A DNA stretch of 64,000 bases from Nakamurella sp. PAMC28650 (GTDB taxonomy: Bacteria; Actinomycetota; Actinomycetes; Mycobacteriales; Nakamurellaceae). Below the pieces are notes generated by a model. That model did no database searches, had not been told where the DNA came from, and worked only from the letters and a program-made list of their open reading frames with translations. The stretch covers positions 5,103,001 through 5,167,000 of the forward strand of contig NZ_CP060298.1 in NCBI RefSeq assembly GCF_014303395.1, written 5' to 3'. Shown one piece after another: positions 1 through 64,000 of this stretch. The stretch's first letter is position 1, and every line of letters begins with the position of its first letter. The translations under genes and the position numbers were made by a program.

Positions 1-334
1 CGTCGCGGTCCAGCGGCGCGGCCGTAGCGATCCCGATCCCCGGGAGCGCCGAACGCTCGTCCGGTTCGACCCCGACCGCGTGCAGGACCGAGTCGATCAC
101 CTCGACCAGGGCCGAGTACAGCTCTTCGGCATCATCACCCTGCGGATTGGCAATCCTTCTCGCAGAGACGATCTCGCCCAGTTCGGTGACGATGCCGGCC
201 GCGAACTTGGTGCCGCCGACGTCGATGGCCAGAGCGCAGCGACCCAGGTCCAGCGTCCTCCGCCGGTCCCATCCGGTACCGGCATCCGGCGCGGGCCCTC
301 GTTCGTCCAGGGGGGTCAGGTGATTGTTCGGCAC
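1..334 (-). CDS. ROK-family sugar kinase (glucokinase-like), 3' end cut off by window
   Basis: ROK proteins phosphorylate sugars such as glucose with ATP, or act as sugar-responsive repressors. The visible 111 codons hold the N-terminal ATP-binding signature ALAIDVGGTKFAAGIV near residues 34-49, which defines the ROK/actin-like ATPase fold. No DNA-binding helix-turn-helix precedes it, which favours a kinase over a repressor. The most likely start is the GTG at 334; no strong ribosome binding site is visible, so the start is uncertain. The rest of the gene lies outside the window, so the zinc-binding ROK motif cannot be checked and the substrate is unknown. Confidence 0.8.
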   Translation of the reverse strand, partial: MPNNHLTPLDERGPAPDAGTGWDRRRTLDLGRCALAIDVGGTKFAAGIVTELGEIVSARRIANPQGDDAEELYSALVEVIDSVLHAVGVEPDERSALPGIGIATAAPLDRD

Positions 335-386
335 ACCGGGATTCTTGCGCACCGCCCCCGCCCTCCGCTTCGTTTCCCTCCGACCC

Positions 387-404
387 GGGCGGCGGGAGCC
401 GCCC
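387..404 (-). terminator. GC-rich hairpin after the cystathionine gamma-synthase gene
   Basis: A perfect 7-bp stem, GGGCGGC (387-393) and GCCGCCC (398-404), with a GGGA loop lies 30 bases past the stop codon of the gene ending at 434. There is no T-run, as is common for actinobacterial terminators. It separates this gene from the downstream ROK gene. Confidence 0.5.
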
Positions 405-433
405 CGCGACTCCGGCGGCCGGCGCCCGTCAGG

Positions 434-1585
434 TCAGTCCAACGCATCGGACAGGTCAGCCGTCAGGTCCTCGATGTCCTCGATCCCCACCGAGAGCCGG
501 ATCAGGTCGTCCGGCACCTCCAGGGAGGATCCGGTGACGCTCGCGTGCGTCATCAGCGCGGGGTGCTCGATCAGCGACTCGATCCCGCCGAGCGACTCCG
601 CCAGGGTGAAAAGCCGTGTCCTGGAACAGATCTTGACGGCCTCCTCGCGCCCGCCGACCACCCGGAACGACACCATCCCGCCGTAGCGGTGCATCTGGCC
701 GGCCGCCACGTCGTGGCCGGGATGACTGTCCAGCCCCGGGTAGTAGACCCTTCCGACACGGCGGTGGGACTCCAGCAACTCGACGATCTTCTCGGCGTTG
801 TCGCAGTGTTGTTCCATCCGGATGGCGAGCGTCTTGAGGCCGCGCAGGGTGAGCCACGAGTCGAACGGCCCGGCGATCGCCCCCATCGACTTCGCGTGGA
901 AGCTGAACGCCTCGCCCAGTTCGTCGTTCGCGGTGATCAGTGCGCCACCGATGACGTCGGAGTGGCCCCCGATGTACTTCGTCGTCGAGTGCAGCACGAT
1001 GTCCGCCCCGAGCGCGAGCGGCTGTTGCAGATACGGCGAGGCGAAGGTGTTGTCCACCAGCAGTTTCGCGTTCGCCTCACGCGCGATCTCGGCCAGCTCG
1101 TAGATGTCGGCGATGCCCAGCAGCGGGTTGGTCGGGGTCTCGCACCAGATCATCCTGGTGGTGGGCCGCACGGCCGCACGCACGGCGTCCAGGTCGGCCA
1201 GCGGGACGGCAGAGTAGGTCAGACCCCATGGCACACCGATCTTGTCGATCAGGCGGAACGAGCCTCCGTAGGCGTCGTCCGGGATGATGAGGTGGTCACC
1301 CGGCCGCAGGAGGGCCCTGATCGCCGCATCGGCCGCGGCCATCCCGGAGGCGAAGGCACTGGCATGACGTCCGCGCTCGAGGCTGGCCAGCGCCGTTTCC
1401 AGCGCCGTCCTCGTCGGGTTGCCGGCCCGGCTGTAGTCGTAGCCGGCCCGGGTCTGACCGACCACGTCCTGGGCGAAGGTGGAGGTCTGGTAGATCGGCA
1501 CCACCACCGCACCGGTGGTCGGATCCGGCTCCTGCCCGACATGGATGGCGCGGGTGGCGAAACCGTCATCGGTGGGGAGCGTCAT
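434..1585 (-). CDS. metB: cystathionine gamma-synthase / gamma-lyase (PLP enzyme)
   Basis: A 383-residue Cys/Met-metabolism PLP enzyme. The PLP-binding lysine is K203 in HSTTKYIGGHSD, and D178 in LLVDNTFASPY should contact the pyridine nitrogen. The family joins cysteine to an activated homoserine to give cystathionine, or cleaves cystathionine to cysteine, 2-oxobutyrate and ammonia. Sequence alone does not separate synthase from lyase. Actinobacterial members with this sequence are usually called MetB, and some have both activities. With the cystathionine beta-synthase at 3144-4508 it could complete reverse transsulfuration (homocysteine to cysteine). The ATG start fits the family N-terminus (FATRAIHVGQEPDP). 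It stands alone, preceded by a divergent pair. Confidence 0.88.
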   Translation of the reverse strand: MTLPTDDGFATRAIHVGQEPDPTTGAVVVPIYQTSTFAQDVVGQTRAGYDYSRAGNPTRTALETALASLERGRHASAFASGMAAADAAIRALLRPGDHLIIPDDAYGGSFRLIDKIGVPWGLTYSAVPLADLDAVRAAVRPTTRMIWCETPTNPLLGIADIYELAEIAREANAKLLVDNTFASPYLQQPLALGADIVLHSTTKYIGGHSDVIGGALITANDELGEAFSFHAKSMGAIAGPFDSWLTLRGLKTLAIRMEQHCDNAEKIVELLESHRRVGRVYYPGLDSHPGHDVAAGQMHRYGGMVSFRVVGGREEAVKICSRTRLFTLAESLGGIESLIEHPALMTHASVTGSSLEVPDDLIRLSVGIEDIEDLTADLSDALD

Positions 1586-1659
1586 GCGATCAGATTAGTG
1601 GTTCCCGCATCGGCCACCGGCGGCCGGGAGGCCCGCCCCCAGGCGCAGGACGGCACCCC

Positions 1660-2064
1660 TCACCTGGCGTCGTACCGGAGACGGGCGGCGGTGACCGCGC
1701 CGATCTCGTCCTCGACCAGGCCGACCAGGGAGCGCAACCGGGCAGCGACCTGTCCGCCCAGAACGGTCAGGCTGTACTCGACCCGGGGCGGTATCTCCTT
1801 CTGGACGTCCCGGATCACCATGCCGTCGCGCTCCAACGTCTGCAGGGTCTGCGAGAGCATCTTCTCGCTGACGCCGTCCACCCGCCGGCGCAGGGCGTTG
1901 AACCGGCGCGGCTCCTCGCCCAGTGCCAGCATCACCAGCGTGCCCCACTTCCCCGCGACGGCCTCGACCACCGACCGCGACGAGCAGTCGCGCGCGAAGA
2001 TGTCGGCGACCATCGCCTGCGGGACGTCGCCCGTCTCGTTCGCTACCGACGCGGAGGTGACCAC
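1660..2064 (-). CDS. HxlR/DUF24-family redox-type transcriptional regulator (QorR-like)
   Basis: A 134-residue winged-helix protein of the HxlR family; the core runs from about residue 30 (VVEAVAGKWGTLVMLALGE) through a recognition region (SEKMLSQTLQTLERDGMV) to the wing (PPRVEYSLT). It has one cysteine, C27, just before the first helix. That is where DUF24 regulators such as YodB, HypR and Corynebacterium QorR carry their redox-sensing cysteine. It is divergent from a quinone-oxidoreductase-like gene, as QorR is in Corynebacterium and YtfH is beside QorB in E. coli. The inference is a quinone- or oxidant-sensing repressor of the neighbour and of itself. An internal ATG at codon 18 is an alternative start. 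Confidence 0.85.
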   Translation of the reverse strand: MVTSASVANETGDVPQAMVADIFARDCSSRSVVEAVAGKWGTLVMLALGEEPRRFNALRRRVDGVSEKMLSQTLQTLERDGMVIRDVQKEIPPRVEYSLTVLGGQVAARLRSLVGLVEDEIGAVTAARLRYDAR

Positions 2065-2117
2065 CCCTGCAAATTACCCCGCCGAGGACGGCTGGGGGTG
2101 GCGATCGTGCAGAGCAT

Positions 2118-2154
2118 CACTATCGGAATAAGTAGCACTTCCGAAAAGTTAGTG
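2118..2154. promoter_or_regulatory. candidate operator between the HxlR and QorB-like genes
   Basis: Nested inverted repeats lie in the 144-bp divergent spacer: CACTA (2118-2122) with TAGTG (2150-2154), and CGGAA (2124-2128) with TTCCG (2139-2143). This is the AT-richest part of the spacer. Placement between a DUF24 regulator and its likely target suggests the binding site; no consensus was matched. Confidence 0.45.
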
Positions 2155-2208
2155 CCAGAGTCAGCGAAAGCGCGACACCAGGCCATCGACCCCACCAGGG
2201 AGCACACC

Positions 2209-3066
2209 ATGATCGCGATCACCGGAGCCACCGGCAACCTCGGCCGTCTGGTCGTCACCGACCTGCTCGCCGCCGGAGTGCCGGCGGCCGACATCGTCGC
2301 AATGGTCCGCACTGCCGGCCGGGCAGCAGATCTCGCCGATCGGGGGGTGATCGTCCGGGAGGCCGACTACGACCGGCCGGAGACCCTGACCCCGGCCCTG
2401 GACGGCGCAGACAAGGTGCTGCTGATCTCCGGGAGCGAGGTCGGTTCGCGGATCCAGCAGCACCAGAACGTCACCGCCGCCGCGGTGGCGCTCGGCGTCG
2501 AACGCCTGGCCTACACCAGCATCCTGCGGGCGGACACCTCCGGCGTGGCCCTCGCCCGCGAGCACAAGGCGACCGAGGAGGCCATCGCCGCCTCGGGTCT
2601 GACCTACACCTTCCTGCGCAACGGCTGGTACTACGAGACGTCCTTCGGCGATGTCGCGGACACCGTGGCGCGGGGTGTCCTGATCGGCGCTTCGGGCCAG
2701 GGCAAGGTCTCGTTCGCAACCAGGGCGGACTTCGCGGCCGCAGCCGCAGCGGTGCTCCTGGGTTCCGGACACGGCAACGAGGTCTACGAGTTGGGCGGTG
2801 ACCAGGCCCTGACGATGACCGACTACGCCGCCGCCATCAGTCAGGCCTCCGGCACCACCGTCGGCTACCAGGATCTCGGCGCTGTAAGGTACGCCGGCGC
2901 GCTCGCGTCGGCCGGTCTCCCGGCCGCCGTCGTCGACATGCTGACCGACATCGCCCAGGCCAACAGCCGCGGCGAGCTGGCCGCCGGGTCAGGCGATCTC
3001 AGCCGCCTCATCGGTCGCCCGACCACCAGCCCCGTCGACTACTTCACCACTGCGCTGAGCGCCTGA
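2209..3066 (+). CDS. NAD(P)-binding NmrA/QorB-type quinone oxidoreductase
   Basis: A 285-residue atypical short-chain dehydrogenase. The N-terminal MIAITGATGNLGRLVV is the GxxGxxG NAD(P)-binding motif, and the length matches E. coli QorB (NADPH:quinone oxidoreductase 2) and NmrA-like proteins. The ATG at 2209 is chosen because AGGGAG lies just upstream and the Rossmann fold begins at once; the frame is open further upstream but that part looks non-coding. The YxxxK motif of classical SDRs is absent, as expected for this subgroup. It is divergent from the HxlR regulator, which supports a role in quinone or electrophile detoxification. Its last codons begin a tandem repeat (see 3058-3134). Confidence 0.83.
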   Translation: MIAITGATGNLGRLVVTDLLAAGVPAADIVAMVRTAGRAADLADRGVIVREADYDRPETLTPALDGADKVLLISGSEVGSRIQQHQNVTAAAVALGVERLAYTSILRADTSGVALAREHKATEEAIAASGLTYTFLRNGWYYETSFGDVADTVARGVLIGASGQGKVSFATRADFAAAAAAVLLGSGHGNEVYELGGDQALTMTDYAAAISQASGTTVGYQDLGAVRYAGALASAGLPAAVVDMLTDIAQANSRGELAAGSGDLSRLIGRPTTSPVDYFTTALSA

Positions 3067-3134
3067 CGGACCGAGCGCCTGACGGACCGCCGCCTGACGG
3101 CCCAGACGCCTGACGGACCGGACGCCTGAGGGCC
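3058..3134. repeat. short tandem repeat spanning the stop codon of the QorB-like gene
   Basis: About five degenerate copies of a 14-18-bp unit with core CGCCTGACGGACCG start inside the last sense codons and fill the gap to the convergent cystathionine beta-synthase gene. Each copy repeats GCCTGA, so several copies contain a TGA. Confidence 0.8.
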
Positions 3135-3143
3135 GGCAGGCCG

Positions 3144-4508
<1,365 letters not shown>

Positions 4509-4695
4509 GAGAAGTCTCCTTGTCGACGCCACCGGAGGCGCCCTCTTCCACGGGAATGCGCAGCCGTACCGACCACGTCGTGTCCCAGTATCAGGCTATC
4601 GGTCTCGACCCGAGGCCCAGCGCCGATGCTGCCGACGAGCGAACGGAGGAGGTGGTCAGGATCGGCCAGGAGAGCCGGTCGGATCCGGCTGCTGT

Positions 4696-5025
4696 TCATC
4701 GACCGGAGTGACCCCTCGACCGGTTCTGCGCACCGCCCAGTGCGGTGGCCAGGTCGGCCAGGATGTCCTCCACCTCACCGGCGGGGGCCCCGGATCCGAG
4801 CGCGTCGTCGACGAGCACGTGGAGTTGATCGGCGAGCGCATGCACACCGGCATCCGGCACAGCCGGACGGGAGAGGCCGTCATGGGCGCCGGCCAGGTCC
4901 GCGAGCCGTTGCAGCGCCGACCTGGTCTGCGCGATCCGATCCGCGTGCCGCCAGGCGGAGACGTTCCAGGCCCGCACCCGGCGAAGTAGATCGGCGGACT
5001 GCGGGCCCGGCACTGGTGCGTTCAC
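4696..5025 (-). CDS. hypothetical protein, 109 residues
   Basis: Not recognised. It has a leucine/alanine-rich helical composition (LLRRVRAWNVSAWRHADRIAQ and VHALADQLHVLVDDAL), no signal peptide, no membrane segment and no cysteine. It lies between the BAX inhibitor-like gene and cystathionine beta-synthase on the same strand, 40 bp after the former, and could be co-transcribed. The GTG start is only moderately supported. The composition looks like a real small helical protein, but a chance frame in GC-rich DNA cannot be ruled out. Confidence 0.45.
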   Translation of the reverse strand: MNAPVPGPQSADLLRRVRAWNVSAWRHADRIAQTRSALQRLADLAGAHDGLSRPAVPDAGVHALADQLHVLVDDALGSGAPAGEVEDILADLATALGGAQNRSRGHSGR

Positions 5026-5065
5026 CGTGTGGGACCGACTCGGGCTGTGACGGTCTGCTCCGGCG

Positions 5066-5851
5066 CTAGTTGTTCCGGAGATTCCCGAGCAGGCGCAGGA
5101 TTTCGAGGTACAGCCAGACCATCGTCACCATCAGACCGAAGGCTGCGTACCAGGCGTAGCTGGCCGGTGCGCCGACCTTGATGGCGCGGTCGATCTGGTC
5201 GAAGTCGAGCAGGAAGCTCAATGCCGCGATCACGATGATCACCAGCGAGATGATGATCGACAGGGTGCCCCCGCTGCGGAGATGGGTATCGACCCCGAAC
5301 GCACCGGCGATCAGGTTGAAGACCACCAGCACGAGGACGCCGATCATCGCGCCGATCAGCATCTTGGTGAATTTGGGGGTGACCCGGATGGCGCCGGTCT
5401 TGTAGACGACGAGCATGCCGGCGAACACGCCCAGGGTTCCGACCAGCGCCTGCAGGCCGATGCCCGCGTACTTCGGAATGGATTCGAAGATCCCGGTGAT
5501 CGCGCCGAGAGCCACCCCCTCGGCCACCGAGTAGGACAGGATCAGGGCCGGATTCGTCGACTGCTTGAAGATGACGACCAGCGACAGAACCAGGCCGACG
5601 ATCATCGCCGGGAGGGCAAGAGACCAGGTCAGGTGCAACGCCATCGCCAGGACGGCCGAGACGATGCCGACACCGAGCACGGTCGCCGTCTTGGCGACCA
5701 CGTCGTCCAGGGTCAGGAACCGCTCCCTCGGTGGCGCACCGACGGAAGGCCGGGCGTACATCTGGTTGAGGTAGGCGGCGCTGGGGGCGCCCTGCTGCTG
5801 AGCGCCCGGCGGCTGTCTCAAACTGCGGAATGCGGGATTGCTGCTCTGCAC
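5066..5851 (-). CDS. BAX inhibitor-1/YccA-family membrane protein
   Basis: A 261-residue integral membrane protein with a soluble N-terminus of about 55 residues (rich in Gln, Pro, Ala) followed by seven hydrophobic segments. Typical actinobacterial features of this UPF0005-related family are FLTLDDVVAKTATVLG before the first helix, YSVAEGVALGAITGIFES in the middle and the acidic FLLDFDQIDRAI loop near the C-terminus. BI-1 family proteins act as pH-sensitive calcium leak channels where studied; the role here is unknown. The ATG lies in a plausible context with weak ribosome-binding sequence. It has a spacer of about 230 bp upstream. Confidence 0.88.
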   Translation of the reverse strand: MQSSNPAFRSLRQPPGAQQQGAPSAAYLNQMYARPSVGAPPRERFLTLDDVVAKTATVLGVGIVSAVLAMALHLTWSLALPAMIVGLVLSLVVIFKQSTNPALILSYSVAEGVALGAITGIFESIPKYAGIGLQALVGTLGVFAGMLVVYKTGAIRVTPKFTKMLIGAMIGVLVLVVFNLIAGAFGVDTHLRSGGTLSIIISLVIIVIAALSFLLDFDQIDRAIKVGAPASYAWYAAFGLMVTMVWLYLEILRLLGNLRNN

Positions 5852-6002
5852 GACTGGCTCCTTCGACGACAGAAAAATTCCTGCACTGGTGCATCATGCC
5901 CCGGTGGTGCAGGCATCATCCAGACGCATCGTCGGCCGACCGGCCGACGCCGCGGTGCAGTCAGTCTGTCAACGACCCGCGACCGGCCGAAGTTCCCCCG
6001 AC

Positions 6003-6078
6003 GGCAGTGGGCGCCGGGGCCGCAAGGGGCAGTGGGCGCCGGGGCCGCAAGGGGTAGTGGGCCCGGGGCCGCAAGGGG
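6003..6078. repeat. three 25-bp tandem repeats beside the tRNA-Leu 3' end
   Basis: Units begin at 6003, 6028 and 6053 with core GGCAGTGGGCGCCGGGGCC followed by GCAAGG; the third is one base shorter. The array stops 2-3 bp from the tRNA 3' end at 6081, so it would lie in the tRNA trailer. Confidence 0.85.
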
Positions 6079-6080
6079 CG

Positions 6081-6154
6081 TGCCCCCGGCGGGACTCGAA
6101 CCCGCACTGAACCGATTTTAAGTCGGTTGCCTCTGCCGATTGGGCTACGGGGGC
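6081..6154 (-). tRNA. tRNA-Leu (anticodon UAA), short variable loop
   Basis: A 74-nt cloverleaf: acceptor GCCCCCG/CGGGGGC; 3-bp D stem GCC/GGC with an 11-nt D loop containing GG; anticodon stem ACCGA/TCGGT with loop CTTAAAA (anticodon TAA, U33 present); variable loop of 5 nt (TCAGT); T arm GCGGG-TTCGAGT-CCCGC; discriminator A73. It reads the rare leucine codon UUA. The D arm and A73 are leucine-like, but bacterial tRNA-Leu normally has a long class II variable arm, which is missing here. CCA is not encoded. Confidence 0.9.
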
Positions 6155-6200
6155 CGGGCGCGACCATTCGCCCCCCAGACTAGGGCTCCCGACCGGAAGC

Positions 6201-6235
6201 GGTCCGCCCCGACCCCCGACAGCGCGGGGCGGACC
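6201..6235 (-). terminator. terminator hairpin after the Rpf-like gene
   Basis: A perfect 10-bp stem GGTCCGCCCC (6201-6210) and GGGGCGGACC (6226-6235) with a 15-nt loop lies 33 bases beyond the stop codon at 6268. It has no T-run. Confidence 0.65.
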
Positions 6236-6267
6236 GTCACACCACGGAAGGCACACTACGGAAGGCC

Positions 6268-7626
6268 TCAGCTGGTGACCGTGCGGCAGGTCAGCAGTCT
6301 GCTGGCGACCCCGACGGTTCCCATCGCGTAGACGCACAGTTGGTTGGCGCCCTTCTTCAGGATCATGGCCGCGGTGAACTCATGACCCGGCAGGGAGGCG
6401 GGCACCACGTGGACGCTCCGGTTGAGAACCAGACGCATGCTCGTCGTGACGCTCGATGCATTCGGGTCGTAGCCGAACCCGGAGAGCTTCGCGGTCCGCC
6501 CCGAGACGGTCACCGGACTCACGCCCCCGACGGGAAGCGCGACGTTGAAGACTTTGCAGCCCAACGACTTCACGCGGTTCCCACTGACTCCCTGGGCCTG
6601 CACGCAGACCGTGTTGCGCCCGGTGCGCAGTCCGTAGACCTCGCGCAACCCATGCCGTCCCGAGATGCCGAGCATGCGGTTCACGGTTCCGGAGGCGCGA
6701 TCGGCGGTCGCATCGTGCCGCACGCCGTTGATGGTGGTGACGACGTTCACGGAATGGTTGGGCATGGCGTTGTCGAAGGCCCAGGCCGCGACCACCACCC
6801 GGCCGAACGACTGGTAGACGAGGTCGTCCCCGAACACGACGGCGGGCGCCTGCACCCTGGAGCAGCCCAGTGCGACGGTGCGCGTCCCTCCCAGCGGCAG
6901 CACGGACACGCAGACCCGGTAGGAACCGGCCTGCGCCGGCGAGGCGAAGGAGAAGCCGTGTCGGCCGGTCAGTTTTCTGATCCGGTTGACCTCCGGGCGG
7001 ACGACGCCCGTCGTGACGTTCGTGGTCCGGCCGTTGATGGAGATCGCCACGCGGCTCTGGTGCCCGGACGAGTTCTGGTCGGCGGCCCAGCCACTGACGA
7101 CCAGGCGGCCGCTGCGCGCGTCGTAGTAGGGCCGGTCGACGCCGCCGACCTGGTCGATGGCCACCGGCTTGGGCACCGCTCTCGCGAGCGCAGCCCTGAC
7201 CGGCACGGGAGCCGGACCACCGGATCCGCCGGCCGGCAGGCCGACGATCGCGGCGCAGGTCCACGGGCTCCAGCCGCGTTGCTGCCAGAGCCGATAGGCG
7301 AGCGCGTCCTGGGTGGCCGGGCTGGCGTCGCTCGGCAGGCCGGAACCGCCGACACTTTGCCACGTTCCGAGATCGAATTGATACGCACCGTAATAACCGT
7401 TACCGGTATTGGTCGCATAGTTGCCGCTTGATTCGCAATTTCGCAGTTTCTGCCAGTCACCGGCCGATGGCAGTGCGCTTGCCGACCCGAAGGTCATCAC
7501 CACCGCTCCGATGGCCAACAGCACCGAGATGGATCCGGCAACCGCGCGGTTGCGACGCAAACGGGCCCGAATTCGGGCCCGTTTCTCGGTTCTCAGCTCG
7601 GCGGTCGGCTGTTCATTCGTGTGCAT
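6268..7626 (-). CDS. secreted Rpf-like transglycosylase-domain protein
   Basis: A 452-residue exported protein. Residues about 28-52 form a signal/anchor after a basic N-terminus. Residues 56-128 are a resuscitation-promoting-factor (lysozyme-like) domain: catalytic-type E65 in NCESSGNY, then YYGAYQF and a WSPWTCA end, with C64 and C124 placed for the Rpf disulfide. Rpf domains cut peptidoglycan and promote exit from dormancy. The 320-residue remainder holds about three beta-rich repeats, each with a pattern like VSGWAADQN or VVAAWAFDN; they resemble secreted actinobacterial surface repeats and might bind cell wall, which is inference. ATG at 7626 is preferred over TTG at 7629. Upstream GAGAGAG may be the ribosome binding site. 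Confidence 0.87.
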   Translation of the reverse strand: MHTNEQPTAELRTEKRARIRARLRRNRAVAGSISVLLAIGAVVMTFGSASALPSAGDWQKLRNCESSGNYATNTGNGYYGAYQFDLGTWQSVGGSGLPSDASPATQDALAYRLWQQRGWSPWTCAAIVGLPAGGSGGPAPVPVRAALARAVPKPVAIDQVGGVDRPYYDARSGRLVVSGWAADQNSSGHQSRVAISINGRTTNVTTGVVRPEVNRIRKLTGRHGFSFASPAQAGSYRVCVSVLPLGGTRTVALGCSRVQAPAVVFGDDLVYQSFGRVVVAAWAFDNAMPNHSVNVVTTINGVRHDATADRASGTVNRMLGISGRHGLREVYGLRTGRNTVCVQAQGVSGNRVKSLGCKVFNVALPVGGVSPVTVSGRTAKLSGFGYDPNASSVTTSMRLVLNRSVHVVPASLPGHEFTAAMILKKGANQLCVYAMGTVGVASRLLTCRTVTS

Positions 7627-7952
7627 CAAGTCGGCTCTCTCTCAGGTCAGCTTTCGCAGGTCAGACCCCCTGGTCATACCTCGTGCCATCAAGCGGCCGG
7701 CCGGACCGCTTCGGGTACGTTACCTGAACGAGATAGAGAAGTTGCAATCGAGGACCAACAAACTTTTGAATGCACCCAGAACCGCCGAGGAATTGATCAT
7801 GAAACGACGGGTGAGCAGGTAAATTGCGCAATGCGAACTACCTAGGCGTCAGCACCTTTTCGTCGTTGACACAAGATCCATTGCCGGTAGCGTCGGATGG
7901 GCGCATTCCGAGCTCGTCGGCCAGGATTCCTGCAGGTCGCGCCGGGATTCCA
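7627..7952. other. intergenic region upstream of the Rpf-like gene
   Basis: 326 bp between the Rpf-like start and the end of ppx. It is less GC-rich than its surroundings near 7730-7870. I searched by eye for a ydaO-type cyclic-di-AMP riboswitch, which precedes some actinobacterial rpf genes, and did not find its conserved core. No gene is supported. Confidence 0.5.
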
Positions 7953-8948
7953 CTAGCCGAGCGACAGCGCGAGCCCGTCCAGGATGTCGTGCTCCGAGAC
8001 CGTGATCTCCTGGACGAATTCCCGTCCCACCCGCTGCGCGAACTGCGAGAGCAACGTCGAGAGGACGAGCGCGCCGCCGCCGATCACGTCGACCCGTCCC
8101 GGATGCATGTAGCCCAGGGCGGCACGGTGCGCGCGGGTGGCACCCAGCAGCATGTCGGTCACCTCGTGCACGCGGCGGAAGCCGATCTTCGACAGGTGGA
8201 TCCGTGCGGGGTCGTAGGTGGGCAGGCGCAGTGCCGCCGCGGCGACCGTGGTGGCCGTGCCCGAGACCGGCACCAGTCGCCGCACGGACCTCAGCGGAAG
8301 AGCAGCCAGCCCCTGGGCCAGCACGGTCCTGGCCCACTCGAACGCCTCGAACCGCTCGGCCGCCGTCGGGGGATCGCCGTGCAGCAGTCGCTCGGTGATC
8401 CGGACGCAGCCGATGTCCAGGCTCTGCCGGCCCTCGACCCGGATCCCACCGCCGACCACGGACCCGACGACCATCTCGGTGGACCCACCACCGATGTCCA
8501 CCACCAGGAAGGGTCCGGTGCCCGGATCGAGATCTCCGACCGCCCCGCGGAACGATAGTTCCGCCTCCTCGACCCCGGTGATCACCTCGGGCTCCTGACC
8601 GAGCGTCGAGACCACCATCGCCACGAAGTCGGAACGGTTCGCCGCGTCCCTGGTGGCCGAGGTCGCTGCCATCCGCACCTGCACCGCACCACAGGTCCGC
8701 AGGATCGCCGTGTAGTCGGCCAACGCACTCCAGGTGCGGTCGATGGCCGCCGTGGACAACCGGCCGGTGGCGTCCACGCCCTCGCCCAGTCGGACGACCC
8801 GCATCTCGCGATGGACGTCGGTCAGCTTCACCACCCCGTCCACCCGCGCCAGATCGGCGACCAGCAGACGGATCGAGTTCGTCCCGCAGTCGATCGCCGC
8901 CACCCGACGGGAGGTCTCGAACTCGCCGCCGACACCATGCCTTCCCAC
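7953..8948 (-). CDS. ppx: Ppx/GppA-family exopolyphosphatase
   Basis: A 331-residue member of the actin-like ATPase phosphatases that degrade polyphosphate or pppGpp. Phosphate-binding loop 1 is VAAIDCGTNSIRLLVADL and loop 2 is VVDIGGGSTEMVVG; SGTATTVAAAALRL and the C-terminal VIGGGALVLSTLL complete the fold. It matches the two-domain actinobacterial Ppx length and lacks the C-terminal HD domain of long enzymes. Its GTG directly follows the TGA of the GntR gene, so translation may be coupled. In mycobacteria ppx follows eno, the FtsB-like gene and DUF501; here those genes are 6.5 kb away. Confidence 0.9.
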   Translation of the reverse strand: MGRHGVGGEFETSRRVAAIDCGTNSIRLLVADLARVDGVVKLTDVHREMRVVRLGEGVDATGRLSTAAIDRTWSALADYTAILRTCGAVQVRMAATSATRDAANRSDFVAMVVSTLGQEPEVITGVEEAELSFRGAVGDLDPGTGPFLVVDIGGGSTEMVVGSVVGGGIRVEGRQSLDIGCVRITERLLHGDPPTAAERFEAFEWARTVLAQGLAALPLRSVRRLVPVSGTATTVAAAALRLPTYDPARIHLSKIGFRRVHEVTDMLLGATRAHRAALGYMHPGRVDVIGGGALVLSTLLSQFAQRVGREFVQEITVSEHDILDGLALSLG

Positions 8949-9665
8949 TCAGCCCACTCCCGTCGCTCGGTAGAACCCTTCGATGTGGGCGGTCACCAGC
9001 ACGGCGGCGACGTCAGGTCGGCCGGCATCCACCGCCTCCAGCATGCCCGCGTGCTGGAGGCGGAGCAGAGTCATCATGACCGGCCAGTCGGCGAAACCGG
9101 CCACCGCCTTCGTGACGTAGCCCTCGATGCCCTCCCGCATCGCCGCCATGATCGCCTCGATGACGGCATTGCCGGCCAGCCTGGCCAGTTCGACGTGGAA
9201 TCTGGTGTCCAGGGCCAGGAACTGCGTGGCCGTGAGACCCGGCCGGTCCATCCCGAGCAGCAGTGCGCGCGCGGCGGCCAGGTCCACGTCGTCGGCGGCG
9301 GCGCGGGTGGCGGCCTCCCGCAGCGCCCAGGACTCGATGAGCACACGCGTGGCGACGATGTCGCTGACCGGCAGATGACGGCTGGCCAGATGCCACCGCA
9401 GCGCAGCACCGATCGGGGCAGCCGGGTCGGAGATCAGGACGGCGCCGGCCTCCGGGCCCGAGCCGGACGCCGTTCTGATCAGACCCATCGCCTCCAGTAC
9501 CCTGATCGCCTCCCGGACACTGGGTCGCGAGACGCCGTACCGCTCGGCGAGCACGCGCTCCCCCGGCAGCCGACCACCGATCTCCAGCCGCCCGGCGGCC
9601 AGATCGGCCTCGATCCGCAGCAGCACGCTCTGGTAGCTGCGGGTAGCCCCGGCACGAGCGGACAT
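8949..9665 (-). CDS. GntR-family regulator with FCD domain (lactate-type)
   Basis: A 238-residue FadR-subfamily regulator. The winged helix lies at about residues 10-75 (LPGERVLAERYGVSRPSVREAIRVLEAMGLI) and the FCD ligand domain follows, with metal-ligand residues suggested by LDTRFHVELARLAGN and the C-terminal histidine of VTAHIEGFY. It is divergent from lutABC and the spacer holds two matching palindromes, so it likely senses lactate or a related acid and represses lut, like LldR or LutR. ATG at 9665 is chosen for the AGGGGAG before it; the longer frame would read through the operators. It runs straight into ppx, an odd partner. Confidence 0.88.
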   Translation of the reverse strand: MSARAGATRSYQSVLLRIEADLAAGRLEIGGRLPGERVLAERYGVSRPSVREAIRVLEAMGLIRTASGSGPEAGAVLISDPAAPIGAALRWHLASRHLPVSDIVATRVLIESWALREAATRAAADDVDLAAARALLLGMDRPGLTATQFLALDTRFHVELARLAGNAVIEAIMAAMREGIEGYVTKAVAGFADWPVMMTLLRLQHAGMLEAVDAGRPDVAAVLVTAHIEGFYRATGVG

Positions 9666-9691
9666 CGACGACTCCCCTGCACCCGGTCTTG

Positions 9692-9730
9692 TGTGGTCCG
9701 ACCACAGTATTCTAGTGTGGTCGGACCACA
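9692..9730. promoter_or_regulatory. twin palindromic operators of the lut regulator
   Basis: Two 15-bp palindromes of form TGTGGTCnGACCACA lie at 9692-9706 and 9716-9730, centres 24 bp apart. They contain TGGTCnnACCA-type half sites typical of FadR/LldR-class regulators. Between them lies TATTCT/TAGAAT, a possible -10 for either strand. Binding would shut both the regulator and lutA. Confidence 0.85.
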
Positions 9731-9762
9731 TCGGAACCGCCGCCGCACCAGGAGCTGCCCCC

Positions 9763-10542
9763 ATGCGCATCGCGCTCGTCGCCACCTGCCTGGCCGACGC
9801 CCTCTTCCCGGGCGTCGCCATCGCCACCACCCACCTGCTGGAACGCCTCGGACACGAGGTCGTCTTCCCGGCGGCCCAGACCTGCTGCGGGCAGATGCAC
9901 ATCAACACCGGCTATCTCGACGAGGCCGTCCCGGTGGTCCGTCATCACGTCGACGTGTTCGACGGCGCCGAGTTCGACGTCGCCGTCGCACCCTCCGGTT
10001 CGTGCGTCGGGTCCGTCCGGCACCAGCATGCAATGGTAGCCAGGCGAGCCGGTGACGCCGATCTGGAGCGCCGGGCCAAGGCGCTGGCCGCCAGGACCTA
10101 CGAGTTGTCCGAACTACTCGTGGACGTGCTCGGGGTGACCGACGTGGGTGCCTACTTCCCGCATCGGGTGACCTATCACCCGACGTGTCACTCGTTGCGG
10201 ATGTTGCGCGTCGGCGACAAGCCGCTGACCCTGCTGCGGAACGTGGCCGGCATCGACCTCGTGGAACTGCCCAACGCCGACCAGTGCTGCGGTTTCGGCG
10301 GAACGTTCTCGATCAAGAATCCCGAGGTCTCGACGGCCATGCTGGCGGACAAGATGTCCGACGTGCTGACCACCAGGGCGGAGGTCTGCTCGGCCGGCGA
10401 CGCATCCTGCCTGATGCACATCGGTGGCGGGCTGAGCCGTCTGCGCACGGGCGTCCGCACGGTCCACCTGGCCGAGATCCTGGCCAGCACCAGATCATTG
10501 GCCCCGACCGGGACCAGCTCATCGGCGGGAGTGACGGCATGA
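9763..10542 (+). CDS. lutA: lactate utilization protein LutA (CCG-domain Fe-S subunit)
   Basis: A 259-residue protein with two cysteine-rich CCG domains, seen as AAQTCCGQMHIN near residue 45 and NADQCCGFGGTF near residue 175, as in glycolate oxidase GlpC and heterodisulfide reductase HdrB. LutA works with LutB and LutC to oxidise L-lactate to pyruvate in the cytoplasm. The ATG at 9763 follows AGGAG by a proper distance; the open frame upstream crosses the operators. The gene overlaps lutB by four bases (ATGA). Confidence 0.93.
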   Translation: MRIALVATCLADALFPGVAIATTHLLERLGHEVVFPAAQTCCGQMHINTGYLDEAVPVVRHHVDVFDGAEFDVAVAPSGSCVGSVRHQHAMVARRAGDADLERRAKALAARTYELSELLVDVLGVTDVGAYFPHRVTYHPTCHSLRMLRVGDKPLTLLRNVAGIDLVELPNADQCCGFGGTFSIKNPEVSTAMLADKMSDVLTTRAEVCSAGDASCLMHIGGGLSRLRTGVRTVHLAEILASTRSLAPTGTSSSAGVTA

Positions 10543-12098
10543 CCACTTTTCTCGGCGTGCCGATCCGGCGCTCCCACGACGACCAATCCGGCCACACCCA
10601 GCGGTCCGGCCACCCCGAGGGCCCCCTGCGCGGCACCGAGACTTTCCCGGCCGCGGCCAGGCGCGCGGTCGGCGACACCCGGCTGAGGCGCAATCTCGGC
10701 CGGGCGACCGCCACCATCAGGGCCAAGCGGGCCGCAGTGGTGGCCGAGGTCGACGACTGGGAGGCGTTGCGCGACACGGCGTCCGCGGTGAAGGCCGACG
10801 TGATGGCGCGGCTGCCGGAGCTGCTGGAGCAGCTGGAGGCAGCCGTCACCGCCCGGGGCGGGACCGTGCACTGGGCGCAGGATGCCCTCGAGGCCAACCA
10901 GATCGTCACCCGGCTGATCAAGGCCACCGGTGCCGACGAGGTGGTCAAGGTCAAGTCGATGGCCACCCAGGAGATCGGGCTCAACGAATACCTCGAGGAG
11001 CAGGGGATCGCCGCGATCGAAACGGATCTCGCCGAGCTCATCGTGCAGCTGGGCCACGACAAGCCCTCCCACATCCTGGTGCCGGCCATCCATCGCGGGC
11101 GCGCCGAGATCCGCGAGATCTTCCTCGCCGAGATGGAGGATGCACCAGAGGATCTGACCGACGAGCCCCGGGTGCTGGCGATGGCCGCCCGCGCTCACCT
11201 ACGCCGCAAGTTCCTCTCCGCCCGGGTGGCGGTGTCCGGCGCCAACTTCGCGATCGCCGACACCGGCACCCTGGCGGTGGTGGAATCCGAGGGCAACGGC
11301 CGGATGTGCCTGACGTTGCCGCAGACGCTGATCACCGTCATGGGCATCGAGAAGCTGCTGCCCACCTTCGACGATCTCGAGGTCTTCCTGCAGATCCTGC
11401 CGCGCTCCTCCACCGGCGAGCGGATGAACCCCTACACCTCGCTGTGGACGGGCGTCACCCCCGGGGACGGCCCGCAGGAGTTCCACCTGGTGCTGCTGGA
11501 CAACGGGCGCACGAACGCCCTGGCCGACGAGCTCGGACGCACTGCGCTGCACTGCATCCGGTGCTCGGCCTGCCTCAACGTCTGCCCCGTGTACGAACGC
11601 GCCGGCGGCCACGCCTACGGCTCCGTCTACCCCGGGCCGATCGGTGCGGTCCTCACCCCGCAGCTCACCGGGATGTCCGGGCACGACGACGTCAACTCCA
11701 CCCTGCCCTACGCCTCGACCCTCTGCGGAGCCTGCTTCGACGCCTGCCCGGTGAAGATCGACATCCCCACCATGCTCGTGGAGCTCCGCGGACGCGCCGT
11801 CGACGCCGACCGCGGACACGGTGTCCCCGGCGGCTGGGCGGCCGCGATGAAAGCCGCGTCCTGGGTGATGTCGAACGAGAAGCGTTTCGCAGCAGCCGAA
11901 ACCATGAGCAAGGCCGGGCGCCTGGTCGCCGGGCGGAAGGGCCGCATCAGCACCCTGCCGTTCCCGCTGTCGGCCTGGTCCACCAGCCGGGACACCCCGG
12001 CCCCGCCGAAGCAGACGTTCCGGCAGTGGTGGCGCGACGAGCACCGGGCACCGGGAGCCGTGGCAACGGAAGCTGTTGCACCGGAGGGGAAGTCATGA
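10539..12098 (+). CDS. lutB: lactate utilization iron-sulfur protein LutB
   Basis: A 519-residue LutB. The N-terminal two thirds are the LUD (DUF162) domain (SMATQEIGLNEYLEEQGI, SGANFAIADTGTLAVVESEGN). Two [4Fe-4S] motifs follow: CIRCSACLNVCP (C339, C342, C345, C349) and CGACFDACPV (C396, C399, C403). A C-terminal region of about 90 residues after the clusters is typical of the family. It begins inside the lutA stop codon, so the two are translationally coupled. It should pass electrons from lactate to an acceptor not encoded here. Confidence 0.94.
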   Translation: MTTFLGVPIRRSHDDQSGHTQRSGHPEGPLRGTETFPAAARRAVGDTRLRRNLGRATATIRAKRAAVVAEVDDWEALRDTASAVKADVMARLPELLEQLEAAVTARGGTVHWAQDALEANQIVTRLIKATGADEVVKVKSMATQEIGLNEYLEEQGIAAIETDLAELIVQLGHDKPSHILVPAIHRGRAEIREIFLAEMEDAPEDLTDEPRVLAMAARAHLRRKFLSARVAVSGANFAIADTGTLAVVESEGNGRMCLTLPQTLITVMGIEKLLPTFDDLEVFLQILPRSSTGERMNPYTSLWTGVTPGDGPQEFHLVLLDNGRTNALADELGRTALHCIRCSACLNVCPVYERAGGHAYGSVYPGPIGAVLTPQLTGMSGHDDVNSTLPYASTLCGACFDACPVKIDIPTMLVELRGRAVDADRGHGVPGGWAAAMKAASWVMSNEKRFAAAETMSKAGRLVAGRKGRISTLPFPLSAWSTSRDTPAPPKQTFRQWWRDEHRAPGAVATEAVAPEGKS

Positions 12099-12745
12099 GC
12101 AGCTCCCGCACCGCGATGCTGAACCGGATCAGGGCTGCGGTGGCGGCCGGCGCGTCGGACGTTCCGGCCGAGCCGATTCCCCGCGGGTACCAGAGGGTCG
12201 GGACCCACCCGGCCGGATCGGACCACGTGCTGGAGCTGCTCGTGGATCGACTGGTGGACTACAAGGCGAAGGTCACCGTGGTGGATGCGGACGGCGACCT
12301 CGAGACTGCCGTGGACGCGGCCCTGGACGTTTCCCGGTCCGTCGTCGTCCCGGCCGCCCTGGATCCGATCACCAGAGCCGGTTGCGCGGCGCGTGACCGC
12401 ACGGTCGTCGTCGACGGTGAACCGAGCGCGCTCACCCCGGTGCAACTGGATGCCATCGACGCGGTCGTCACCGGCGCGACGGTGGCCATCGCCGTGACCG
12501 GCACGATCATCCTATCCGGCCGCCCAGACGAGGGTCGGCGCGCGATCAGCCTGGTCCCCGACCTACTGGTGGTCGTGTTGCCACTGGCCCGGATCGTCGA
12601 GACGGTGCCGGACGGTCTCCGGCTGCTGTCCCCCACCGCGCCGCTGACGATGATCTCCGGCCCGTCTGCCACCAGTGACATCGAGTTGTCCAGGGTCGAA
12701 GGCGTCCACGGCCCACGGACGCTGCACGTGGTCATCGTGCGCTAG
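12095..12745 (+). CDS. lutC: lactate utilization protein LutC
   Basis: A 216-residue LUD-domain protein completing lutABC. The conserved end DIELSRVEGVHGPRTLHVV is the family signature; the middle segment VVTGATVAIAVTGTIILS is also typical. It overlaps lutB by four bases (ATGA) and has GGAGGGG upstream. A terminator hairpin follows 16 bp after the stop. LutC is required with LutA and LutB for growth on L-lactate in Bacillus; no separate lldD or lldP is seen in this window, so a permease must lie elsewhere. Confidence 0.92.
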   Translation: MSSSRTAMLNRIRAAVAAGASDVPAEPIPRGYQRVGTHPAGSDHVLELLVDRLVDYKAKVTVVDADGDLETAVDAALDVSRSVVVPAALDPITRAGCAARDRTVVVDGEPSALTPVQLDAIDAVVTGATVAIAVTGTIILSGRPDEGRRAISLVPDLLVVVLPLARIVETVPDGLRLLSPTAPLTMISGPSATSDIELSRVEGVHGPRTLHVVIVR

Positions 12746-12760
12746 CAGGGACATTCCATC

Positions 12761-12801
12761 TCGGTCCCTTCGACGGGGTACAACCACGTCGAAGGGACCG
12801 A
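12761..12801 (+). terminator. terminator after lutABC
   Basis: A perfect 15-bp stem, 12761-12775 (TCGGTCCCTTCGACG) with 12787-12801, and an 11-nt loop. There is no T-run. It ends 15 bp before the next start. Confidence 0.8.
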
Positions 12802-12816
12802 ATCGGCAGGACGAGG

Positions 12817-14580
12817 ATGGGAGCCATGACCGCCACGCACGAGGTCCTCAACCAGGTCCCACCGCTGGTCGATCACGACGTCAGTGCCGCCGATCCGGCG
12901 CTGGTGGCCGGTCTGGGCCTGATGGCGGGCAGCGGCGCGGCGGGCAGCGGCGCGGCGGGCACCGGCGGGGCGGGCGGTGGCGGGGCGGGCACCGGCGGGG
13001 CGGGCGGTGGCGTCGACGAGCGGCTGCAGCGCCTTGGCCGGCTGGCCGGGTCGGCCGAGATCGCGCAGGCCGCCCGCTCGGCCAACGAGCACTCCCCGGT
13101 GCTGCGCAGCTTCGACCGCACCGGCCACCGGATCGACGAGGTCGAGTTCCACCTTGCGTGGCACACGCTGATGGGCCACGCGGTGGCGGCCGGCCTCGGC
13201 GGGGCGGCCTGGGCCTCGAACTCGCCGACGCGGCATCTGGACCGGGCCGCCGGCCTGTACGTCTGGACGCAGGCCGAAGCCGGCCACACCTGCCCGATCT
13301 CGATGTCGTACGCCGCGGTGCCCGTGCTGCGCCAGTCCCCCGGCCTGGTCGGTCTGTTCGGGGCCGGGCTGACCTCGACCGTCTACGCGCCGGGTCTGCG
13401 GGATCCGGCGGGCAAGCCGGGCCTGCTCGCCGGCATGTCGATGACCGAGAAGCAGGGTGGTTCGGACGTCAGGGCCGGCACCACCAGTGCCGTCCCCGAC
13501 GGCTCCGACGTCGCCGGGGAGCGCTACCGACTGACCGGCCACAAGTGGTTCACCTCGGCACCGATGAACGACATGTTCCTCACGCTGGCGCAGGCCCCCG
13601 GCGGCCTCACCTGCTTCCTGCTGCCCAGGGTGCTCCCCGGTGGCGACCGCAACACCATTGCGCTGCAACGACTCAAGGACAAGCTGGGCAATCGCTCGAA
13701 CGCCTCCGCCGAGATCGAGTACGACCACGCCGTCGGCTGGCGGATCAGCGACGAGGGCGCCGGGGTCCGCACCATCCTGCAGATGGTCACGATGACCAGG
13801 CTCGACTGCGTCCTGGGCTCGGCGGGTGGACTGCGGGCCGCAGTTGCGCAGGCCTGCCACCACGCCGCACATCGGCGCGCGTTCGGACAGCGCCTCGTCG
13901 ACCAACCGGCGATGACCGCCGTGCTGGCCGACCTGGCCCTGGAATCGTGGGCGGCCACCATGATCGGCCTACGGCTGGCCGCCGCCGTCGATGCCCAGGA
14001 GGCCGGCGAAGCCCAGAAGGCCGGTAGGGGCAGGGACGCCGGCGGGGACGCCGGCGAAGCCGGCCTCCTGCGGATGGCCCTGCCCGCAGCGAAGTTCTGG
14101 GTCTGCAAATCCAGCATCGCCGCGATCGCCGAGGCGATGGAGTGTCTGGGCGGCAACGGTTACGTCGAGGAGTCGGTGATGCCCCGGCTGTTCCGGGAGT
14201 CCCCGTTGAACGGGATCTGGGAGGGGTCGGGCACGGTCGCCGCGCTGGACGCCGTCCGGGCCTGCCGACGGAGTCCCGCCTCGTCCCAGGCGTTGGTCGA
14301 CGAACTCGTGCTCACCCGCGGGGCGGACCCTCATTTCGACGCGGCCCTGTCCGACCTGGCCGACCTGTTGACCGAACCCGACGATCACAGCGCCCGGGCG
14401 CTGGCCTCGCTGACCGGCCGCCTGCTGGGCGCCTCGCTGCTCCTGCGGTTCGCACCGCCGCAGGTCGGGGCCCTGTACTGCGCCACCAGGTTGGCCGGCG
14501 GCGGCACCAGGGTCTACGGCGACCTACCGCGTGGATTCGATCTGCGCGGTATCGTCGCCGCGGTCACGCCCGGCCTCTGA
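12817..14580 (+). CDS. AidB-like acyl-CoA dehydrogenase
   Basis: A 587-residue flavoprotein of the AidB branch: N-terminus NQVPPLVDHDVSAADPAL, FAD-binding MSMTEKQGGSDVRA, and C-terminal AEAMECLGGNGYVEESVMPRLFRESPLNGIWEGSGT. E. coli AidB binds DNA and protects against alkylation; related proteins may oxidise long or branched acyl-CoA. The true activity here is open. An unusual Gly/Ala/Ser/Thr-rich insertion (about residues 37-65) and a second low-complexity insertion (about 394-415) break the family pattern. The start is ATG 12817 or the ATG three codons later, both near GGATGGGAG. Its last 57 bp overlap the convergent DMT gene. Confidence 0.87.
   Translation: MGAMTATHEVLNQVPPLVDHDVSAADPALVAGLGLMAGSGAAGSGAAGTGGAGGGGAGTGGAGGGVDERLQRLGRLAGSAEIAQAARSANEHSPVLRSFDRTGHRIDEVEFHLAWHTLMGHAVAAGLGGAAWASNSPTRHLDRAAGLYVWTQAEAGHTCPISMSYAAVPVLRQSPGLVGLFGAGLTSTVYAPGLRDPAGKPGLLAGMSMTEKQGGSDVRAGTTSAVPDGSDVAGERYRLTGHKWFTSAPMNDMFLTLAQAPGGLTCFLLPRVLPGGDRNTIALQRLKDKLGNRSNASAEIEYDHAVGWRISDEGAGVRTILQMVTMTRLDCVLGSAGGLRAAVAQACHHAAHRRAFGQRLVDQPAMTAVLADLALESWAATMIGLRLAAAVDAQEAGEAQKAGRGRDAGGDAGEAGLLRMALPAAKFWVCKSSIAAIAEAMECLGGNGYVEESVMPRLFRESPLNGIWEGSGTVAALDAVRACRRSPASSQALVDELVLTRGADPHFDAALSDLADLLTEPDDHSARALASLTGRLLGASLLLRFAPPQVGALYCATRLAGGGTRVYGDLPRGFDLRGIVAAVTPGL
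12925..13012 (+). repeat. in-frame GC-rich minisatellite inside the AidB-like gene
   Basis: Repeated units GGCAGCGGCGCGGC and GGCACCGGCGGGGC encode Gly-Ser-Gly-Ala-Ala and Gly-Thr-Gly-Gly-Ala stretches. The units are multiples of three, so changes in copy number would keep the frame. Confidence 0.85.
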
Positions 14581-15420
14581 CTCGCGGCTCGGCCCCAGGT
14601 CGACCTCGCCGAACCTGGCCAGCAGGGCCGCGCCGAGCAGGGCCAGCACCAGACCGGCCACGGCGGCCGGGACGAACCCCCGGCGGATGGTGTCGCCCAG
14701 GAACGCCAGACCGATCCCCGCCGGGATGACCGTCTCGGTGATCACCACGAACGCCATCACCGTCGTCACCGGAACCCGTTGCAGCGCAAGGCTGAAGACC
14801 AGCATCGCGATCACACCGCCGGCGGCGATCGCCCACACGGCCGGCGAGTGGACCAGATGCCACCACGGGTGTGGGATCACGAGCGTGCGCGAGGCGACCG
14901 CGGTGATGGCAAACCCGAGGCCGGCCGAGGAGCCGAGCACCACAGCCGCTCCGGATCCTCTCAGCCGTAACCCGACCGCCCCCAGCACACCGACCGGGAT
15001 CGCCGCCGCGAGCATCACCCAGAACCACTTGTTCTGCAGCACCACGTCCTTCTCCGGGCCGGCGGACAGCGCGAGGAGCACCAACCCCAGGGCCAGCGCG
15101 GTGATCGCCAACCACTCGTTGCGCTTGAGCCGGGTGCCCATGAAGGCGACGATCGCGGCCGTCACCCCGACGTTGCCGGCCACGATGGCCTGGACGACGA
15201 ACAACGGTTGCTTCAGTTGCAGGGCGACCACCGACGCGGCGAAACCGACCAGATCCAGACTCAGCCCGAGGAGGTACGGCAGTTGCCCGAGGAGCCGCAC
15301 CAGTAGGCGCGGATCCAGGTTCTGCGCCGTGGCCATCCGGCGGGCACCGGTGGCCTGCAGCACCGAGGCACTGCCGTAGCAGACCGAGGCGACGACGGCG
15401 CAGACCAGTCCGAGGATCAC
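14524..15420 (-). CDS. DMT-superfamily (EamA-like) membrane transporter
   Basis: A 298-residue protein with about nine to ten hydrophobic segments and an acidic/basic tail of about 30 residues. It begins MILGLVCAVVASVCYGSASVLQATGARR, typical of drug/metabolite-type permeases found as single actinobacterial proteins, and has a second-half echo (FVVITETVIPAGIGLAFLGD). The substrate is unknown. The GTG overlaps the DUF501 stop by four bases (GTGA), so it is the last gene of the eno to DMT run. The 3' end overlaps the convergent AidB-like gene by 57 bp, which is unusual. Confidence 0.82.
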   Translation of the reverse strand: MILGLVCAVVASVCYGSASVLQATGARRMATAQNLDPRLLVRLLGQLPYLLGLSLDLVGFAASVVALQLKQPLFVVQAIVAGNVGVTAAIVAFMGTRLKRNEWLAITALALGLVLLALSAGPEKDVVLQNKWFWVMLAAAIPVGVLGAVGLRLRGSGAAVVLGSSAGLGFAITAVASRTLVIPHPWWHLVHSPAVWAIAAGGVIAMLVFSLALQRVPVTTVMAFVVITETVIPAGIGLAFLGDTIRRGFVPAAVAGLVLALLGAALLARFGEVDLGPSRESEAGRDRGDDTAQIESTR

Positions 15421-15944
15421 AGGTGCGAGCAGGCCGGTTCGCCGCGGAAGTACTCCCCGAGGGCATCGACCGCCTCGTCACCCAGCGGGTTGACGCCCCG
15501 GCCGACGGCCAGCGAATGGGCGACCAGCACGTGCAGGCACTTCACCCGGTCCGGCATGCCGCCGGCCGTCACGGCGATACCGAGGTCACCGAGCGCGTTC
15601 CGGCTGGCCAGGTAGCTCTCGTGAGCGCGTCGGTACGCCTGCGCAAGCTCCGGGTCCTGCGTCAGCCGCTCGGTCATCTCGCGCATCAGACCGGACGATT
15701 CCATCCGGCTGACGGCGGCGTTCAGTTCCCTGCAGCACAGGTAGTACATGGTCGGGAACGGGGTCCCGTCCTCCAGTCGCGGGGCGGTGAGTACCACCGC
15801 CGGCACGTCGTGGCCGCAGCGGTACGCGACGGCGAGGATGCCTCGCGGCGGTCGGCCCAACTCACGTCGGAACGCCTCCCGATCCGCGTCGGTGACCTCG
15901 CGCAGATCCACCGCAGCCCCGAACACCGACGAGTCGGGACTCAT
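15417..15944 (-). CDS. DUF501-family protein
   Basis: A 175-residue DUF501 protein, the family represented by Rv1025 in Mycobacterium. Family marks are TDADREAFRRELGRPPRGI near residue 20, YRCGHDVPAVV, PFPTMYYLCCRELNAAVSRMES, and a C-terminal GGMPDRVKCLHVLVAHSLAVGRGVNPLGDEAV. Conserved cysteines and histidines suggest metal or nucleotide binding, but the function is not established. ATG 15944 overlaps the upstream stop by four bases, tying it to the DivIC/FtsB-like gene as in many actinobacteria. Confidence 0.92.
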   Translation of the reverse strand: MSPDSSVFGAAVDLREVTDADREAFRRELGRPPRGILAVAYRCGHDVPAVVLTAPRLEDGTPFPTMYYLCCRELNAAVSRMESSGLMREMTERLTQDPELAQAYRRAHESYLASRNALGDLGIAVTAGGMPDRVKCLHVLVAHSLAVGRGVNPLGDEAVDALGEYFRGEPACSHL

Positions 15945-16750
15945 CGCCCGGCCTTGCTCGGGCTGACCGCCGAGCCGGCGGAAGGGGGCGCGCCGGGCGC
16001 CGCGGTCTGGGTCGGGTCCGACAGCGTGTCCCACAGGTGGGAGTACCAGGGTGCGGCCGGGCCGACCGAGGGGGCAGCAGCGACCTTCGGAGCAGCCAGT
16101 GGGGGGGCGTGCATGACGTACACGGTGTCGCCGGGCTTGACGTACTGCAGCCGCCGCTTGGCCTCGGCCGCGATGTAGGCGGGATCGGAGAGCGCACCCT
16201 TCTCCTGGTCGTGCGCAGCCAGGGAGACCCGGAGTTGTTGTTCCTTGCTCACCTCCACGCCCAGTTCCGCGCGCTGGGCCAGGTAGTTGCGCAGCGGAAC
16301 GGCGAGTGCGAGCGCGACGGCACAGAACACCAGACCGAGGACGGCCACCTGCTTGATCAACTGCGAGGTCGCACGCGAGACGCCGACCGCCTTCGGCGCG
16401 GCGCGTGCCGTCAGCCGGCCGAGCCGCCGGCCTCCGACGGAGGCGGCGGCCGACGGTGCGGTGCCCGGGCGGGTGCCGGCGGGTCTGGAGCTGGCGGTCC
16501 GCCCGGACCGCGCGGCGCCAGATCGGGTCCCGGCGATCCGGGAGGTGGGGCCGCTCAGCCGTGTGCTGTCGGATCCGGTGGCGACGCCCCGGCCCGGATC
16601 ATCTGCGCCGCTGACCTTCTCGATCGGCTCGCGGCGCACGGCGCCGCCCCGACCTGCTCTGGCCGCCGAGGTGCCACGCCCGGCGCGCGCGCCGGCGCCG
16701 GACCGCGACGGTCCGGTGCTGCGGGTGCGCCGGCGCGGCGTGCTCTCCAT
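15941..16750 (-). CDS. DivIC/FtsB-like septum formation protein
   Basis: A 269-residue bitopic membrane protein. A long basic, Arg/Ser/Pro-rich cytoplasmic region (residues 1-125) is followed by one transmembrane helix (about 130-150, VAVLGLVFCAVALALAVPL), a short coiled coil (YLAQRAELGVEVSKEQQLRV) and the family end RLQYVKPGDTVYVM. FtsB/DivIC scaffolds the divisome with FtsL and FtsQ. The disordered N-terminus is typical of actinobacterial forms. ATG 16750 lies 5 bp after the eno stop, and the gene overlaps DUF501. An upstream open frame is an antisense shadow of eno. Confidence 0.88.
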   Translation of the reverse strand: MESTPRRRTRSTGPSRSGAGARAGRGTSAARAGRGGAVRREPIEKVSGADDPGRGVATGSDSTRLSGPTSRIAGTRSGAARSGRTASSRPAGTRPGTAPSAAASVGGRRLGRLTARAAPKAVGVSRATSQLIKQVAVLGLVFCAVALALAVPLRNYLAQRAELGVEVSKEQQLRVSLAAHDQEKGALSDPAYIAAEAKRRLQYVKPGDTVYVMHAPPLAAPKVAAAPSVGPAAPWYSHLWDTLSDPTQTAAPGAPPSAGSAVSPSKAGR

Positions 16751-16754
16751 CAGG

Positions 16755-18047
<1,293 letters not shown>

Positions 18048-18269
18048 TCATTGACTGGGCAGAAGTGAGCGGAGCTCCTGCTCCATGGGTCACCCTATCG
18101 GCGTCGGCAGTCCTCCCGGCACCTGACTCGCCCGGTTGACCCCACCTCGGACCACCGCCAGGTGACCAATTGATGAATGACAACCTCTGGCCCATCCGGA
18201 AGGGGGATAGTTGCGCATCGATTACCACGCCCCTGGCTTCCCGCCCCCGACCCACCCCGGAGACAAACT

Positions 18270-18764
18270 ATGTCCGCACCGACGAAAGCCGCAGCGACCG
18301 GCGCAGCGTCAGGCTCACCGAAAAAGGCCGTGCACCACCCCACCGTCATCGCCCAGCGTGCGCATCGCGCCGGAAATCTACAGCTCAAGGTCGCCGACGC
18401 GATCACCTCCTTCGCCGGTTCGATGAAATTCGTCTACCTGCACGTCGTGGTGTTCGCCTGCTGGATGTTGTTCGTGGAGCAGTCCCCCTGGCCGACCCTG
18501 ACGCTGGTGGTCTCCCTGGAGGCGATCTTCCTGTCCACCTTCGTGATGATCGGCCAGAACCGGGCCGCCGCCTTCCAGCAGCAGAAGGCCGATCACGACT
18601 TCGTCGAACAGGAACTGGAACTGAAGACGAACACCTACCTGACCAGGCAGATCCATGTCCTGACGGAGGAACTCCACAAGCGACTGCTCTCGGCGACGCC
18701 GGCCGGTCGGGTGGTCGTCACGACCGCCGACGATCCTGATGGCTCCGGTCAGGAACCCGCCTGA
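18270..18764 (+). CDS. DUF1003 membrane protein
   Basis: A 164-residue protein of the DUF1003 family. The sequence ADAITSFAGSMKFVYLHVVVFACWML leads into the first of two membrane helices, followed by LEAIFLSTFVMIGQNR and a cytoplasmic helix (AAAFQQQKADHDFVEQELELK), all typical. Function is unknown. ATG 18270 is chosen because GGAG precedes it and the family begins soon after; a disordered Ala/Lys-rich N-terminus of about 40 residues is common. It is divergent from eno and convergent with fgd. Confidence 0.85.
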   Translation: MSAPTKAAATGAASGSPKKAVHHPTVIAQRAHRAGNLQLKVADAITSFAGSMKFVYLHVVVFACWMLFVEQSPWPTLTLVVSLEAIFLSTFVMIGQNRAAAFQQQKADHDFVEQELELKTNTYLTRQIHVLTEELHKRLLSATPAGRVVVTTADDPDGSGQEPA

Positions 18765-18790
18765 CGGCCGCGCCCCCAGGTCCCGGCGGT

Positions 18791-18943
18791 TGTCAACTTC
18801 CCCGCGCTGATCAACCTCGTCCGCGCGCATCCACTTCCCCCGCGCTCATCAACTTCGTCCGCGCTGATCAACTTTCCAGATCTGGGACCGGAGTGACACG
18901 AATCGACCCGTTCGTGAGCGCCGGCGAAGTTGATCAGCGCGCA
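18791..18943. repeat. 19-bp tandem repeats plus inverted copy between DUF1003 and fgd
   Basis: Five units begin at 18791, 18808, 18827, 18846 and 18865 with consensus TGATCAACTTCnnCCGCGC; spacing is 17, then 19, 19, 19. A reverse copy, GGCGAAGTTGATCA flanked by GCGC, lies near 18922-18938, so several long hairpins are possible. It occupies a convergent gap and may act as a two-way terminator or REP-like element. Confidence 0.85.
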
Positions 18944-18962
18944 GGCTGCCGGACGCGGGGGC

Positions 18963-19961
18963 TCACAGGGCGCGGAGCCGGGGCAGGATCTCGTTGCCGT
19001 AGAGCTCGAGGAACTTTGCCTGGTCCGGACCCGGTGCGTGGAACACGAGGTGCTTGAAGCCGAGATCGATGTAATGCTTGATCTTCTCGACGTGCTCCTC
19101 GGGATCGGTGGAGACGATCCACCGTGACGCGGCCTGCTCGACCGGGAGGTCGTCGGCGAGGCGCTGCATCTCCAGCGGGTCCTCCACACCCATCTTCTGA
19201 TCCGGCGTCAGCGCCAGCGCGCCCCAGTACTTGGTGTCGTTCATCGCCTGCTCGCGGTCGTGGGAGAACGACACCTTCATCTCGATCAGCAGATCCATGT
19301 CGTCCAGCGTCCGACCGACCTTGCCCGCTCCCTCGGCCAGCGCGGGCAGCAGGGTGTCCCGGTAGAGGGAGTCTGCCTTGCCGGAGGTGGTGATGAAACC
19401 GTCGGCGATCCGCCCGGCCAACCTGGTGGCCGCCGGCCCAGATGCACCGATGTAGATGGGCACCGGGATCTCCGGCTTGTCGTAGATGGTGGCCTTGTCG
19501 GTCTGGTAGTAGGTGCCCTCGAACGTCACCCGGTCCTCGCGCCAGAGCTGCTGGATCAGAGTGACGGCCTCCTTCATCCGGGCGAAGCGTTCCTTGCCGT
19601 CGGGCCAGGTCAGGCCCAAGGGAACCTCGTTGAGCGACTCGCCGGAACCCACTCCGAGGATGACGCGACCGGGGAACAGCAGGCCCAACGTCGCAAAGGC
19701 CTGCGCGATGACGGCCGGGTGGTAGCGGAAGGTCGGCGTCAGCACACTGGTGCCCAGGATGATCTTCTCGGTACTGGCCCCGAGAGCACCGAGCCAGGGA
19801 AGAGCAGCCGGCGCATGTCCGCCGTCGTGCCTCCAGGGCTGGAGGTGATCGGACACGAAGACCGAATCGAAGCCGGCCTGCTCGGCCAGCACCCCGAAGT
19901 CGACGAGCTCCCTCGGCCCGAACTGCTCTGCGGAAGCCTTGTATCCCAGACGTAATGCCAT
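18963..19961 (-). CDS. fgd: F420-dependent glucose-6-phosphate dehydrogenase
   Basis: A 332-residue luciferase-like TIM-barrel enzyme that oxidises glucose 6-phosphate to 6-phosphogluconolactone and reduces cofactor F420. It follows mycobacterial Fgd1 closely: LGYKASAEQFGPRELV, SDHLQPWRHDGGHAP, LGTSVLTPTFRYHPAVIAQAF, VGSGESLNE and FHAPGPDQAKFLELY. The histidine and tryptophan in SDHLQPW (mycobacterial H40 and W44) are the active-site residues. ATG 19961 follows GGAG. It implies the organism makes F420 and supplies reduced F420 to other enzymes. Confidence 0.93.
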   Translation of the reverse strand: MALRLGYKASAEQFGPRELVDFGVLAEQAGFDSVFVSDHLQPWRHDGGHAPAALPWLGALGASTEKIILGTSVLTPTFRYHPAVIAQAFATLGLLFPGRVILGVGSGESLNEVPLGLTWPDGKERFARMKEAVTLIQQLWREDRVTFEGTYYQTDKATIYDKPEIPVPIYIGASGPAATRLAGRIADGFITTSGKADSLYRDTLLPALAEGAGKVGRTLDDMDLLIEMKVSFSHDREQAMNDTKYWGALALTPDQKMGVEDPLEMQRLADDLPVEQAASRWIVSTDPEEHVEKIKHYIDLGFKHLVFHAPGPDQAKFLELYGNEILPRLRAL

Positions 19962-20038
19962 TGCTGTTGCTCCTTCGTCCCGGCGGTGAGGTCACCGATG
20001 TGAGCGACCGCCGGGTCTCATTCTTACTCGTACCGGGA

Positions 20039-20968
20039 TCAGCCGGCGAGAAGGGTGGAGACCGTCACCGGCGCCAGACCTCTGGACCGGAGGTCGTCGA
20101 GCACCCCGGGCAGGGCGTCGACGGTGCTCTGATGACCGAGATGCATGCTGACGATCGCACCGGGCACCGCGGCCTTCAGCGCCGACCGGACGGCCGGTCC
20201 GCCGGGGTCCGTGTAGTCCATCGAGTCGAGATCGTAGGAGAGGCAGGTCGCGTAACCGGCCGCGCCGGCGAGGGTCTTCACCTGGTCACTGGCGTGCTGG
20301 GCCTGCGACTGACGAAAATAGGCGCCGGGTGAGCCGGTCAGCTTGGTCAGCACATCGCGACAACGGACGATCTCGCTGGTGATCTGATCCGCCGGCAGCG
20401 AATTGATGTCCAGATGCTGATAGGTGTGATTGCCCAGCTCATGGCCGCCGGCCAGGATCGTCTTCGCCATCTGCGGATTGTCCTGCAACCACGTGCCGAT
20501 CGCCATGACGGTGATCCTGGCCTTCCGGTCCTTGACGATCTGCAGGATCGCGGTCGCCAGGCTCAGATCGCCGGCACCGTGGAAGGTCAGGGCCACCTGG
20601 GGTTTGCTGGTGGGGCCGGTCATCACCTCGACCGCCGGACCGGTGTGCGGGCGGGATGCGGTGGTCCGGTTGCTGGTGCGGGCGCTGGTCCGGGTCGTCG
20701 TGGCGGCCGTCGTACCGGAGGGGGTGACGGTCGCGGGAGGGGTGACGTCCGTGGTGCTGGTCGCTGGGGTCGACGCCGCCGAGACGGTCGTCGACCCGGG
20801 CGCGCCGCCTCCCGGCGCGGTGGTCGGCGCGGTGATCGGCGCGGCCGTCGGTGCGTTCGAGGTCGTCGTGGCGATGGCCTTCACCGCCTTCGTGCACCCG
20901 GCGACGCCGGCGGCAAACAGCGCCAGGCCGGCCGCGAGGAGGGACCTACGGGATGGTGTGGACGGCAT
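20039..20968 (-). CDS. polysaccharide deacetylase-like lipoprotein with altered active site
   Basis: A 309-residue secreted NodB-fold protein. RR at 7-8 and lipobox VAGC (C25) suggest a Tat-type lipoprotein, followed by a Thr/Ala/Pro-rich linker to residue 115. In the NodB domain the usual TFDDGP reads TFHGAGD (128-134), so the catalytic-base aspartate is replaced by H130 and G131, though D134 follows. Metal histidines are kept (H181 and H185 in GNHTYQH), as is a C-terminal SMHLGH (H276). Motif 3 is weak (FRQSQ). It may deacetylate a different glycan or only bind it. ATG 20968 is the better start. Confidence 0.83.
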   Translation of the reverse strand: MPSTPSRRSLLAAGLALFAAGVAGCTKAVKAIATTTSNAPTAAPITAPTTAPGGGAPGSTTVSAASTPATSTTDVTPPATVTPSGTTAATTTRTSARTSNRTTASRPHTGPAVEVMTGPTSKPQVALTFHGAGDLSLATAILQIVKDRKARITVMAIGTWLQDNPQMAKTILAGGHELGNHTYQHLDINSLPADQITSEIVRCRDVLTKLTGSPGAYFRQSQAQHASDQVKTLAGAAGYATCLSYDLDSMDYTDPGGPAVRSALKAAVPGAIVSMHLGHQSTVDALPGVLDDLRSRGLAPVTVSTLLAG

Positions 20969-21217
20969 GCGTCCAGGATAAGGAGCATCGCCCATCACTC
21001 AGAGGCCCCCACCCTGAACCCTCTCGCGACGTAATGCCGTAGCCACCCTCGTAACACCCGATTCGGGCTAATTGTCCAATTACCATCGGGCGGGCGGCAT
21101 GACGCGGCTCAAGGGACCGAGCAGGCCGCCCTGTCGCGGCTCCGACGCGCCGCCGCCGCGCCGAGGTGCGCGACCACGACCCAGCCTCCGATGCCGACGC
21201 TCCAACACGAGCAACGA

Positions 21218-22423
21218 TCAGCCGAGCGCCTCGCGGACGACTGCCGCCACCTGTGCGGCCTCGATCAGGAATCCATCGTGTCCGTGATCCGAGTGCATAG
21301 TGATCAGCGGCGCAGCGGTAGGGGCGGCGGCGATCCGCGCGCCCTCGGCCGGCGTGTACAGACGGTCGGAATCGACCACGGCGACGGTCAGGTCGACCGG
21401 AAATCGTTGCAGGGCAGCATCGATGCCCCCGCGACCGCGGCCGAGGTCATGTGAGTTCATCGCCTCCGTGAGCACGAGATAGGAGTTCGCGTCGAACCGG
21501 CGTCCCAGCTTGTCGCCGTGGTACCTGAGATACGACTCCACTGCGAACTGGGGCGGATCGACGTCAGGCTGGAGAGCACGACCGAACCGGGTGTTGAACT
21601 CGTATCCGGACCGGTAGGTGGTGTGGGCGATCTGCCGGGCGACGGACAGCCCGGCCAGGGGGGCCGCACCACCGTAGTAGTCACCGCCGGCGAAGTGCGG
21701 GTCCATCCGAACTGCTGCGAGCTGCGCTGCGGCCCAGGCGATCTGATCGCCGGAGGCGGCGGCCGTGGTGGCGATCGCGATCACCTTCCTGACCCGATCG
21801 GGATACATCGCCCCCCACTCGAGAGCACGCATACCGCCCATCGAACCGCCGAGCACCGCAGCAAACGAGCGGACGCCGAGGCGCTGTGCGAGTACCGCTT
21901 CCGTGGCGACCTGGTCCCGAATGGTCAACGAGGGGAATCTCGAGCCGTAGGGCTGGCCGTCGGGAGCAGCCGAGGAGGGTCCCGTCGTCCCCCGGCACCC
22001 ACCCAGCACATTGGCCGCCAGCACGAAGTACTTCTCGTCGTCCAGAGGAGCGCCGGGACCGATCAGGCCGTCCCACCAGCCCGGGGTCGGGTGGTCGGGA
22101 CCGACCGGGCCGATCACGTGGGAGTCACCCGTCAGGGCGTGCAGCACGAGAACTGCGTTGTCGCCGGCCTCGTTCAGACGTCCCCAGGACTGGAAACACA
22201 CCGTGACATCCGCCAGTCCGGTACCGGACTCGAGGATCAGATCACCGATCTGGAGGTACTGCCGTTCGGCCGGCGATGCCAACGATGCCGGAGGTGCCGA
22301 TCGCCGATCGGCCGGGGGGCGGCGCAGGCCGGGACCGGCACCGTTCCTGCGGACGGTCGGCTCCACAGCGGAGTCGACCGTCGCGCGGGAGGCGGCGCCG
22401 GTCCCGGCTTCGAGTGCGGTCAC
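21218..22423 (-). CDS. metX: homoserine O-acetyltransferase
   Basis: A 401-residue alpha/beta hydrolase that transfers acetyl from acetyl-CoA to homoserine. Nucleophile S194 lies in VLGGSMGGMRALEW; the acid is D351 or D353 (VVDSDRLY) and the histidine is H382 (GHDGFL). Other family motifs are LVLHALTGDSH and NVLGGCRGTTGPSS. The first 50 residues are disordered and exceed the mycobacterial protein, so the true start could be downstream. It lies 5 bp after metY and should share its riboswitch. MetX versus succinyl specificity is assigned from sequence resemblance and the metY partner. Confidence 0.93.
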   Translation of the reverse strand: MTALEAGTGAASRATVDSAVEPTVRRNGAGPGLRRPPADRRSAPPASLASPAERQYLQIGDLILESGTGLADVTVCFQSWGRLNEAGDNAVLVLHALTGDSHVIGPVGPDHPTPGWWDGLIGPGAPLDDEKYFVLAANVLGGCRGTTGPSSAAPDGQPYGSRFPSLTIRDQVATEAVLAQRLGVRSFAAVLGGSMGGMRALEWGAMYPDRVRKVIAIATTAAASGDQIAWAAAQLAAVRMDPHFAGGDYYGGAAPLAGLSVARQIAHTTYRSGYEFNTRFGRALQPDVDPPQFAVESYLRYHGDKLGRRFDANSYLVLTEAMNSHDLGRGRGGIDAALQRFPVDLTVAVVDSDRLYTPAEGARIAAAPTAAPLITMHSDHGHDGFLIEAAQVAAVVREALG

Positions 22424-22428
22424 CAGCG

Positions 22429-23742
22429 TCAGGACTTGGCGGCCCGGAACCCGGCGTCGAGGTCGGCCAGGATGTCGTCGATGTTCTCGGTACCGACGGC
22501 CAACCGGATCAGGCCGGGGGTCACGCCGGTGGTCAGCTGCTCGGCCGGCGAGAGCTGACCGTGAGTGGTCGATGCCGGGTGGATCACCAGCGAACGGACG
22601 TCACCGATGTTGGCCAGGTTGGTGAACAGTTCCAGCGCATCGGTGAAGACCTGCCCGGCCTCCACGCCACCCTTGATCTCGAAGGCGACGATCGGACCGC
22701 CACCGAGCGGCGAGTACTTCTGCTGCTGCGCATGCCATTTGCTGGATTCGAGCGCCGGGTAGGACACCGATTCCACCTCGTCGCGCCCCTCGAGGAACTG
22801 GGCGACCTTGGTGGCGTTGGAGACGTGCCGCTCCATCCGGAGGCTGAGCGTCTCGATCCCCTGGGCCAGCAGGAAGGCGTTGAACGGCGAGATCGACGGG
22901 CCCATGTCACGCAACGACTGCAGTCGCGTCTTGAAGATGAACGACACGTTCGACTTGAACAGGCCCTCCGGGCCCAGGTCGCGCCCCCAGACCAGGTTGT
23001 TGTAGCTGGGGTCCGGGTTGTTGAAGTTCGGGAATTTCGCCGGGTCCGCAGTCCAGTCGAAGTTGCCGGAGTCGACGATCGCGCCGCCGATGGCCGTGCC
23101 ATGACCACCGAGGTACTTGGTCGCCGAGTGCACGATGATGTCGACGCCGAACTCGAAGGGCCGGATCAGGAACGGCGTCGGCACCGTGTTGTCGACGATC
23201 AACGGGACCCCGTTCTCGTGCGCCACCCCGGCGACGAGTTCGAAGTCCAGAACATCGAGCTGCGGGTTGGAGATCGACTCCGCGTAGAACAGCTTGGTGT
23301 TCGGCTTGACCGCTGCACGCCAGGAATCGGCATCGTCCGGGTCCTCGACGAAGTCGACGGTGATGCCGTACTTGGGCAGGGTGTAGTGCAGCAGGTTGTA
23401 GGTGCCGCCGTACAACCGCGGCGAGGACACGATGTGGTCACCGGCCTCGGCGATGGACAGGATCGCGAGGGTCTCGGCGGCCTGTCCGGATGCCACCAGC
23501 AGCGCGCCGACACCGCCCTCCAGCGAGGCGATCCGGTCCTCCACCACGGCCGTGGTCGGGTTCATGATGCGCGTGTAGATGTTGCCGAGCTCCTCGAGCG
23601 CGAACAACTTTCGTCCGTGCTCGGAGGAATCGAAGGCGAACGACGTCGTCTGGTAGATCGGCAGGGCCCGGGCCTTGGTGGTCGGGTCAGGCGTCTGTCC
23701 GGCGTGGATCTGTCGGGTTTCGAAGGACCATTGGGGGCTCAT
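22429..23742 (-). CDS. metY: O-acetylhomoserine sulfhydrylase
   Basis: A 437-residue Cys/Met PLP enzyme of the long MetY type, converting O-acetylhomoserine and sulfide to homocysteine. PLP lysine K209 is in VHSATKYLGGHGT, and D184 (LIVDNTVPTPFL) contacts the ring. The insertion FDWTADPAKFPNFNNPDPSYN between about residues 226 and 247 is typical of sulfhydrylases. ATG 23742 follows CTGGAG; the upstream open frame runs through the riboswitch. It is the first gene of the metY-metX unit. Confidence 0.94.
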   Translation of the reverse strand: MSPQWSFETRQIHAGQTPDPTTKARALPIYQTTSFAFDSSEHGRKLFALEELGNIYTRIMNPTTAVVEDRIASLEGGVGALLVASGQAAETLAILSIAEAGDHIVSSPRLYGGTYNLLHYTLPKYGITVDFVEDPDDADSWRAAVKPNTKLFYAESISNPQLDVLDFELVAGVAHENGVPLIVDNTVPTPFLIRPFEFGVDIIVHSATKYLGGHGTAIGGAIVDSGNFDWTADPAKFPNFNNPDPSYNNLVWGRDLGPEGLFKSNVSFIFKTRLQSLRDMGPSISPFNAFLLAQGIETLSLRMERHVSNATKVAQFLEGRDEVESVSYPALESSKWHAQQQKYSPLGGGPIVAFEIKGGVEAGQVFTDALELFTNLANIGDVRSLVIHPASTTHGQLSPAEQLTTGVTPGLIRLAVGTENIDDILADLDAGFRAAKS

Positions 23743-23844
23743 CGTTGTGCTCCAGAGGTGGGCCTGCTCGTCGCAGGCGAGGGCGGAGAGTAAGCCGCGA
23801 CAGCGGTTCACCCGGTTCGACTTCGATTTGGGCTCGCCCACTGG

Positions 23845-23965
23845 CGGGCCCGCGCTTGCGATCCATCAGTTTCGATGGACCGCCTGGTCATCACCCGGGG
23901 CACCCCACCGCGAGTGGAGGGTTGCCGCCCAGCAAGCCGGGGCTGTCGCTGGAACTCAAGACCTG
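23845..23965 (-). promoter_or_regulatory. SAM-IV riboswitch upstream of metY
   Basis: On the minus strand the leader reads a GAGTTCCAGCGACAGCCCCG core, then GGCTTGCTGGGCGGCAACC, CCTCCACTCGCGGTGGGGTG and CCCCGGGTGATGACCAGG, followed by two more hairpins. This matches the actinobacterial SAM-IV aptamer (a SAM-I-like core with altered peripheral helices), known before the Mycobacterium metY homologue. It ends about 100 nt before the start codon. High S-adenosylmethionine should lower expression of metY and metX. The exact edges are approximate. Confidence 0.9.
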
Positions 23966-23971
23966 TCGACG

Positions 23972-23977
23972 ATCCTA
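23972..23977 (-). promoter_or_regulatory. -10 hexamer for the riboswitch-controlled metYX transcript
   Basis: TAGGAT on the minus strand lies a few bases upstream of the aptamer, as expected for a transcript beginning just before it. No clear -35 is seen. Confidence 0.55.
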
Positions 23978-24108
23978 GCGGTCCCCGACCGGCGATGCCC
24001 GCCGACCACGGAAACGACCACCCGGGGATCTCCCGCCCCTGCTCGGAGCCCTCTGCCGCGCCCCATCCCGTGCCCCATCCCCAGCCCCTGCGCCGAGACC
24101 TGCGCCGC

Positions 24109-24774
24109 CTACTCGGCGGGACGGGTTTCGCTGTTGTTCGCGGCGGCGAGCGCCTCGGCGTGCATCCTGGCCACTGCGCGCAGGTCCGACTCCGGATCCT
24201 GCCCGGCCGCCCCGGCCGCGTACGCGATCCGGAAGATCTGCTCGGCAGCGGAATCTCCTGACGGCATCGCGACGACGATGCCGGCCCTGGCCGCACGCGA
24301 TCCCAGCTTCGCCGCCAGGGCGACCGAAGGCTGACCGAGCGCGACCCCGGCGATCACCGACGACCGACCCCTCTCCTCCTTCTTGAGTTCGTCCCAACGG
24401 ACCTGCTGATCGGCGGCGTCGTGGAGCGGAGCAGCATCGCCGAAGACGTGCGGATGCCTGCGCACCAGTTTGTCCACCAGACCCGCGGCCACATCGTCGA
24501 TGTCGAACCCGCCGTCGGCCGCATCCCGCTCGGAGGCGATCCTGGCGTGGAACAGCACCTGCAGCAGGACGTCCCCGAGTTCTTCCTCGATCTCCCCGTG
24601 ATCGCCGTCCTCCAGCGCCTGCAGCAACTCGTAGCACTCCTCGACGAGGTAGCGCCGCAACGAATCGTGGGTCTGCTCGGCATCCCAGGGGCAGCCCCCC
24701 GGGGATCGCAATCGATCCATCACCCGGACGGCCTCGGCCAGCGCGGACGGCCGGTGGAGTTGCTGCTCGCTCAT
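24109..24774 (-). CDS. mazG: MazG-family nucleoside triphosphate pyrophosphohydrolase
   Basis: A 221-residue enzyme hydrolysing NTPs or dNTPs to monophosphates and pyrophosphate. The all-alpha NTP-PPase core is clear: MDRLRSPGGCPWDAEQTHDSL, then the metal-binding EExxE and ExxD pair in VEECYELLQALE and EIEEELGDVLLQV. The C-terminal second half is short and degenerate, as in mycobacterial MazG (Rv1021). It lies 43 bp after the SurA-like lipoprotein gene on the same strand. Confidence 0.92.
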   Translation of the reverse strand: MSEQQLHRPSALAEAVRVMDRLRSPGGCPWDAEQTHDSLRRYLVEECYELLQALEDGDHGEIEEELGDVLLQVLFHARIASERDAADGGFDIDDVAAGLVDKLVRRHPHVFGDAAPLHDAADQQVRWDELKKEERGRSSVIAGVALGQPSVALAAKLGSRAARAGIVVAMPSGDSAAEQIFRIAYAAGAAGQDPESDLRAVARMHAEALAAANNSETRPAE

Positions 24775-24817
24775 CCCCGCAACCTACCGATTCAGCGGGG
24801 GCCACCTCGAAGGGAGG

Positions 24818-25744
24818 TCAGAGCCCATCGTTGCCGGGGACCACCTGGAGGCTGGCCGGATCCCACAGACCGTAGCGGGGGTTGACCGAGATCCCGGCCG
24901 CTCCCTGGTAGGGCGCCAGCAGCAGCGCCCCGACGTTGAAGAGCGACGACAGACCGGCCAGCGAGCTGAAGGCCGCCGGGGTGAGGTTGGTCGAGATGAC
25001 GGAGCGTCCGGACGTTCGCAAGACCAGGTACCCGCTGGACCCGGGGACGATCACCACGGCCCCCGTCGACGGTTGGTAGAGGCCCGCCGTGCCGGCCGCC
25101 GGCGTCTGCAACAGGCGGTAGACCTTCTTCGGCACGCCATTGGTGGGTCCGACCGCCGCCACCGCTGCATCCATCGAGCCCGGATCGGCGATGAAATGCG
25201 ACCTCAGGCTCACCGCCTCGGCTCGACTGGCGGCCGGTACCCCCTCGGCGGTGACCGCGACGTCGCTCACCGGCGCTCCGGCGGCCGGCAGTGCCTTCAC
25301 CAGCGCGTCGAGTGCGACGGCGTCGTGCAGGACGTCGGCCTCCTTGGCCTTGGGCAACCCGACCTGCAGCGGGAGATTGGGATCGGCGCCCGGGGCGGTG
25401 ACCTGGGCCTGGGCCGCCGCCAATTCGGCGTCGGTGATGACGATGCCCTTCGCCGCGAGCGCCTTTGCGATCAGCGCATGACGTACTGCGAAGGTGATCT
25501 GGGCGCGATTGAAGCTGGCCGTCTCGACGTCGGTCGGCGTGGTCGTGACGTTCTCCTGGGTGAACACCGAAGAGTCGTGCTGGACGGATGCATCTGAGAC
25601 CGAGCCGCCATCGACCAGGTAGGCCGACCCGGCTTCGTTGCCGATCGAGCAGCCCGTGGTCGTCATCAGGGTCAGGCCCACCACCGCGGCTACCCATCGC
25701 TTGCGATGGGACGGGGGACGACCGGTTGTCCAATGCAGGCTCAC
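24818..25744 (-). CDS. SurA-like lipoprotein
   Basis: A 308-residue exported lipoprotein with a basic N-terminus and lipobox TTGC (C32). Residues about 75-140 (FNRAQITFAVRHALIAKALAAK, ITDAELAAAQAQ) resemble the SurA/trigger-factor-like N-terminal chaperone helices annotated beside mfd and mazG in actinobacteria; no PPIase domain is evident. The role is probably envelope protein folding, an inference. The GTG start follows GGAGGTG. mazG follows, and mfd, its usual other neighbour, is 34 kb away. Confidence 0.72.
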   Translation of the reverse strand: MSLHWTTGRPPSHRKRWVAAVVGLTLMTTTGCSIGNEAGSAYLVDGGSVSDASVQHDSSVFTQENVTTTPTDVETASFNRAQITFAVRHALIAKALAAKGIVITDAELAAAQAQVTAPGADPNLPLQVGLPKAKEADVLHDAVALDALVKALPAAGAPVSDVAVTAEGVPAASRAEAVSLRSHFIADPGSMDAAVAAVGPTNGVPKKVYRLLQTPAAGTAGLYQPSTGAVVIVPGSSGYLVLRTSGRSVISTNLTPAAFSSLAGLSSLFNVGALLLAPYQGAAGISVNPRYGLWDPASLQVVPGNDGL

Positions 25745-26179
25745 GCACCACCTCCGAATGTCGTCGAACGACCAACCGCGTCACCCTCCCACATCAGGCG
25801 GCGGCGACCACCACCGAGGCCGCCGCGCATGGCTCGGCCGATGCGCGCCGGTCATCTATCAGGCGAACTTTTCAGGCCACCACATCCCCTTGTGGACCAG
25901 CAGTCGTCCTTTTCGGCACCGTCAGTCACAACACTACGTTCGGTAGTCAGTAGGACGTGCCCCAACCAGTGACCATCGGTAGTTTTCACGAGCCGTGCGT
26001 AACGACGGGCCGTATCGCCGCAGATCAACCGCCTGGACCGCAGCTCGATTGCCTGCCAGACTTCACACATATTCAACAAGGGCGGAGACCCAAGTCACTC
26101 CCAGTAGTCCTTGACTGGGAGAGGTCACGATACTCCGCCGATCCGGCGTAGGAACATTCCAAAGAACCTGAGGCCCGTC
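25745..26179. other. divergent intergenic region with hairpins
   Basis: 435 bp between the SurA-like gene and the first beta-helix gene, lower in GC than the coding regions. It holds the hairpin at 26098-26121 and a smaller one, ACTAC-GTTCG-GTAGT (about 25932-25946). No gene is supported. Confidence 0.55.
26098..26121 (+). promoter_or_regulatory. hairpin in the leader of the first beta-helix gene
   Basis: CTCCCAGT (26098-26105) pairs perfectly with ACTGGGAG (26114-26121) across an 8-nt loop, 58 bp before the start codon at 26180. It could be an operator or an RNA element; which is unknown. Confidence 0.5.
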
Positions 26180-27265
26180 ATGCCCTCTTCCTCCCCCAGC
26201 CACATCGTCAAATCCCTGGTGATGAACCGGCGCTCCGCTCTCCTGCTCGGCCTGGTCAGCGTGCCGGCCGTCGGAGTGCTTTCGATGACCGGCAGCGCCC
26301 AAGCCGATACCTCCCCGGCGATCTCCGTGCTGGACGCTGTTGTCGTACAGAAGGGTCCGATGGCGCCGGTCGTCGGCACTCCGGGCACCTACCGACCCGA
26401 CGAGACGACGACCGGGTGGCGCCCCGTGAGGGCCTCGCTGACCAGCCACGCCGGAGACATCCTCATCACCAAGCCGGGCACCGTGATCGAAGGCCTGTTC
26501 ATCACCGGCCGGGTCTTGGTCCGGGCCGCCAACGTCACCATCCGACAGTGCGAGATCGTGGGAAACGGCTATGCGGGCGGGAACACCGGCCTCGTCGACT
26601 GCAATCACCCGGCGGCTGCAAACGTTGTCATCGAGGACTGCGAACTCCATCAGGGCGTCGAAACCGCCAACGTCTGGCACGACGGGGTCATCGGCCACGA
26701 CTACACCGCCCGCCGCAACCTCGTCTACGACACCGTCGACGGTTTCGGGGCCTACAACAGCTACAGCCCGGGCCAGCCTGCGAACGTGGTGATAGAGGCG
26801 AACTATGTTCGAGAACTTTCCTACTTCAGCCCCGATCCAAACCATTCGGACAACCGCACCCATAACGACGGCATCCAGATCCAGGGCAACGGTGGCATTC
26901 AGATCCTGGGCAATCACATCCGCGGGTATGCCTCCTCGACGGTTGGAACAGGCCCTCAGAATGACCCCTATTTCCCCCTGATCACCGGGCACGTGGTCAC
27001 TTGCACTCCGACTGTCAGCGCCATCACCGGTATCACGGTGGAGAACAACTGGTTCTACGGCGGCGTGTGCGGGTTCATCGCTATCGCCGGGTCCAAGGGT
27101 GCCTCGAACCTCGGGACGATCACCAACAATCGGTTCGGTACCGACATGCGACTGAAGACGCCCATCCAGTTGGACAACACGTTGACCGGCACCTTCTCGA
27201 ACAACGTCTGGGACAACGACGCTGCGACAACTTCCGCCGCGTACTACAAGCCGGGAACGATCTGA
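26180..27265 (+). CDS. secreted right-handed beta-helix protein (paralogue 1)
   Basis: A 361-residue exported protein. RR at residues 17-18 before a hydrophobic stretch and an AQA cleavage site suggest Tat export. The mature part has parallel beta-helix rungs: PGTVIEGLFITG, VRAANVTIRQC, NVVIEDCELHQG, DYTARRNLVYDTVDGFG, NVVIEANYV, HNDGIQIQG. Such folds are typical of polysaccharide lyases and hydrolases, and the conserved THNDGIQIQG with DGFGAYN could be an active or binding site; no family was assigned. It is a paralogue of 31371-32393, sharing these motifs in the same order. ATG 26180 is likely; ATG 26222 is an alternative. It is convergent with the sugar transferase. Confidence 0.75.
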   Translation: MPSSSPSHIVKSLVMNRRSALLLGLVSVPAVGVLSMTGSAQADTSPAISVLDAVVVQKGPMAPVVGTPGTYRPDETTTGWRPVRASLTSHAGDILITKPGTVIEGLFITGRVLVRAANVTIRQCEIVGNGYAGGNTGLVDCNHPAAANVVIEDCELHQGVETANVWHDGVIGHDYTARRNLVYDTVDGFGAYNSYSPGQPANVVIEANYVRELSYFSPDPNHSDNRTHNDGIQIQGNGGIQILGNHIRGYASSTVGTGPQNDPYFPLITGHVVTCTPTVSAITGITVENNWFYGGVCGFIAIAGSKGASNLGTITNNRFGTDMRLKTPIQLDNTLTGTFSNNVWDNDAATTSAAYYKPGTI

Positions 27266-27279
27266 AACCAGGGCCAGGA

Positions 27280-28905
27280 TCAGAACGCCCCGGACGAAGA
27301 GACGACTGCCTTCAACGTCTTCCAGAGGATGACCAGGTCCGAGGTCAGCGACCAGTTCTCGACGTAGTACGTGTCGAGGCGCACTGTGTCTTCCCACGTC
27401 AGGGTCGACCGACCAGAAACCTGCCATAGTCCGGTCATGCCCGGCCGGACGAGCAGTCGCAACCTGGCCTCGCCGTGATAGGTGGCTACCTCACCCAACA
27501 GCGGCGGCCGAGGCCCGACCAGGCTCATGTCGCCCTTGAAGACGTTGATCAACTGAGGCAACTCGTCGAGGCTGAACCGGCGGATGAACTTGCCGACCCT
27601 GGTGATGCGGGGATCATCCTGCATCTTGAACATCGTCGAGTTCCCGGCGTCACGCTGATGTGTGGTCAGTTCGGACAGTCGGGCTTCCGCGTCCACCACC
27701 ATCGACCTGAACTTGATCATCCTGAACGAGTTGCCATTCAGCCCGGCGCGCTCCTGACGGAACAGCACCGGTCCGGGACTGGTGGTCTTCACTGCCATTG
27801 CCACTCCCAGCATCAGCGGGGAAAACAGCCCGACCAGCAGTGCACTGCCGACAGCGTCGAACGAACGCTTCAGAATCCGATTGGCCCCCCGGTAGGTGGG
27901 ACGGTCGACGTGGATGAGCGGGAGCCCTGCGACGGGCTTGGTGTGTACTCTCGGACCGGCGATATTGGTGAGCGCAGGCGCAAGCACCAACTGGATGTCC
28001 GTCTTCTCGAGTTCCCAGCTCAGCCGACGGACGGCAGCCGGACCGAAGGCCGCCGTCGATGTCACGGCGACGGTGTCCGCGCCGTACTGCAGGGCCGTCA
28101 TGGCCACGTCATCGAGCCCACCGAGAACTGGCACCCCGTCAACCGAAACGCGACCGGTGACCGGATCGATGTTGAGGTCGCCCGAGGAAGCGGTCTGGTG
28201 TACGCAGACTCCGAGCACGCCGTAGCCGGCCAACGGTGCTCGCTGGAGATCGGTCAAGAGTTCGCGCACCGTGCGCAGGTTTCCGACGACGAGGACCTTG
28301 GACATGAATCCACCGTTGAGCCGGCGCGCGTGCAACCACCGGCGCCAAGTGAACCTCGACAACAGAAGGGCCATCAGACCGGCTGGCAACATGACCAGCA
28401 CGTAGGCGCGCGGAAGATGCAGGTCGAAGACGTAGGAGCAGATGGCGATGAAGCCGAACAGGCCAAACGAGGTGTTGACCAGTCGCTTGTATTCCTCCGG
28501 ACCGTGCCCGACCACTTCCGGATCCCTCGTACCCCCCCAGTGCAGCGTGACCATCCAGGCAACGGCCACGAACACAGTCATCGCGATGAACGGCAGCCTG
28601 TCCGGGTCCCGGGAGACTCGAGTGGACAGAGTGCCCATGTGGACCAGGTGGGCCCCGACCGCAGCCCACGTGACCCCGATCAGGTCTCCGAAGAACAGTC
28701 GGTAGGCGTATCGGCTCGCCCAGGCCTTGCGCGGGCCGGACCCGGTGGCCGGAGTAGGCACGCTCTGCCACACCGAATCCGCACGGGACGGCTGAACCTC
28801 GGTACCGGGCTGATCATTCGGCGCTGCAGTGACAGCGGGCCTCGCCGTACTGGACCTGGCTGCGTCCGACAGAGGGTCGGTGCGTGACGGAGTAGTGATA
28901 GTCAT
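27280..28905 (-). CDS. polyprenyl-phosphate sugar-1-phosphate transferase (WbaP/CpsE-type)
   Basis: A 541-residue membrane protein that starts repeat-unit synthesis by moving a sugar-1-phosphate from a UDP-sugar to undecaprenyl phosphate. Four helices lie at about residues 75-190, then a CoA-binding-like region (KVLVVGNLRTVRELL), a fifth hydrophobic segment, and the catalytic domain: ILKRSFDAVGSALL, SPGPVLFRQERAGLNG, FRMIKFRSM, LDELPQLINVFKGDMSLVGP and RPGMTGLWQVSGRS. The domain order is that of full-length WbaP-like enzymes. The first sugar (glucose or galactose) cannot be told. It probably primes the polymer built by the 31-53 kb genes. Confidence 0.93.
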   Translation of the reverse strand: MTITTPSRTDPLSDAARSSTARPAVTAAPNDQPGTEVQPSRADSVWQSVPTPATGSGPRKAWASRYAYRLFFGDLIGVTWAAVGAHLVHMGTLSTRVSRDPDRLPFIAMTVFVAVAWMVTLHWGGTRDPEVVGHGPEEYKRLVNTSFGLFGFIAICSYVFDLHLPRAYVLVMLPAGLMALLLSRFTWRRWLHARRLNGGFMSKVLVVGNLRTVRELLTDLQRAPLAGYGVLGVCVHQTASSGDLNIDPVTGRVSVDGVPVLGGLDDVAMTALQYGADTVAVTSTAAFGPAAVRRLSWELEKTDIQLVLAPALTNIAGPRVHTKPVAGLPLIHVDRPTYRGANRILKRSFDAVGSALLVGLFSPLMLGVAMAVKTTSPGPVLFRQERAGLNGNSFRMIKFRSMVVDAEARLSELTTHQRDAGNSTMFKMQDDPRITRVGKFIRRFSLDELPQLINVFKGDMSLVGPRPPLLGEVATYHGEARLRLLVRPGMTGLWQVSGRSTLTWEDTVRLDTYYVENWSLTSDLVILWKTLKAVVSSSGAF

Positions 28906-29166
28906 ACGAGAGCCCGTCTGTCGGGACTGCAGTGCATCATCGATTGCTCCACTTTCGCCGGCACAGGGTTCACTCGAGATCGCCGACGTCGCCCGACACG
29001 CTTACCGACGGTAATTTATTCACCGCCGTCACGATAGCGCGACCCTGCCTAAACGGGAAGAAAACAACCCACCAGTCACCTGTTCGGGCAATTTTTCGTC
29101 ACAGTGAGTGAAAGAGGGCGGACACAGCGGCACGGCGAGTCCCGGGGATTTGGTCGCCGTCCAGAT
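28906..29166 (-). other. leader region of the sugar transferase gene
   Basis: 261 bp with a relatively AT-rich patch (29000-29100). No gene and no recognisable riboswitch. It probably carries the promoter of the sugar transferase gene. Confidence 0.4.
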
Positions 29167-29616
29167 TCAGCCGCTGCTAGCGACCCGAATCTCAGGTTCG
29201 ACCAAGCTCGACAGCACGCGACGTATCACGGTGCTCGACGTGTGGACCGTGTAGGGGAAGTAGACGACCTGGACCCCGGCAGCGGCAAAGTCGGATTCGA
29301 GCTTGGCTCCCTTCGGAGTGCCACGCCAGTCATCACCCTTGAAGATGTGCGTGAAGCGGATGTCTGCCCATGAGTCGAGCTTGTCCGGAGTCATCTCCGC
29401 GTGGACTTCATCCACGAATCGAATGTTCCCGACGATCTCCATACGTTCGGCCAGCGAGATCACGGGCCGTCGCCCCTTGGTCAGTTCGCACATCTCGTCC
29501 GACACGACACCTGCAACGAGATAGTCGCATTGCGACTTCGCTTGACGCAGGATGTTTAGGTGTCCGACGTGGAACAGGTCGTACGCACCAGGGGCGTAAC
29601 CGATACGGACTGCCAC
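29167..29616 (-). CDS. TagD/GCT-like cytidylyltransferase family protein
   Basis: A 149-residue nucleotidyltransferase. The class signature is GAYDLFHVGHLNILRQAK (H16-x-G-H19), followed by VISLAERMEIV, FKGDDWRGTPKG and a terminal SSTVIRR resembling the RTxGISTT motif. Family members activate glycerol 3-phosphate, ethanolamine phosphate or similar with CTP or ATP; this suggests a phospho-alcohol substituent on the polymer. GTG 29616 follows AGGGGA. No transferase for the product was identified here. The longer upstream reading frame is not coding. Confidence 0.85.
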   Translation of the reverse strand: MAVRIGYAPGAYDLFHVGHLNILRQAKSQCDYLVAGVVSDEMCELTKGRRPVISLAERMEIVGNIRFVDEVHAEMTPDKLDSWADIRFTHIFKGDDWRGTPKGAKLESDFAAAGVQVVYFPYTVHTSSTVIRRVLSSLVEPEIRVASSG

Positions 29617-30006
29617 TGTGATTCCCCTACTCGTCGGTTGGTCTTGCCGAGGGGGCAGCCTTGCCCTCCGCCCAGTCAGCCCCGACAACTGACGGCCCAT
29701 CGGATGTGATGGATAATAACCGACCTGGCCCTCCTTGTGCCTGGCGACCACTCCTTCGGGTGAGATGTCCAGGACACATGTCAACCCAGAGTGAGCAATC
29801 AAGTTCTCGTCGTCGACATGTGGCATCTCGACCGAACGGCCCATCGGCATCCGCCCCCACACCTGGAACAGGAGACCAGACGGTCGTTCGCCAATCGGGT
29901 TGGCAACCAAGGTCCAGAGTCCAAGGCAAGGCCGGGTCCCGCGCATGGCTCGGCAGCCGTCAGCCATATTGGTGGCTTGCGAACCGCGGGCCCGGACGGA
30001 GAGACG
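29617..30006. other. divergent intergenic region
   Basis: 390 bp between the cytidylyltransferase and phosphatase genes. It holds an AT-rich GATAATA block (29712-29718) that could serve as a -10 on either strand, and a hairpin-like GAGGG/CCCTC near 29650-29670 in the leader of the cytidylyltransferase. No gene is supported. Confidence 0.45.
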
Positions 30007-30639
30007 TTGACGAAGCAGGACGCACCACCGAGTTTGCGGGTACTGCTGGTGTGCACGGCAAACATCTGCCGTTCGCCCATGGCCGAGTTCCTGATGAAGC
30101 AGGCCGTGCTTGAGCGGTGGGGACGACGGACCGCAGGACAGATCCTCGTCAGGTCGGCCGGTCTCCACGCCCGCGAGGGCGTCTCCATCCATCCCTTTGC
30201 AAGGACCGCCGTCGGTGAGCCGCCCGATCGGGAGGATGACCGACCGCTCGGTGATGCGCGCACGCAGTGGTTCGAGAACTTTCGGAGTCAGAGGGTGACC
30301 GCCGAATTGATCACTGACTCCGATCTCATACTGACTGCGACCAGGGACCATCGCTCTGAAGTCGTCGGTCTTGTCCCTTCCGCCCTCAGGAGGAGCTTCA
30401 CCATCCGCCAGATTGCATCTCTTCTGGTCTCAGCCGAGCCCGTGGACATGAGCGGACCGACGGCCATCGGCACGGCCATCATCGAACGCGTGCAACGAGC
30501 GCGGGCGCACATACCGCCAGGAGGACCCGATGACGACCTGGTCGACCCGATCGGACACCCGATCGAAGTCTTTCAATCTTGCGCTTCCATCATTCGTCGC
30601 AGTGTGGATTCGATTCTCGAAGCCCTGAGGCCCAGCTGA
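30007..30639 (+). CDS. low-molecular-weight protein-tyrosine phosphatase-like protein
   Basis: A 210-residue LMW-PTP. The P-loop CTANICRSP is at 16-24 (nucleophile C16, R22), right after the first beta strand (RVLLV), and a late Asp-Pro (DDLVDPIGHP) is placed as the general acid. Such phosphatases (Wzb) remove phosphate from BY-kinases in polysaccharide export; the likely substrate is the protein at 35032-36516. The start is inferred as TTG 30007, preceded by GGAGAG; an open frame runs further upstream but lacks the fold. It is slightly long for the family because of a middle insertion (residues about 50-90). Confidence 0.82.
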   Translation: MTKQDAPPSLRVLLVCTANICRSPMAEFLMKQAVLERWGRRTAGQILVRSAGLHAREGVSIHPFARTAVGEPPDREDDRPLGDARTQWFENFRSQRVTAELITDSDLILTATRDHRSEVVGLVPSALRRSFTIRQIASLLVSAEPVDMSGPTAIGTAIIERVQRARAHIPPGGPDDDLVDPIGHPIEVFQSCASIIRRSVDSILEALRPS

Positions 30640-31370
30640 TCCGTGGCAGCCGGGATCGGTTACGGGCCGCCCAACTTCCGGCTCGATCCGCCGCCGCGAG
30701 CTGCACTCGGCGTGCAACCAGGCCAACCAGATGCACCGACATCCGATATGTCTGACTTGGGCTAATCCTCGCTGCGGCTATCAGCTTGCCCCAGATAGCC
30801 CGTAGTGGAGATCAAATCCCGGCCATACGCGTCATTTCCACCCTTTTGCGAACCCCCGCTTCACTGAGTCCGTTTGTTACGGAAAGCACTGATGAAACGT
30901 CCAGGTTCACCCTGATAGACCAGCAACCTCGGGTTGGCCCGCATGCGTGACTATAAACGCTAGACCATCAGAGCGTTCACCGCACCGCCGGTGGCTTAGT
31001 TCGGTCGCACATATCCTCGTTGCGAAGACCCAATCCCGCCTCGATCGTGTTAGGAAACATTTCGATAACGCTAGACTTCGTCAGGACCAACGATCGACCT
31101 ACCCACCGGAAATGACTCAGGTGCATCGACAGTCATCTGCTTCGGCTCATCTATTGATCTTGACCCGGGAGACAGCTTGAGTCGTGAATAGACCGGCCTG
31201 ACGTAATCTGTTGCGCTCGAGGTCATTTGTTGCGCCGGAGTTAACTAGCGGTCACGAACACGATCCACTGAACCATCCCCCACGATCCGTTCTTCAGCGA
31301 CGAGGCAGTCGTCTCGTCGTCTGTCTGCGTGCCCCACGACGGTCAACATCAGGACAGGACACACTTCAGC
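30640..31370. other. 731-bp region without a recognisable gene
   Basis: It has lower GC content than the coding parts and short open frames with non-coding composition, the longest forward one (30947-31180) being unconvincing. I see no tRNA, repeat array or riboswitch. It likely carries the promoter and leader of the second beta-helix gene; an unannotated small RNA is possible but not supported. Confidence 0.5.
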
Positions 31371-32393
31371 ATGCAAAAGCGATCCGCCAGACACAGCAGC
31401 TCGACGAGCCTGACCCGGCGCAATGTGCTCCGTTTGGCTTATGCCGCAGTGCCCGCTGCGGCCGCCGTCGCTCTTCCCCGCCTGGTCGGGACCGCGGCAG
31501 CCGCGTCTTATATCAAGCCGGATTGGTCGAATACGGGGATCCCGGTCGGCACGAATCTGACTGTGCACCGCGGTGACATCGTCGTCACGACACCGGGCAC
31601 GGTGATTGATTCCATGGACGTCTACGGCTACATCAAGGTGCGCGCCGCCAACGTGACCATCCGACGCACCCGGGTTCGCGGCACCGGAACTGTTGCATTC
31701 AACACGGCCCTCATCGACTGCAACCATTCCGCCGTAAGCAATGCCGTGATCGAGGACTGCCTGCTGGTCCCTGACTCTCCATCGGTGTGGGTGGACGGAG
31801 TCATCGGTAAGGAGTTCACTGCCCGATGGAACAACGTCTACAACACCTGCGATGGCTTCGGTGTCTACAACGCCCAAAACTGGGCCGGCGCATGCAACGT
31901 CACCATCGAGAGCAACTTCATCCATGATCTGGTCTTTTTCTCCAAAGATCCCAACCACTCCAACGGGACCCACAACGATGGCATTCAGATTCAGGGTGGA
32001 TCGAATGTCAACATTCTCGGAAACAATATTCTCATGTTCTATTCGCGAGGGAAGGGGACGCTCGACTACGCGTCTCGCGCCGGTGGCAATGGAATCCTGG
32101 TCGGTGCAAACCTTGCCTCGGTCACCGCCAGCCAAATCACCAACAACTGGCTCAACGGTGGTATCGACGGCATGTATATCCTTCGCGGGAAGTCATCGAG
32201 CATGAGATTCGGATCTGTTTCCGGCAACCGTTTCGGTCGCGATCAGTTCGGATTTTCCGGCGGTGCGTCGACCTACCAGATCAGAGTGCAATCGGGCGTG
32301 ACGTTCAACAACGCACTGACCGCCAACTACTGGCAGAATTCGGGTCTACCCCTGGCTGTGAGCCGAACAGGCGGAATCCGCTACGACTACTGA
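31371..32393 (+). CDS. secreted right-handed beta-helix protein (paralogue 2)
   Basis: A 340-residue exported protein. The N-terminus has a Tat motif (SLTRRNVLRL, RR at 16-17), a hydrophobic segment and an Ala-rich cleavage region near 45. The beta-helix rungs match paralogue 1: PGTVIDSMDVYG, VRAANVTIRRT, NAVIEDCLLV, EFTARWNNVYNTCDGFG, NVTIESNFIHDL, THNDGIQIQGG. The N-terminal region before residue 60 is much shorter than in paralogue 1. It could act as a lyase or hydrolase on the locus polysaccharide. ATG 31371 follows an AGGAC-type sequence. It is convergent with the acyltransferase gene. Confidence 0.76.
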   Translation: MQKRSARHSSSTSLTRRNVLRLAYAAVPAAAAVALPRLVGTAAAASYIKPDWSNTGIPVGTNLTVHRGDIVVTTPGTVIDSMDVYGYIKVRAANVTIRRTRVRGTGTVAFNTALIDCNHSAVSNAVIEDCLLVPDSPSVWVDGVIGKEFTARWNNVYNTCDGFGVYNAQNWAGACNVTIESNFIHDLVFFSKDPNHSNGTHNDGIQIQGGSNVNILGNNILMFYSRGKGTLDYASRAGGNGILVGANLASVTASQITNNWLNGGIDGMYILRGKSSSMRFGSVSGNRFGRDQFGFSGGASTYQIRVQSGVTFNNALTANYWQNSGLPLAVSRTGGIRYDY

Positions 32394-32426
32394 ATTCTAG
32401 GAGAACCGGTCCTCCCTGTGCCGGCC

Positions 32427-34529
32427 CTAACCCGCAGAGGGCATGCCTACCTTGATCAGCGCGGAGCCTAACGAATGGGACAGCGAACGGGCGAATGTGG
32501 CCGTCATGTGGTTGTCGTCCAGGTAGACCAAGACCTTGCCGATGACTGCGCTGCACATTCCTGCCGTGCAGAACGAACCACTCACGTCGACCAGCTTGGC
32601 ATCAGGCGTGAGCGCGGCGGCCGCGCCCATCAGATCAAATTTCTGCGACGGTCCCTGGGCGAAGTCACACTTGGGTGATGCGCCGTTGGCATAGACGCAT
32701 GGCGGGATATCTCCCTTTCCGGCGTTGTCGGGCTGAGGAATGTCGCGAAGTGCGATCACTTCGCTGCCCGCCGACAACAACTTCGACCACGCCTTCGCAA
32801 TGCCTTCGGCAACCCCCGGGACCTCGGAACTCCTGAAGTTTCCGGCTGGACTCCGCCCACTCACGAGGATGAATTTGAGATGGGCGACCGGCAACAGGGA
32901 GCTCAGCCTGCTGTTCCACAGCCCACATGCGTTGGAGGTGATGGTCGCCGTCAGAGTGCAGCCCGACATCAGATAGGTGGTTAATTGCCAGTTGTTGGCA
33001 TCTGCCACCGGGATGAGCGCAGGTAGCCACTGGGTCGCGTGGGAGTCGCCCACCAGTGCCACGCTGACTGCGTCGGCCCGACTGGAGCCGAAAGTGCAGG
33101 TGATGACATCCGACCTAGAGACTCGCTGCTGACAGCGTTCGTAGGGGAAGTCGTCGGTCGCGATGAGCGGACTGGGCACGATCTCCGTTAGAGGGACGGT
33201 TGCGGCCGAACAGCTGGAATCACCGTTCATCACCTCGGCACCGAAGCAGGACGGCACGTTCGCACTCGTCGCCGCGAGGGCGGCGCGTGCGGACGATACG
33301 GGCCCACGCAACGACAGCCAGCCCGATCCGGCTAAGACCACGACCAACGCCATGAAGGCAGCCCCAGCAACGTAGACGAATCGATCTCGCTGCAGCTGCG
33401 CACGCCAGGCGACGGGCCCACGGCCGCTACGCGCATCACGGATCGGGTCTTCGATCAACAACTTCGAAACTGCGGCCAAGACAATTGCGACTAGAAGGAC
33501 GATGGCCTTGGCCGGGGTCGTCAGGGCCATCCCGGTGACGGCGGGCACCAGCACGATCAGCGGCCAATGCCACAAGTACAGCGAATACGAGATGTCGCCG
33601 AGGTACTGCACCGGCTGAAGGGCAAAGAGCCGCTGCGGCCCGATCCATGCCGATGTTGAGCCCCCGGCGATCACCGCTGCCGCTCCGAGGACGGGTATGG
33701 AGGCAGCCGACCCCGGGAAGCTGGTATCACCCGAGTAGACCAGAGACGACCAGGCGATGAGGGCCAGGCCCATCCAGGACAAGGCAGCACGAGCGGGGGG
33801 CGAGACCTTGATGTGTTTGATGCCGACCGCTAGGGCTCCGCCTACCCCGAACTCCCACAGACGGGCGAAGATATCGAAGTAGGCGAACTTGGCGTCGGCT
33901 GCGGTGGATAGTACGGAGTAGGCCAGGCTGCCCCCGATCAGAACCAAAAGGAGTGTCGCGACGGCCTTCGTACGTCTGGCCCTGAACATCAAACCCGTGC
34001 CGAGAAGCAGAATCGGCCAAATGATGTAGAACTGCTCCTCCACGGACAAGGACCAGTAGTGCTGGACGGGGCTGGCTCCGGCGCCGGCGGCAAGGTAGTC
34101 GGTTGAACTCGAGGCCAAGGACCAATTTTCGAAGTACAGGCCGCTGGCCACTATCTCTCGGAGGTAGAGCTCCCAATTCACTCTCGACACCAGTGTGAGC
34201 GTCAAAATCGCAGTAAGCACCAGGACGACCAGTGCAGCAGGGAGGATCCTGACGATTCGCCGCAGATAGAAGTCGCTCAGCGACGCTCCCAGACTGCGGG
34301 CACCAGGTGCGTTTCGCAGGATGTGACCCGTCATGAGGAAGCCCGATATGACGAAGAACACGTCGACACCGATGAACCCACCGCTGAGGCGGGTCGGCCA
34401 CAGGTGATATCCGACGACCAAAAGCACCGCCAAGGCTCGAAGAGCCTGGATCTGGGTCAACAGGCCTGGTCTCGTCTCGGCCACCAACGAGTGCCGGTTC
34501 CGAGCCTTTGGCGCGACGATCTCGGTCAT
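32427..34529 (-). CDS. acyltransferase-3 / SGNH O-acyltransferase (OafA-like), copy 1
   Basis: A 700-residue membrane O-acyltransferase. The N-terminal AT3 domain has about ten helices (IQALRALAVLLVVGYHLWP, GGFIGVDVFFVISGFLMTG, SPVQHYWSLSVEEQFYIIWP, ISYSLYLWHWPLIVL); the C-terminal periplasmic SGNH domain (about 430-700) has GDSHATQW and LDDNHMT, giving the Ser, Asp and His. It would O-acetylate a glycan at the cell surface, as OafA does. The start is taken as ATG 34529, which fits the short cytoplasmic N-terminus; ATG 34586 is possible. It shares architecture with copy 2, but the sequences differ, so different sugars or positions are likely. Confidence 0.9.
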   Translation of the reverse strand: MTEIVAPKARNRHSLVAETRPGLLTQIQALRALAVLLVVGYHLWPTRLSGGFIGVDVFFVISGFLMTGHILRNAPGARSLGASLSDFYLRRIVRILPAALVVLVLTAILTLTLVSRVNWELYLREIVASGLYFENWSLASSSTDYLAAGAGASPVQHYWSLSVEEQFYIIWPILLLGTGLMFRARRTKAVATLLLVLIGGSLAYSVLSTAADAKFAYFDIFARLWEFGVGGALAVGIKHIKVSPPARAALSWMGLALIAWSSLVYSGDTSFPGSAASIPVLGAAAVIAGGSTSAWIGPQRLFALQPVQYLGDISYSLYLWHWPLIVLVPAVTGMALTTPAKAIVLLVAIVLAAVSKLLIEDPIRDARSGRGPVAWRAQLQRDRFVYVAGAAFMALVVVLAGSGWLSLRGPVSSARAALAATSANVPSCFGAEVMNGDSSCSAATVPLTEIVPSPLIATDDFPYERCQQRVSRSDVITCTFGSSRADAVSVALVGDSHATQWLPALIPVADANNWQLTTYLMSGCTLTATITSNACGLWNSRLSSLLPVAHLKFILVSGRSPAGNFRSSEVPGVAEGIAKAWSKLLSAGSEVIALRDIPQPDNAGKGDIPPCVYANGASPKCDFAQGPSQKFDLMGAAAALTPDAKLVDVSGSFCTAGMCSAVIGKVLVYLDDNHMTATFARSLSHSLGSALIKVGMPSAG

Positions 34530-35031
34530 GATCCCCGTCACCAGCCTTCCTCGAGAATTTGCGACCTCGCTGCGATAACCGGCCATGGGCGCACCGCGGT
34601 CGTTCAGCGGGAGCGCGGCGTCCGTTTTGACGGTGAGGATCGATGTATGTTAGCAGTCGATGTTATCGGGCCATCCGTGTGATCAACGGAGTGAAGCATC
34701 TGCCCGATTGGGTGAATGGGGATGCCCTTCGCCTCCGCAATGGCTACGATTTGTGACTGGACGAGTTGATCAGTTGCGCCTGGCGACCGGGGGTCTCTGC
34801 ATGGGTCGCGCGGGATCGCGGGTGGTGACACACCCGGTACAGCGGCGCCGGGCCGCCGGATCTCGGTCTGCTTGGTCTTGAGGACCTGTTCGATCCGCAG
34901 CACACGGTGCTCAACTCACAGAGTCGGTACTGTTCAGCTGCAAAAGTCCACAGTGGCCCCCGAGTAGGGGGCCGAACTTACGGGCGGGGGCCACCTTGCT
35001 CTCGCGGTCGCGACGGAAGGCGGCGTCAGGT
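34530..35031. other. divergent intergenic region before the BY-kinase gene
   Basis: 502 bp between the first acyltransferase and the Wzz/BY-kinase gene, with no supported gene. Its right part carries the alternative hairpins described at 34953-34994. Confidence 0.5.
34953..34994 (+). promoter_or_regulatory. mutually exclusive hairpins before the BY-kinase gene
   Basis: GTGGCCCCC (34953-34961) can pair with GGGGGCC (34967-34973, 5-nt loop) or with GGGGGCCAC (34986-34994, 9 bp). The start codon lies 38 bp later. If transcribed this is an attenuator-like arrangement; if not, it is a GC-rich operator. No transcription start is known. Confidence 0.5.
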
Positions 35032-36516
35032 ATGGCGGTCATGAATCTTCGGGGCTACCTCAGGGCGATCCGGAAGTACTGGATGCTCGTGCTTCTCCTC
35101 ACAGTCCTGGGGACCCTGGCAGCAACCGGCCTCACGCTGAGCACCGATCCCAAGTACGCGAGCACGGTGACCTTCTTCGTTTCGAGTCAGACCAGCAGCA
35201 GCCAGACTGCTCTGCAGGCCGACCAGTTCGCACAGCGTCGCATCAACTCCTACGCCGGGGTAATGGTTAGCGACCGGATGGCCGACCTCATCATCAAGAA
35301 AGCAAATCTGAGTTTGACCCCGGCCGAGGTGAAGAGCGAGATCAGTGCCACGACTGATGTCAATACCGTTCTGCTCACCGCAACGGTCATCGACACATCA
35401 CCTGACCGATCGTTGGCCATCGCGAATGCGATCTCCACTGAACTCAATGGCGTCGTGAACGGGTTGGACAATCCCGGGTCGACCAAGACCACAACTTTCC
35501 TGAACGCGATCACCGGTCCGACGCTGAACACGACCCCGGTGTCACCGAAGAAGACGCTCAACATCGGCCTCGGATTTCTGGTCGGGTTGGCCCTGGGGGT
35601 CTCCGCCGCCATCGTCCGAGAGCTGATGGATGTCACCGTACGTACCGCTGACGTGATGCAGACCCTGTCCAAGCGGCCTGTCCTGGCCACAGTCGCGCTC
35701 GATGCGGCGACGGCCAAATCACCAGTGTTGGTTCGCACGACCGTCAGATCCCCTCGAGGCGAGGCTTTCCGCCAACTCCGCACAAGTCTCAAGTTCATCC
35801 ACGTCGACCAGCCACTGAAGGTCGTCGTGGTGTCCTCCTCTGTCGCGTCCGAGGGTAAATCGCTGACCGCGGCCAACCTGGCTCTGGTTTTCGCAGAAGC
35901 GGGACAACGGGTGCTGCTGATCGAGGCAGACCTTCGCCAGCCTCGCGCGGCGGACTACCTCGGTCTCGAACGTGCCGTGGGACTGAGCAACGTGCTGGCC
36001 GGGGAACTCGGGGTCGACGACGTCCTGCAACCCTGGGGAGACAGCGGACTCACCCTGCTGGCCAGCGGTTCCATCCCGCCGAACCCCTCCGAGCTGCTTG
36101 GTAGCAATGCGATGGCAGACCTGATGGTCGCCTTGCGAGCTCGGTTCGACATGATTCTCGTCGATTCGCCCCCGGTCCTGCCCGTGACGGACGCGGTCGT
36201 CCTGTCCGCTGTGGCGGACGGCATCCTGATGGTGGTCCACTACGGGAGAACCACCCGCGCGCAGTTCACCTCGGCAATCACCGCCTTGGATGCGGTCGAT
36301 GCCAAGCTGATTGGAACGGTGCTCAACATGGCGCCGGTCAAGGACATTCCCAGCGGGTATGGAGGCTACCGGTACGCCGAGGAAGCGAAGATCCCGGCCG
36401 CGGCGACGAAGAAGAGGACGCAAGCGGCCGTCACGACGCCCACTCCCGACTCAGTGCGACGACGACGCGCCACGGAAGACCTACCGACCAAGACAGAGTC
36501 GCCTACCCGAAACTGA
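35032..36516 (+). CDS. Wzz/BY-kinase polysaccharide co-polymerase (Wzc/CapB-like)
   Basis: A 494-residue inner-membrane protein. Residues about 1-210 are a Wzz domain with two helices (near 20-40 and 180-205) around an extracytoplasmic loop; residues about 230-450 are a BY-kinase. Walker A is VASEGKSLTAANLA (K276), Walker A' VLLIEADLRQP, and Walker B MILVDSPPV. Tyrosines Y443, Y446 and Y448 form a small cluster at the C-terminus, a likely autophosphorylation site. Chain length and export would respond to phosphorylation, with the phosphatase at 30007 as partner. The start may be ATG 35032 or 35041. It is convergent with the methyltransferase. Confidence 0.92.
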   Translation: MAVMNLRGYLRAIRKYWMLVLLLTVLGTLAATGLTLSTDPKYASTVTFFVSSQTSSSQTALQADQFAQRRINSYAGVMVSDRMADLIIKKANLSLTPAEVKSEISATTDVNTVLLTATVIDTSPDRSLAIANAISTELNGVVNGLDNPGSTKTTTFLNAITGPTLNTTPVSPKKTLNIGLGFLVGLALGVSAAIVRELMDVTVRTADVMQTLSKRPVLATVALDAATAKSPVLVRTTVRSPRGEAFRQLRTSLKFIHVDQPLKVVVVSSSVASEGKSLTAANLALVFAEAGQRVLLIEADLRQPRAADYLGLERAVGLSNVLAGELGVDDVLQPWGDSGLTLLASGSIPPNPSELLGSNAMADLMVALRARFDMILVDSPPVLPVTDAVVLSAVADGILMVVHYGRTTRAQFTSAITALDAVDAKLIGTVLNMAPVKDIPSGYGGYRYAEEAKIPAAATKKRTQAAVTTPTPDSVRRRRATEDLPTKTESPTRN

Positions 36517-36550
36517 TGTGGACCGATTGCATGATGGTCAGTTTTCCAGG

Positions 36551-37303
36551 TCATGCAGGTCGAAGGATCATCGCCGACTGTCCATCGGTCTCGGTTCCAT
36601 GTTGATGGCCCGTAATACGTAGGCCTGCTCGTTCGACCATTTCGGTGAAATAACCTAGATCAGACCGAACACAATGGAGCGGTCCCCGCCACACGAGCGG
36701 ACCGTAACCCTGCGGATTCTCCGTCTCCTTGGCTACGTCGGATTCGACAAACGCGGTGACGAAGGCAAAACCGGTGGGCCTGAGCAGTCGTAGGATTTCG
36801 CTCAAGTAACCCTGGACGTCGGCCGTGACCATACGGCTGAAGACAGAATAAGCGTAGAAGGTGCCGTAGTGGCCATCGCCGCCCGGTATGACCCTCTGGG
36901 CCGTGCCTCGGGGGTTATAGCGGGCGTTGGACACGTCCACCCACTTGAATGTCACCCCCGGTCGGGCGATGTGTCTCTGGGCCCATCTGATGAGATCTGC
37001 CTGGACGTCCACGCCGTCGTACCCAACGAAGTTCGACAAGGTCTCCAACGCGCCAACCGCCAATCGACCAGCGCCACATCCCCAGTCCAACAGCGGTTCC
37101 GAGGGTGAGTATCCGTTCTCCAAGAGTCGAGCAACATCCTTGCGCGCTTCGGACACGAAGCCGGCATCGGTCTGGAAGTGCTTTCCCCCCATGCGGAACT
37201 GCGACGGGGGCAACTTGATGCCGCCGGGTGACCTACCCCGCGACGATCGGCTCAGATAAGCGCTACGGACCGCTTCCTTGATTGCCATGCCAAACTGTAA
37301 CAT
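36551..37303 (-). CDS. class I SAM-dependent methyltransferase
   Basis: A 250-residue enzyme. The SAM motif is LLDWGCGAGRLAVGAL (about 70-85), followed by YDGVDVQADLI (acidic loop) and FYAYSVFSRM; the C-terminus is RITGHQHGTETDGQSAMIL. In this locus it may methylate a sugar or a precursor, but the substrate is unknown. The start could be ATG 37303, whose second codon is the rare TTA, or the ATG at codon 6 (37288). It is the last gene of a minus-strand run that reaches back to 52.7 kb. Confidence 0.85.
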   Translation of the reverse strand: MLQFGMAIKEAVRSAYLSRSSRGRSPGGIKLPPSQFRMGGKHFQTDAGFVSEARKDVARLLENGYSPSEPLLDWGCGAGRLAVGALETLSNFVGYDGVDVQADLIRWAQRHIARPGVTFKWVDVSNARYNPRGTAQRVIPGGDGHYGTFYAYSVFSRMVTADVQGYLSEILRLLRPTGFAFVTAFVESDVAKETENPQGYGPLVWRGPLHCVRSDLGYFTEMVERAGLRITGHQHGTETDGQSAMILRPA

Positions 37304-37350
37304 CCGTCACAGTACGAGCATCAGAGCCGAACTGCTGAATCCTTACGACG

Positions 37351-39597
37351 TCAACTCAAGAAGTAGCCGTCACTTTGGAGGTCAGCGAGCATCACCGGTG
37401 CGATCTTGTCCGCGTACGCCGAGGTCATATGCACCAGATCTCGCTTCACCGGGATACCTCCCACGAAGCTGGGACACTGACCCTGTCGCGAGCAGAACCA
37501 CGAACTCGAATCGACGAACACACCATTGATGTTCGCGGCCACGTCCTTCTCGACCGCAGCAAGCCTGGACCACTGGTCCGTCAATGTGCTGACACAGTCC
37601 TTGGGACTGCTCGCCTTGGTGTAGCACGTGGCGATGTTGACGTCGGACGGCGGCGGGGCCAGCAGCATCACCTTCTTGGCACTCGGTGTCATCTTGGCCG
37701 CGAAACTCGTCATGCCGTCCCGCCACTGAGCAAGCGTCACAATGGCAGACGTGTCCGCGTTCGTTCTGGGCTCATACGTGTTGGTAATGATGACGAGGTC
37801 GGGCTTCAGCGTAGCCACCCCCTGAATTGCTGACGCTTTCCGAGCAGGACATGCGTTCTGGAGCGCACTGTCGGAGTTGTGGATCGGTATGTCGACGAAA
37901 GTGCACCCGAACATGGAGTAGCTGATCAATCGCCATGGACTCCCTTTAGTGGTGACGATGTCTCGGAGCGCAGTCAGGTAGGCGACCGAGACGGAGTCGC
38001 CCATCACCACCACCGTCTTCTTGGCCCCAGCATTCCCCCAGGTGCACTTATCCAGACCGGGAGGCTTCGGACCACTGCAGGCGTTGATGTCGCGAGCAGT
38101 GCTGTCCGACGACAGGACGGAATCCAGGGACGGATTCAGGGTGGGCCAGGACGTAGCCGTCAGGGCGGCCGCGATCTGCGCAGTGAGTACCTGGCCCGCC
38201 TTCGGCTCCCTGGCATCCACCGGTCCGGTGCCGGCCGATGTCGGTTCGGCCGCGGCAGCGATATCTGCGGCCTGCGCCTTCGACAACGGTTTGGCATAAT
38301 AAATCGTCGTCAGCACGACCCCGCAGGCGGTCACGATCAACAACGCGCCGAGCATGCCTCTGGCAACCGGCGCACGCCGGCCGGACGGGACTGCGTCCCT
38401 CGCAGCGGAAGGCATCAGCCAGGACGACGACCTGATCGGATCCTCGATCAAGTGGAAGGCCAGCACCGAGACCACCAGCAGAACAGCCAGCACGACGACG
38501 AAGTATCTGGTCGTTCGCCCCGGGATCAGCGCGGCGAAAAGGATGATGACCGGAAAATGCCACAGGTACAATGAGTAGGAGATGCGGCCTAGGTAGCGCG
38601 CGACGACGTTGGTGATCGGCCAGATGAACCGAACCGGCCGATCAACGCCGGCGACGATCACGAGGCCGGCCGCCGCGACAGGAAGTGCCGCCCCTGGAGC
38701 CGGGAAGAAGTCCGCGGTACTGAGTACGGCAACGGATACTACGATTCCAGCCAAGCCCACCCATGACAGCGCCGGCCGCAACCAACCCGGCATACGGGCA
38801 AACTGTGGCGTCATCACGGCCAACAGGGCCCCGAATCCGAGCTCCCAGGCCCTGGTCAGCGTCGAGAAGTAGGCGACCGTTGTGTTCGTTCTGGTCTGGT
38901 AGAGGGCCCAGGTGAATGAGCCTGCGATGATCAATACGAGCACGACACCGAGGATCACGATCCTGGTGGTTCTGGACCGCTTTCCGATGAACCAGCCGGC
39001 TGCCAGGACCACCGCGATCAGGAGGGGCCAGACGAGGTAGAACTGTTCTTCGACCGCAAGCGACCAGTAGTGCTGGAGCGGCGAAGTCGGTCCCGCCTGC
39101 GTGAAGTAGTCGGTCCCGATGCTGGCGAAGTGCCAGTTCGCCAGGAACACGAGCGACCACAGACTGTCGCCACCGATGGAGTGGAACCGGCTCTGCTGGA
39201 AGACGAAATAGGATCCGACGACGGTGATGCCCAGCACCAATGTCGATGCAGGGATGATCCGCCGAATTCGGCGGCGGTAGAAGTCGAGGAAAGACACTCG
39301 ACCAGTTCTGGCTTGTTCCTTGAGAAGTAGGCCGGTGATGAGGAACCCGGAGATGACGAAGAATATATCGACGCCGACGAAGCCGCCTTTCGGCCATCCG
39401 AACAGGTGCTCCAGAATGACGAAAATGACAGCAACGGCCCGAAGACCCTCGATATCCGGACGGAAGCCGCGCGATGAAGACGGCCTGTCGGCTGGGAACG
39501 GGCGCATTCGCCCGAATCCAAACCTCCGTGCTCGCGGATGCGGGCTCGTAGCCTTCCGTCTGCCATGCGAAGCAGCGACGTCACGAGTCGCGGTCAT
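37351..39597 (-). CDS. acyltransferase-3 / SGNH O-acyltransferase (OafA-like), copy 2
   Basis: A 748-residue AT3 enzyme. Membrane motifs: IEGLRAVAVIFVILEHLFG, GGFVGVDIFFVISGFLITG, SPLQHYWSLAVEEQFYLVWP, ISYSLYLWHFPVIIL. The C-terminal SGNH domain has VVVMGDSVSVAY and a closing RDLVHMTS, giving Ser and the Asp-x-x-His pair. It would acylate a glycan outside the membrane. The start is ATG 39597, with TTG 39612 as an alternative. It lies about 33 bp after the polymerase-like gene. With copy 1 it suggests two acyl marks on the polymer. Confidence 0.9.
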   Translation of the reverse strand: MTATRDVAASHGRRKATSPHPRARRFGFGRMRPFPADRPSSSRGFRPDIEGLRAVAVIFVILEHLFGWPKGGFVGVDIFFVISGFLITGLLLKEQARTGRVSFLDFYRRRIRRIIPASTLVLGITVVGSYFVFQQSRFHSIGGDSLWSLVFLANWHFASIGTDYFTQAGPTSPLQHYWSLAVEEQFYLVWPLLIAVVLAAGWFIGKRSRTTRIVILGVVLVLIIAGSFTWALYQTRTNTTVAYFSTLTRAWELGFGALLAVMTPQFARMPGWLRPALSWVGLAGIVVSVAVLSTADFFPAPGAALPVAAAGLVIVAGVDRPVRFIWPITNVVARYLGRISYSLYLWHFPVIILFAALIPGRTTRYFVVVLAVLLVVSVLAFHLIEDPIRSSSWLMPSAARDAVPSGRRAPVARGMLGALLIVTACGVVLTTIYYAKPLSKAQAADIAAAAEPTSAGTGPVDAREPKAGQVLTAQIAAALTATSWPTLNPSLDSVLSSDSTARDINACSGPKPPGLDKCTWGNAGAKKTVVVMGDSVSVAYLTALRDIVTTKGSPWRLISYSMFGCTFVDIPIHNSDSALQNACPARKASAIQGVATLKPDLVIITNTYEPRTNADTSAIVTLAQWRDGMTSFAAKMTPSAKKVMLLAPPPSDVNIATCYTKASSPKDCVSTLTDQWSRLAAVEKDVAANINGVFVDSSSWFCSRQGQCPSFVGGIPVKRDLVHMTSAYADKIAPVMLADLQSDGYFLS

Positions 39598-39630
39598 CAC
39601 CTCACGCCCCAAGCACTTATCGACCGACGG

Positions 39631-41142
39631 TCATTTTCCATGGGTACTCACGAACGGCCGGAACGGCAACGTGGTCGACTCGTCGGTCACAGGATCCGCT
39701 GCTACCGGCTCGGCTTCAGCACCGCGGTGCGTGGAGGCGAGCGCTGCTCCGAGGCAGAACAGGCCCAATGACGAACAGGACGGCCAAGAAAACCAGTCGA
39801 AGATCAGGGAGTTGGCGACGACCACCACGACAGCGCCACGCCAAAGCCAGTTCCGACCGAAGAAGGATTCCACGCACAGAGCGCTGAACGTGACCAGGGC
39901 GACCAATCCACCCTGCGAGAGCATCAGCACGAACTGGTTGTCCACGACGTTGAAACCATCCGTCTGTAGCAGACCTGCGTTGAACAGACGCTGGGTGGAG
40001 CCATAACCGTTGCCGATGACTGCCGCGGCGAGCGACTGACCGCCCAGCAATTGACCGAAAGCGCCATAGGCGGCGATCCGGTGGGTGTAGGAGCCCGACG
40101 CCGCAAAATTCGTGATCGCTTCCGAGCTGAACAGGCCCGCCAAGGCTGCGATCACGACTACGCCGAGAAAAAGCAGCGAGACTGCGACCAACCTGGGCGC
40201 CGACAGCTTTCGCACGCCGAAGAACAGCAGGAGCCCGACGGCGAGGATCAGACTGTTCCGGCTGCCGGAGAACACCAGACCGACAAGTAGCAGCATGATG
40301 ATCAGGACCTTGGGCAGCCAGGTCAGCGGTAGCACTCTCAGCACCAGGACAAGGCCGACGGCCAATAGGAATCCGAGCGGCAGAGGGTGACCGAGCGAAG
40401 CCTGTGAGCGCTCGATCGCAGACCCCAGAATGGCGTTCGTCAGAGGTGCCACGTTGCCGAGGGAGTCCAAGGCAGCGGGGGCCCACAGATGGGTCGGGAA
40501 GACGAAGGGCTCCGCTATCGCCATGACGCTCTGAGCGGCAGCCAGCGCAACGATGGCCCCACAGACCCGATTCAGTCCAGCGGGCAACATTCGGCGGGCC
40601 AGGAAGAAGCAACTCACCCCGGGAACCACGGATCGACACAGAAGCAGGAGCACTCCACCTCTTGAATCGAACGCGACAGTAGCTGCGAGGAGACCGAAAC
40701 TCATCACCATGAGCGGCAGACGCCCGTTCCCCCCAGCGGCGCCGCTCCCGATCAAGCCCGTCAGCGCGATCACCGCGGTGATCAGGATGAAGATCAACAG
40801 CTCCCGCGACACGATCCCGGACAGCCGGGTGATCGGGAACGCAACGAAGATGGTCAACTCGACGACGATGGCCAATTCGATCCTGGTTTGGCCCTTCAAC
40901 CGCGGACTGATGACGACCAGGATGCCGGCGGCCAGCGCCATTCCGGACAGACACAGTCCGACGTCGTCGACGTTGGTACCCAGGAATGTGGTCAGGGAAC
41001 TGGCGAACTTGGCCCCCAGTGCCGTCCCGGCGGCCGTGAAATAGACGATGCCACCGAGGGCGATGAGAATCCAGTTGCGCCCGAGCCTGCGCGGTACCGC
41101 CGAGTCCTCGACGTTGGCACCCTCAGCCTGCCTTTCAGCCAT
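39631..41142 (-). CDS. O-antigen ligase/polymerase-like membrane protein (Wzy candidate)
   Basis: A 503-residue protein with about eleven to twelve hydrophobic segments and one large extracytoplasmic loop (about residues 280-400, including FSGSRNSLI and the conserved-looking AASGSYTHRIAAYGAFGQLLGG). This is the topology of WaaL/Wzy-C proteins that polymerise or ligate repeat units. Sequence conservation in the family is low, so the assignment rests on topology and locus. ATG 41142 follows TGGAG and overlaps the glycosyltransferase stop by 8 bp; a longer frame to 41238 is less likely. Confidence 0.8.
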   Translation of the reverse strand: MAERQAEGANVEDSAVPRRLGRNWILIALGGIVYFTAAGTALGAKFASSLTTFLGTNVDDVGLCLSGMALAAGILVVISPRLKGQTRIELAIVVELTIFVAFPITRLSGIVSRELLIFILITAVIALTGLIGSGAAGGNGRLPLMVMSFGLLAATVAFDSRGGVLLLLCRSVVPGVSCFFLARRMLPAGLNRVCGAIVALAAAQSVMAIAEPFVFPTHLWAPAALDSLGNVAPLTNAILGSAIERSQASLGHPLPLGFLLAVGLVLVLRVLPLTWLPKVLIIMLLLVGLVFSGSRNSLILAVGLLLFFGVRKLSAPRLVAVSLLFLGVVVIAALAGLFSSEAITNFAASGSYTHRIAAYGAFGQLLGGQSLAAAVIGNGYGSTQRLFNAGLLQTDGFNVVDNQFVLMLSQGGLVALVTFSALCVESFFGRNWLWRGAVVVVVANSLIFDWFSWPSCSSLGLFCLGAALASTHRGAEAEPVAADPVTDESTTLPFRPFVSTHGK

Positions 41143-43315
41143 GGTGCGCTCCGCTCCAGACGACGGTCCCGACCCTGCCGGAAGAGTCGGTGGAGGGCTC
41201 TCTGTGGATTCTGCTGAGTCTCCGCCGTCCGGACACATCGACCCTCGCGTACTCGGAGTAGACCAACCCGATGGCCCCGATCAACATCCCGCCTCCCCTT
41301 GCCGCAGTCCGCGCCCCCCGAGCCTGAAGACTGTCCGACCGGCCGATCAGGCCGATGAGATAGCGGGCCGATCCACCGGTGAGACGGACGCCGCCCTCGG
41401 CGAGCAGCGACAGCCGCGTCCTGGACCGTTCACGGACGGACCGGCCGAGGAATAGTGAGACCCTGCTCCAAGAATTCCCACTTCGTAGTGCTCGTTGGAG
41501 AACCCAGTGCCGGGTGAGCCTGTGTGCTGGAACGATATCGATGACCACGGCCTCGTCGCACCAGATCAGGCGACCTCCGCGTTCGGTGATCTGACGGGTG
41601 AACAGGGTGTCTGAACCTCCCGCGAGTCCGAACTTCTCGTTGAAGCTCAAACCCCAGGCCCTGACGACCGCCAGACTCAGCAGGAGATTGTTGGTGGCAG
41701 CCACCTCCACCGGTGTTCCGGTGACCAACCTCCGCCGACGGAAGAACTGACCTGCCTCTACCCAGGGCTCCATGGCCGATTCGAACTCGGACACCACCGG
41801 ACCGACCACACCGACGCCGCCGAACCGCTCGTGAGTTGCGAGCATCTCACCCAGCCATCCGTGAACGGGTCGCTCGTCGTCGTCGATGAAGATCAAGGCG
41901 TCTGCATCGCCGGACTCGGCCAACGCCCGATTCCTCGCCGCAGCGATTCCAGGTTGCCGCTCATGCGTGTATCGCACCCGGTCTGCGTGGAAGGCGTCTA
42001 CGGTCGACGCACCGCTTCCGTCCGGATCGTTGTCCACCACCAGAATCCCGACCGTGCAGTCGGCGGGATGTTCCTGTTCCAGCAACTCGACCAGCAGCGC
42101 GGCGAGGCTGTCCAGTCGCCGGTAGGTCAGCACCGCAATCAACACCCTGCGATCGTTCGACTTCGTGACCATGTTTTCCTCCCGCTCCCCCACTGCTGAC
42201 TCCGATCGTCGTGAGGCTGTCAACACGTCCTCGAGGAACGACCCGAAGCGTGGCGCTACGGCCTCCACGGAGAACAGCTCATTCGCCCTGTTCTCCGCAG
42301 ATCTTCCCAGATCAGCGCGACGATCAACCGACTCCAAGGAAAGAAGGGCACTGCTCAGGGATCCGGCATCACCAGGTGGTACCAGAACGCCGGCCGATCC
42401 GATGGCCCACCGGACGGGCGGGGTGTCCGATGCCACGACCGCTCGTCCGGCAATCATCGCGTCCACCAGTTTGGCCGGCAACTGAGCACGTGCCCACCCG
42501 CCGGCGTGGCTGGGAATCGCGATGATGTCGGCGGCCGCCACCAGCGCAAGTCCGTCTGGCAGGCTTGTCGTCCCCAGCCATGACTCCCAGGGCTTGGCAT
42601 CGGACGGGGGATCCGCCGTCACCTCGAGCCGAAACCCGCGGGGTGCCAGTTCTTCCACGGCGGCCCGGAGGATCTCGATACCCTTGTGACCGCGGGGGGA
42701 TCCGACGAACCGCACCGTCGGAGGCCCGTCGGTCATGCCGGCCGTCTTGAGCATCCGCGGCCTGACATGCGGGACCACCGTGCCGGGGTACCACTGTCCC
42801 AGCGTCGGATTGCTGATGATCGTCGGCACCGTCCGGGCCAGACGGCGTAGCCGCAACAAGTCCCGGTACCGGCTCTTCAGCGCCCATCTCGCCATGCGCT
42901 CGTACCACGCAAGCCAACTCGTACGGACCTCGAGATCCGGGTCGTCCACATCGAGTACGAGTAGGCGTTGCTCCTCGGAGCAGATGGTGAGACCGATCCC
43001 GAAACTTGTCGGCAGCGGCTTGACCGCAATCACCAGATCGGCCCACCGCACGTGCTCACGGACCAATTCGAGGCGTGCCTTCGCGTCAGAGGACTCCGGG
43101 ACGCGACAGTCGACGGCGAACTCTCCGACGGCGAGCGGCGCCCACAGCATGTTGCCCTTGATGCCGACCACCCGGGTCTGGATGCCCAGTTCATTGGCCA
43201 GCAGCCACAAGCAGAACGTGCGTCCCAAGGAGTTGTTCTCGAAATTCGGCGTGATCAGGGTCAGTCGGCCGACCGTCGCACCGTGGTCAGACAATGCAGA
43301 ACCCTCAGCGTGCAT
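41135..43315 (-). CDS. GT4-GT2 fusion glycosyltransferase
   Basis: A 726-residue fusion. Residues about 10-370 are a GT-B (GT4-like) domain: ITPNFENNSLGRTFCLWLLA, VRFVGSPRGHKGIEIL and AKLVDAMIAGRAVVASD; residues about 390-680 are a GT-A (GT2) domain: VLIAVLTYRRLDSLAALL, VVDNDPDGSG, ARNRALAE and DALIFIDDDERP (the DxD-like metal site). They probably add two sugars. Unusually, the junction has a well placed ribosome binding site (GGGAGGA) and ATG at 42172 (residue 382), so the GT2 half could also be made alone (345 residues). It overlaps the flippase stop by about 11 bp; the exact start is uncertain. Confidence 0.85.
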   Translation of the reverse strand: MHAEGSALSDHGATVGRLTLITPNFENNSLGRTFCLWLLANELGIQTRVVGIKGNMLWAPLAVGEFAVDCRVPESSDAKARLELVREHVRWADLVIAVKPLPTSFGIGLTICSEEQRLLVLDVDDPDLEVRTSWLAWYERMARWALKSRYRDLLRLRRLARTVPTIISNPTLGQWYPGTVVPHVRPRMLKTAGMTDGPPTVRFVGSPRGHKGIEILRAAVEELAPRGFRLEVTADPPSDAKPWESWLGTTSLPDGLALVAAADIIAIPSHAGGWARAQLPAKLVDAMIAGRAVVASDTPPVRWAIGSAGVLVPPGDAGSLSSALLSLESVDRRADLGRSAENRANELFSVEAVAPRFGSFLEDVLTASRRSESAVGEREENMVTKSNDRRVLIAVLTYRRLDSLAALLVELLEQEHPADCTVGILVVDNDPDGSGASTVDAFHADRVRYTHERQPGIAAARNRALAESGDADALIFIDDDERPVHGWLGEMLATHERFGGVGVVGPVVSEFESAMEPWVEAGQFFRRRRLVTGTPVEVAATNNLLLSLAVVRAWGLSFNEKFGLAGGSDTLFTRQITERGGRLIWCDEAVVIDIVPAHRLTRHWVLQRALRSGNSWSRVSLFLGRSVRERSRTRLSLLAEGGVRLTGGSARYLIGLIGRSDSLQARGARTAARGGGMLIGAIGLVYSEYARVDVSGRRRLSRIHREPSTDSSGRVGTVVWSGAHHG

Positions 43316-44834
43316 GGCGTGATCCCGCGGAGACGACCGCTGCCCGGCTCCTGCTGAAACGGGAAGGCAGCATAATGACGATACGCCGCCCGACACGGCG
43401 GGCGGCGACCCTGTGCACCGTCAACAGTACGACGGCGAAGATCACGACGAATACGGCGGCGCCGATCGCCAGCACCATCCAGGTCGCGATCGGCAATCTC
43501 GAGACGGCGAAGTAGCCCGCAGCGGCCCACAGGCTTGGATGGACCGACGGGAGCAGGGCGTGGAGCTGACCGCTGATGGAGACACCCGTCAGCCGCCGCT
43601 GAATGATCAGCAGCATGGGCGTGACGACCACCCCCGATACCGCATAACCGACGGCGACGCCGAACACCCCGAACTGCAGGCCGATGACGATCCCGGCCAC
43701 CTGGATGGCCGTCGAGACGAGTTCGAATCGTAGGTTCATGGACGCATTGCCGGTGGCCTTCATGAGCGCCGGCGTGATGTAGTAGATGGTCTCCCTCGCG
43801 CCGGCCAGCGCCAGCACGGATAGCAGCGGGGCGGTCGGGTCCCAGAACGGGCCCAGAACGGTCGTGACGAGTTGCGGCGCCGCACAGGCCAGCAGAGTCA
43901 TGGTCGGTACTGCCGCCATGGCCACCATCTCGGTCGACTTCACCAGGTTCTCGGCCAGCAGGTCGCGTCGATGGGCGATCTTCGCGAACACGGGGAACAT
44001 CACCCTGTTCACGGTCTGCCCGACCATCTGGATGGGTATCACCAATACGCGGTAGGCCATGCTGTAGAACGACAACGCCGTGATGCCCAGAAAGCGGCCG
44101 ACGAGGATGTTGTCGGTGTTCCGCGCGAAGTAGGCGACCCCGTTGGTCAGGAACACCCGAAATCCGAAGGGCAGCACCTCACGGAGGGCACCGACGGCGA
44201 CGTTCGGCGCGGGACCGCGGCTGGCCCTCCACAGCAGCACCGCGATCACCAGGTCGGTGATCAACGTCTGGAAGATGACGGCGTGGTAGTCGGCACCGAG
44301 GAGCGCAGACAGCACTCCGGCGATGGTCCCGCAGGCCGCCCCCCCGACGTCGGCGACCGCGATGCTGCGGAAGTTCAGGCTCCGGGAGAGCATCGAGCGG
44401 GGGGTGATCGCAAGTGCCTTGAGCACAAGGCCGATACCGAGGACCCTCAGGACGCTCTCGAGCGCGGGTGTCGAGAAGAAGTGCCCGAGATCGGGCGCGA
44501 CGATCCAGGTCACACCAGCCAGAACGACAGAGATGAGCACGTTGAAGGTGGCGACCGCGCCAGGGGCCTCAGGGGCGAGATCCTTGCGTTGGATCAAGGC
44601 AGACGCCATGCCCTGATCGAGCACCAGGGTCGTCAGCGTGACGTAGATCGTCGCGGCGCTGATCACACCGTAAGAGCTGGGTCCCAGTATTCGTGCGAGC
44701 ACCAAAGCGCACACCATCTGGAGGCCCTGTCGGCCGACCACTGCTCCCAGACTCCAGGACACCGCATTCGAAGCCTTGCGGCCGGAGAACGACTCATCCA
44801 GTTCGGTTGCGTGGCCGCTCTGGACCGCCACCAT
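43305..44834 (-). CDS. MOP-family polysaccharide flippase (Wzx-like)
   Basis: A 509-residue protein with about fourteen hydrophobic segments. It matches the MOP exporter group with SWSLGAVVGRQGLQMVCAL, LGPSSYGVISAATIYV, FNVLISVVLAG and NRVMFPVFAKIAHRRDLLAE, which is typical of lipopolysaccharide biosynthesis flippases. It should turn lipid-linked repeat units across the membrane. ATG 44834 follows CTGGAG; an upstream open frame adds a poor N-terminus. It heads a five-gene set of flippase, GT fusion, polymerase, acyltransferase and methyltransferase with short gaps or overlaps. Confidence 0.88.
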   Translation of the reverse strand: MVAVQSGHATELDESFSGRKASNAVSWSLGAVVGRQGLQMVCALVLARILGPSSYGVISAATIYVTLTTLVLDQGMASALIQRKDLAPEAPGAVATFNVLISVVLAGVTWIVAPDLGHFFSTPALESVLRVLGIGLVLKALAITPRSMLSRSLNFRSIAVADVGGAACGTIAGVLSALLGADYHAVIFQTLITDLVIAVLLWRASRGPAPNVAVGALREVLPFGFRVFLTNGVAYFARNTDNILVGRFLGITALSFYSMAYRVLVIPIQMVGQTVNRVMFPVFAKIAHRRDLLAENLVKSTEMVAMAAVPTMTLLACAAPQLVTTVLGPFWDPTAPLLSVLALAGARETIYYITPALMKATGNASMNLRFELVSTAIQVAGIVIGLQFGVFGVAVGYAVSGVVVTPMLLIIQRRLTGVSISGQLHALLPSVHPSLWAAAGYFAVSRLPIATWMVLAIGAAVFVVIFAVVLLTVHRVAARRVGRRIVIMLPSRFSRSRAAVVSAGSRHAR

Positions 44835-45386
44835 GATGTCTCCAGCAGGTGTCGCCCGGCCCGCTCCAGGGGATTCCGAGGCGGTCGAGTTGATGTTCGA
44901 TGCGCGGTGCCTGCTCAACGGTCTCCCTTCATCAGCACGCCCACTGCCTCCGAGATGCCGTCGCGCATTCACCCGGCGCAGGCCTGGCCAAGGCCAGTTC
45001 CGCGTCCGCGACGGCACTGCTTCACATCTCCTGTCACCAAGCGAGGACCTTCTCGAATGCGACTGCGATCTGCTCGGCGTCACGCGGTGCGACCATTTGC
45101 GCCGAACGATATCCCGCAGCGGCCAGCCGGATGAAACCCTCCGGTCGGAAAGCGCTCTTGAGCAGTGCTGCCGTCCTGCGCAATGAGACCGACGCATCGT
45201 GGGTCTTCAACCCGCCCACCCCAGTGGTCCGCCCATCGGGAGGGTCACCGTCGGGGCGCCATCCCTGCTCGACGAACCCTCCGCGCGTTCCCGCATCACC
45301 CGACCCGAACCGTAGAGTTCGGCACCCAGGTGCGCCACCAGGACGGATCGTCCCGGCTGCGCACCCCAGGTGTTTCGATTCCGAAC
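44835..45386 (-). other. gap with a short possible gene or remnant
   Basis: 552 bp between the large secreted protein gene and the flippase gene. A minus-strand frame ending at 45034 gives a protein-like end (TAALLKSAFRPEGFIRLAAA, then GYRSAQMVAPRDAEQIAVAF), with plausible helical composition and a GTG start region around 45250. It may be a small protein or the tail of a lost glycosyltransferase. No ribosome binding site is clear. Confidence 0.4.
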
Positions 45387-48300
45387 TCACGCGCCTGCCG
45401 GTCGGGCGTTGAGCGAACCGATGGAGACCGTCACAGGAGCGTTCGTCGAGCTGCTGGACACGTAGGTCGTGAACCCGACCGCGCCGGCGGCCTGCAGACC
45501 GGCGAACCCATCGGAGGAGCTGAGCTGCCACGCTGCCGGCTCGGCGGTACCGGCCGCCCACACCTTCAGCTTCAGGGTGGTGGTGCCCGTCCCGACAACG
45601 TCGAACCGGACGTTGAAGACCTGGTTCGCAGCGAACGTCCCGGTCAACAAGACCTCGGTGGCAAGTGTGACGTCCGTGCTCGAACCCTTGAGCGAGGTCA
45701 GCGCGATACCCACCTTGCCGCCGCCGGCGAACCGCACACGTGCGCGGTACTCGTTGTTGGTCGAGACCCGACGACCGACCACGTACACGTAGGTACCGCC
45801 ACCCGTACCGACCTTGTCCGCCGCGACCGTGGCGGTCAGATCGGTGCTGGTCCTGGCGGTCGCTCCGAGATAGGTCCCTGCAGACGCACCCGCCGTGGGG
45901 GACACGATCTTGCCTACGGATCCGTTGACCGTGATGTTGGCAGCAGTTCCGACCGAGGTCCAGTTCCCACCGAGGTTGGCGGTTCCCCAGCCGGACGTCG
46001 AGGTGCGGCCGAAGGCATCCGTCACGAACGGTGCAGGCAGGCTGACCACGACACTCGCCGTCTTGGTGTTGGTAGCCCCAAGATTGTCGGTCACCGTGAG
46101 ACCGACACTGTAGGTACCAGCCGCCGTGTAGTTATGAGTGATCGACGGTCCGGTCCCAGTGGTCGAATCTCCGAAGGTCCATGCATACGAAGCAATGGTG
46201 CCGTCCGGATCATTCGAACTGGTCCCGTCGAAAGTCGGGCTCAGACCGTTGAACGTGGAAGTGAACGCAGCGATCGGACTCTGGTTTGCTGCCGTCGTGA
46301 CGGTGATCGTCGCGCTCTTGGTACCCGTGGCACCCTGGTTGTCGGTCACCGTCAACACCACGGTGTAGGTACCAGCCGCCGTGTACAGATGCGTCGGGCT
46401 CACCGCCGTACTGCTGGTCGAATCACCGAAATCCCAGCTGTACGAGGCGATCGTGCCGTCCGGATCAGCCGAAGCCGACCCGTTGAACGCAACACTCAAA
46501 TTCGTCGCAGTCGACGTGAACGACGCAGTCGGAGCAACATTCGGCGGTGTCGTGACGGTGATCGTTACGCTCTTGGTACCCGTGGCACCCTGGTTGTCGG
46601 TCACCGTCAACACCACGGTGTAGGTACCAGCCGCCGTGTACAGATGCGTCGGGCTCACCGCCGTACTGCTGGTCGAATCACCGAAATCCCAGCTGTACGA
46701 GGCGATCGTGCCGTCCGGATCAGCCGAAGCCGACCCGTTGAACGCAACACTCAAATTCGTCGCAGTCGACGTGAACGACGCAGTCGGAGCAACATTCGGC
46801 GGTGTCGTGACGGTGATCGTTACGCTCTTGGTACCCGTGGCACCCTGGTTGTCGGTCACCGTCAACACCACGGTGTAGGTACCAGCCGCCGTGTACAGAT
46901 GCGTCGGGCTCACCGCCGTACTGCTGGTCGAATCACCGAAATCCCAGCTGTACGAGGCGATCGTGCCGTCCGGATCAGCCGAAGCCGATCCGTTGAACGC
47001 AACACTCAAATTCGTCGCAGTCGACGTGAACGACGCAGTGGGAGCTTTGTTGGCCGCGGCCGAAGCGTTGTAGTGGGCCGAAACCTGAGCGGAGGTCAAC
47101 TCCACCGAGTAGGCAGCCGCTTCGTCGATCGCACCGGCGAAGTAAGGGCTGTCGCCGCCCCAGTCGCTGTCGCCGCCGACTCTCCAGTAGCCAGCGTATC
47201 CCTGTGCCTGGGTCTGGACATTGGTGGCAACAAGAACGCTGTCAACGTACAACTTCATGCCGTCCGCACCCTGGGTCGCGACGACGTGGTGCCACTTGCT
47301 GTCGTTGTAACTGCCGGCGGTCTGGGCGAGGTTCAGTGTCCCGGTGTAGGTACCGAAGACCAGTTGCCCATTGTTGAGCATGTAGATGTGGCGGTCATAG
47401 TTGCCGCTGTTGCCCTTTTGCTGATCGCCGAAGCCGATGATTTTTCCGCCGTGCGTGGTGGACGTGTTGAACCACGCCTCTTCGCTGTAGACCGAAGGAG
47501 CATTCACCTGGTTCGTCGAGCTCAACGTGCCGTCGATACCGTTGAAAGTGACTGCCGTCCCCGTCGGTGCGCCGACATTACTTGCAGTACCGAAGGTCTC
47601 GCCACCGCTGTACACACCGGCATTGCTGTTGCCGGAAAGGTCGGTCGCGGACGTCCCAGAGGTCTCGTCCATCCGGTAAAAGACATCGGGCGATGAGTTG
47701 TAGACCGCCGCGCCATAGGGATCGGCGGGAGCGGTGGCCCCTGGCAGGGACCGCCCCGAGTCGACGAACTGCTGGCGAACCTGGGCCAGGCTAAGAGCGC
47801 TCGGGTAGATGGCGACCTCATCGATGGTGCCCGCCAGGTAGGGGTTGTCATTCCACGAACTGTCCCCCCCGACCCGCCAGTAACCCACGTAGGACTGACC
47901 GACCGTCGTGGACGTCGTACCGACACGCTTGCCGTCGACGTAGAAGGCCATCCCGGCGCTCGACATGGACCCGACCACCTGATGCCACTGTCCGTCGTTG
48001 AACGTCCCGGTCGTGCTGATGGTAACCAACGCGCCGGTGTAGACACCGAAGTAGAGATGTCCTGCTGCGTCCATGTAGATGTGGCGGTCGTAGCTGGAAC
48101 TGTTGCCCGTCGTAGCGTTCCCGTATCCGAGGATCTTTCCGCCGGAGGTCGAGGTCGTCTGGAACCATGCAGCTTCGGTAAAGGTGTCGGGCGCCTGAAC
48201 GGCAGAGCCGTTCACAGCGAACCCGGACGAACCGTCGAAAGCTGCAGCACTGGTGTCCTCCGGTTGCGATCCACCGCCCACCCTGGTGACGGCGCTGTTG

Positions 48301-50096
48301 AGGGTGAGGTCGTCGTAGGCGGCCCAGTCGTATCCCACAGTTCCGGAACTCTCACCCAATCTCCAGAAGTGGCTGGCCCCGGCCGAGATGACGTCGTTGG
48401 CAAAGGCACTGTTCGCACCAGCCGTTGCAATGGTGACGGTCTTCGTGCTTCCGACAGCCGAATTACCCGCAGGGTCATAGGCGTAGACCCGGTAGCTGTG
48501 CGTTGAGCCCGGAGCCAGGCCCGTATCGGTGAAACCGATGCTGGGCTGGTTCCAGAATGTCGAGTTCGCCGTGGTGGTGTAGATCGGGGTCGCAGTCTTT
48601 CCGTCCCGGACCACCTTGTAGGTGAGCGCGAGGTCATCACGGTCGTTGGTGGTCTGCCAAGCGACGCGCGCCGTCCCCGCGCTGAGAGAAACCACCGAGG
48701 TCACCAGGGTCGGTTGAGACGCTTCCGGTCCAACTTTGTTGGGTGTACCCACAGCGAACCTCACGAGACCCTGTTGGGCTACTCCGTTCACCGACGGAAA
48801 CTCCCCACCTTCAATGATGTATTGACTGTTGCCCGTGATCGTCCAAGCGGCCTGTCCTTGACCTGTATAGGTACCCTGCACCAGGTTCGGAAACCAGTCG
48901 ACGATGGACGGGCTGACGTTGCCGAACCAGTCGAAGTAGCCGTAGGGATCGTGTCCGATGGTGCCCGTCGCGTTTGTTGTGAAAGCCAACGAACGATGCG
49001 GTGTCCAAGGATTTGTCTGGGGAAAGCCGCCGATATTGCCGCAGTAGTGAGCGTGGCTGACGGTGTAGACAGTGTTGTTGGTGACGAAGTTGCCGTACGT
49101 GTCTCCGTGGCAGTCTTCGATCCACTGCACGTTGCCGTCCATGTCAGCTTGGAACGTGCCCTCAAGATTGCCGCCGGACCCGAAGACATACCCATTGCCG
49201 TAGATGTAGGTGCCATCGGTCGTCAGACCGAGAATGGACGCGTTCGCGCCGGCATCGCGCACCTTCTGGGTGGCGTTCCATGGGAGAACCCCTCCATTCA
49301 CCGGGTCCACTGCAGCCATGCCGTAGTTGGGCAACCCGCCGACGTTCTGGAACTGACCGCCGATGATCAGCTTGGACTGGTCCGGCGCCATGACCATCGC
49401 GGCCACGTGGGAGTCCGCACCCGGGTTCCACGAGGTGAGGGCGCCGGTCGCGGCTGTGAAAGCAGCCACGTAGGCGCGCGGTGTTCCATTTGCGTTCTGA
49501 AACGATCCCCCGACGTACACCGTAGTGTTGGTGGCGACGATGGACTTCACCCTGGCGTCCACCGAGGCGGTGAACGTGCCGATGATCGCACCCGTGGACG
49601 CGTTGTATGCGGCTATCCGCTGGTGGGTCTGGCCGTTGGCGGAAGTGAAATCACCGCCGACGTAGACCCTCGTCCCGTCGGGCGAGGCGGCGACGACGTA
49701 ACCTGGTGCGTTCAGATAGGGAACGATCGAGGTGACCAGATTGCCGGTCGAAAGCGTGTAGACGAGGATGTTGTTGCGCGCCACATTGTTCGAGCCTGCT
49801 GCTGAGCCCGCCGGGCGGGCGTTCGCGAATCCGCCGACTACCCAGACGGAACTGCCGACGATCGCCTGCGACCAGGCAACTCCGTCGATCTGAACGGTGG
49901 GAAGGGCGTCCGCCGTTGCCAGATTGCTGGTGCGCGGAGCGGTCGGACTCAGGCCCGAAGAGATCGCTGCCGCCGCAGTGGGGGCCGCTGCTGCTGGCAC
50001 GGCGGCGACCACGGTCACCAGCAGACCGGCGGCAACCAGTGCGACAGTCGTCCCCATTGCCGACAACCTCCGCGCCAATCCGGATAACTTGCGCAT
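45387..50096 (-). CDS. large secreted protein: beta-propeller, FN3, two LamG, four PKD
   Basis: A 1569-residue exported protein. Signal peptide is about 1-38 (cleavage in VPAAAAP). Residues about 50-455 repeat VYVGGDFT/VYVGGSFQ/LIIGGQF blades of a DUF5122-like propeller. FN3 is about 458-552. Two LamG-like domains are about 558-780 and 791-1010, each with YDRHIYM and GYWRVGGDS. Four PKD domains follow (1017-1101, 1102-1186, 1187-1270, 1271-1353); the first three are almost identical. The C-terminal beta-rich domain (1355-1569) looks like another LamG-type or carbohydrate-binding fold. No sortase signal or terminal helix is seen. It probably binds glycans or adheres. ATG 50096 follows AGGAGAG. 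Confidence 0.88.
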   Translation of the reverse strand: MRKLSGLARRLSAMGTTVALVAAGLLVTVVAAVPAAAAPTAAAAISSGLSPTAPRTSNLATADALPTVQIDGVAWSQAIVGSSVWVVGGFANARPAGSAAGSNNVARNNILVYTLSTGNLVTSIVPYLNAPGYVVAASPDGTRVYVGGDFTSANGQTHQRIAAYNASTGAIIGTFTASVDARVKSIVATNTTVYVGGSFQNANGTPRAYVAAFTAATGALTSWNPGADSHVAAMVMAPDQSKLIIGGQFQNVGGLPNYGMAAVDPVNGGVLPWNATQKVRDAGANASILGLTTDGTYIYGNGYVFGSGGNLEGTFQADMDGNVQWIEDCHGDTYGNFVTNNTVYTVSHAHYCGNIGGFPQTNPWTPHRSLAFTTNATGTIGHDPYGYFDWFGNVSPSIVDWFPNLVQGTYTGQGQAAWTITGNSQYIIEGGEFPSVNGVAQQGLVRFAVGTPNKVGPEASQPTLVTSVVSLSAGTARVAWQTTNDRDDLALTYKVVRDGKTATPIYTTTANSTFWNQPSIGFTDTGLAPGSTHSYRVYAYDPAGNSAVGSTKTVTIATAGANSAFANDVISAGASHFWRLGESSGTVGYDWAAYDDLTLNSAVTRVGGGSQPEDTSAAAFDGSSGFAVNGSAVQAPDTFTEAAWFQTTSTSGGKILGYGNATTGNSSSYDRHIYMDAAGHLYFGVYTGALVTISTTGTFNDGQWHQVVGSMSSAGMAFYVDGKRVGTTSTTVGQSYVGYWRVGGDSSWNDNPYLAGTIDEVAIYPSALSLAQVRQQFVDSGRSLPGATAPADPYGAAVYNSSPDVFYRMDETSGTSATDLSGNSNAGVYSGGETFGTASNVGAPTGTAVTFNGIDGTLSSTNQVNAPSVYSEEAWFNTSTTHGGKIIGFGDQQKGNSGNYDRHIYMLNNGQLVFGTYTGTLNLAQTAGSYNDSKWHHVVATQGADGMKLYVDSVLVATNVQTQAQGYAGYWRVGGDSDWGGDSPYFAGAIDEAAAYSVELTSAQVSAHYNASAAANKAPTASFTSTATNLSVAFNGSASADPDGTIASYSWDFGDSTSSTAVSPTHLYTAAGTYTVVLTVTDNQGATGTKSVTITVTTPPNVAPTASFTSTATNLSVAFNGSASADPDGTIASYSWDFGDSTSSTAVSPTHLYTAAGTYTVVLTVTDNQGATGTKSVTITVTTPPNVAPTASFTSTATNLSVAFNGSASADPDGTIASYSWDFGDSTSSTAVSPTHLYTAAGTYTVVLTVTDNQGATGTKSATITVTTAANQSPIAAFTSTFNGLSPTFDGTSSNDPDGTIASYAWTFGDSTTGTGPSITHNYTAAGTYSVGLTVTDNLGATNTKTASVVVSLPAPFVTDAFGRTSTSGWGTANLGGNWTSVGTAANITVNGSVGKIVSPTAGASAGTYLGATARTSTDLTATVAADKVGTGGGTYVYVVGRRVSTNNEYRARVRFAGGGKVGIALTSLKGSSTDVTLATEVLLTGTFAANQVFNVRFDVVGTGTTTLKLKVWAAGTAEPAAWQLSSSDGFAGLQAAGAVGFTTYVSSSSTNAPVTVSIGSLNARPAGA
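46294..47045 (-). repeat. three near-identical 255-bp tandem PKD-coding repeats
   Basis: A period of exactly 255 bp (85 codons) gives copies at about 46294-46545, 46546-46800 and 46801-47045. They differ at only a few bases (for example GTCGCG versus GTTACG and GACCCG versus GATCCG). A fourth PKD at 46040-46290 is clearly diverged. This indicates recent duplication or gene conversion. Confidence 0.95.
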
Positions 50097-50110
50097 CGAA
50101 CTCTCCTGAG

Positions 50111-50914
50111 TCATTTGACAGCACCGACAAACTGGACGATTGGAGCAGAGGGCGAATAGCTGACGCTGACGTTGACGGGGTTCTCATGATCCGACGTCAG
50201 TGAATACACGTAGATCGCAGAGGATGACTTCCCCGCCGCGAGGGTCCCGCTGAACGAGGTTGCGGGTGGTCCGGTGAACTGTGAACTGGGCACTCCACTA
50301 CGGTCTGTCACATTCACCACAACTTTGGAGACGTCGATCGGGGCCGTTGTACCGTTCTTGATGGAAATCGTCATCTTGACTGCCGGCCCCGAAACCTCCC
50401 CCGGTCCCTTCGCCTGCGCCGTCACCGATTGATAGGAGGCGATGGTTATGAGGACCTTGCCGGTGACCGCAGTCTTTCCGAGTGCAATCGGCGGGAGAGA
50501 CGTCAGCGAGACGGATGGGACGGTCTCGTTGATGTTTCCGAGCGTCCGCTGGGCGATGGTGCTCGTCAGGAGCGGCGGAACGACAGACGGATTGGACGTC
50601 GTACTGGTGGCGGTGGTGGATGAGCCAGTGGCGCCTGTCGACCGAGGTCCCGAGGCCGCGGCGCTGTCCGAGGATGACGCAATCCCAGGGGCGGGGACCG
50701 ATGCGGCATCTCCTGAATTCGGAGCTGGGGCGGCTATCGAAGCACCCGAGCCCACGGTAGCGCCGGTTGCCGACAGGGCGACCCCGGATGACGATGAGGC
50801 GGCGGCCGACGAGGGGGTCGAGTCGGACGTGCACCCGGCAACCAGAAGAGTCCCACCCAGGGCCAGGCACCACAGGGCGGCCGGCAGTCCGCCACGTTCT
50901 TTCGAGGTGGTCAT
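50111..50914 (-). CDS. putative lipoprotein with Ser/Thr-rich linker
   Basis: A 267-residue exported lipoprotein: lipobox VAGC (C28), a Ser/Ala/Thr-rich linker to about residue 110, and a C-terminal beta-sandwich-like domain (about 135-267) with GPAVKMTISIKNGTTAPIDV and YSLTSDHENPVNVSVSYSPS. This pattern resembles secreted DUF4352/CARDB-like domains, but I do not assign a family. It starts within the stop of the small gene upstream (ATGA) and ends 15 bp before the large secreted protein, so the two may work together at the surface. Confidence 0.72.
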   Translation of the reverse strand: MTTSKERGGLPAALWCLALGGTLLVAGCTSDSTPSSAAASSSSGVALSATGATVGSGASIAAPAPNSGDAASVPAPGIASSSDSAAASGPRSTGATGSSTTATSTTSNPSVVPPLLTSTIAQRTLGNINETVPSVSLTSLPPIALGKTAVTGKVLITIASYQSVTAQAKGPGEVSGPAVKMTISIKNGTTAPIDVSKVVVNVTDRSGVPSSQFTGPPATSFSGTLAAGKSSSAIYVYSLTSDHENPVNVSVSYSPSAPIVQFVGAVK

Positions 50915-51093
50915 CCGGCTCTCACACCCAATGCCTGCACGTCGCCGAACCAGGCCAAGAACCGGGCGTTCGCTGCCGCACCCGGGATGGTCTTCCGGGC
51001 GCCTACCAGTGCCGCGACGACGTGGCGGTCACCGAGACGATCGGTCCGGGCACCGCCTTCGACCACGGTGGTGACGCTGTCAACGCTGGACAT
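50911..51093 (-). CDS. small protein, 60 residues, overlapping both neighbours
   Basis: Not recognised. It starts at ATG 51093 with GGAG five bases upstream, overlaps the glycosyltransferase stop by 14 bp, and its stop forms ATGA with the lipoprotein start. Those tight overlaps, plus a sequence like VVAALVGARKTIPGAAANAR, support translation. It has no membrane segment or cysteine. A longer frame to 51123 is possible. Confidence 0.5.
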   Translation of the reverse strand: MSSVDSVTTVVEGGARTDRLGDRHVVAALVGARKTIPGAAANARFLAWFGDVQALGVRAG

Positions 51094-52309
51094 CGGACTC
51101 CGCTCCGCGGGCCACGAGCGCATCCTGCCGAACGCTGGACACAGCCGAACGGCCGGACGCCGCGAGGCGCCGGCAGAGATCCTCGTACTTGTCGGTCACG
51201 TCGTCCCAGTCGTAGCGAGCGGCCTCGCGGCTTGCGGCGTGACCGCGCTCGATGACGGTCTCAACGTCGGATTCGGATTTGTCGATCAACAGCGCAAGGT
51301 CGTGGGGGCCGCTGAAATACCGGCCCGAGGATCCGAGGACCTCCCGGTTGAAGCCGACATCGAACGCCTGGGTGGCGGTCCCAGCCCCAATCGCCCGCAG
51401 GAGCGACGGATTGGTGCCGCCCACCGAATGGCCATGAAGATAGGTCCGTGCGCCGGAATACAACTGGTCGAGAAGTTCCTGGTCCCAGACACCGCCCAGG
51501 AAGCGCACACGTCCGTCCGCGGCATTGTGGATTCGTCTCGTGTAGTCGTCCGCATACGGTGCCGATCCGACCACGATCAGCGGTAGTGCCGCATTGCTGT
51601 GCACAAAACCCTTCACGATCTCTTCGACATGGTTCTCCGGCTCGAACCGGGCCACCACGAGGTGATATCCGTCTACGATGAGGTCCAATTCTGACAGTCG
51701 ATCGGATTTGGACCCCACAACCGGAGCACCGTAGGCAATCAGGTCTGCTGCCGCAGCATAGGTATTGCGGTAGTACTCGGCGATCCCGACGGCATCGGCG
51801 ATCAGCGCACCGGACCAGCGGACGCTCAGCTTCTCCGCCGCTCGGTAGTAGCGCTGCCCGGCCGTGCCCCACTTCGCCCGCTGCCACTCCAGCCCATCGA
51901 CGTGCGTTGCGAAAGGAATGCCCCGGGCGCGCAGAACAGGAAGGAACGGAGCGTTCGCACAGTTGAAGACGACCGCAACATCCGTGCGGTGACGTGCGAG
52001 ATGAGCCACCGAAAGCGCCGTGTGGCTCAGTGTTTCAAGGGACCGACGACGCATGGCAGGCAGTTGGACGAGAGACATCCCGCGGTAGTTCGCCAGGCTG
52101 TCCGTGTCTCCGCCGTGCTTGCGGCAGTACACCACCACCTCGTGGCCGCGATCGGCGAGTCGGGCCCCGACTTCTTCCACGCAGGTCTCGAAGCCGCCAT
52201 AGTGCGCCGGAACCCCCCTGGTACCGACCAGGGCGATACTCAGCGACTCTGACTCTCGTTGGCCGGCCCCCCGCGTGAATCCGGGCTCGGCGCCTGAAAT
52301 TGAATCCAC
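51080..52309 (-). CDS. DUF1972/GT4 glycosyltransferase (rhamnosyltransferase-like)
   Basis: A 409-residue GT-B enzyme. The DUF1972 N-terminus is SIALVGTRGVPAHYGGFETC; the C-terminal donor part is NHVEEIVKGFVHSN, VRFLGGVWDQELLDQLYSGA and HSVGGTNPSLLRAIGAGTAT, with the EX7E-like site replaced as in this family. Related proteins add rhamnose or galactose to lipid-linked glycans. The GTG at 52309 is inferred from GGTGA upstream and proximity to the preceding stop; the longer frame is non-coding. It is the second gene of the minus-strand run that begins at 52695. Confidence 0.87.
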   Translation of the reverse strand: MDSISGAEPGFTRGAGQRESESLSIALVGTRGVPAHYGGFETCVEEVGARLADRGHEVVVYCRKHGGDTDSLANYRGMSLVQLPAMRRRSLETLSHTALSVAHLARHRTDVAVVFNCANAPFLPVLRARGIPFATHVDGLEWQRAKWGTAGQRYYRAAEKLSVRWSGALIADAVGIAEYYRNTYAAAADLIAYGAPVVGSKSDRLSELDLIVDGYHLVVARFEPENHVEEIVKGFVHSNAALPLIVVGSAPYADDYTRRIHNAADGRVRFLGGVWDQELLDQLYSGARTYLHGHSVGGTNPSLLRAIGAGTATQAFDVGFNREVLGSSGRYFSGPHDLALLIDKSESDVETVIERGHAASREAARYDWDDVTDKYEDLCRRLAASGRSAVSSVRQDALVARGAESDVQR

Positions 52310-52311
52310 TC

Positions 52312-52695
52312 TCAGATCACCGTGACGGGTCGACTGAGGTCGCCGAGCGGCTCGGCCGGCCCTTGCTTGACTTCGCGGGGCCCAGCGTCGGAGGTGCTTG
52401 GTGGTGACGCGGAGGCACCTGACGCGGTGGCGACCGCACGCTGACCGGAACGAGAAGCTGCTACCAGACCACTGACCAGGATGACCAGACCCAGAAGCGC
52501 CCAGCTCAGCGTTCCGAGGGGCATCCCGAGAATGGAAGGCGCACCCACGCCGGCCGACGACGAAGCGGCAGAATCGGTTGGATCCGTGGAAGCTGCAGCA
52601 GCTGTGCCGGCCGACACCAGAACAAGGGAGACGGCCGCGCTGACAACCGTGACCAGGTTGCACAAGAGCCCAGTGATTCCTGGACGACGAAACAT
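52312..52695 (-). CDS. small membrane protein with signal peptide
   Basis: A 127-residue protein with a first hydrophobic segment (about 8-35, ending in ASA/TAAAAS) that may be cleaved, a Ser/Gly-rich spacer, a second membrane helix (about 58-76, LSWALLGLVILVSGLVAAS) and a polar cytoplasmic tail. No family is recognised. ATG 52695 follows AAGGGGG. It is the first gene of the run toward the large secreted protein. Confidence 0.65.
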   Translation of the reverse strand: MFRRPGITGLLCNLVTVVSAAVSLVLVSAGTAAAASTDPTDSAASSSAGVGAPSILGMPLGTLSWALLGLVILVSGLVAASRSGQRAVATASGASASPPSTSDAGPREVKQGPAEPLGDLSRPVTVI

Positions 52696-53125
52696 CGGGT
52701 GAGCCCCCTTCGAGGCGGTACGCGGTCTTGCTGCACTCGTACCCAGGTGATCCCCGACAGCCCACCTGTGCCACGCAGCCTCCATTTGGAGTAAGTCAAA
52801 GGTAACAGATCGTGTCCGTGAAGGAAACTAGGAGTGGAAATTCACCAGTTCGTTCAGTCGGAGGGATGCAAACGAGCACCGAGAACTACACAAAGTGACA
52901 ATAAATCTTCGCTCCGTTGACGGACGTACTCCGACCAAGTGATCGCCGTCCACCACTTACTTGACGAGTCAAACATTCCTTGATCAAGCCGTGACCTTTT
53001 CGTGATGACTACGCACAGCAATGATCGATCAGCACTGTCAGCCTCCCGAATGCCTGCAGGCCGATCAGATCGCCCGTCCCGTCGCTTGTCATCTGCCCGT
53101 CATCACCATCGGCCAGTATCGACAC
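52696..53125. other. divergent promoter region of the surface locus and ppc
   Basis: 430 bp with clearly lower GC content between 52780 and 53010. A short palindrome CTCCATTTGGAG lies near 52782. It should contain the promoters of the minus-strand run and of ppc; I could not fix a -10/-35 pair with confidence. No gene is supported. Confidence 0.5.
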
Positions 53126-55918
<2,793 letters not shown>

Positions 55919-55931
55919 CTGGGGACTACAC

Positions 55932-57251
55932 GTGACAAGAATGACCGTCGTCGGATGCGGCTATCTGGGGGCCGTGCACGCTGCCTGCATGGCCAGCGTC
56001 GGGCATCAGGTCGTCGGCATCGACGTCGACGGGCCCAAGATCGAGTCGCTGCAGGCCGGCAAGGCGCCCTTCTTCGAGCCGGGCTTCGAACAGGTCCTGC
56101 AGGAGGCGCTGGCCACCGGCCGACTCACCTTCACCACGGACATGGCCTCGGCCAGTGGCAACACCGTTCACTTCGTCTGCGTCGGGACCCCCCAGCGGGC
56201 CGGTGAGAACGCCGCCGACATGACCTACGTCAACGCCGCGGTCGGCGCTCTGGCTCCGAAACTGTCGCCGGGTGACCTGGTGGTCGGCAAGTCGACGGTC
56301 CCGGTCGGAACGGCCGCCCGGCTGGCGGCCATCGTCGCCGAACATGAACCGACCGCCATGCTGGCCTGGAACCCGGAGTTCTTGCGCGAGGGATTTGCCG
56401 TCGAGGACACCCTGACGCCGGACCGGCTCGTCTACGGCCTCCCGCCGACGCCCGCGGCGGCGGCGACGGCCAAGGCCATGCTGGACGAGGTCTACGCCAT
56501 CCCGCTGTCCCAGGACACCCCGTTGGTCACCACCGACTACGCGACGGCCGAGCTCGTCAAGGTGGCCGCCAACTCATTCCTGGCCACCAAGATCTCCTTC
56601 ATCAACGCAATGGCGGAGGTGTGCGAGGCCACCGGGGCCGACGTCGTGCAGCTGGCCGACGCGATCGGGCACGACGCACGCATCGGCCGCCGATTCCTCA
56701 ACGCGGGTCTGGGCTTCGGCGGCGGTTGCCTGCCGAAGGACATCAGGGCGTTCATGGCACGGGCCGGCGAACTCGGAGCCGACCAGGCCCTGGCCTTCCT
56801 GCGCGAGATCGACTCGATCAACATCCGCCGGCGGGTGCGAATGGTGGACCTGGCCCGCGAGGTCTGCGGAGGTTCCATCGTCGGCCGCCGGATCGCTGTG
56901 CTCGGCGCTGCGTTCAAGCCGAACAGCGACGACATCCGCGACTCGCCGGCCCTGGACGTGGCGGCCCAACTCCAGGTGCAGGGCGCCACCGTGACGGTCA
57001 CCGACCCGGAGGCGCTGACCAATGCCCGCCGGGTCTGGCCGGGGTTGAACTACGCCGACACCGCGCTCGAGGCCGCCACGGACGCCGACCTGGTGCTCGT
57101 GCTGACCGAGTGGGACCAGTACCGCTCGCTCGACCCGGGTGATCTGGCCACCGTCGTCGCCGGGAAGCGCATGCTCGACGGCCGCAACGCCCTTGATCCG
57201 GTGCGCTGGCGTAATGCCGGCTGGACCTACCGCGCCCTCGGTCGTCCGTGA
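55932..57251 (+). CDS. UDP-glucose 6-dehydrogenase
   Basis: A 439-residue enzyme oxidising UDP-glucose to UDP-glucuronate with two NAD+. The N-terminal Rossmann motif is VVGCGYLGAVHAA; substrate-binding EFLREGFAVED; catalytic cysteine C266 is in GFGGGCLPKD; the C-terminal UDP-binding domain has GAAFKPNSDDIRDSP. It supplies a precursor for acidic polysaccharide and probably serves the 26-53 kb locus. The start may be GTG 55932 or ATG 55941. Its stop overlaps the DUF4012 gene start by four bases (GTGA). Confidence 0.94.
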   Translation: MTRMTVVGCGYLGAVHAACMASVGHQVVGIDVDGPKIESLQAGKAPFFEPGFEQVLQEALATGRLTFTTDMASASGNTVHFVCVGTPQRAGENAADMTYVNAAVGALAPKLSPGDLVVGKSTVPVGTAARLAAIVAEHEPTAMLAWNPEFLREGFAVEDTLTPDRLVYGLPPTPAAAATAKAMLDEVYAIPLSQDTPLVTTDYATAELVKVAANSFLATKISFINAMAEVCEATGADVVQLADAIGHDARIGRRFLNAGLGFGGGCLPKDIRAFMARAGELGADQALAFLREIDSINIRRRVRMVDLAREVCGGSIVGRRIAVLGAAFKPNSDDIRDSPALDVAAQLQVQGATVTVTDPEALTNARRVWPGLNYADTALEAATDADLVLVLTEWDQYRSLDPGDLATVVAGKRMLDGRNALDPVRWRNAGWTYRALGRP

Positions 57252-59155
57252 GCGAGGAGTCGTCTGCTTCCGAGCCCGCCGCACCACCGGGTCCTGGTTC
57301 CGGGAATTCGGACCATGCGCCGTCGTCCGAAGAGACAAAGGCGACGGCTGCGGCGCCCCTCGCGGCTCCGTCCGAAGCAACTTCCGCAAGGCGCTGGATC
57401 GGCCGGGGGCTGTTGGCTTTCGGTGTTCTCGTGCTCCTTGGCGCGGGATGGGTCGGTCTGCGGACCTACCAGGCCTACCGGCACCTCGACCGGGCTGCCC
57501 AGCAGGTCACCCTGCTGCAACAGCAGGTCAAGACGCTGGACGAAATCGATCTGACCCAGGCAGGCGCCGCGGTCAGCAGAATGCGGAGTGAGGCCGACGG
57601 CGCGGTCGGTGACACCCGAGACCCGCTCTACCGGCTTGCCGGGCACCTTCCGTTCATTGGTCCCAACCTGCGGGCGGTGGCCATGATCGCCTCGACGGTC
57701 GATGATCTAGCCACCACGACCGCACCGACTTTGATCAACGTGGCAACTGCTGTCCAGCCCGCTGCGCTCGCACCCCGCAGTGGAGTCATCGACCTTGCGC
57801 CGATGGTGGCAGCTGCCCCCGCGTTGGCTGCGGCCGACGCTGCCGTTGCATCGTCCCAGCAGAGGATGGCTGCGATCGATCGCGGGCCGCTGGTTGGTCC
57901 GGTGTCACGGGGCGTGGACGACCTGCAGACAAAGTTGGCCGGTCTTGGTCGGACCACGGCAGCGGCGGTGCGAATCAGCCGACTGGCGCCGACCATGCTC
58001 GGCCACAACGGCGCGCGTACCTACCTGGTGGTCTTCCAGAACCTGGCCGAACCTCGGGCGACCGGTGGCCTGTTCGGGTCCTACGCATTGTTGAAGGTGG
58101 ACGATGGCAAACTGTCTATCGGTCCCCAAGGATCCGGCTCGCGCGATCTCGGCACGTTCGCCCCCCCACTGACGATGCCTGCCTCATTGCCCTCCGCCCT
58201 CTACGGCAATCTGCCGGCCACCTACGCGACCGATGCCAATCTGACACCTGATTTCCCTACTGCCGCAGCGCTGTTGGCCCAGATGTACCAAATTCGGAAC
58301 CATCTCCGGATCGACGGGGTACTGGCGCTCGATCCGGTCGCACTCTCGTACCTGCTCGTGGGTGCCGAGCCCATTCCGATCGGGCACGGACTCGAGTTGA
58401 CGTCGGCGAACATCACCAGGACCCTCCTGTCGACGGCATACGCGCTCTACCCCCGGGCCAGTGACGGTCCACGCAGAGAGGCGTTCCTCGACAGCGCAGC
58501 GGAGCGCGCTTTCCTGGCCGTCACAAACATCAGAACCAGCGCCAAGACGGTGTTGCGCGGCCTCGTCAAGGCCTCTGACCAGCATCGCCTGCTTCTTTGG
58601 AGCGCGAATCGGACCGAGCAGACCGACATCGAGGCGACTGGAGTCGCCGGACGCCTGCCGTCGGTCGACGGCCACACCCCGACGATCGGCCTGTTCCGCA
58701 ACGACGGCACCGGCGGAAAGCTCGGCTACTACGCCGGCGGGTCTGCTGCGCTGACCTCCGGCGCCTGTACGGCTGACGCACGCCGGGCCTTGACACTGAC
58801 TGCCCACCTGACCTACTCGGCACCTGCCACCGGTCTACCCGCGTACGTGATCGGCTACGCAACCGCCGGACCCTACGTCCTGCGGACAAATCTACTCATC
58901 TTCGGACCGTTGACCGGCAGCCTGACGGCGATCTCCGTGGACGGGCAGCACCGTCCGGTGATCTGGGCGACCGAAGGTGGACGTCGTGTGGGAATGGTGA
59001 CCATCGACCTGAAGCCTGGAGCATCGGCCACGGTGGTGGCCACCCTGAGTATCGCTGCGCCGGCATCCGGGTCTCCTGCACTCCTGCCGGCACTTAACCT
59101 GACTCCCGGCGTGACGTCCTGGAAGACGACGGCCGAGCCGATCGATCCCTGCTGA
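57248..59155 (+). CDS. DUF4012 membrane-anchored protein
   Basis: A 635-residue protein: disordered N-terminus, one membrane helix (about 52-72), a short coiled coil (QQVTLLQQQVKTLDEIDL), then the DUF4012 extracytoplasmic domain with MLGHNGARTYLVVFQNLAEPRATGGLFGSYALL and IDGVLALDPVALSYLL, both family landmarks. DUF4012 proteins are found by polysaccharide loci and are thought to act in their attachment or length control; the function is unknown. It is coupled to the UDP-glucose dehydrogenase gene by overlap. Confidence 0.87.
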   Translation: MSEESSASEPAAPPGPGSGNSDHAPSSEETKATAAAPLAAPSEATSARRWIGRGLLAFGVLVLLGAGWVGLRTYQAYRHLDRAAQQVTLLQQQVKTLDEIDLTQAGAAVSRMRSEADGAVGDTRDPLYRLAGHLPFIGPNLRAVAMIASTVDDLATTTAPTLINVATAVQPAALAPRSGVIDLAPMVAAAPALAAADAAVASSQQRMAAIDRGPLVGPVSRGVDDLQTKLAGLGRTTAAAVRISRLAPTMLGHNGARTYLVVFQNLAEPRATGGLFGSYALLKVDDGKLSIGPQGSGSRDLGTFAPPLTMPASLPSALYGNLPATYATDANLTPDFPTAAALLAQMYQIRNHLRIDGVLALDPVALSYLLVGAEPIPIGHGLELTSANITRTLLSTAYALYPRASDGPRREAFLDSAAERAFLAVTNIRTSAKTVLRGLVKASDQHRLLLWSANRTEQTDIEATGVAGRLPSVDGHTPTIGLFRNDGTGGKLGYYAGGSAALTSGACTADARRALTLTAHLTYSAPATGLPAYVIGYATAGPYVLRTNLLIFGPLTGSLTAISVDGQHRPVIWATEGGRRVGMVTIDLKPGASATVVATLSIAAPASGSPALLPALNLTPGVTSWKTTAEPIDPC

Positions 59156-59274
59156 CTACCACCAATCAGCGGGTCGACGTCGATCATTGAGGTGACTCAG
59201 CTGGCGTTGCTGTTCTGTTGTTCACCCGATCAGGTACTTTTCATCGTAGAAGCGCGATCATTACCCACCGGGAG

Positions 59275-59304
59275 TGACCATCCTCGTGAGCTGAGTCCTA
59301 CAAT
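59275..59304 (+). promoter_or_regulatory. candidate promoter of the 98-residue protein
   Basis: -35-like TGACCA (59275-59280), 18-bp spacer, good -10 TACAAT (59299-59304), and a start codon 33 bp later. Confidence 0.5.
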
Positions 59305-59337
59305 CACAGCACACGATGAACCGGTCAGGAGATCAGC

Positions 59338-59634
59338 ATGTTCCAGAAGGTTGTGGCATTGGTTTCTTTGGTCGTCGGTGCATTCTTCCTCTCGGTAGGG
59401 GTCGCCTCTGCGGACAACTACGTGCCCCCTGCAGTCACCTCACCGCTGTCTCTCCAGCCCGTCATCCAGGTGCTGGGAACCTCGAATGACCTGACGGGTC
59501 AATCCCTGTCCTACACCGGCACCGGATTCAACGTGGGCGGCGTGGTGCTCATCGGAGCGATCGTGCTGCTGATCGGCATCGGCCTGACGATAGTGGGCGC
59601 GAGGATGAGCCGTAGCCGGTCCGGCCGTCACTGA
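59338..59634 (+). CDS. small sortase-substrate-like surface protein
   Basis: A 98-residue exported protein with a signal peptide at 1-25 (VASA cleavage), a mature part of only about 30 residues, LSYTG at 57-61, a hydrophobic helix at about 66-87 and a basic tail (ARMSRSRSGRH). This is the layout of a sortase substrate with a variant LPxTG (class E sortases accept LAxTG). No sortase is seen here, so anchoring is an inference; it may just be a membrane protein. ATG 59338 follows AGGAG. It has its own promoter-like sequence. Confidence 0.7.
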   Translation: MFQKVVALVSLVVGAFFLSVGVASADNYVPPAVTSPLSLQPVIQVLGTSNDLTGQSLSYTGTGFNVGGVVLIGAIVLLIGIGLTIVGARMSRSRSGRH

Positions 59635-59688
59635 CCGAACGAATCCGGCTCGAAGGGGCGCACCGTTTCGGTCCTCGATCGTGAATAT

Positions 59689-59705
59689 CGCCCTTGGCGT
59701 TTTTT
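59689..59705 (+). terminator. short hairpin with T-run after the small surface protein
   Basis: CGCC (59689-59692) and GGCG (59696-59699) followed by six T residues at 59700-59705. The stem is short, so strength is doubtful. Confidence 0.4.
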
Positions 59706-59710
59706 CCGGC

Positions 59711-62700
59711 TCACGCCGACCTGGGGGTCGCCGCCAGGTTGCGCAGCACCTGCTCGCAGAACGCCAGCAGGGCGAGGTCGCGCAGCGTGTCCGCGGCCAA
59801 ACGGTCCGATTCGGTCGGCGGCCGCAGGGTCAGCGTGTTGGTGAGCTGACGGTATTTCGAGCCCGGGTAGATCCGCGCCGCACGCAGTTGCGCTGACTCC
59901 GGAAGCACCAGCGGCGAGAAGCGCAGCCCCTGCGGGCCCAGCGCCACCTCGGACACACCGACAGCGCGGCAGATCTGGCGGAACGCCGCGACGGCCAGCA
60001 GATTCTCCGACTCGGTGGGCAGCGGACCGTAGCGGTCCACCAGTTCGGCCCGCACGCCGGCGATGTCCTGCTCGGACATGGCCCCGGCGATCTTGCGGTA
60101 GGCGTCCAGCCGCAACCGTTCGGACGGTACGTAGTCGTGCGGGATGCTCGCATCGACCGGGAGTTCCACCCTGACCTCCAGGGTTTCCTCCTCCTCTTCC
60201 TCGACCTCGCCGATGCCGGCGGTCCCGGCTGCCTTCTTGAACGCGGTCACGGCCTCCCCGACCAGCCGGATGTAGAGATCGAAACCCACCCCGGCGATGT
60301 GACCTGATTGCTCTGCACCGAGAATCGAACCGGCGCCACGGATCTCGAGGTCTCGCATGGCCACCGCCATCCCAGCGCCGAGGTCGGAGTTCTGCGCGAT
60401 GGTCGCCAGTCGGTCGTGGGCCGTCTCGGTCAACGGCTTCTCGCTCGGGTAGAGGAAGTAGGCGTAGCCGCGTTCGCGGCCGCGACCGACCCGGCCACGC
60501 AACTGGTGCATCTGCGACAGGCCGAGGATCTCCGCGTGATCGACGATCAGCGTGTTGGCGTTGGAGATGTCCAGGCCGGTCTCGACGATGGTGGTGCAGA
60601 TCAGCACGTCGAACGACCGGTCCCAGAAGCCGTCGATCACCTTTTCCAGCCGGTCCTCGTTCATCTGCCCGTGCGCCACGGCAATCCGGGCCTCCGGTAC
60701 CGCCTCCCGGATGCGGCCGGCCACCGCGTCGATGTCCGACACCCGGTTGTGCACGAAGAACACCTGCCCGTCGCGGAGCAGTTCGCGGCGGATGGCCGCC
60801 GCCACGAGCTTGTCGTCGTATCCGCCGACATACGTGAGGATCGGGTGCCGTTCCTCCGGCGGAGTCAGGATCGTCGACATCTCCCGGATGCCGGCCAGGC
60901 TCATCTCCAGGGTGCGGGGAATGGGGGTCGCCGACATCGTCAGCATGTCGACGTGGGCCCGCAGCGCGGTGATGTGCTCCTTGTGCTCGACGCCGAACCG
61001 CTGCTCCTCGTCGACGATCACCAGCCCGAGGTCCTTGTAGCGCACGGTCGGCTGGAGCAGCCGGTGGGTGCCGATGACGATGTCGACGCTCCCATCGGCC
61101 AGGCCCTTGATGGTCTGTTTCGAGGTGGCGTCGTCGGTGAACCTGGACAGCCCGCGCACGCTGACCGGGAACGCCGACATCCGCTCGCTGAAGGTCGAGA
61201 GATGTTGTTGGGCAAGCAGCGTCGTGGGTACCAGGATGGCCACCTGCTTACCGTCCTGAACCGCCTTGAACGCTGCCCGGACGGCGATCTCGGTCTTGCC
61301 GTAGCCGACGTCGCCGGAGATCACCCGATCCATCGGGACCGGCTTCTCCATGTCGGCCTTGACCTCGTCGATGGCGGCCATCTGATCCGGGGTCTCGGTG
61401 AACGGGAACGCGTCCTCCAGCTCGCGCTGCCAGGGTGAGTCGGGTGCGAAGGCATGGCCAGGGGCCGAGGCCCGGGCGGCGTACAGCTGCACCAGTTTCG
61501 CCGCGATGTCCCGGACCGCCTTGCGGGCGCGGCCCTTGGTCTTCGCCCAGTCAGCGCCGCCGAGCTTGTTGACCGTCGGGACCTCACCACCGATGTACCG
61601 GGAGAGCAGGTCGAGGGCGTCGGTCGGCACGAACAAGCGGTCGCCGGGGTGACCGCGCTTGCTCGGCGCGTACTCGACGACCAGGTACTCCCGGACGGCA
61701 CCGCCGGAGGTCCGGCTCACCAGGTCGATGTACTTGCCGATGCCGTGCTGGGCATGCACCACGTAGTCGCCCGGCTTGAGAGCCAGCGGATCGACCATGT
61801 TGCGCCGGCGGGAAGGCATCTTGTTCGCACTCGCAGCGGCCGCCGTCCCCCTGGTCCCGGTCAGATCCGACTCGGTGATGATCGCAAGGCCGGAGCCCGT
61901 CACGATGAATCCGTCCTCGAGACGCCCCCTGGCCACGGTCACCATCCCGGGCTGCGGGAGATGTTCCATGGTGTCACCGGTGACGGACACGGCGAGGTCG
62001 GCCTCGGCGAACCTCTCGGCGGCGCGCGCGGCGGTCCCGGCCCCGGGTACCACCACCACCGTGACGCCCCCACCGGCCGCGCGCTCGGCCGCATCGTCGA
62101 TGGCCACCGCGATCTCGCCGCGGTAGGAAGGCGCTGCCACGATGGCCGCGCGGCTGTCCGGGTCGGTGTCCGGTACCTGGCCGGCAGCGCCCGGATCGTC
62201 GACGCCGAACGGGGCGATCCTCCACAGCGGAAGCTCCAGGTCTCGGATGACGTCCTGGACCTCGCCGAGCGATCGATACGCGGACTCGGCCAGGTCGATC
62301 GGGGCCTTGCCACCGGTCGCGGCCGCCATCCAGGAGGCGGCCAGGAAGTCGGCGCCGGTGCGCACCAGATCCTCGGCCCTGGTCCGGATGCGTTCCGGGT
62401 CCGCCAGGATGACGTGCGTTCCCTCGCCCAGCAGTTCGGGCAACAGCGTCAGGCGGCCGGGCACCAACACCGGGATCAGCGCCTCCATCCCCTCGACCGC
62501 GATACCGGCGGCAAGTCTGCCGAGCATCTCGGCCAACGTGGGATCACCGGTGCCGGCGGCCGACAGCTGCCCGGCCCTGGCCCTGACCTCCTCTGTCAGC
62601 AGGATCTCCCGGCAGGCCTGCGCCGTCATGGTCGGCGGACCGTCCAGTCCGACGTCCGCGTCCATCGCGCGCTGGTCGGTGACCGCGAAGCGCCGGATGT

Positions 62701-63439
62701 CAGTGACCTCGTCGCCGAAGAACTCCACCCGGACCGGGTGGCTGTCGGTGGGCGGGAAGATGTCCAGGATGCCGCCGCGCACCGCGATCTCACCGCGCTT
62801 CTCGACCATGTCGACCCTGGTGTAGGCCAGGGTGACGAGGCGGTCGACGAGTTCGCCCAGATCGGCCCAGTCACCGACGTTCAGCACCACCGGGGCGAGC
62901 TCGCCGAGATCCGGTGCCATCGGCTGGATGAGCGACCGGATGGTGGCCACCACCACGGCCGGCGCACCGGCCGGGTGCTCCTCGGGGTGCGCCAACCGGC
63001 GCAGCGTCAACAGGCGCTTCCCCACGGTGTCCGCACGCGGCGAGAGCCGTTCGTGCGGCAACGTCTCCCACGAGGGGAAGATCGAGACCCGGTCGTCGCC
63101 GAGGAGATCCCCGATCGCCGCCGTGGCCACCTCGGCCTCACGACCGGTCGCCGTCACCAGCAACACCGGAACGCCGGCGCCGCCCAGCTCGGTGGTCTCG
63201 GCCAACGCCGACGCGAGGAACGGGCGGGCCCCGGCCGGTGCGATCAGCCGGTGGGTGGGGGCGCCCGCCGTCGCGACCAGATCACGAACGACATCGGTCC
63301 GCATCACCGCGGCCAGCAGGCCGGCCAGGACCGGGTTGGCCGGCGTCGAAGTGGTCGACCCGACGCTGCCCGACCCGACCTCGTCCGGCCGCCCGACAGT
63401 GGTCGCCGTCGAGGGTCTCTTTGCTACCTGCTGCGCCAC
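59711..63439 (-). CDS. mfd: transcription-repair coupling factor Mfd
   Basis: A 1242-residue ATPase that removes stalled RNA polymerase and recruits UvrA. Order: UvrB-like N-terminal domains (about 40-450), RNA polymerase-interacting domain starting at [16 protein letters not shown], then SF2 helicase with Walker [21 protein letters not shown] box ([13 protein letters not shown]), [15 protein letters not shown] and [17 protein letters not shown], and the C-terminal D7 domain. GTG 63439 follows GGAG. The next conserved neighbours (mazG, lipoprotein) lie 34 kb away. Confidence 0.96.
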
Positions 63440-63518
63440 GGGCTACTCCTGCGTCCACCGGCTCCCGAGGCCGTGAGAACCCCGGGAGATGCCGACCTGC
63501 CGGGGTGCCGACACGCCA

Positions 63519-63547
63519 GAAAACCCCCGAGCTGAGTGCGCGGGGGT
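63519..63547 (-). terminator. intrinsic terminator of the desaturase gene
   Basis: ACCCCCG (63523-63529) and CGGGGGT (63541-63547) form a 7-bp stem; on the minus strand it is followed directly by TTTT (complement of 63519-63522). It lies about 76 bp after the stop codon at 63624. Confidence 0.75.
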
Positions 63548-63623
63548 GCCTAGTCCCAAGTTTACGCACCGTCACCGACAACGGGTCCGTGCACTGGCGG
63601 CGGGCTGGGGCGGAACCGGTGGA

Positions 63624-64000
63624 TCAGTGACCCATCTCACCGGCAGTGGCCTGGATGCGGGCCAACCGCTGCGGGCTCGGCCAGCGGACCTTGGTCGCCC
63701 ACCCGAACTTCTCGAAGATCCAGATCGTTCTGGCGGAGATGTCGATCTGGCCGCGCAGCACACCGTGCCGGGCGCAGGTCGGGTCGGCGTGGTGCAGGTT
63801 GTGCCACGACTCGCCGAACGAGAGCAGGGCCAACGGCCAGAAGTTGGCCGACTTGTCGCGCGCGGCGAATGGCCGCTCGCCGATCATGTGGCAGATGGAG
63901 TTGACCGACCAGGTGACGTGATGCAGCAACGCGATCCGGACGAGCCCGGCCCAGAAGAACGCTGTCAGGGCTCCGTGCCAGGACATGGTGACCAGTCCAC
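63624..64000 (-). CDS. fatty-acid desaturase, C-terminal part (5' end outside window)
   Basis: The last 124 or so residues of an acyl-CoA/acyl-lipid desaturase. Visible features are a membrane segment with HHVTWSVNSICHMIG, then the third histidine box ESWHNLHHADPT (HxxHH), and the tail DISARTIWIFEKFGWATKVRWP, as in actinobacterial stearoyl-CoA-type delta-9 desaturases. It should insert a double bond in membrane fatty acids. The first histidine box lies outside the window. Confidence 0.88.
   Translation of the reverse strand, partial: GLVTMSWHGALTAFFWAGLVRIALLHHVTWSVNSICHMIGERPFAARDKSANFWPLALLSFGESWHNLHHADPTCARHGVLRGQIDISARTIWIFEKFGWATKVRWPSPQRLARIQATAGEMGH

Follow-up and report, generated by a model that had tools for sequence, protein, structure and literature searches.

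What would two copies of a beta-helix protein do in an exopolysaccharide (EPS) locus? The question is raised by a pair of genes, here called BH1 and BH2, in a stretch of 64,000 nucleotides from Nakamurella sp. PAMC28650; this whole stretch is the window referred to below. The answer that we prefer, and hold with moderate confidence, is that the two proteins are exported, duplicated EPS-locus enzymes that modify the cell's own EPS. The genes are these:

26180..27265, plus strand: BH1, a right-handed beta-helix protein of 361 aa with twin arginines in its N-terminus; the helix domain starts near 26390
31371..32393, plus strand: BH2, a paralogue of BH1, 340 aa, also with N-terminal twin arginines; the helix domain starts near 31500

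Both are long open frames and both have relatives in other genomes. That our own gene finder calls them is no independent evidence, because both were among the 11 window genes on which it was trained. A GAGG lies shortly 5' of the ATG at 26180, the most likely start of BH1, and an inner ATG at 26222 has no such site. Aligned pairwise, the proteins are 42% identical across 287 aa (E 3e-70). A sequence-only reading of this DNA had taken them for paralogues from six shared motifs; the likeness extends well beyond these—VRAANVTIR, DGFG and HNDGIQIQG are indeed found in both, in the same order—and the E-value rules out the chance sharing of motifs. The reading was also right that the N-termini have diverged: the alignment begins after dissimilar N-terminal parts, and the main difference between the proteins is the region ahead of the helix, where BH1 has some 25 additional residues. 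Searches of the organism's own genome, with BH1 and with the family profile, return these two copies only, and in the tree the two are sisters (support 99/88).

Between BH1 and BH2 lie a priming transferase, whose gene converges with BH1, a cytidylyltransferase and a low-molecular-weight phosphatase, just as had been read from the sequence. Judged by its predicted genes, the region is a Wzx/Wzy-type EPS locus:

27280..28905, minus strand: priming polyprenyl glycosylphosphotransferase (Bac_transf; TIGR03025)
29167..29616, minus strand: cytidylyltransferase-like protein (start chosen by our own gene finder)
29977..30639, plus strand: low-molecular-weight protein tyrosine phosphatase (start chosen by our own gene finder)
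32427..34586, minus strand: acyltransferase (AT3) with an SGNH domain
35032..36516, plus strand: Wzz / tyrosine autokinase, for chain-length control
39631..41142, minus strand: Wzy-like polymerase (26.5 bits with Wzy_C, whose cut-off is 31.7)
43305..44918, minus strand: Wzx flippase (Polysacc_synt_3)
55884..57251, plus strand: protein of the UDP-glucose/GDP-mannose dehydrogenase family, a possible source of a uronic acid precursor

The wider locus also holds glycosyltransferases and AT3-SGNH acyltransferases, two of the latter in all. Several further genes of the window deserve mention. A polysaccharide deacetylase is encoded at 20039-20968, about 5 kb to the left of BH1. At 45387-50914 a gene for a large protein (1575 aa, with LamG and PKD domains) is accompanied by a small lipoprotein-like one; the large protein has relatives near family members in four other loci (L025, L028, L029 and L101), and is perhaps a matrix protein that partners the family. 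A phosphoenolpyruvate carboxylase gene (53021-55918) sits inside the EPS region and adjoins the UDP-sugar dehydrogenase gene, an arrangement that recurs with a relative of this carboxylase in another locus (L024), and a DUF4012 protein is encoded downstream of the dehydrogenase, at 57413-59155.

The family to which BH1 and BH2 belong, one of apparently secreted right-handed beta-helix proteins, has no name. No Pfam or NCBIfam model scores above its cut-off for either. The Beta_helix model PF13229, whose cut-off several relatives do pass, gives BH1 19.9 bits against a cut-off of 25.9 and has no match to BH2 in a Pfam search, and the NosD match is far under its cut-off. Phmmer searches of the PDB sequences with BH1 and with BH2 yield no matches at E ≤1, and a profile finds weak matches only, to GH87 (E 0.008) and to the GH28 exopolygalacturonase 2uve (E 0.022). 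PHROGs has nothing for BH2 and one chance-level match for BH1, and a phage collection has nothing for BH2 or for two of the phage-borne relatives described below (those of L154 and L156). That no known family could be recognized at first reading is thus confirmed. A literature search, with subscription journals mostly outside its coverage, returned no paper on the family's function.

The family is nonetheless widespread. Profile searches, own genome included, find members in 9 of the 17 genomes of the genus, in 42 of the 298 genomes sampled from the order and in 6 of 296 from the phylum. BH2, used as a query against a plasmid collection, retrieves 11 Sinorhizobium records and one from Nonomuraea, itself one of the Actinomycetota, and six viral contigs—predicted viruses, from IMG/VR—also carry members. 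One scan of contigs by pattern confirmed a single relative among 69 matches, on a Polyangiaceae contig, so spread was measured by the genome searches instead. One family gene in a draft genome (L031:1645-2540) is broken across several frames, either by decay or by sequencing error.

Does the family as a whole belong with EPS genes? We compared 53 family neighborhoods of 6 to 20 kb with 20 random stretches, drawn from 11 of the family genomes, and with 20 stretches around other PF13229 proteins, using Bac_transf, Wzx, Wzy, Wzz and tyrosine kinase as markers and searching for them identically in family and control stretches. The 53 loci are part of the search hits and are not independent, several coming from one genome, and among them at least one marker is present in 35, against 1/20 random and 1/20 other beta-helix stretches (p 2e-6 each); at least two are present in 28, against 1/20 and 0/20. 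An earlier marker set with fewer Wzy and Wzz seeds scored 31/53 against 1/20 random. Two of the family stretches adjoin one another (L095 and L096), some end at contig ends, and two (L122 and L125) were retained although the family model has no match there. The other beta-helix controls, from 8 genomes, were hand-picked from 42 PF13229 rows after exclusion of rows in family stretches and, in G001, G002, G013 and G573, of non-family proteins lying close to a family copy; with these last beta-helix proteins counted as linked, the control figure becomes 5/24 (Fisher p 0.0004). An EPS-linked copy occurs in 20 of 22 genera, and strict EPS markers are missing from 18 of the 53 family loci.

Genome G001 has a single copy at BH1's spot: the genes to its left match the window genes of 15417-24818 in order, and Bac_transf follows. 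On a Sinorhizobium meliloti plasmid two copies are found next to genes for a sugar transferase, for Wzz and for CpsD/CapB, of which the sugar transferase and CpsD/CapB are annotated, and Wzz and the second copy come from our own gene finder.

Phages carry the family too, in varied surroundings. On one viral contig (L156) the copy comes after tape-measure, minor tail and head-fibre-like genes and before an endolysin gene; on another (L157) it is fused to a GDPD domain and adjoins the terminase gene; on a third (L158) it lies near portal and head genes; and on a fourth (L159) it is fused to PKD domains, the single neighbor scanned having no match. The remaining two contigs (L154 and L155) have a copy with a signal peptide. 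On L154, which has integrase, RecE and RusA-like genes, this member lies at 5899-6903 and is possibly a lysogenic-conversion gene. In the tree the signal-peptide copy groups with chromosomal copies of two genomes of this genus, G004 and G012 (100/99), and the L156 and L157 copies group with that of G001 (98/93). Because phage copies group with chromosomal ones, exchange of family members between phages and hosts is likely. Might BH1 and BH2, then, be nothing but cargo, depolymerase-like genes left behind by phages and lodged by chance in a variable surface locus? The groupings just described lend themselves to such an account, that of the integrase/RecE phage included, but we think it very improbable. 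Chance lodging sits poorly with EPS-linked copies in nearly every genus, with the G001 copy at the same spot beside Bac_transf, though the tree sets that copy with two phage proteins and apart from BH1, and with the N-terminal signals and intact frames of the pair. A more elaborate idea is that the family passes back and forth, cutting capsules for phages from beside their virion genes, the form of one integrase-bearing phage being secreted, and that duplicated bacterial copies edit the cell's own coat and hence the phage receptor, BH1 and BH2 being a domesticated, diversifying pair. This we regard as quite doubtful.

If the proteins modify EPS, as we prefer to think, what in their structure might do so? 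AlphaFold predicts both domains to be beta-helices (pLDDT 81.0/81.9, pTM 0.86), and at Z ≥8 VIA aligns the two models with 428/686 and 436/679 chains, many of them solved beta-helices, which upholds the fold first read from the sequence. In VIA, alginate lyase 6kfn from Paenibacillus FPU-7 heads the list for either model, at Z 21.8 for BH2, where it is tied, and 22.3 for BH1, 1.4 above the next. The lists are closely spaced, however: GH87, phage tailspikes, AlgE, 8ja4 and RbmB follow just behind, with AlgG in the BH1 list, and the adhesin PfbA and NosD are included as well. Foldseek is weak, with two matches at E ≤0.001, both PL6 alginate lyases and both with TM-scores <0.4. The structure search proposed in the sequence-only reading delivered mostly carbohydrate-active matches. 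The predicted fold names no reaction.

A putative active site can be picked out all the same, around the sequence H-N-D-G-I-Q:

26861..26878, plus strand: H-N-D-G-I-Q codons of BH1 (H214, D216 and Q219 in the numbering of the 347-aa form), which with D173 form a putative active site
31971..31988, plus strand: H-N-D-G-I-Q codons of BH2 (H201, D203 and Q206), which with D161 form a putative active site

Going by the predicted strands, D161 and D203 would occupy equivalent places on neighboring rungs, H201 standing two residues ahead of D203. Among 73 non-redundant members (BH2 numbering), H201 is kept in 71, D203 in 60, D161 in 55 and Q206 in 54. The full set is present in 50, BH1 and BH2 included, and is invariant in two of the alignments (A4 and A5), phage members included; it is incomplete in 23, among which are EPS-linked members and a Sinorhizobium copy. 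The set could mark an active site or a binding site. Asparagine 286, probably a structural residue, is kept in 72 of the 73, and since H201 is conserved no better than this, the H-x-D-G-x-Q motif may be structural also, a consideration that has lowered our confidence in the preferred explanation slightly. One relative (L129:9547-11721) has two family domains in tandem in one protein, and the first lacks the H-x-D motif.

This pattern of conservation suits another explanation, that the proteins are non-catalytic matrix or adhesin proteins whose helix binds EPS at the cell surface, duplicates having different anchors. Relatives can indeed carry such anchors: a domain scan of ten found CWB2 wall-binding repeats in two and malectin, CBM60 and DUF7910 in one each. 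In locus L094 (6292-10992) two neighboring copies are identical over their last 423 residues and different before these, and in the longer (780 aa), the one copy that the domain scan covered, CWB2 repeats precede the identical part—as if one form were anchored and the other free. PfbA, too, is among the top structural matches. We consider this explanation unlikely for BH1 and BH2 themselves, in which a Pfam scan finds no wall- or carbohydrate-binding module and in which the D/H/D/Q set is intact.

Two well-known classes of beta-helix enzyme can be set aside. In GH28 polygalacturonases a DD pair lies on the next rung; BH1 and BH2 have no DD after HNDGIQ and no Pfam match to GH28, and membership is rejected. 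AlgG-type membership is likewise rejected, on the absence from both proteins of the exact DPH of the AlgG/AlgE motif DPH(D), where they have DPNH instead.

The preferred explanation has, nevertheless, a narrower form in which uronate chemistry is at work: the pair would be C5-epimerases or lyases of the kind that AlgG, AlgE, PL6 and RbmB represent, and their substrates would be uronic acids that derive from the dehydrogenase of the locus. The presence of that gene speaks for it, as do the PL6 lyases at the head of the Foldseek list, albeit weakly, the standing of 6kfn in both VIA lists, with 8ja4, AlgE and RbmB close, and, from what is given in a passage on AlgG, the choice of a histidine as the proposed base there (PMC4444821). 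Yet a sugar dehydrogenase falls inside the stretch examined in just 13 of the 53 family loci—it may lie elsewhere in others—and it is therefore not clear that uronate chemistry applies throughout the family, and when the structures are superposed the AlgG catalytic motif (D317, row 4nk8) falls on other rungs, some 55–65 residues from the family's histidine by an estimate from end points. We rate the narrower form as possible, though on the unlikely side.

Comparison with known systems shows where the pair fits. RbmB, a Vibrio cholerae VPS lyase (PDB 9ozl), is a secreted beta-helix protein of a matrix cluster and, according to a passage in PMC11637428, cuts the cell's own EPS; it aligns at Z 20.4 in VIA (2.7 Å, 228 aligned), but identity in structural alignments is 12–14% and there is no match at the sequence level. 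AlgG is periplasmic and encoded within alginate clusters, as a passage in PMC4444821 has it, and the mannuronan C5-epimerases AlgG and AlgE share the beta-helix at Z ~20. With 6kfn and the PL6 lyases, at 8–17% identity, the likeness is one of fold. Phage tailspikes and capsule depolymerases (e.g. 6f7d, Z 21.7) have the same fold, and some family members adjoin phage virion genes, but BH1 and BH2 each have a single domain and an apparent export signal, and are not parts of a virion. Paenibacillus mucilaginosus G78 has a similarly arranged pair in its EPS cluster, two successive entries of 528 and 558 aa described as 'right-handed parallel beta-helix repeat-containing proteins' and followed by a pyruvyl transferase and a flippase (PMC9956331, Table 6); a Serratia plymuthica table has one beta-helix entry after rfbP (PMC11264596). 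Both are likened to BH1 and BH2 by description only, and the passages concerned give no function for these entries. The suggestion that secreted polysaccharide-acting proteins of this kind would be new to such loci is not borne out, given AlgG, RbmB and the Paenibacillus pair. The colanic acid locus, too, encodes a beta-helix protein, WcaM; a literature search on WcaM in this capacity found nothing.

Both proteins are apparently secreted. Their short N-termini contain twin arginines (MNRRSALLLG and LTRRNVLRLA), as had been seen at the outset, and export by the Tat pathway is likely; the Tat model TIGR01409 matches BH2 alone, at 13.8 bits against a cut-off of 16.7 (E 0.056), so of the Tat claim the twin arginines stand and the route is a matter of likelihood. 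Tat export is not a hallmark of the family: a rough signal scan of the 73 members, which depends on starts from our own gene finder, sorts them as 10 RR, 12 lipobox-like, 47 Sec-like and 4 other.

Duplication is a recurrent habit of the family. At least two copies are present in 20 of the 53 loci (L031, with its one broken gene, is not counted as a pair), and copies from the same genome cluster in the tree for G004, G014, G434, G109, G054, G016, G002 and G424, which indicates that duplication has recurred. The G016 copies are on separate contigs, and the stretches from G014, G424 and G002 are without strict EPS markers. The pairs of L098 and L114, by contrast, are not sisters. G372 and G449 have an older pair in common. 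The idea that within such a pair one protein trims and the other binds does not fare well, since BH1 and BH2 have the same D161/H201/D203/Q206 set and many pairs elsewhere are lineage-specific duplicates. The broader idea, that they are a secreted pair acting on polysaccharide, is probably correct, on the combined strength of the locus association, the fold neighbors and the wall- and carbohydrate-binding modules of some relatives.

How, then, might these proteins work as EPS-modifying enzymes? Exported, probably via Tat, they would meet the cell's own newly made EPS outside the membrane. The chain would be stretched lengthwise on the helix, across a site made up of the neighboring D-G rungs and H-x-D-G-x-Q, and there would either be cut, by a hydrolase or lyase, or have its sugars altered, by an epimerase. 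Cutting we favor over epimerization because relatives adjoin phage virion genes. The EPS would be shortened, remodeled or released as a result, much as RbmB and AlgG do it. Point mutants in the H-x-D-G-x-Q motif would put the enzyme idea directly to the test. If the idea is right, a widespread, unnamed family would be a recurrent part of Wzx/Wzy loci in Actinomycetota and Sinorhizobium, and would supply enzymes suited to the EPS that each strain itself makes. Enzymes of this sort are of importance in biofilm release, in the production of defined polysaccharides and in the recognition of hosts by phages.
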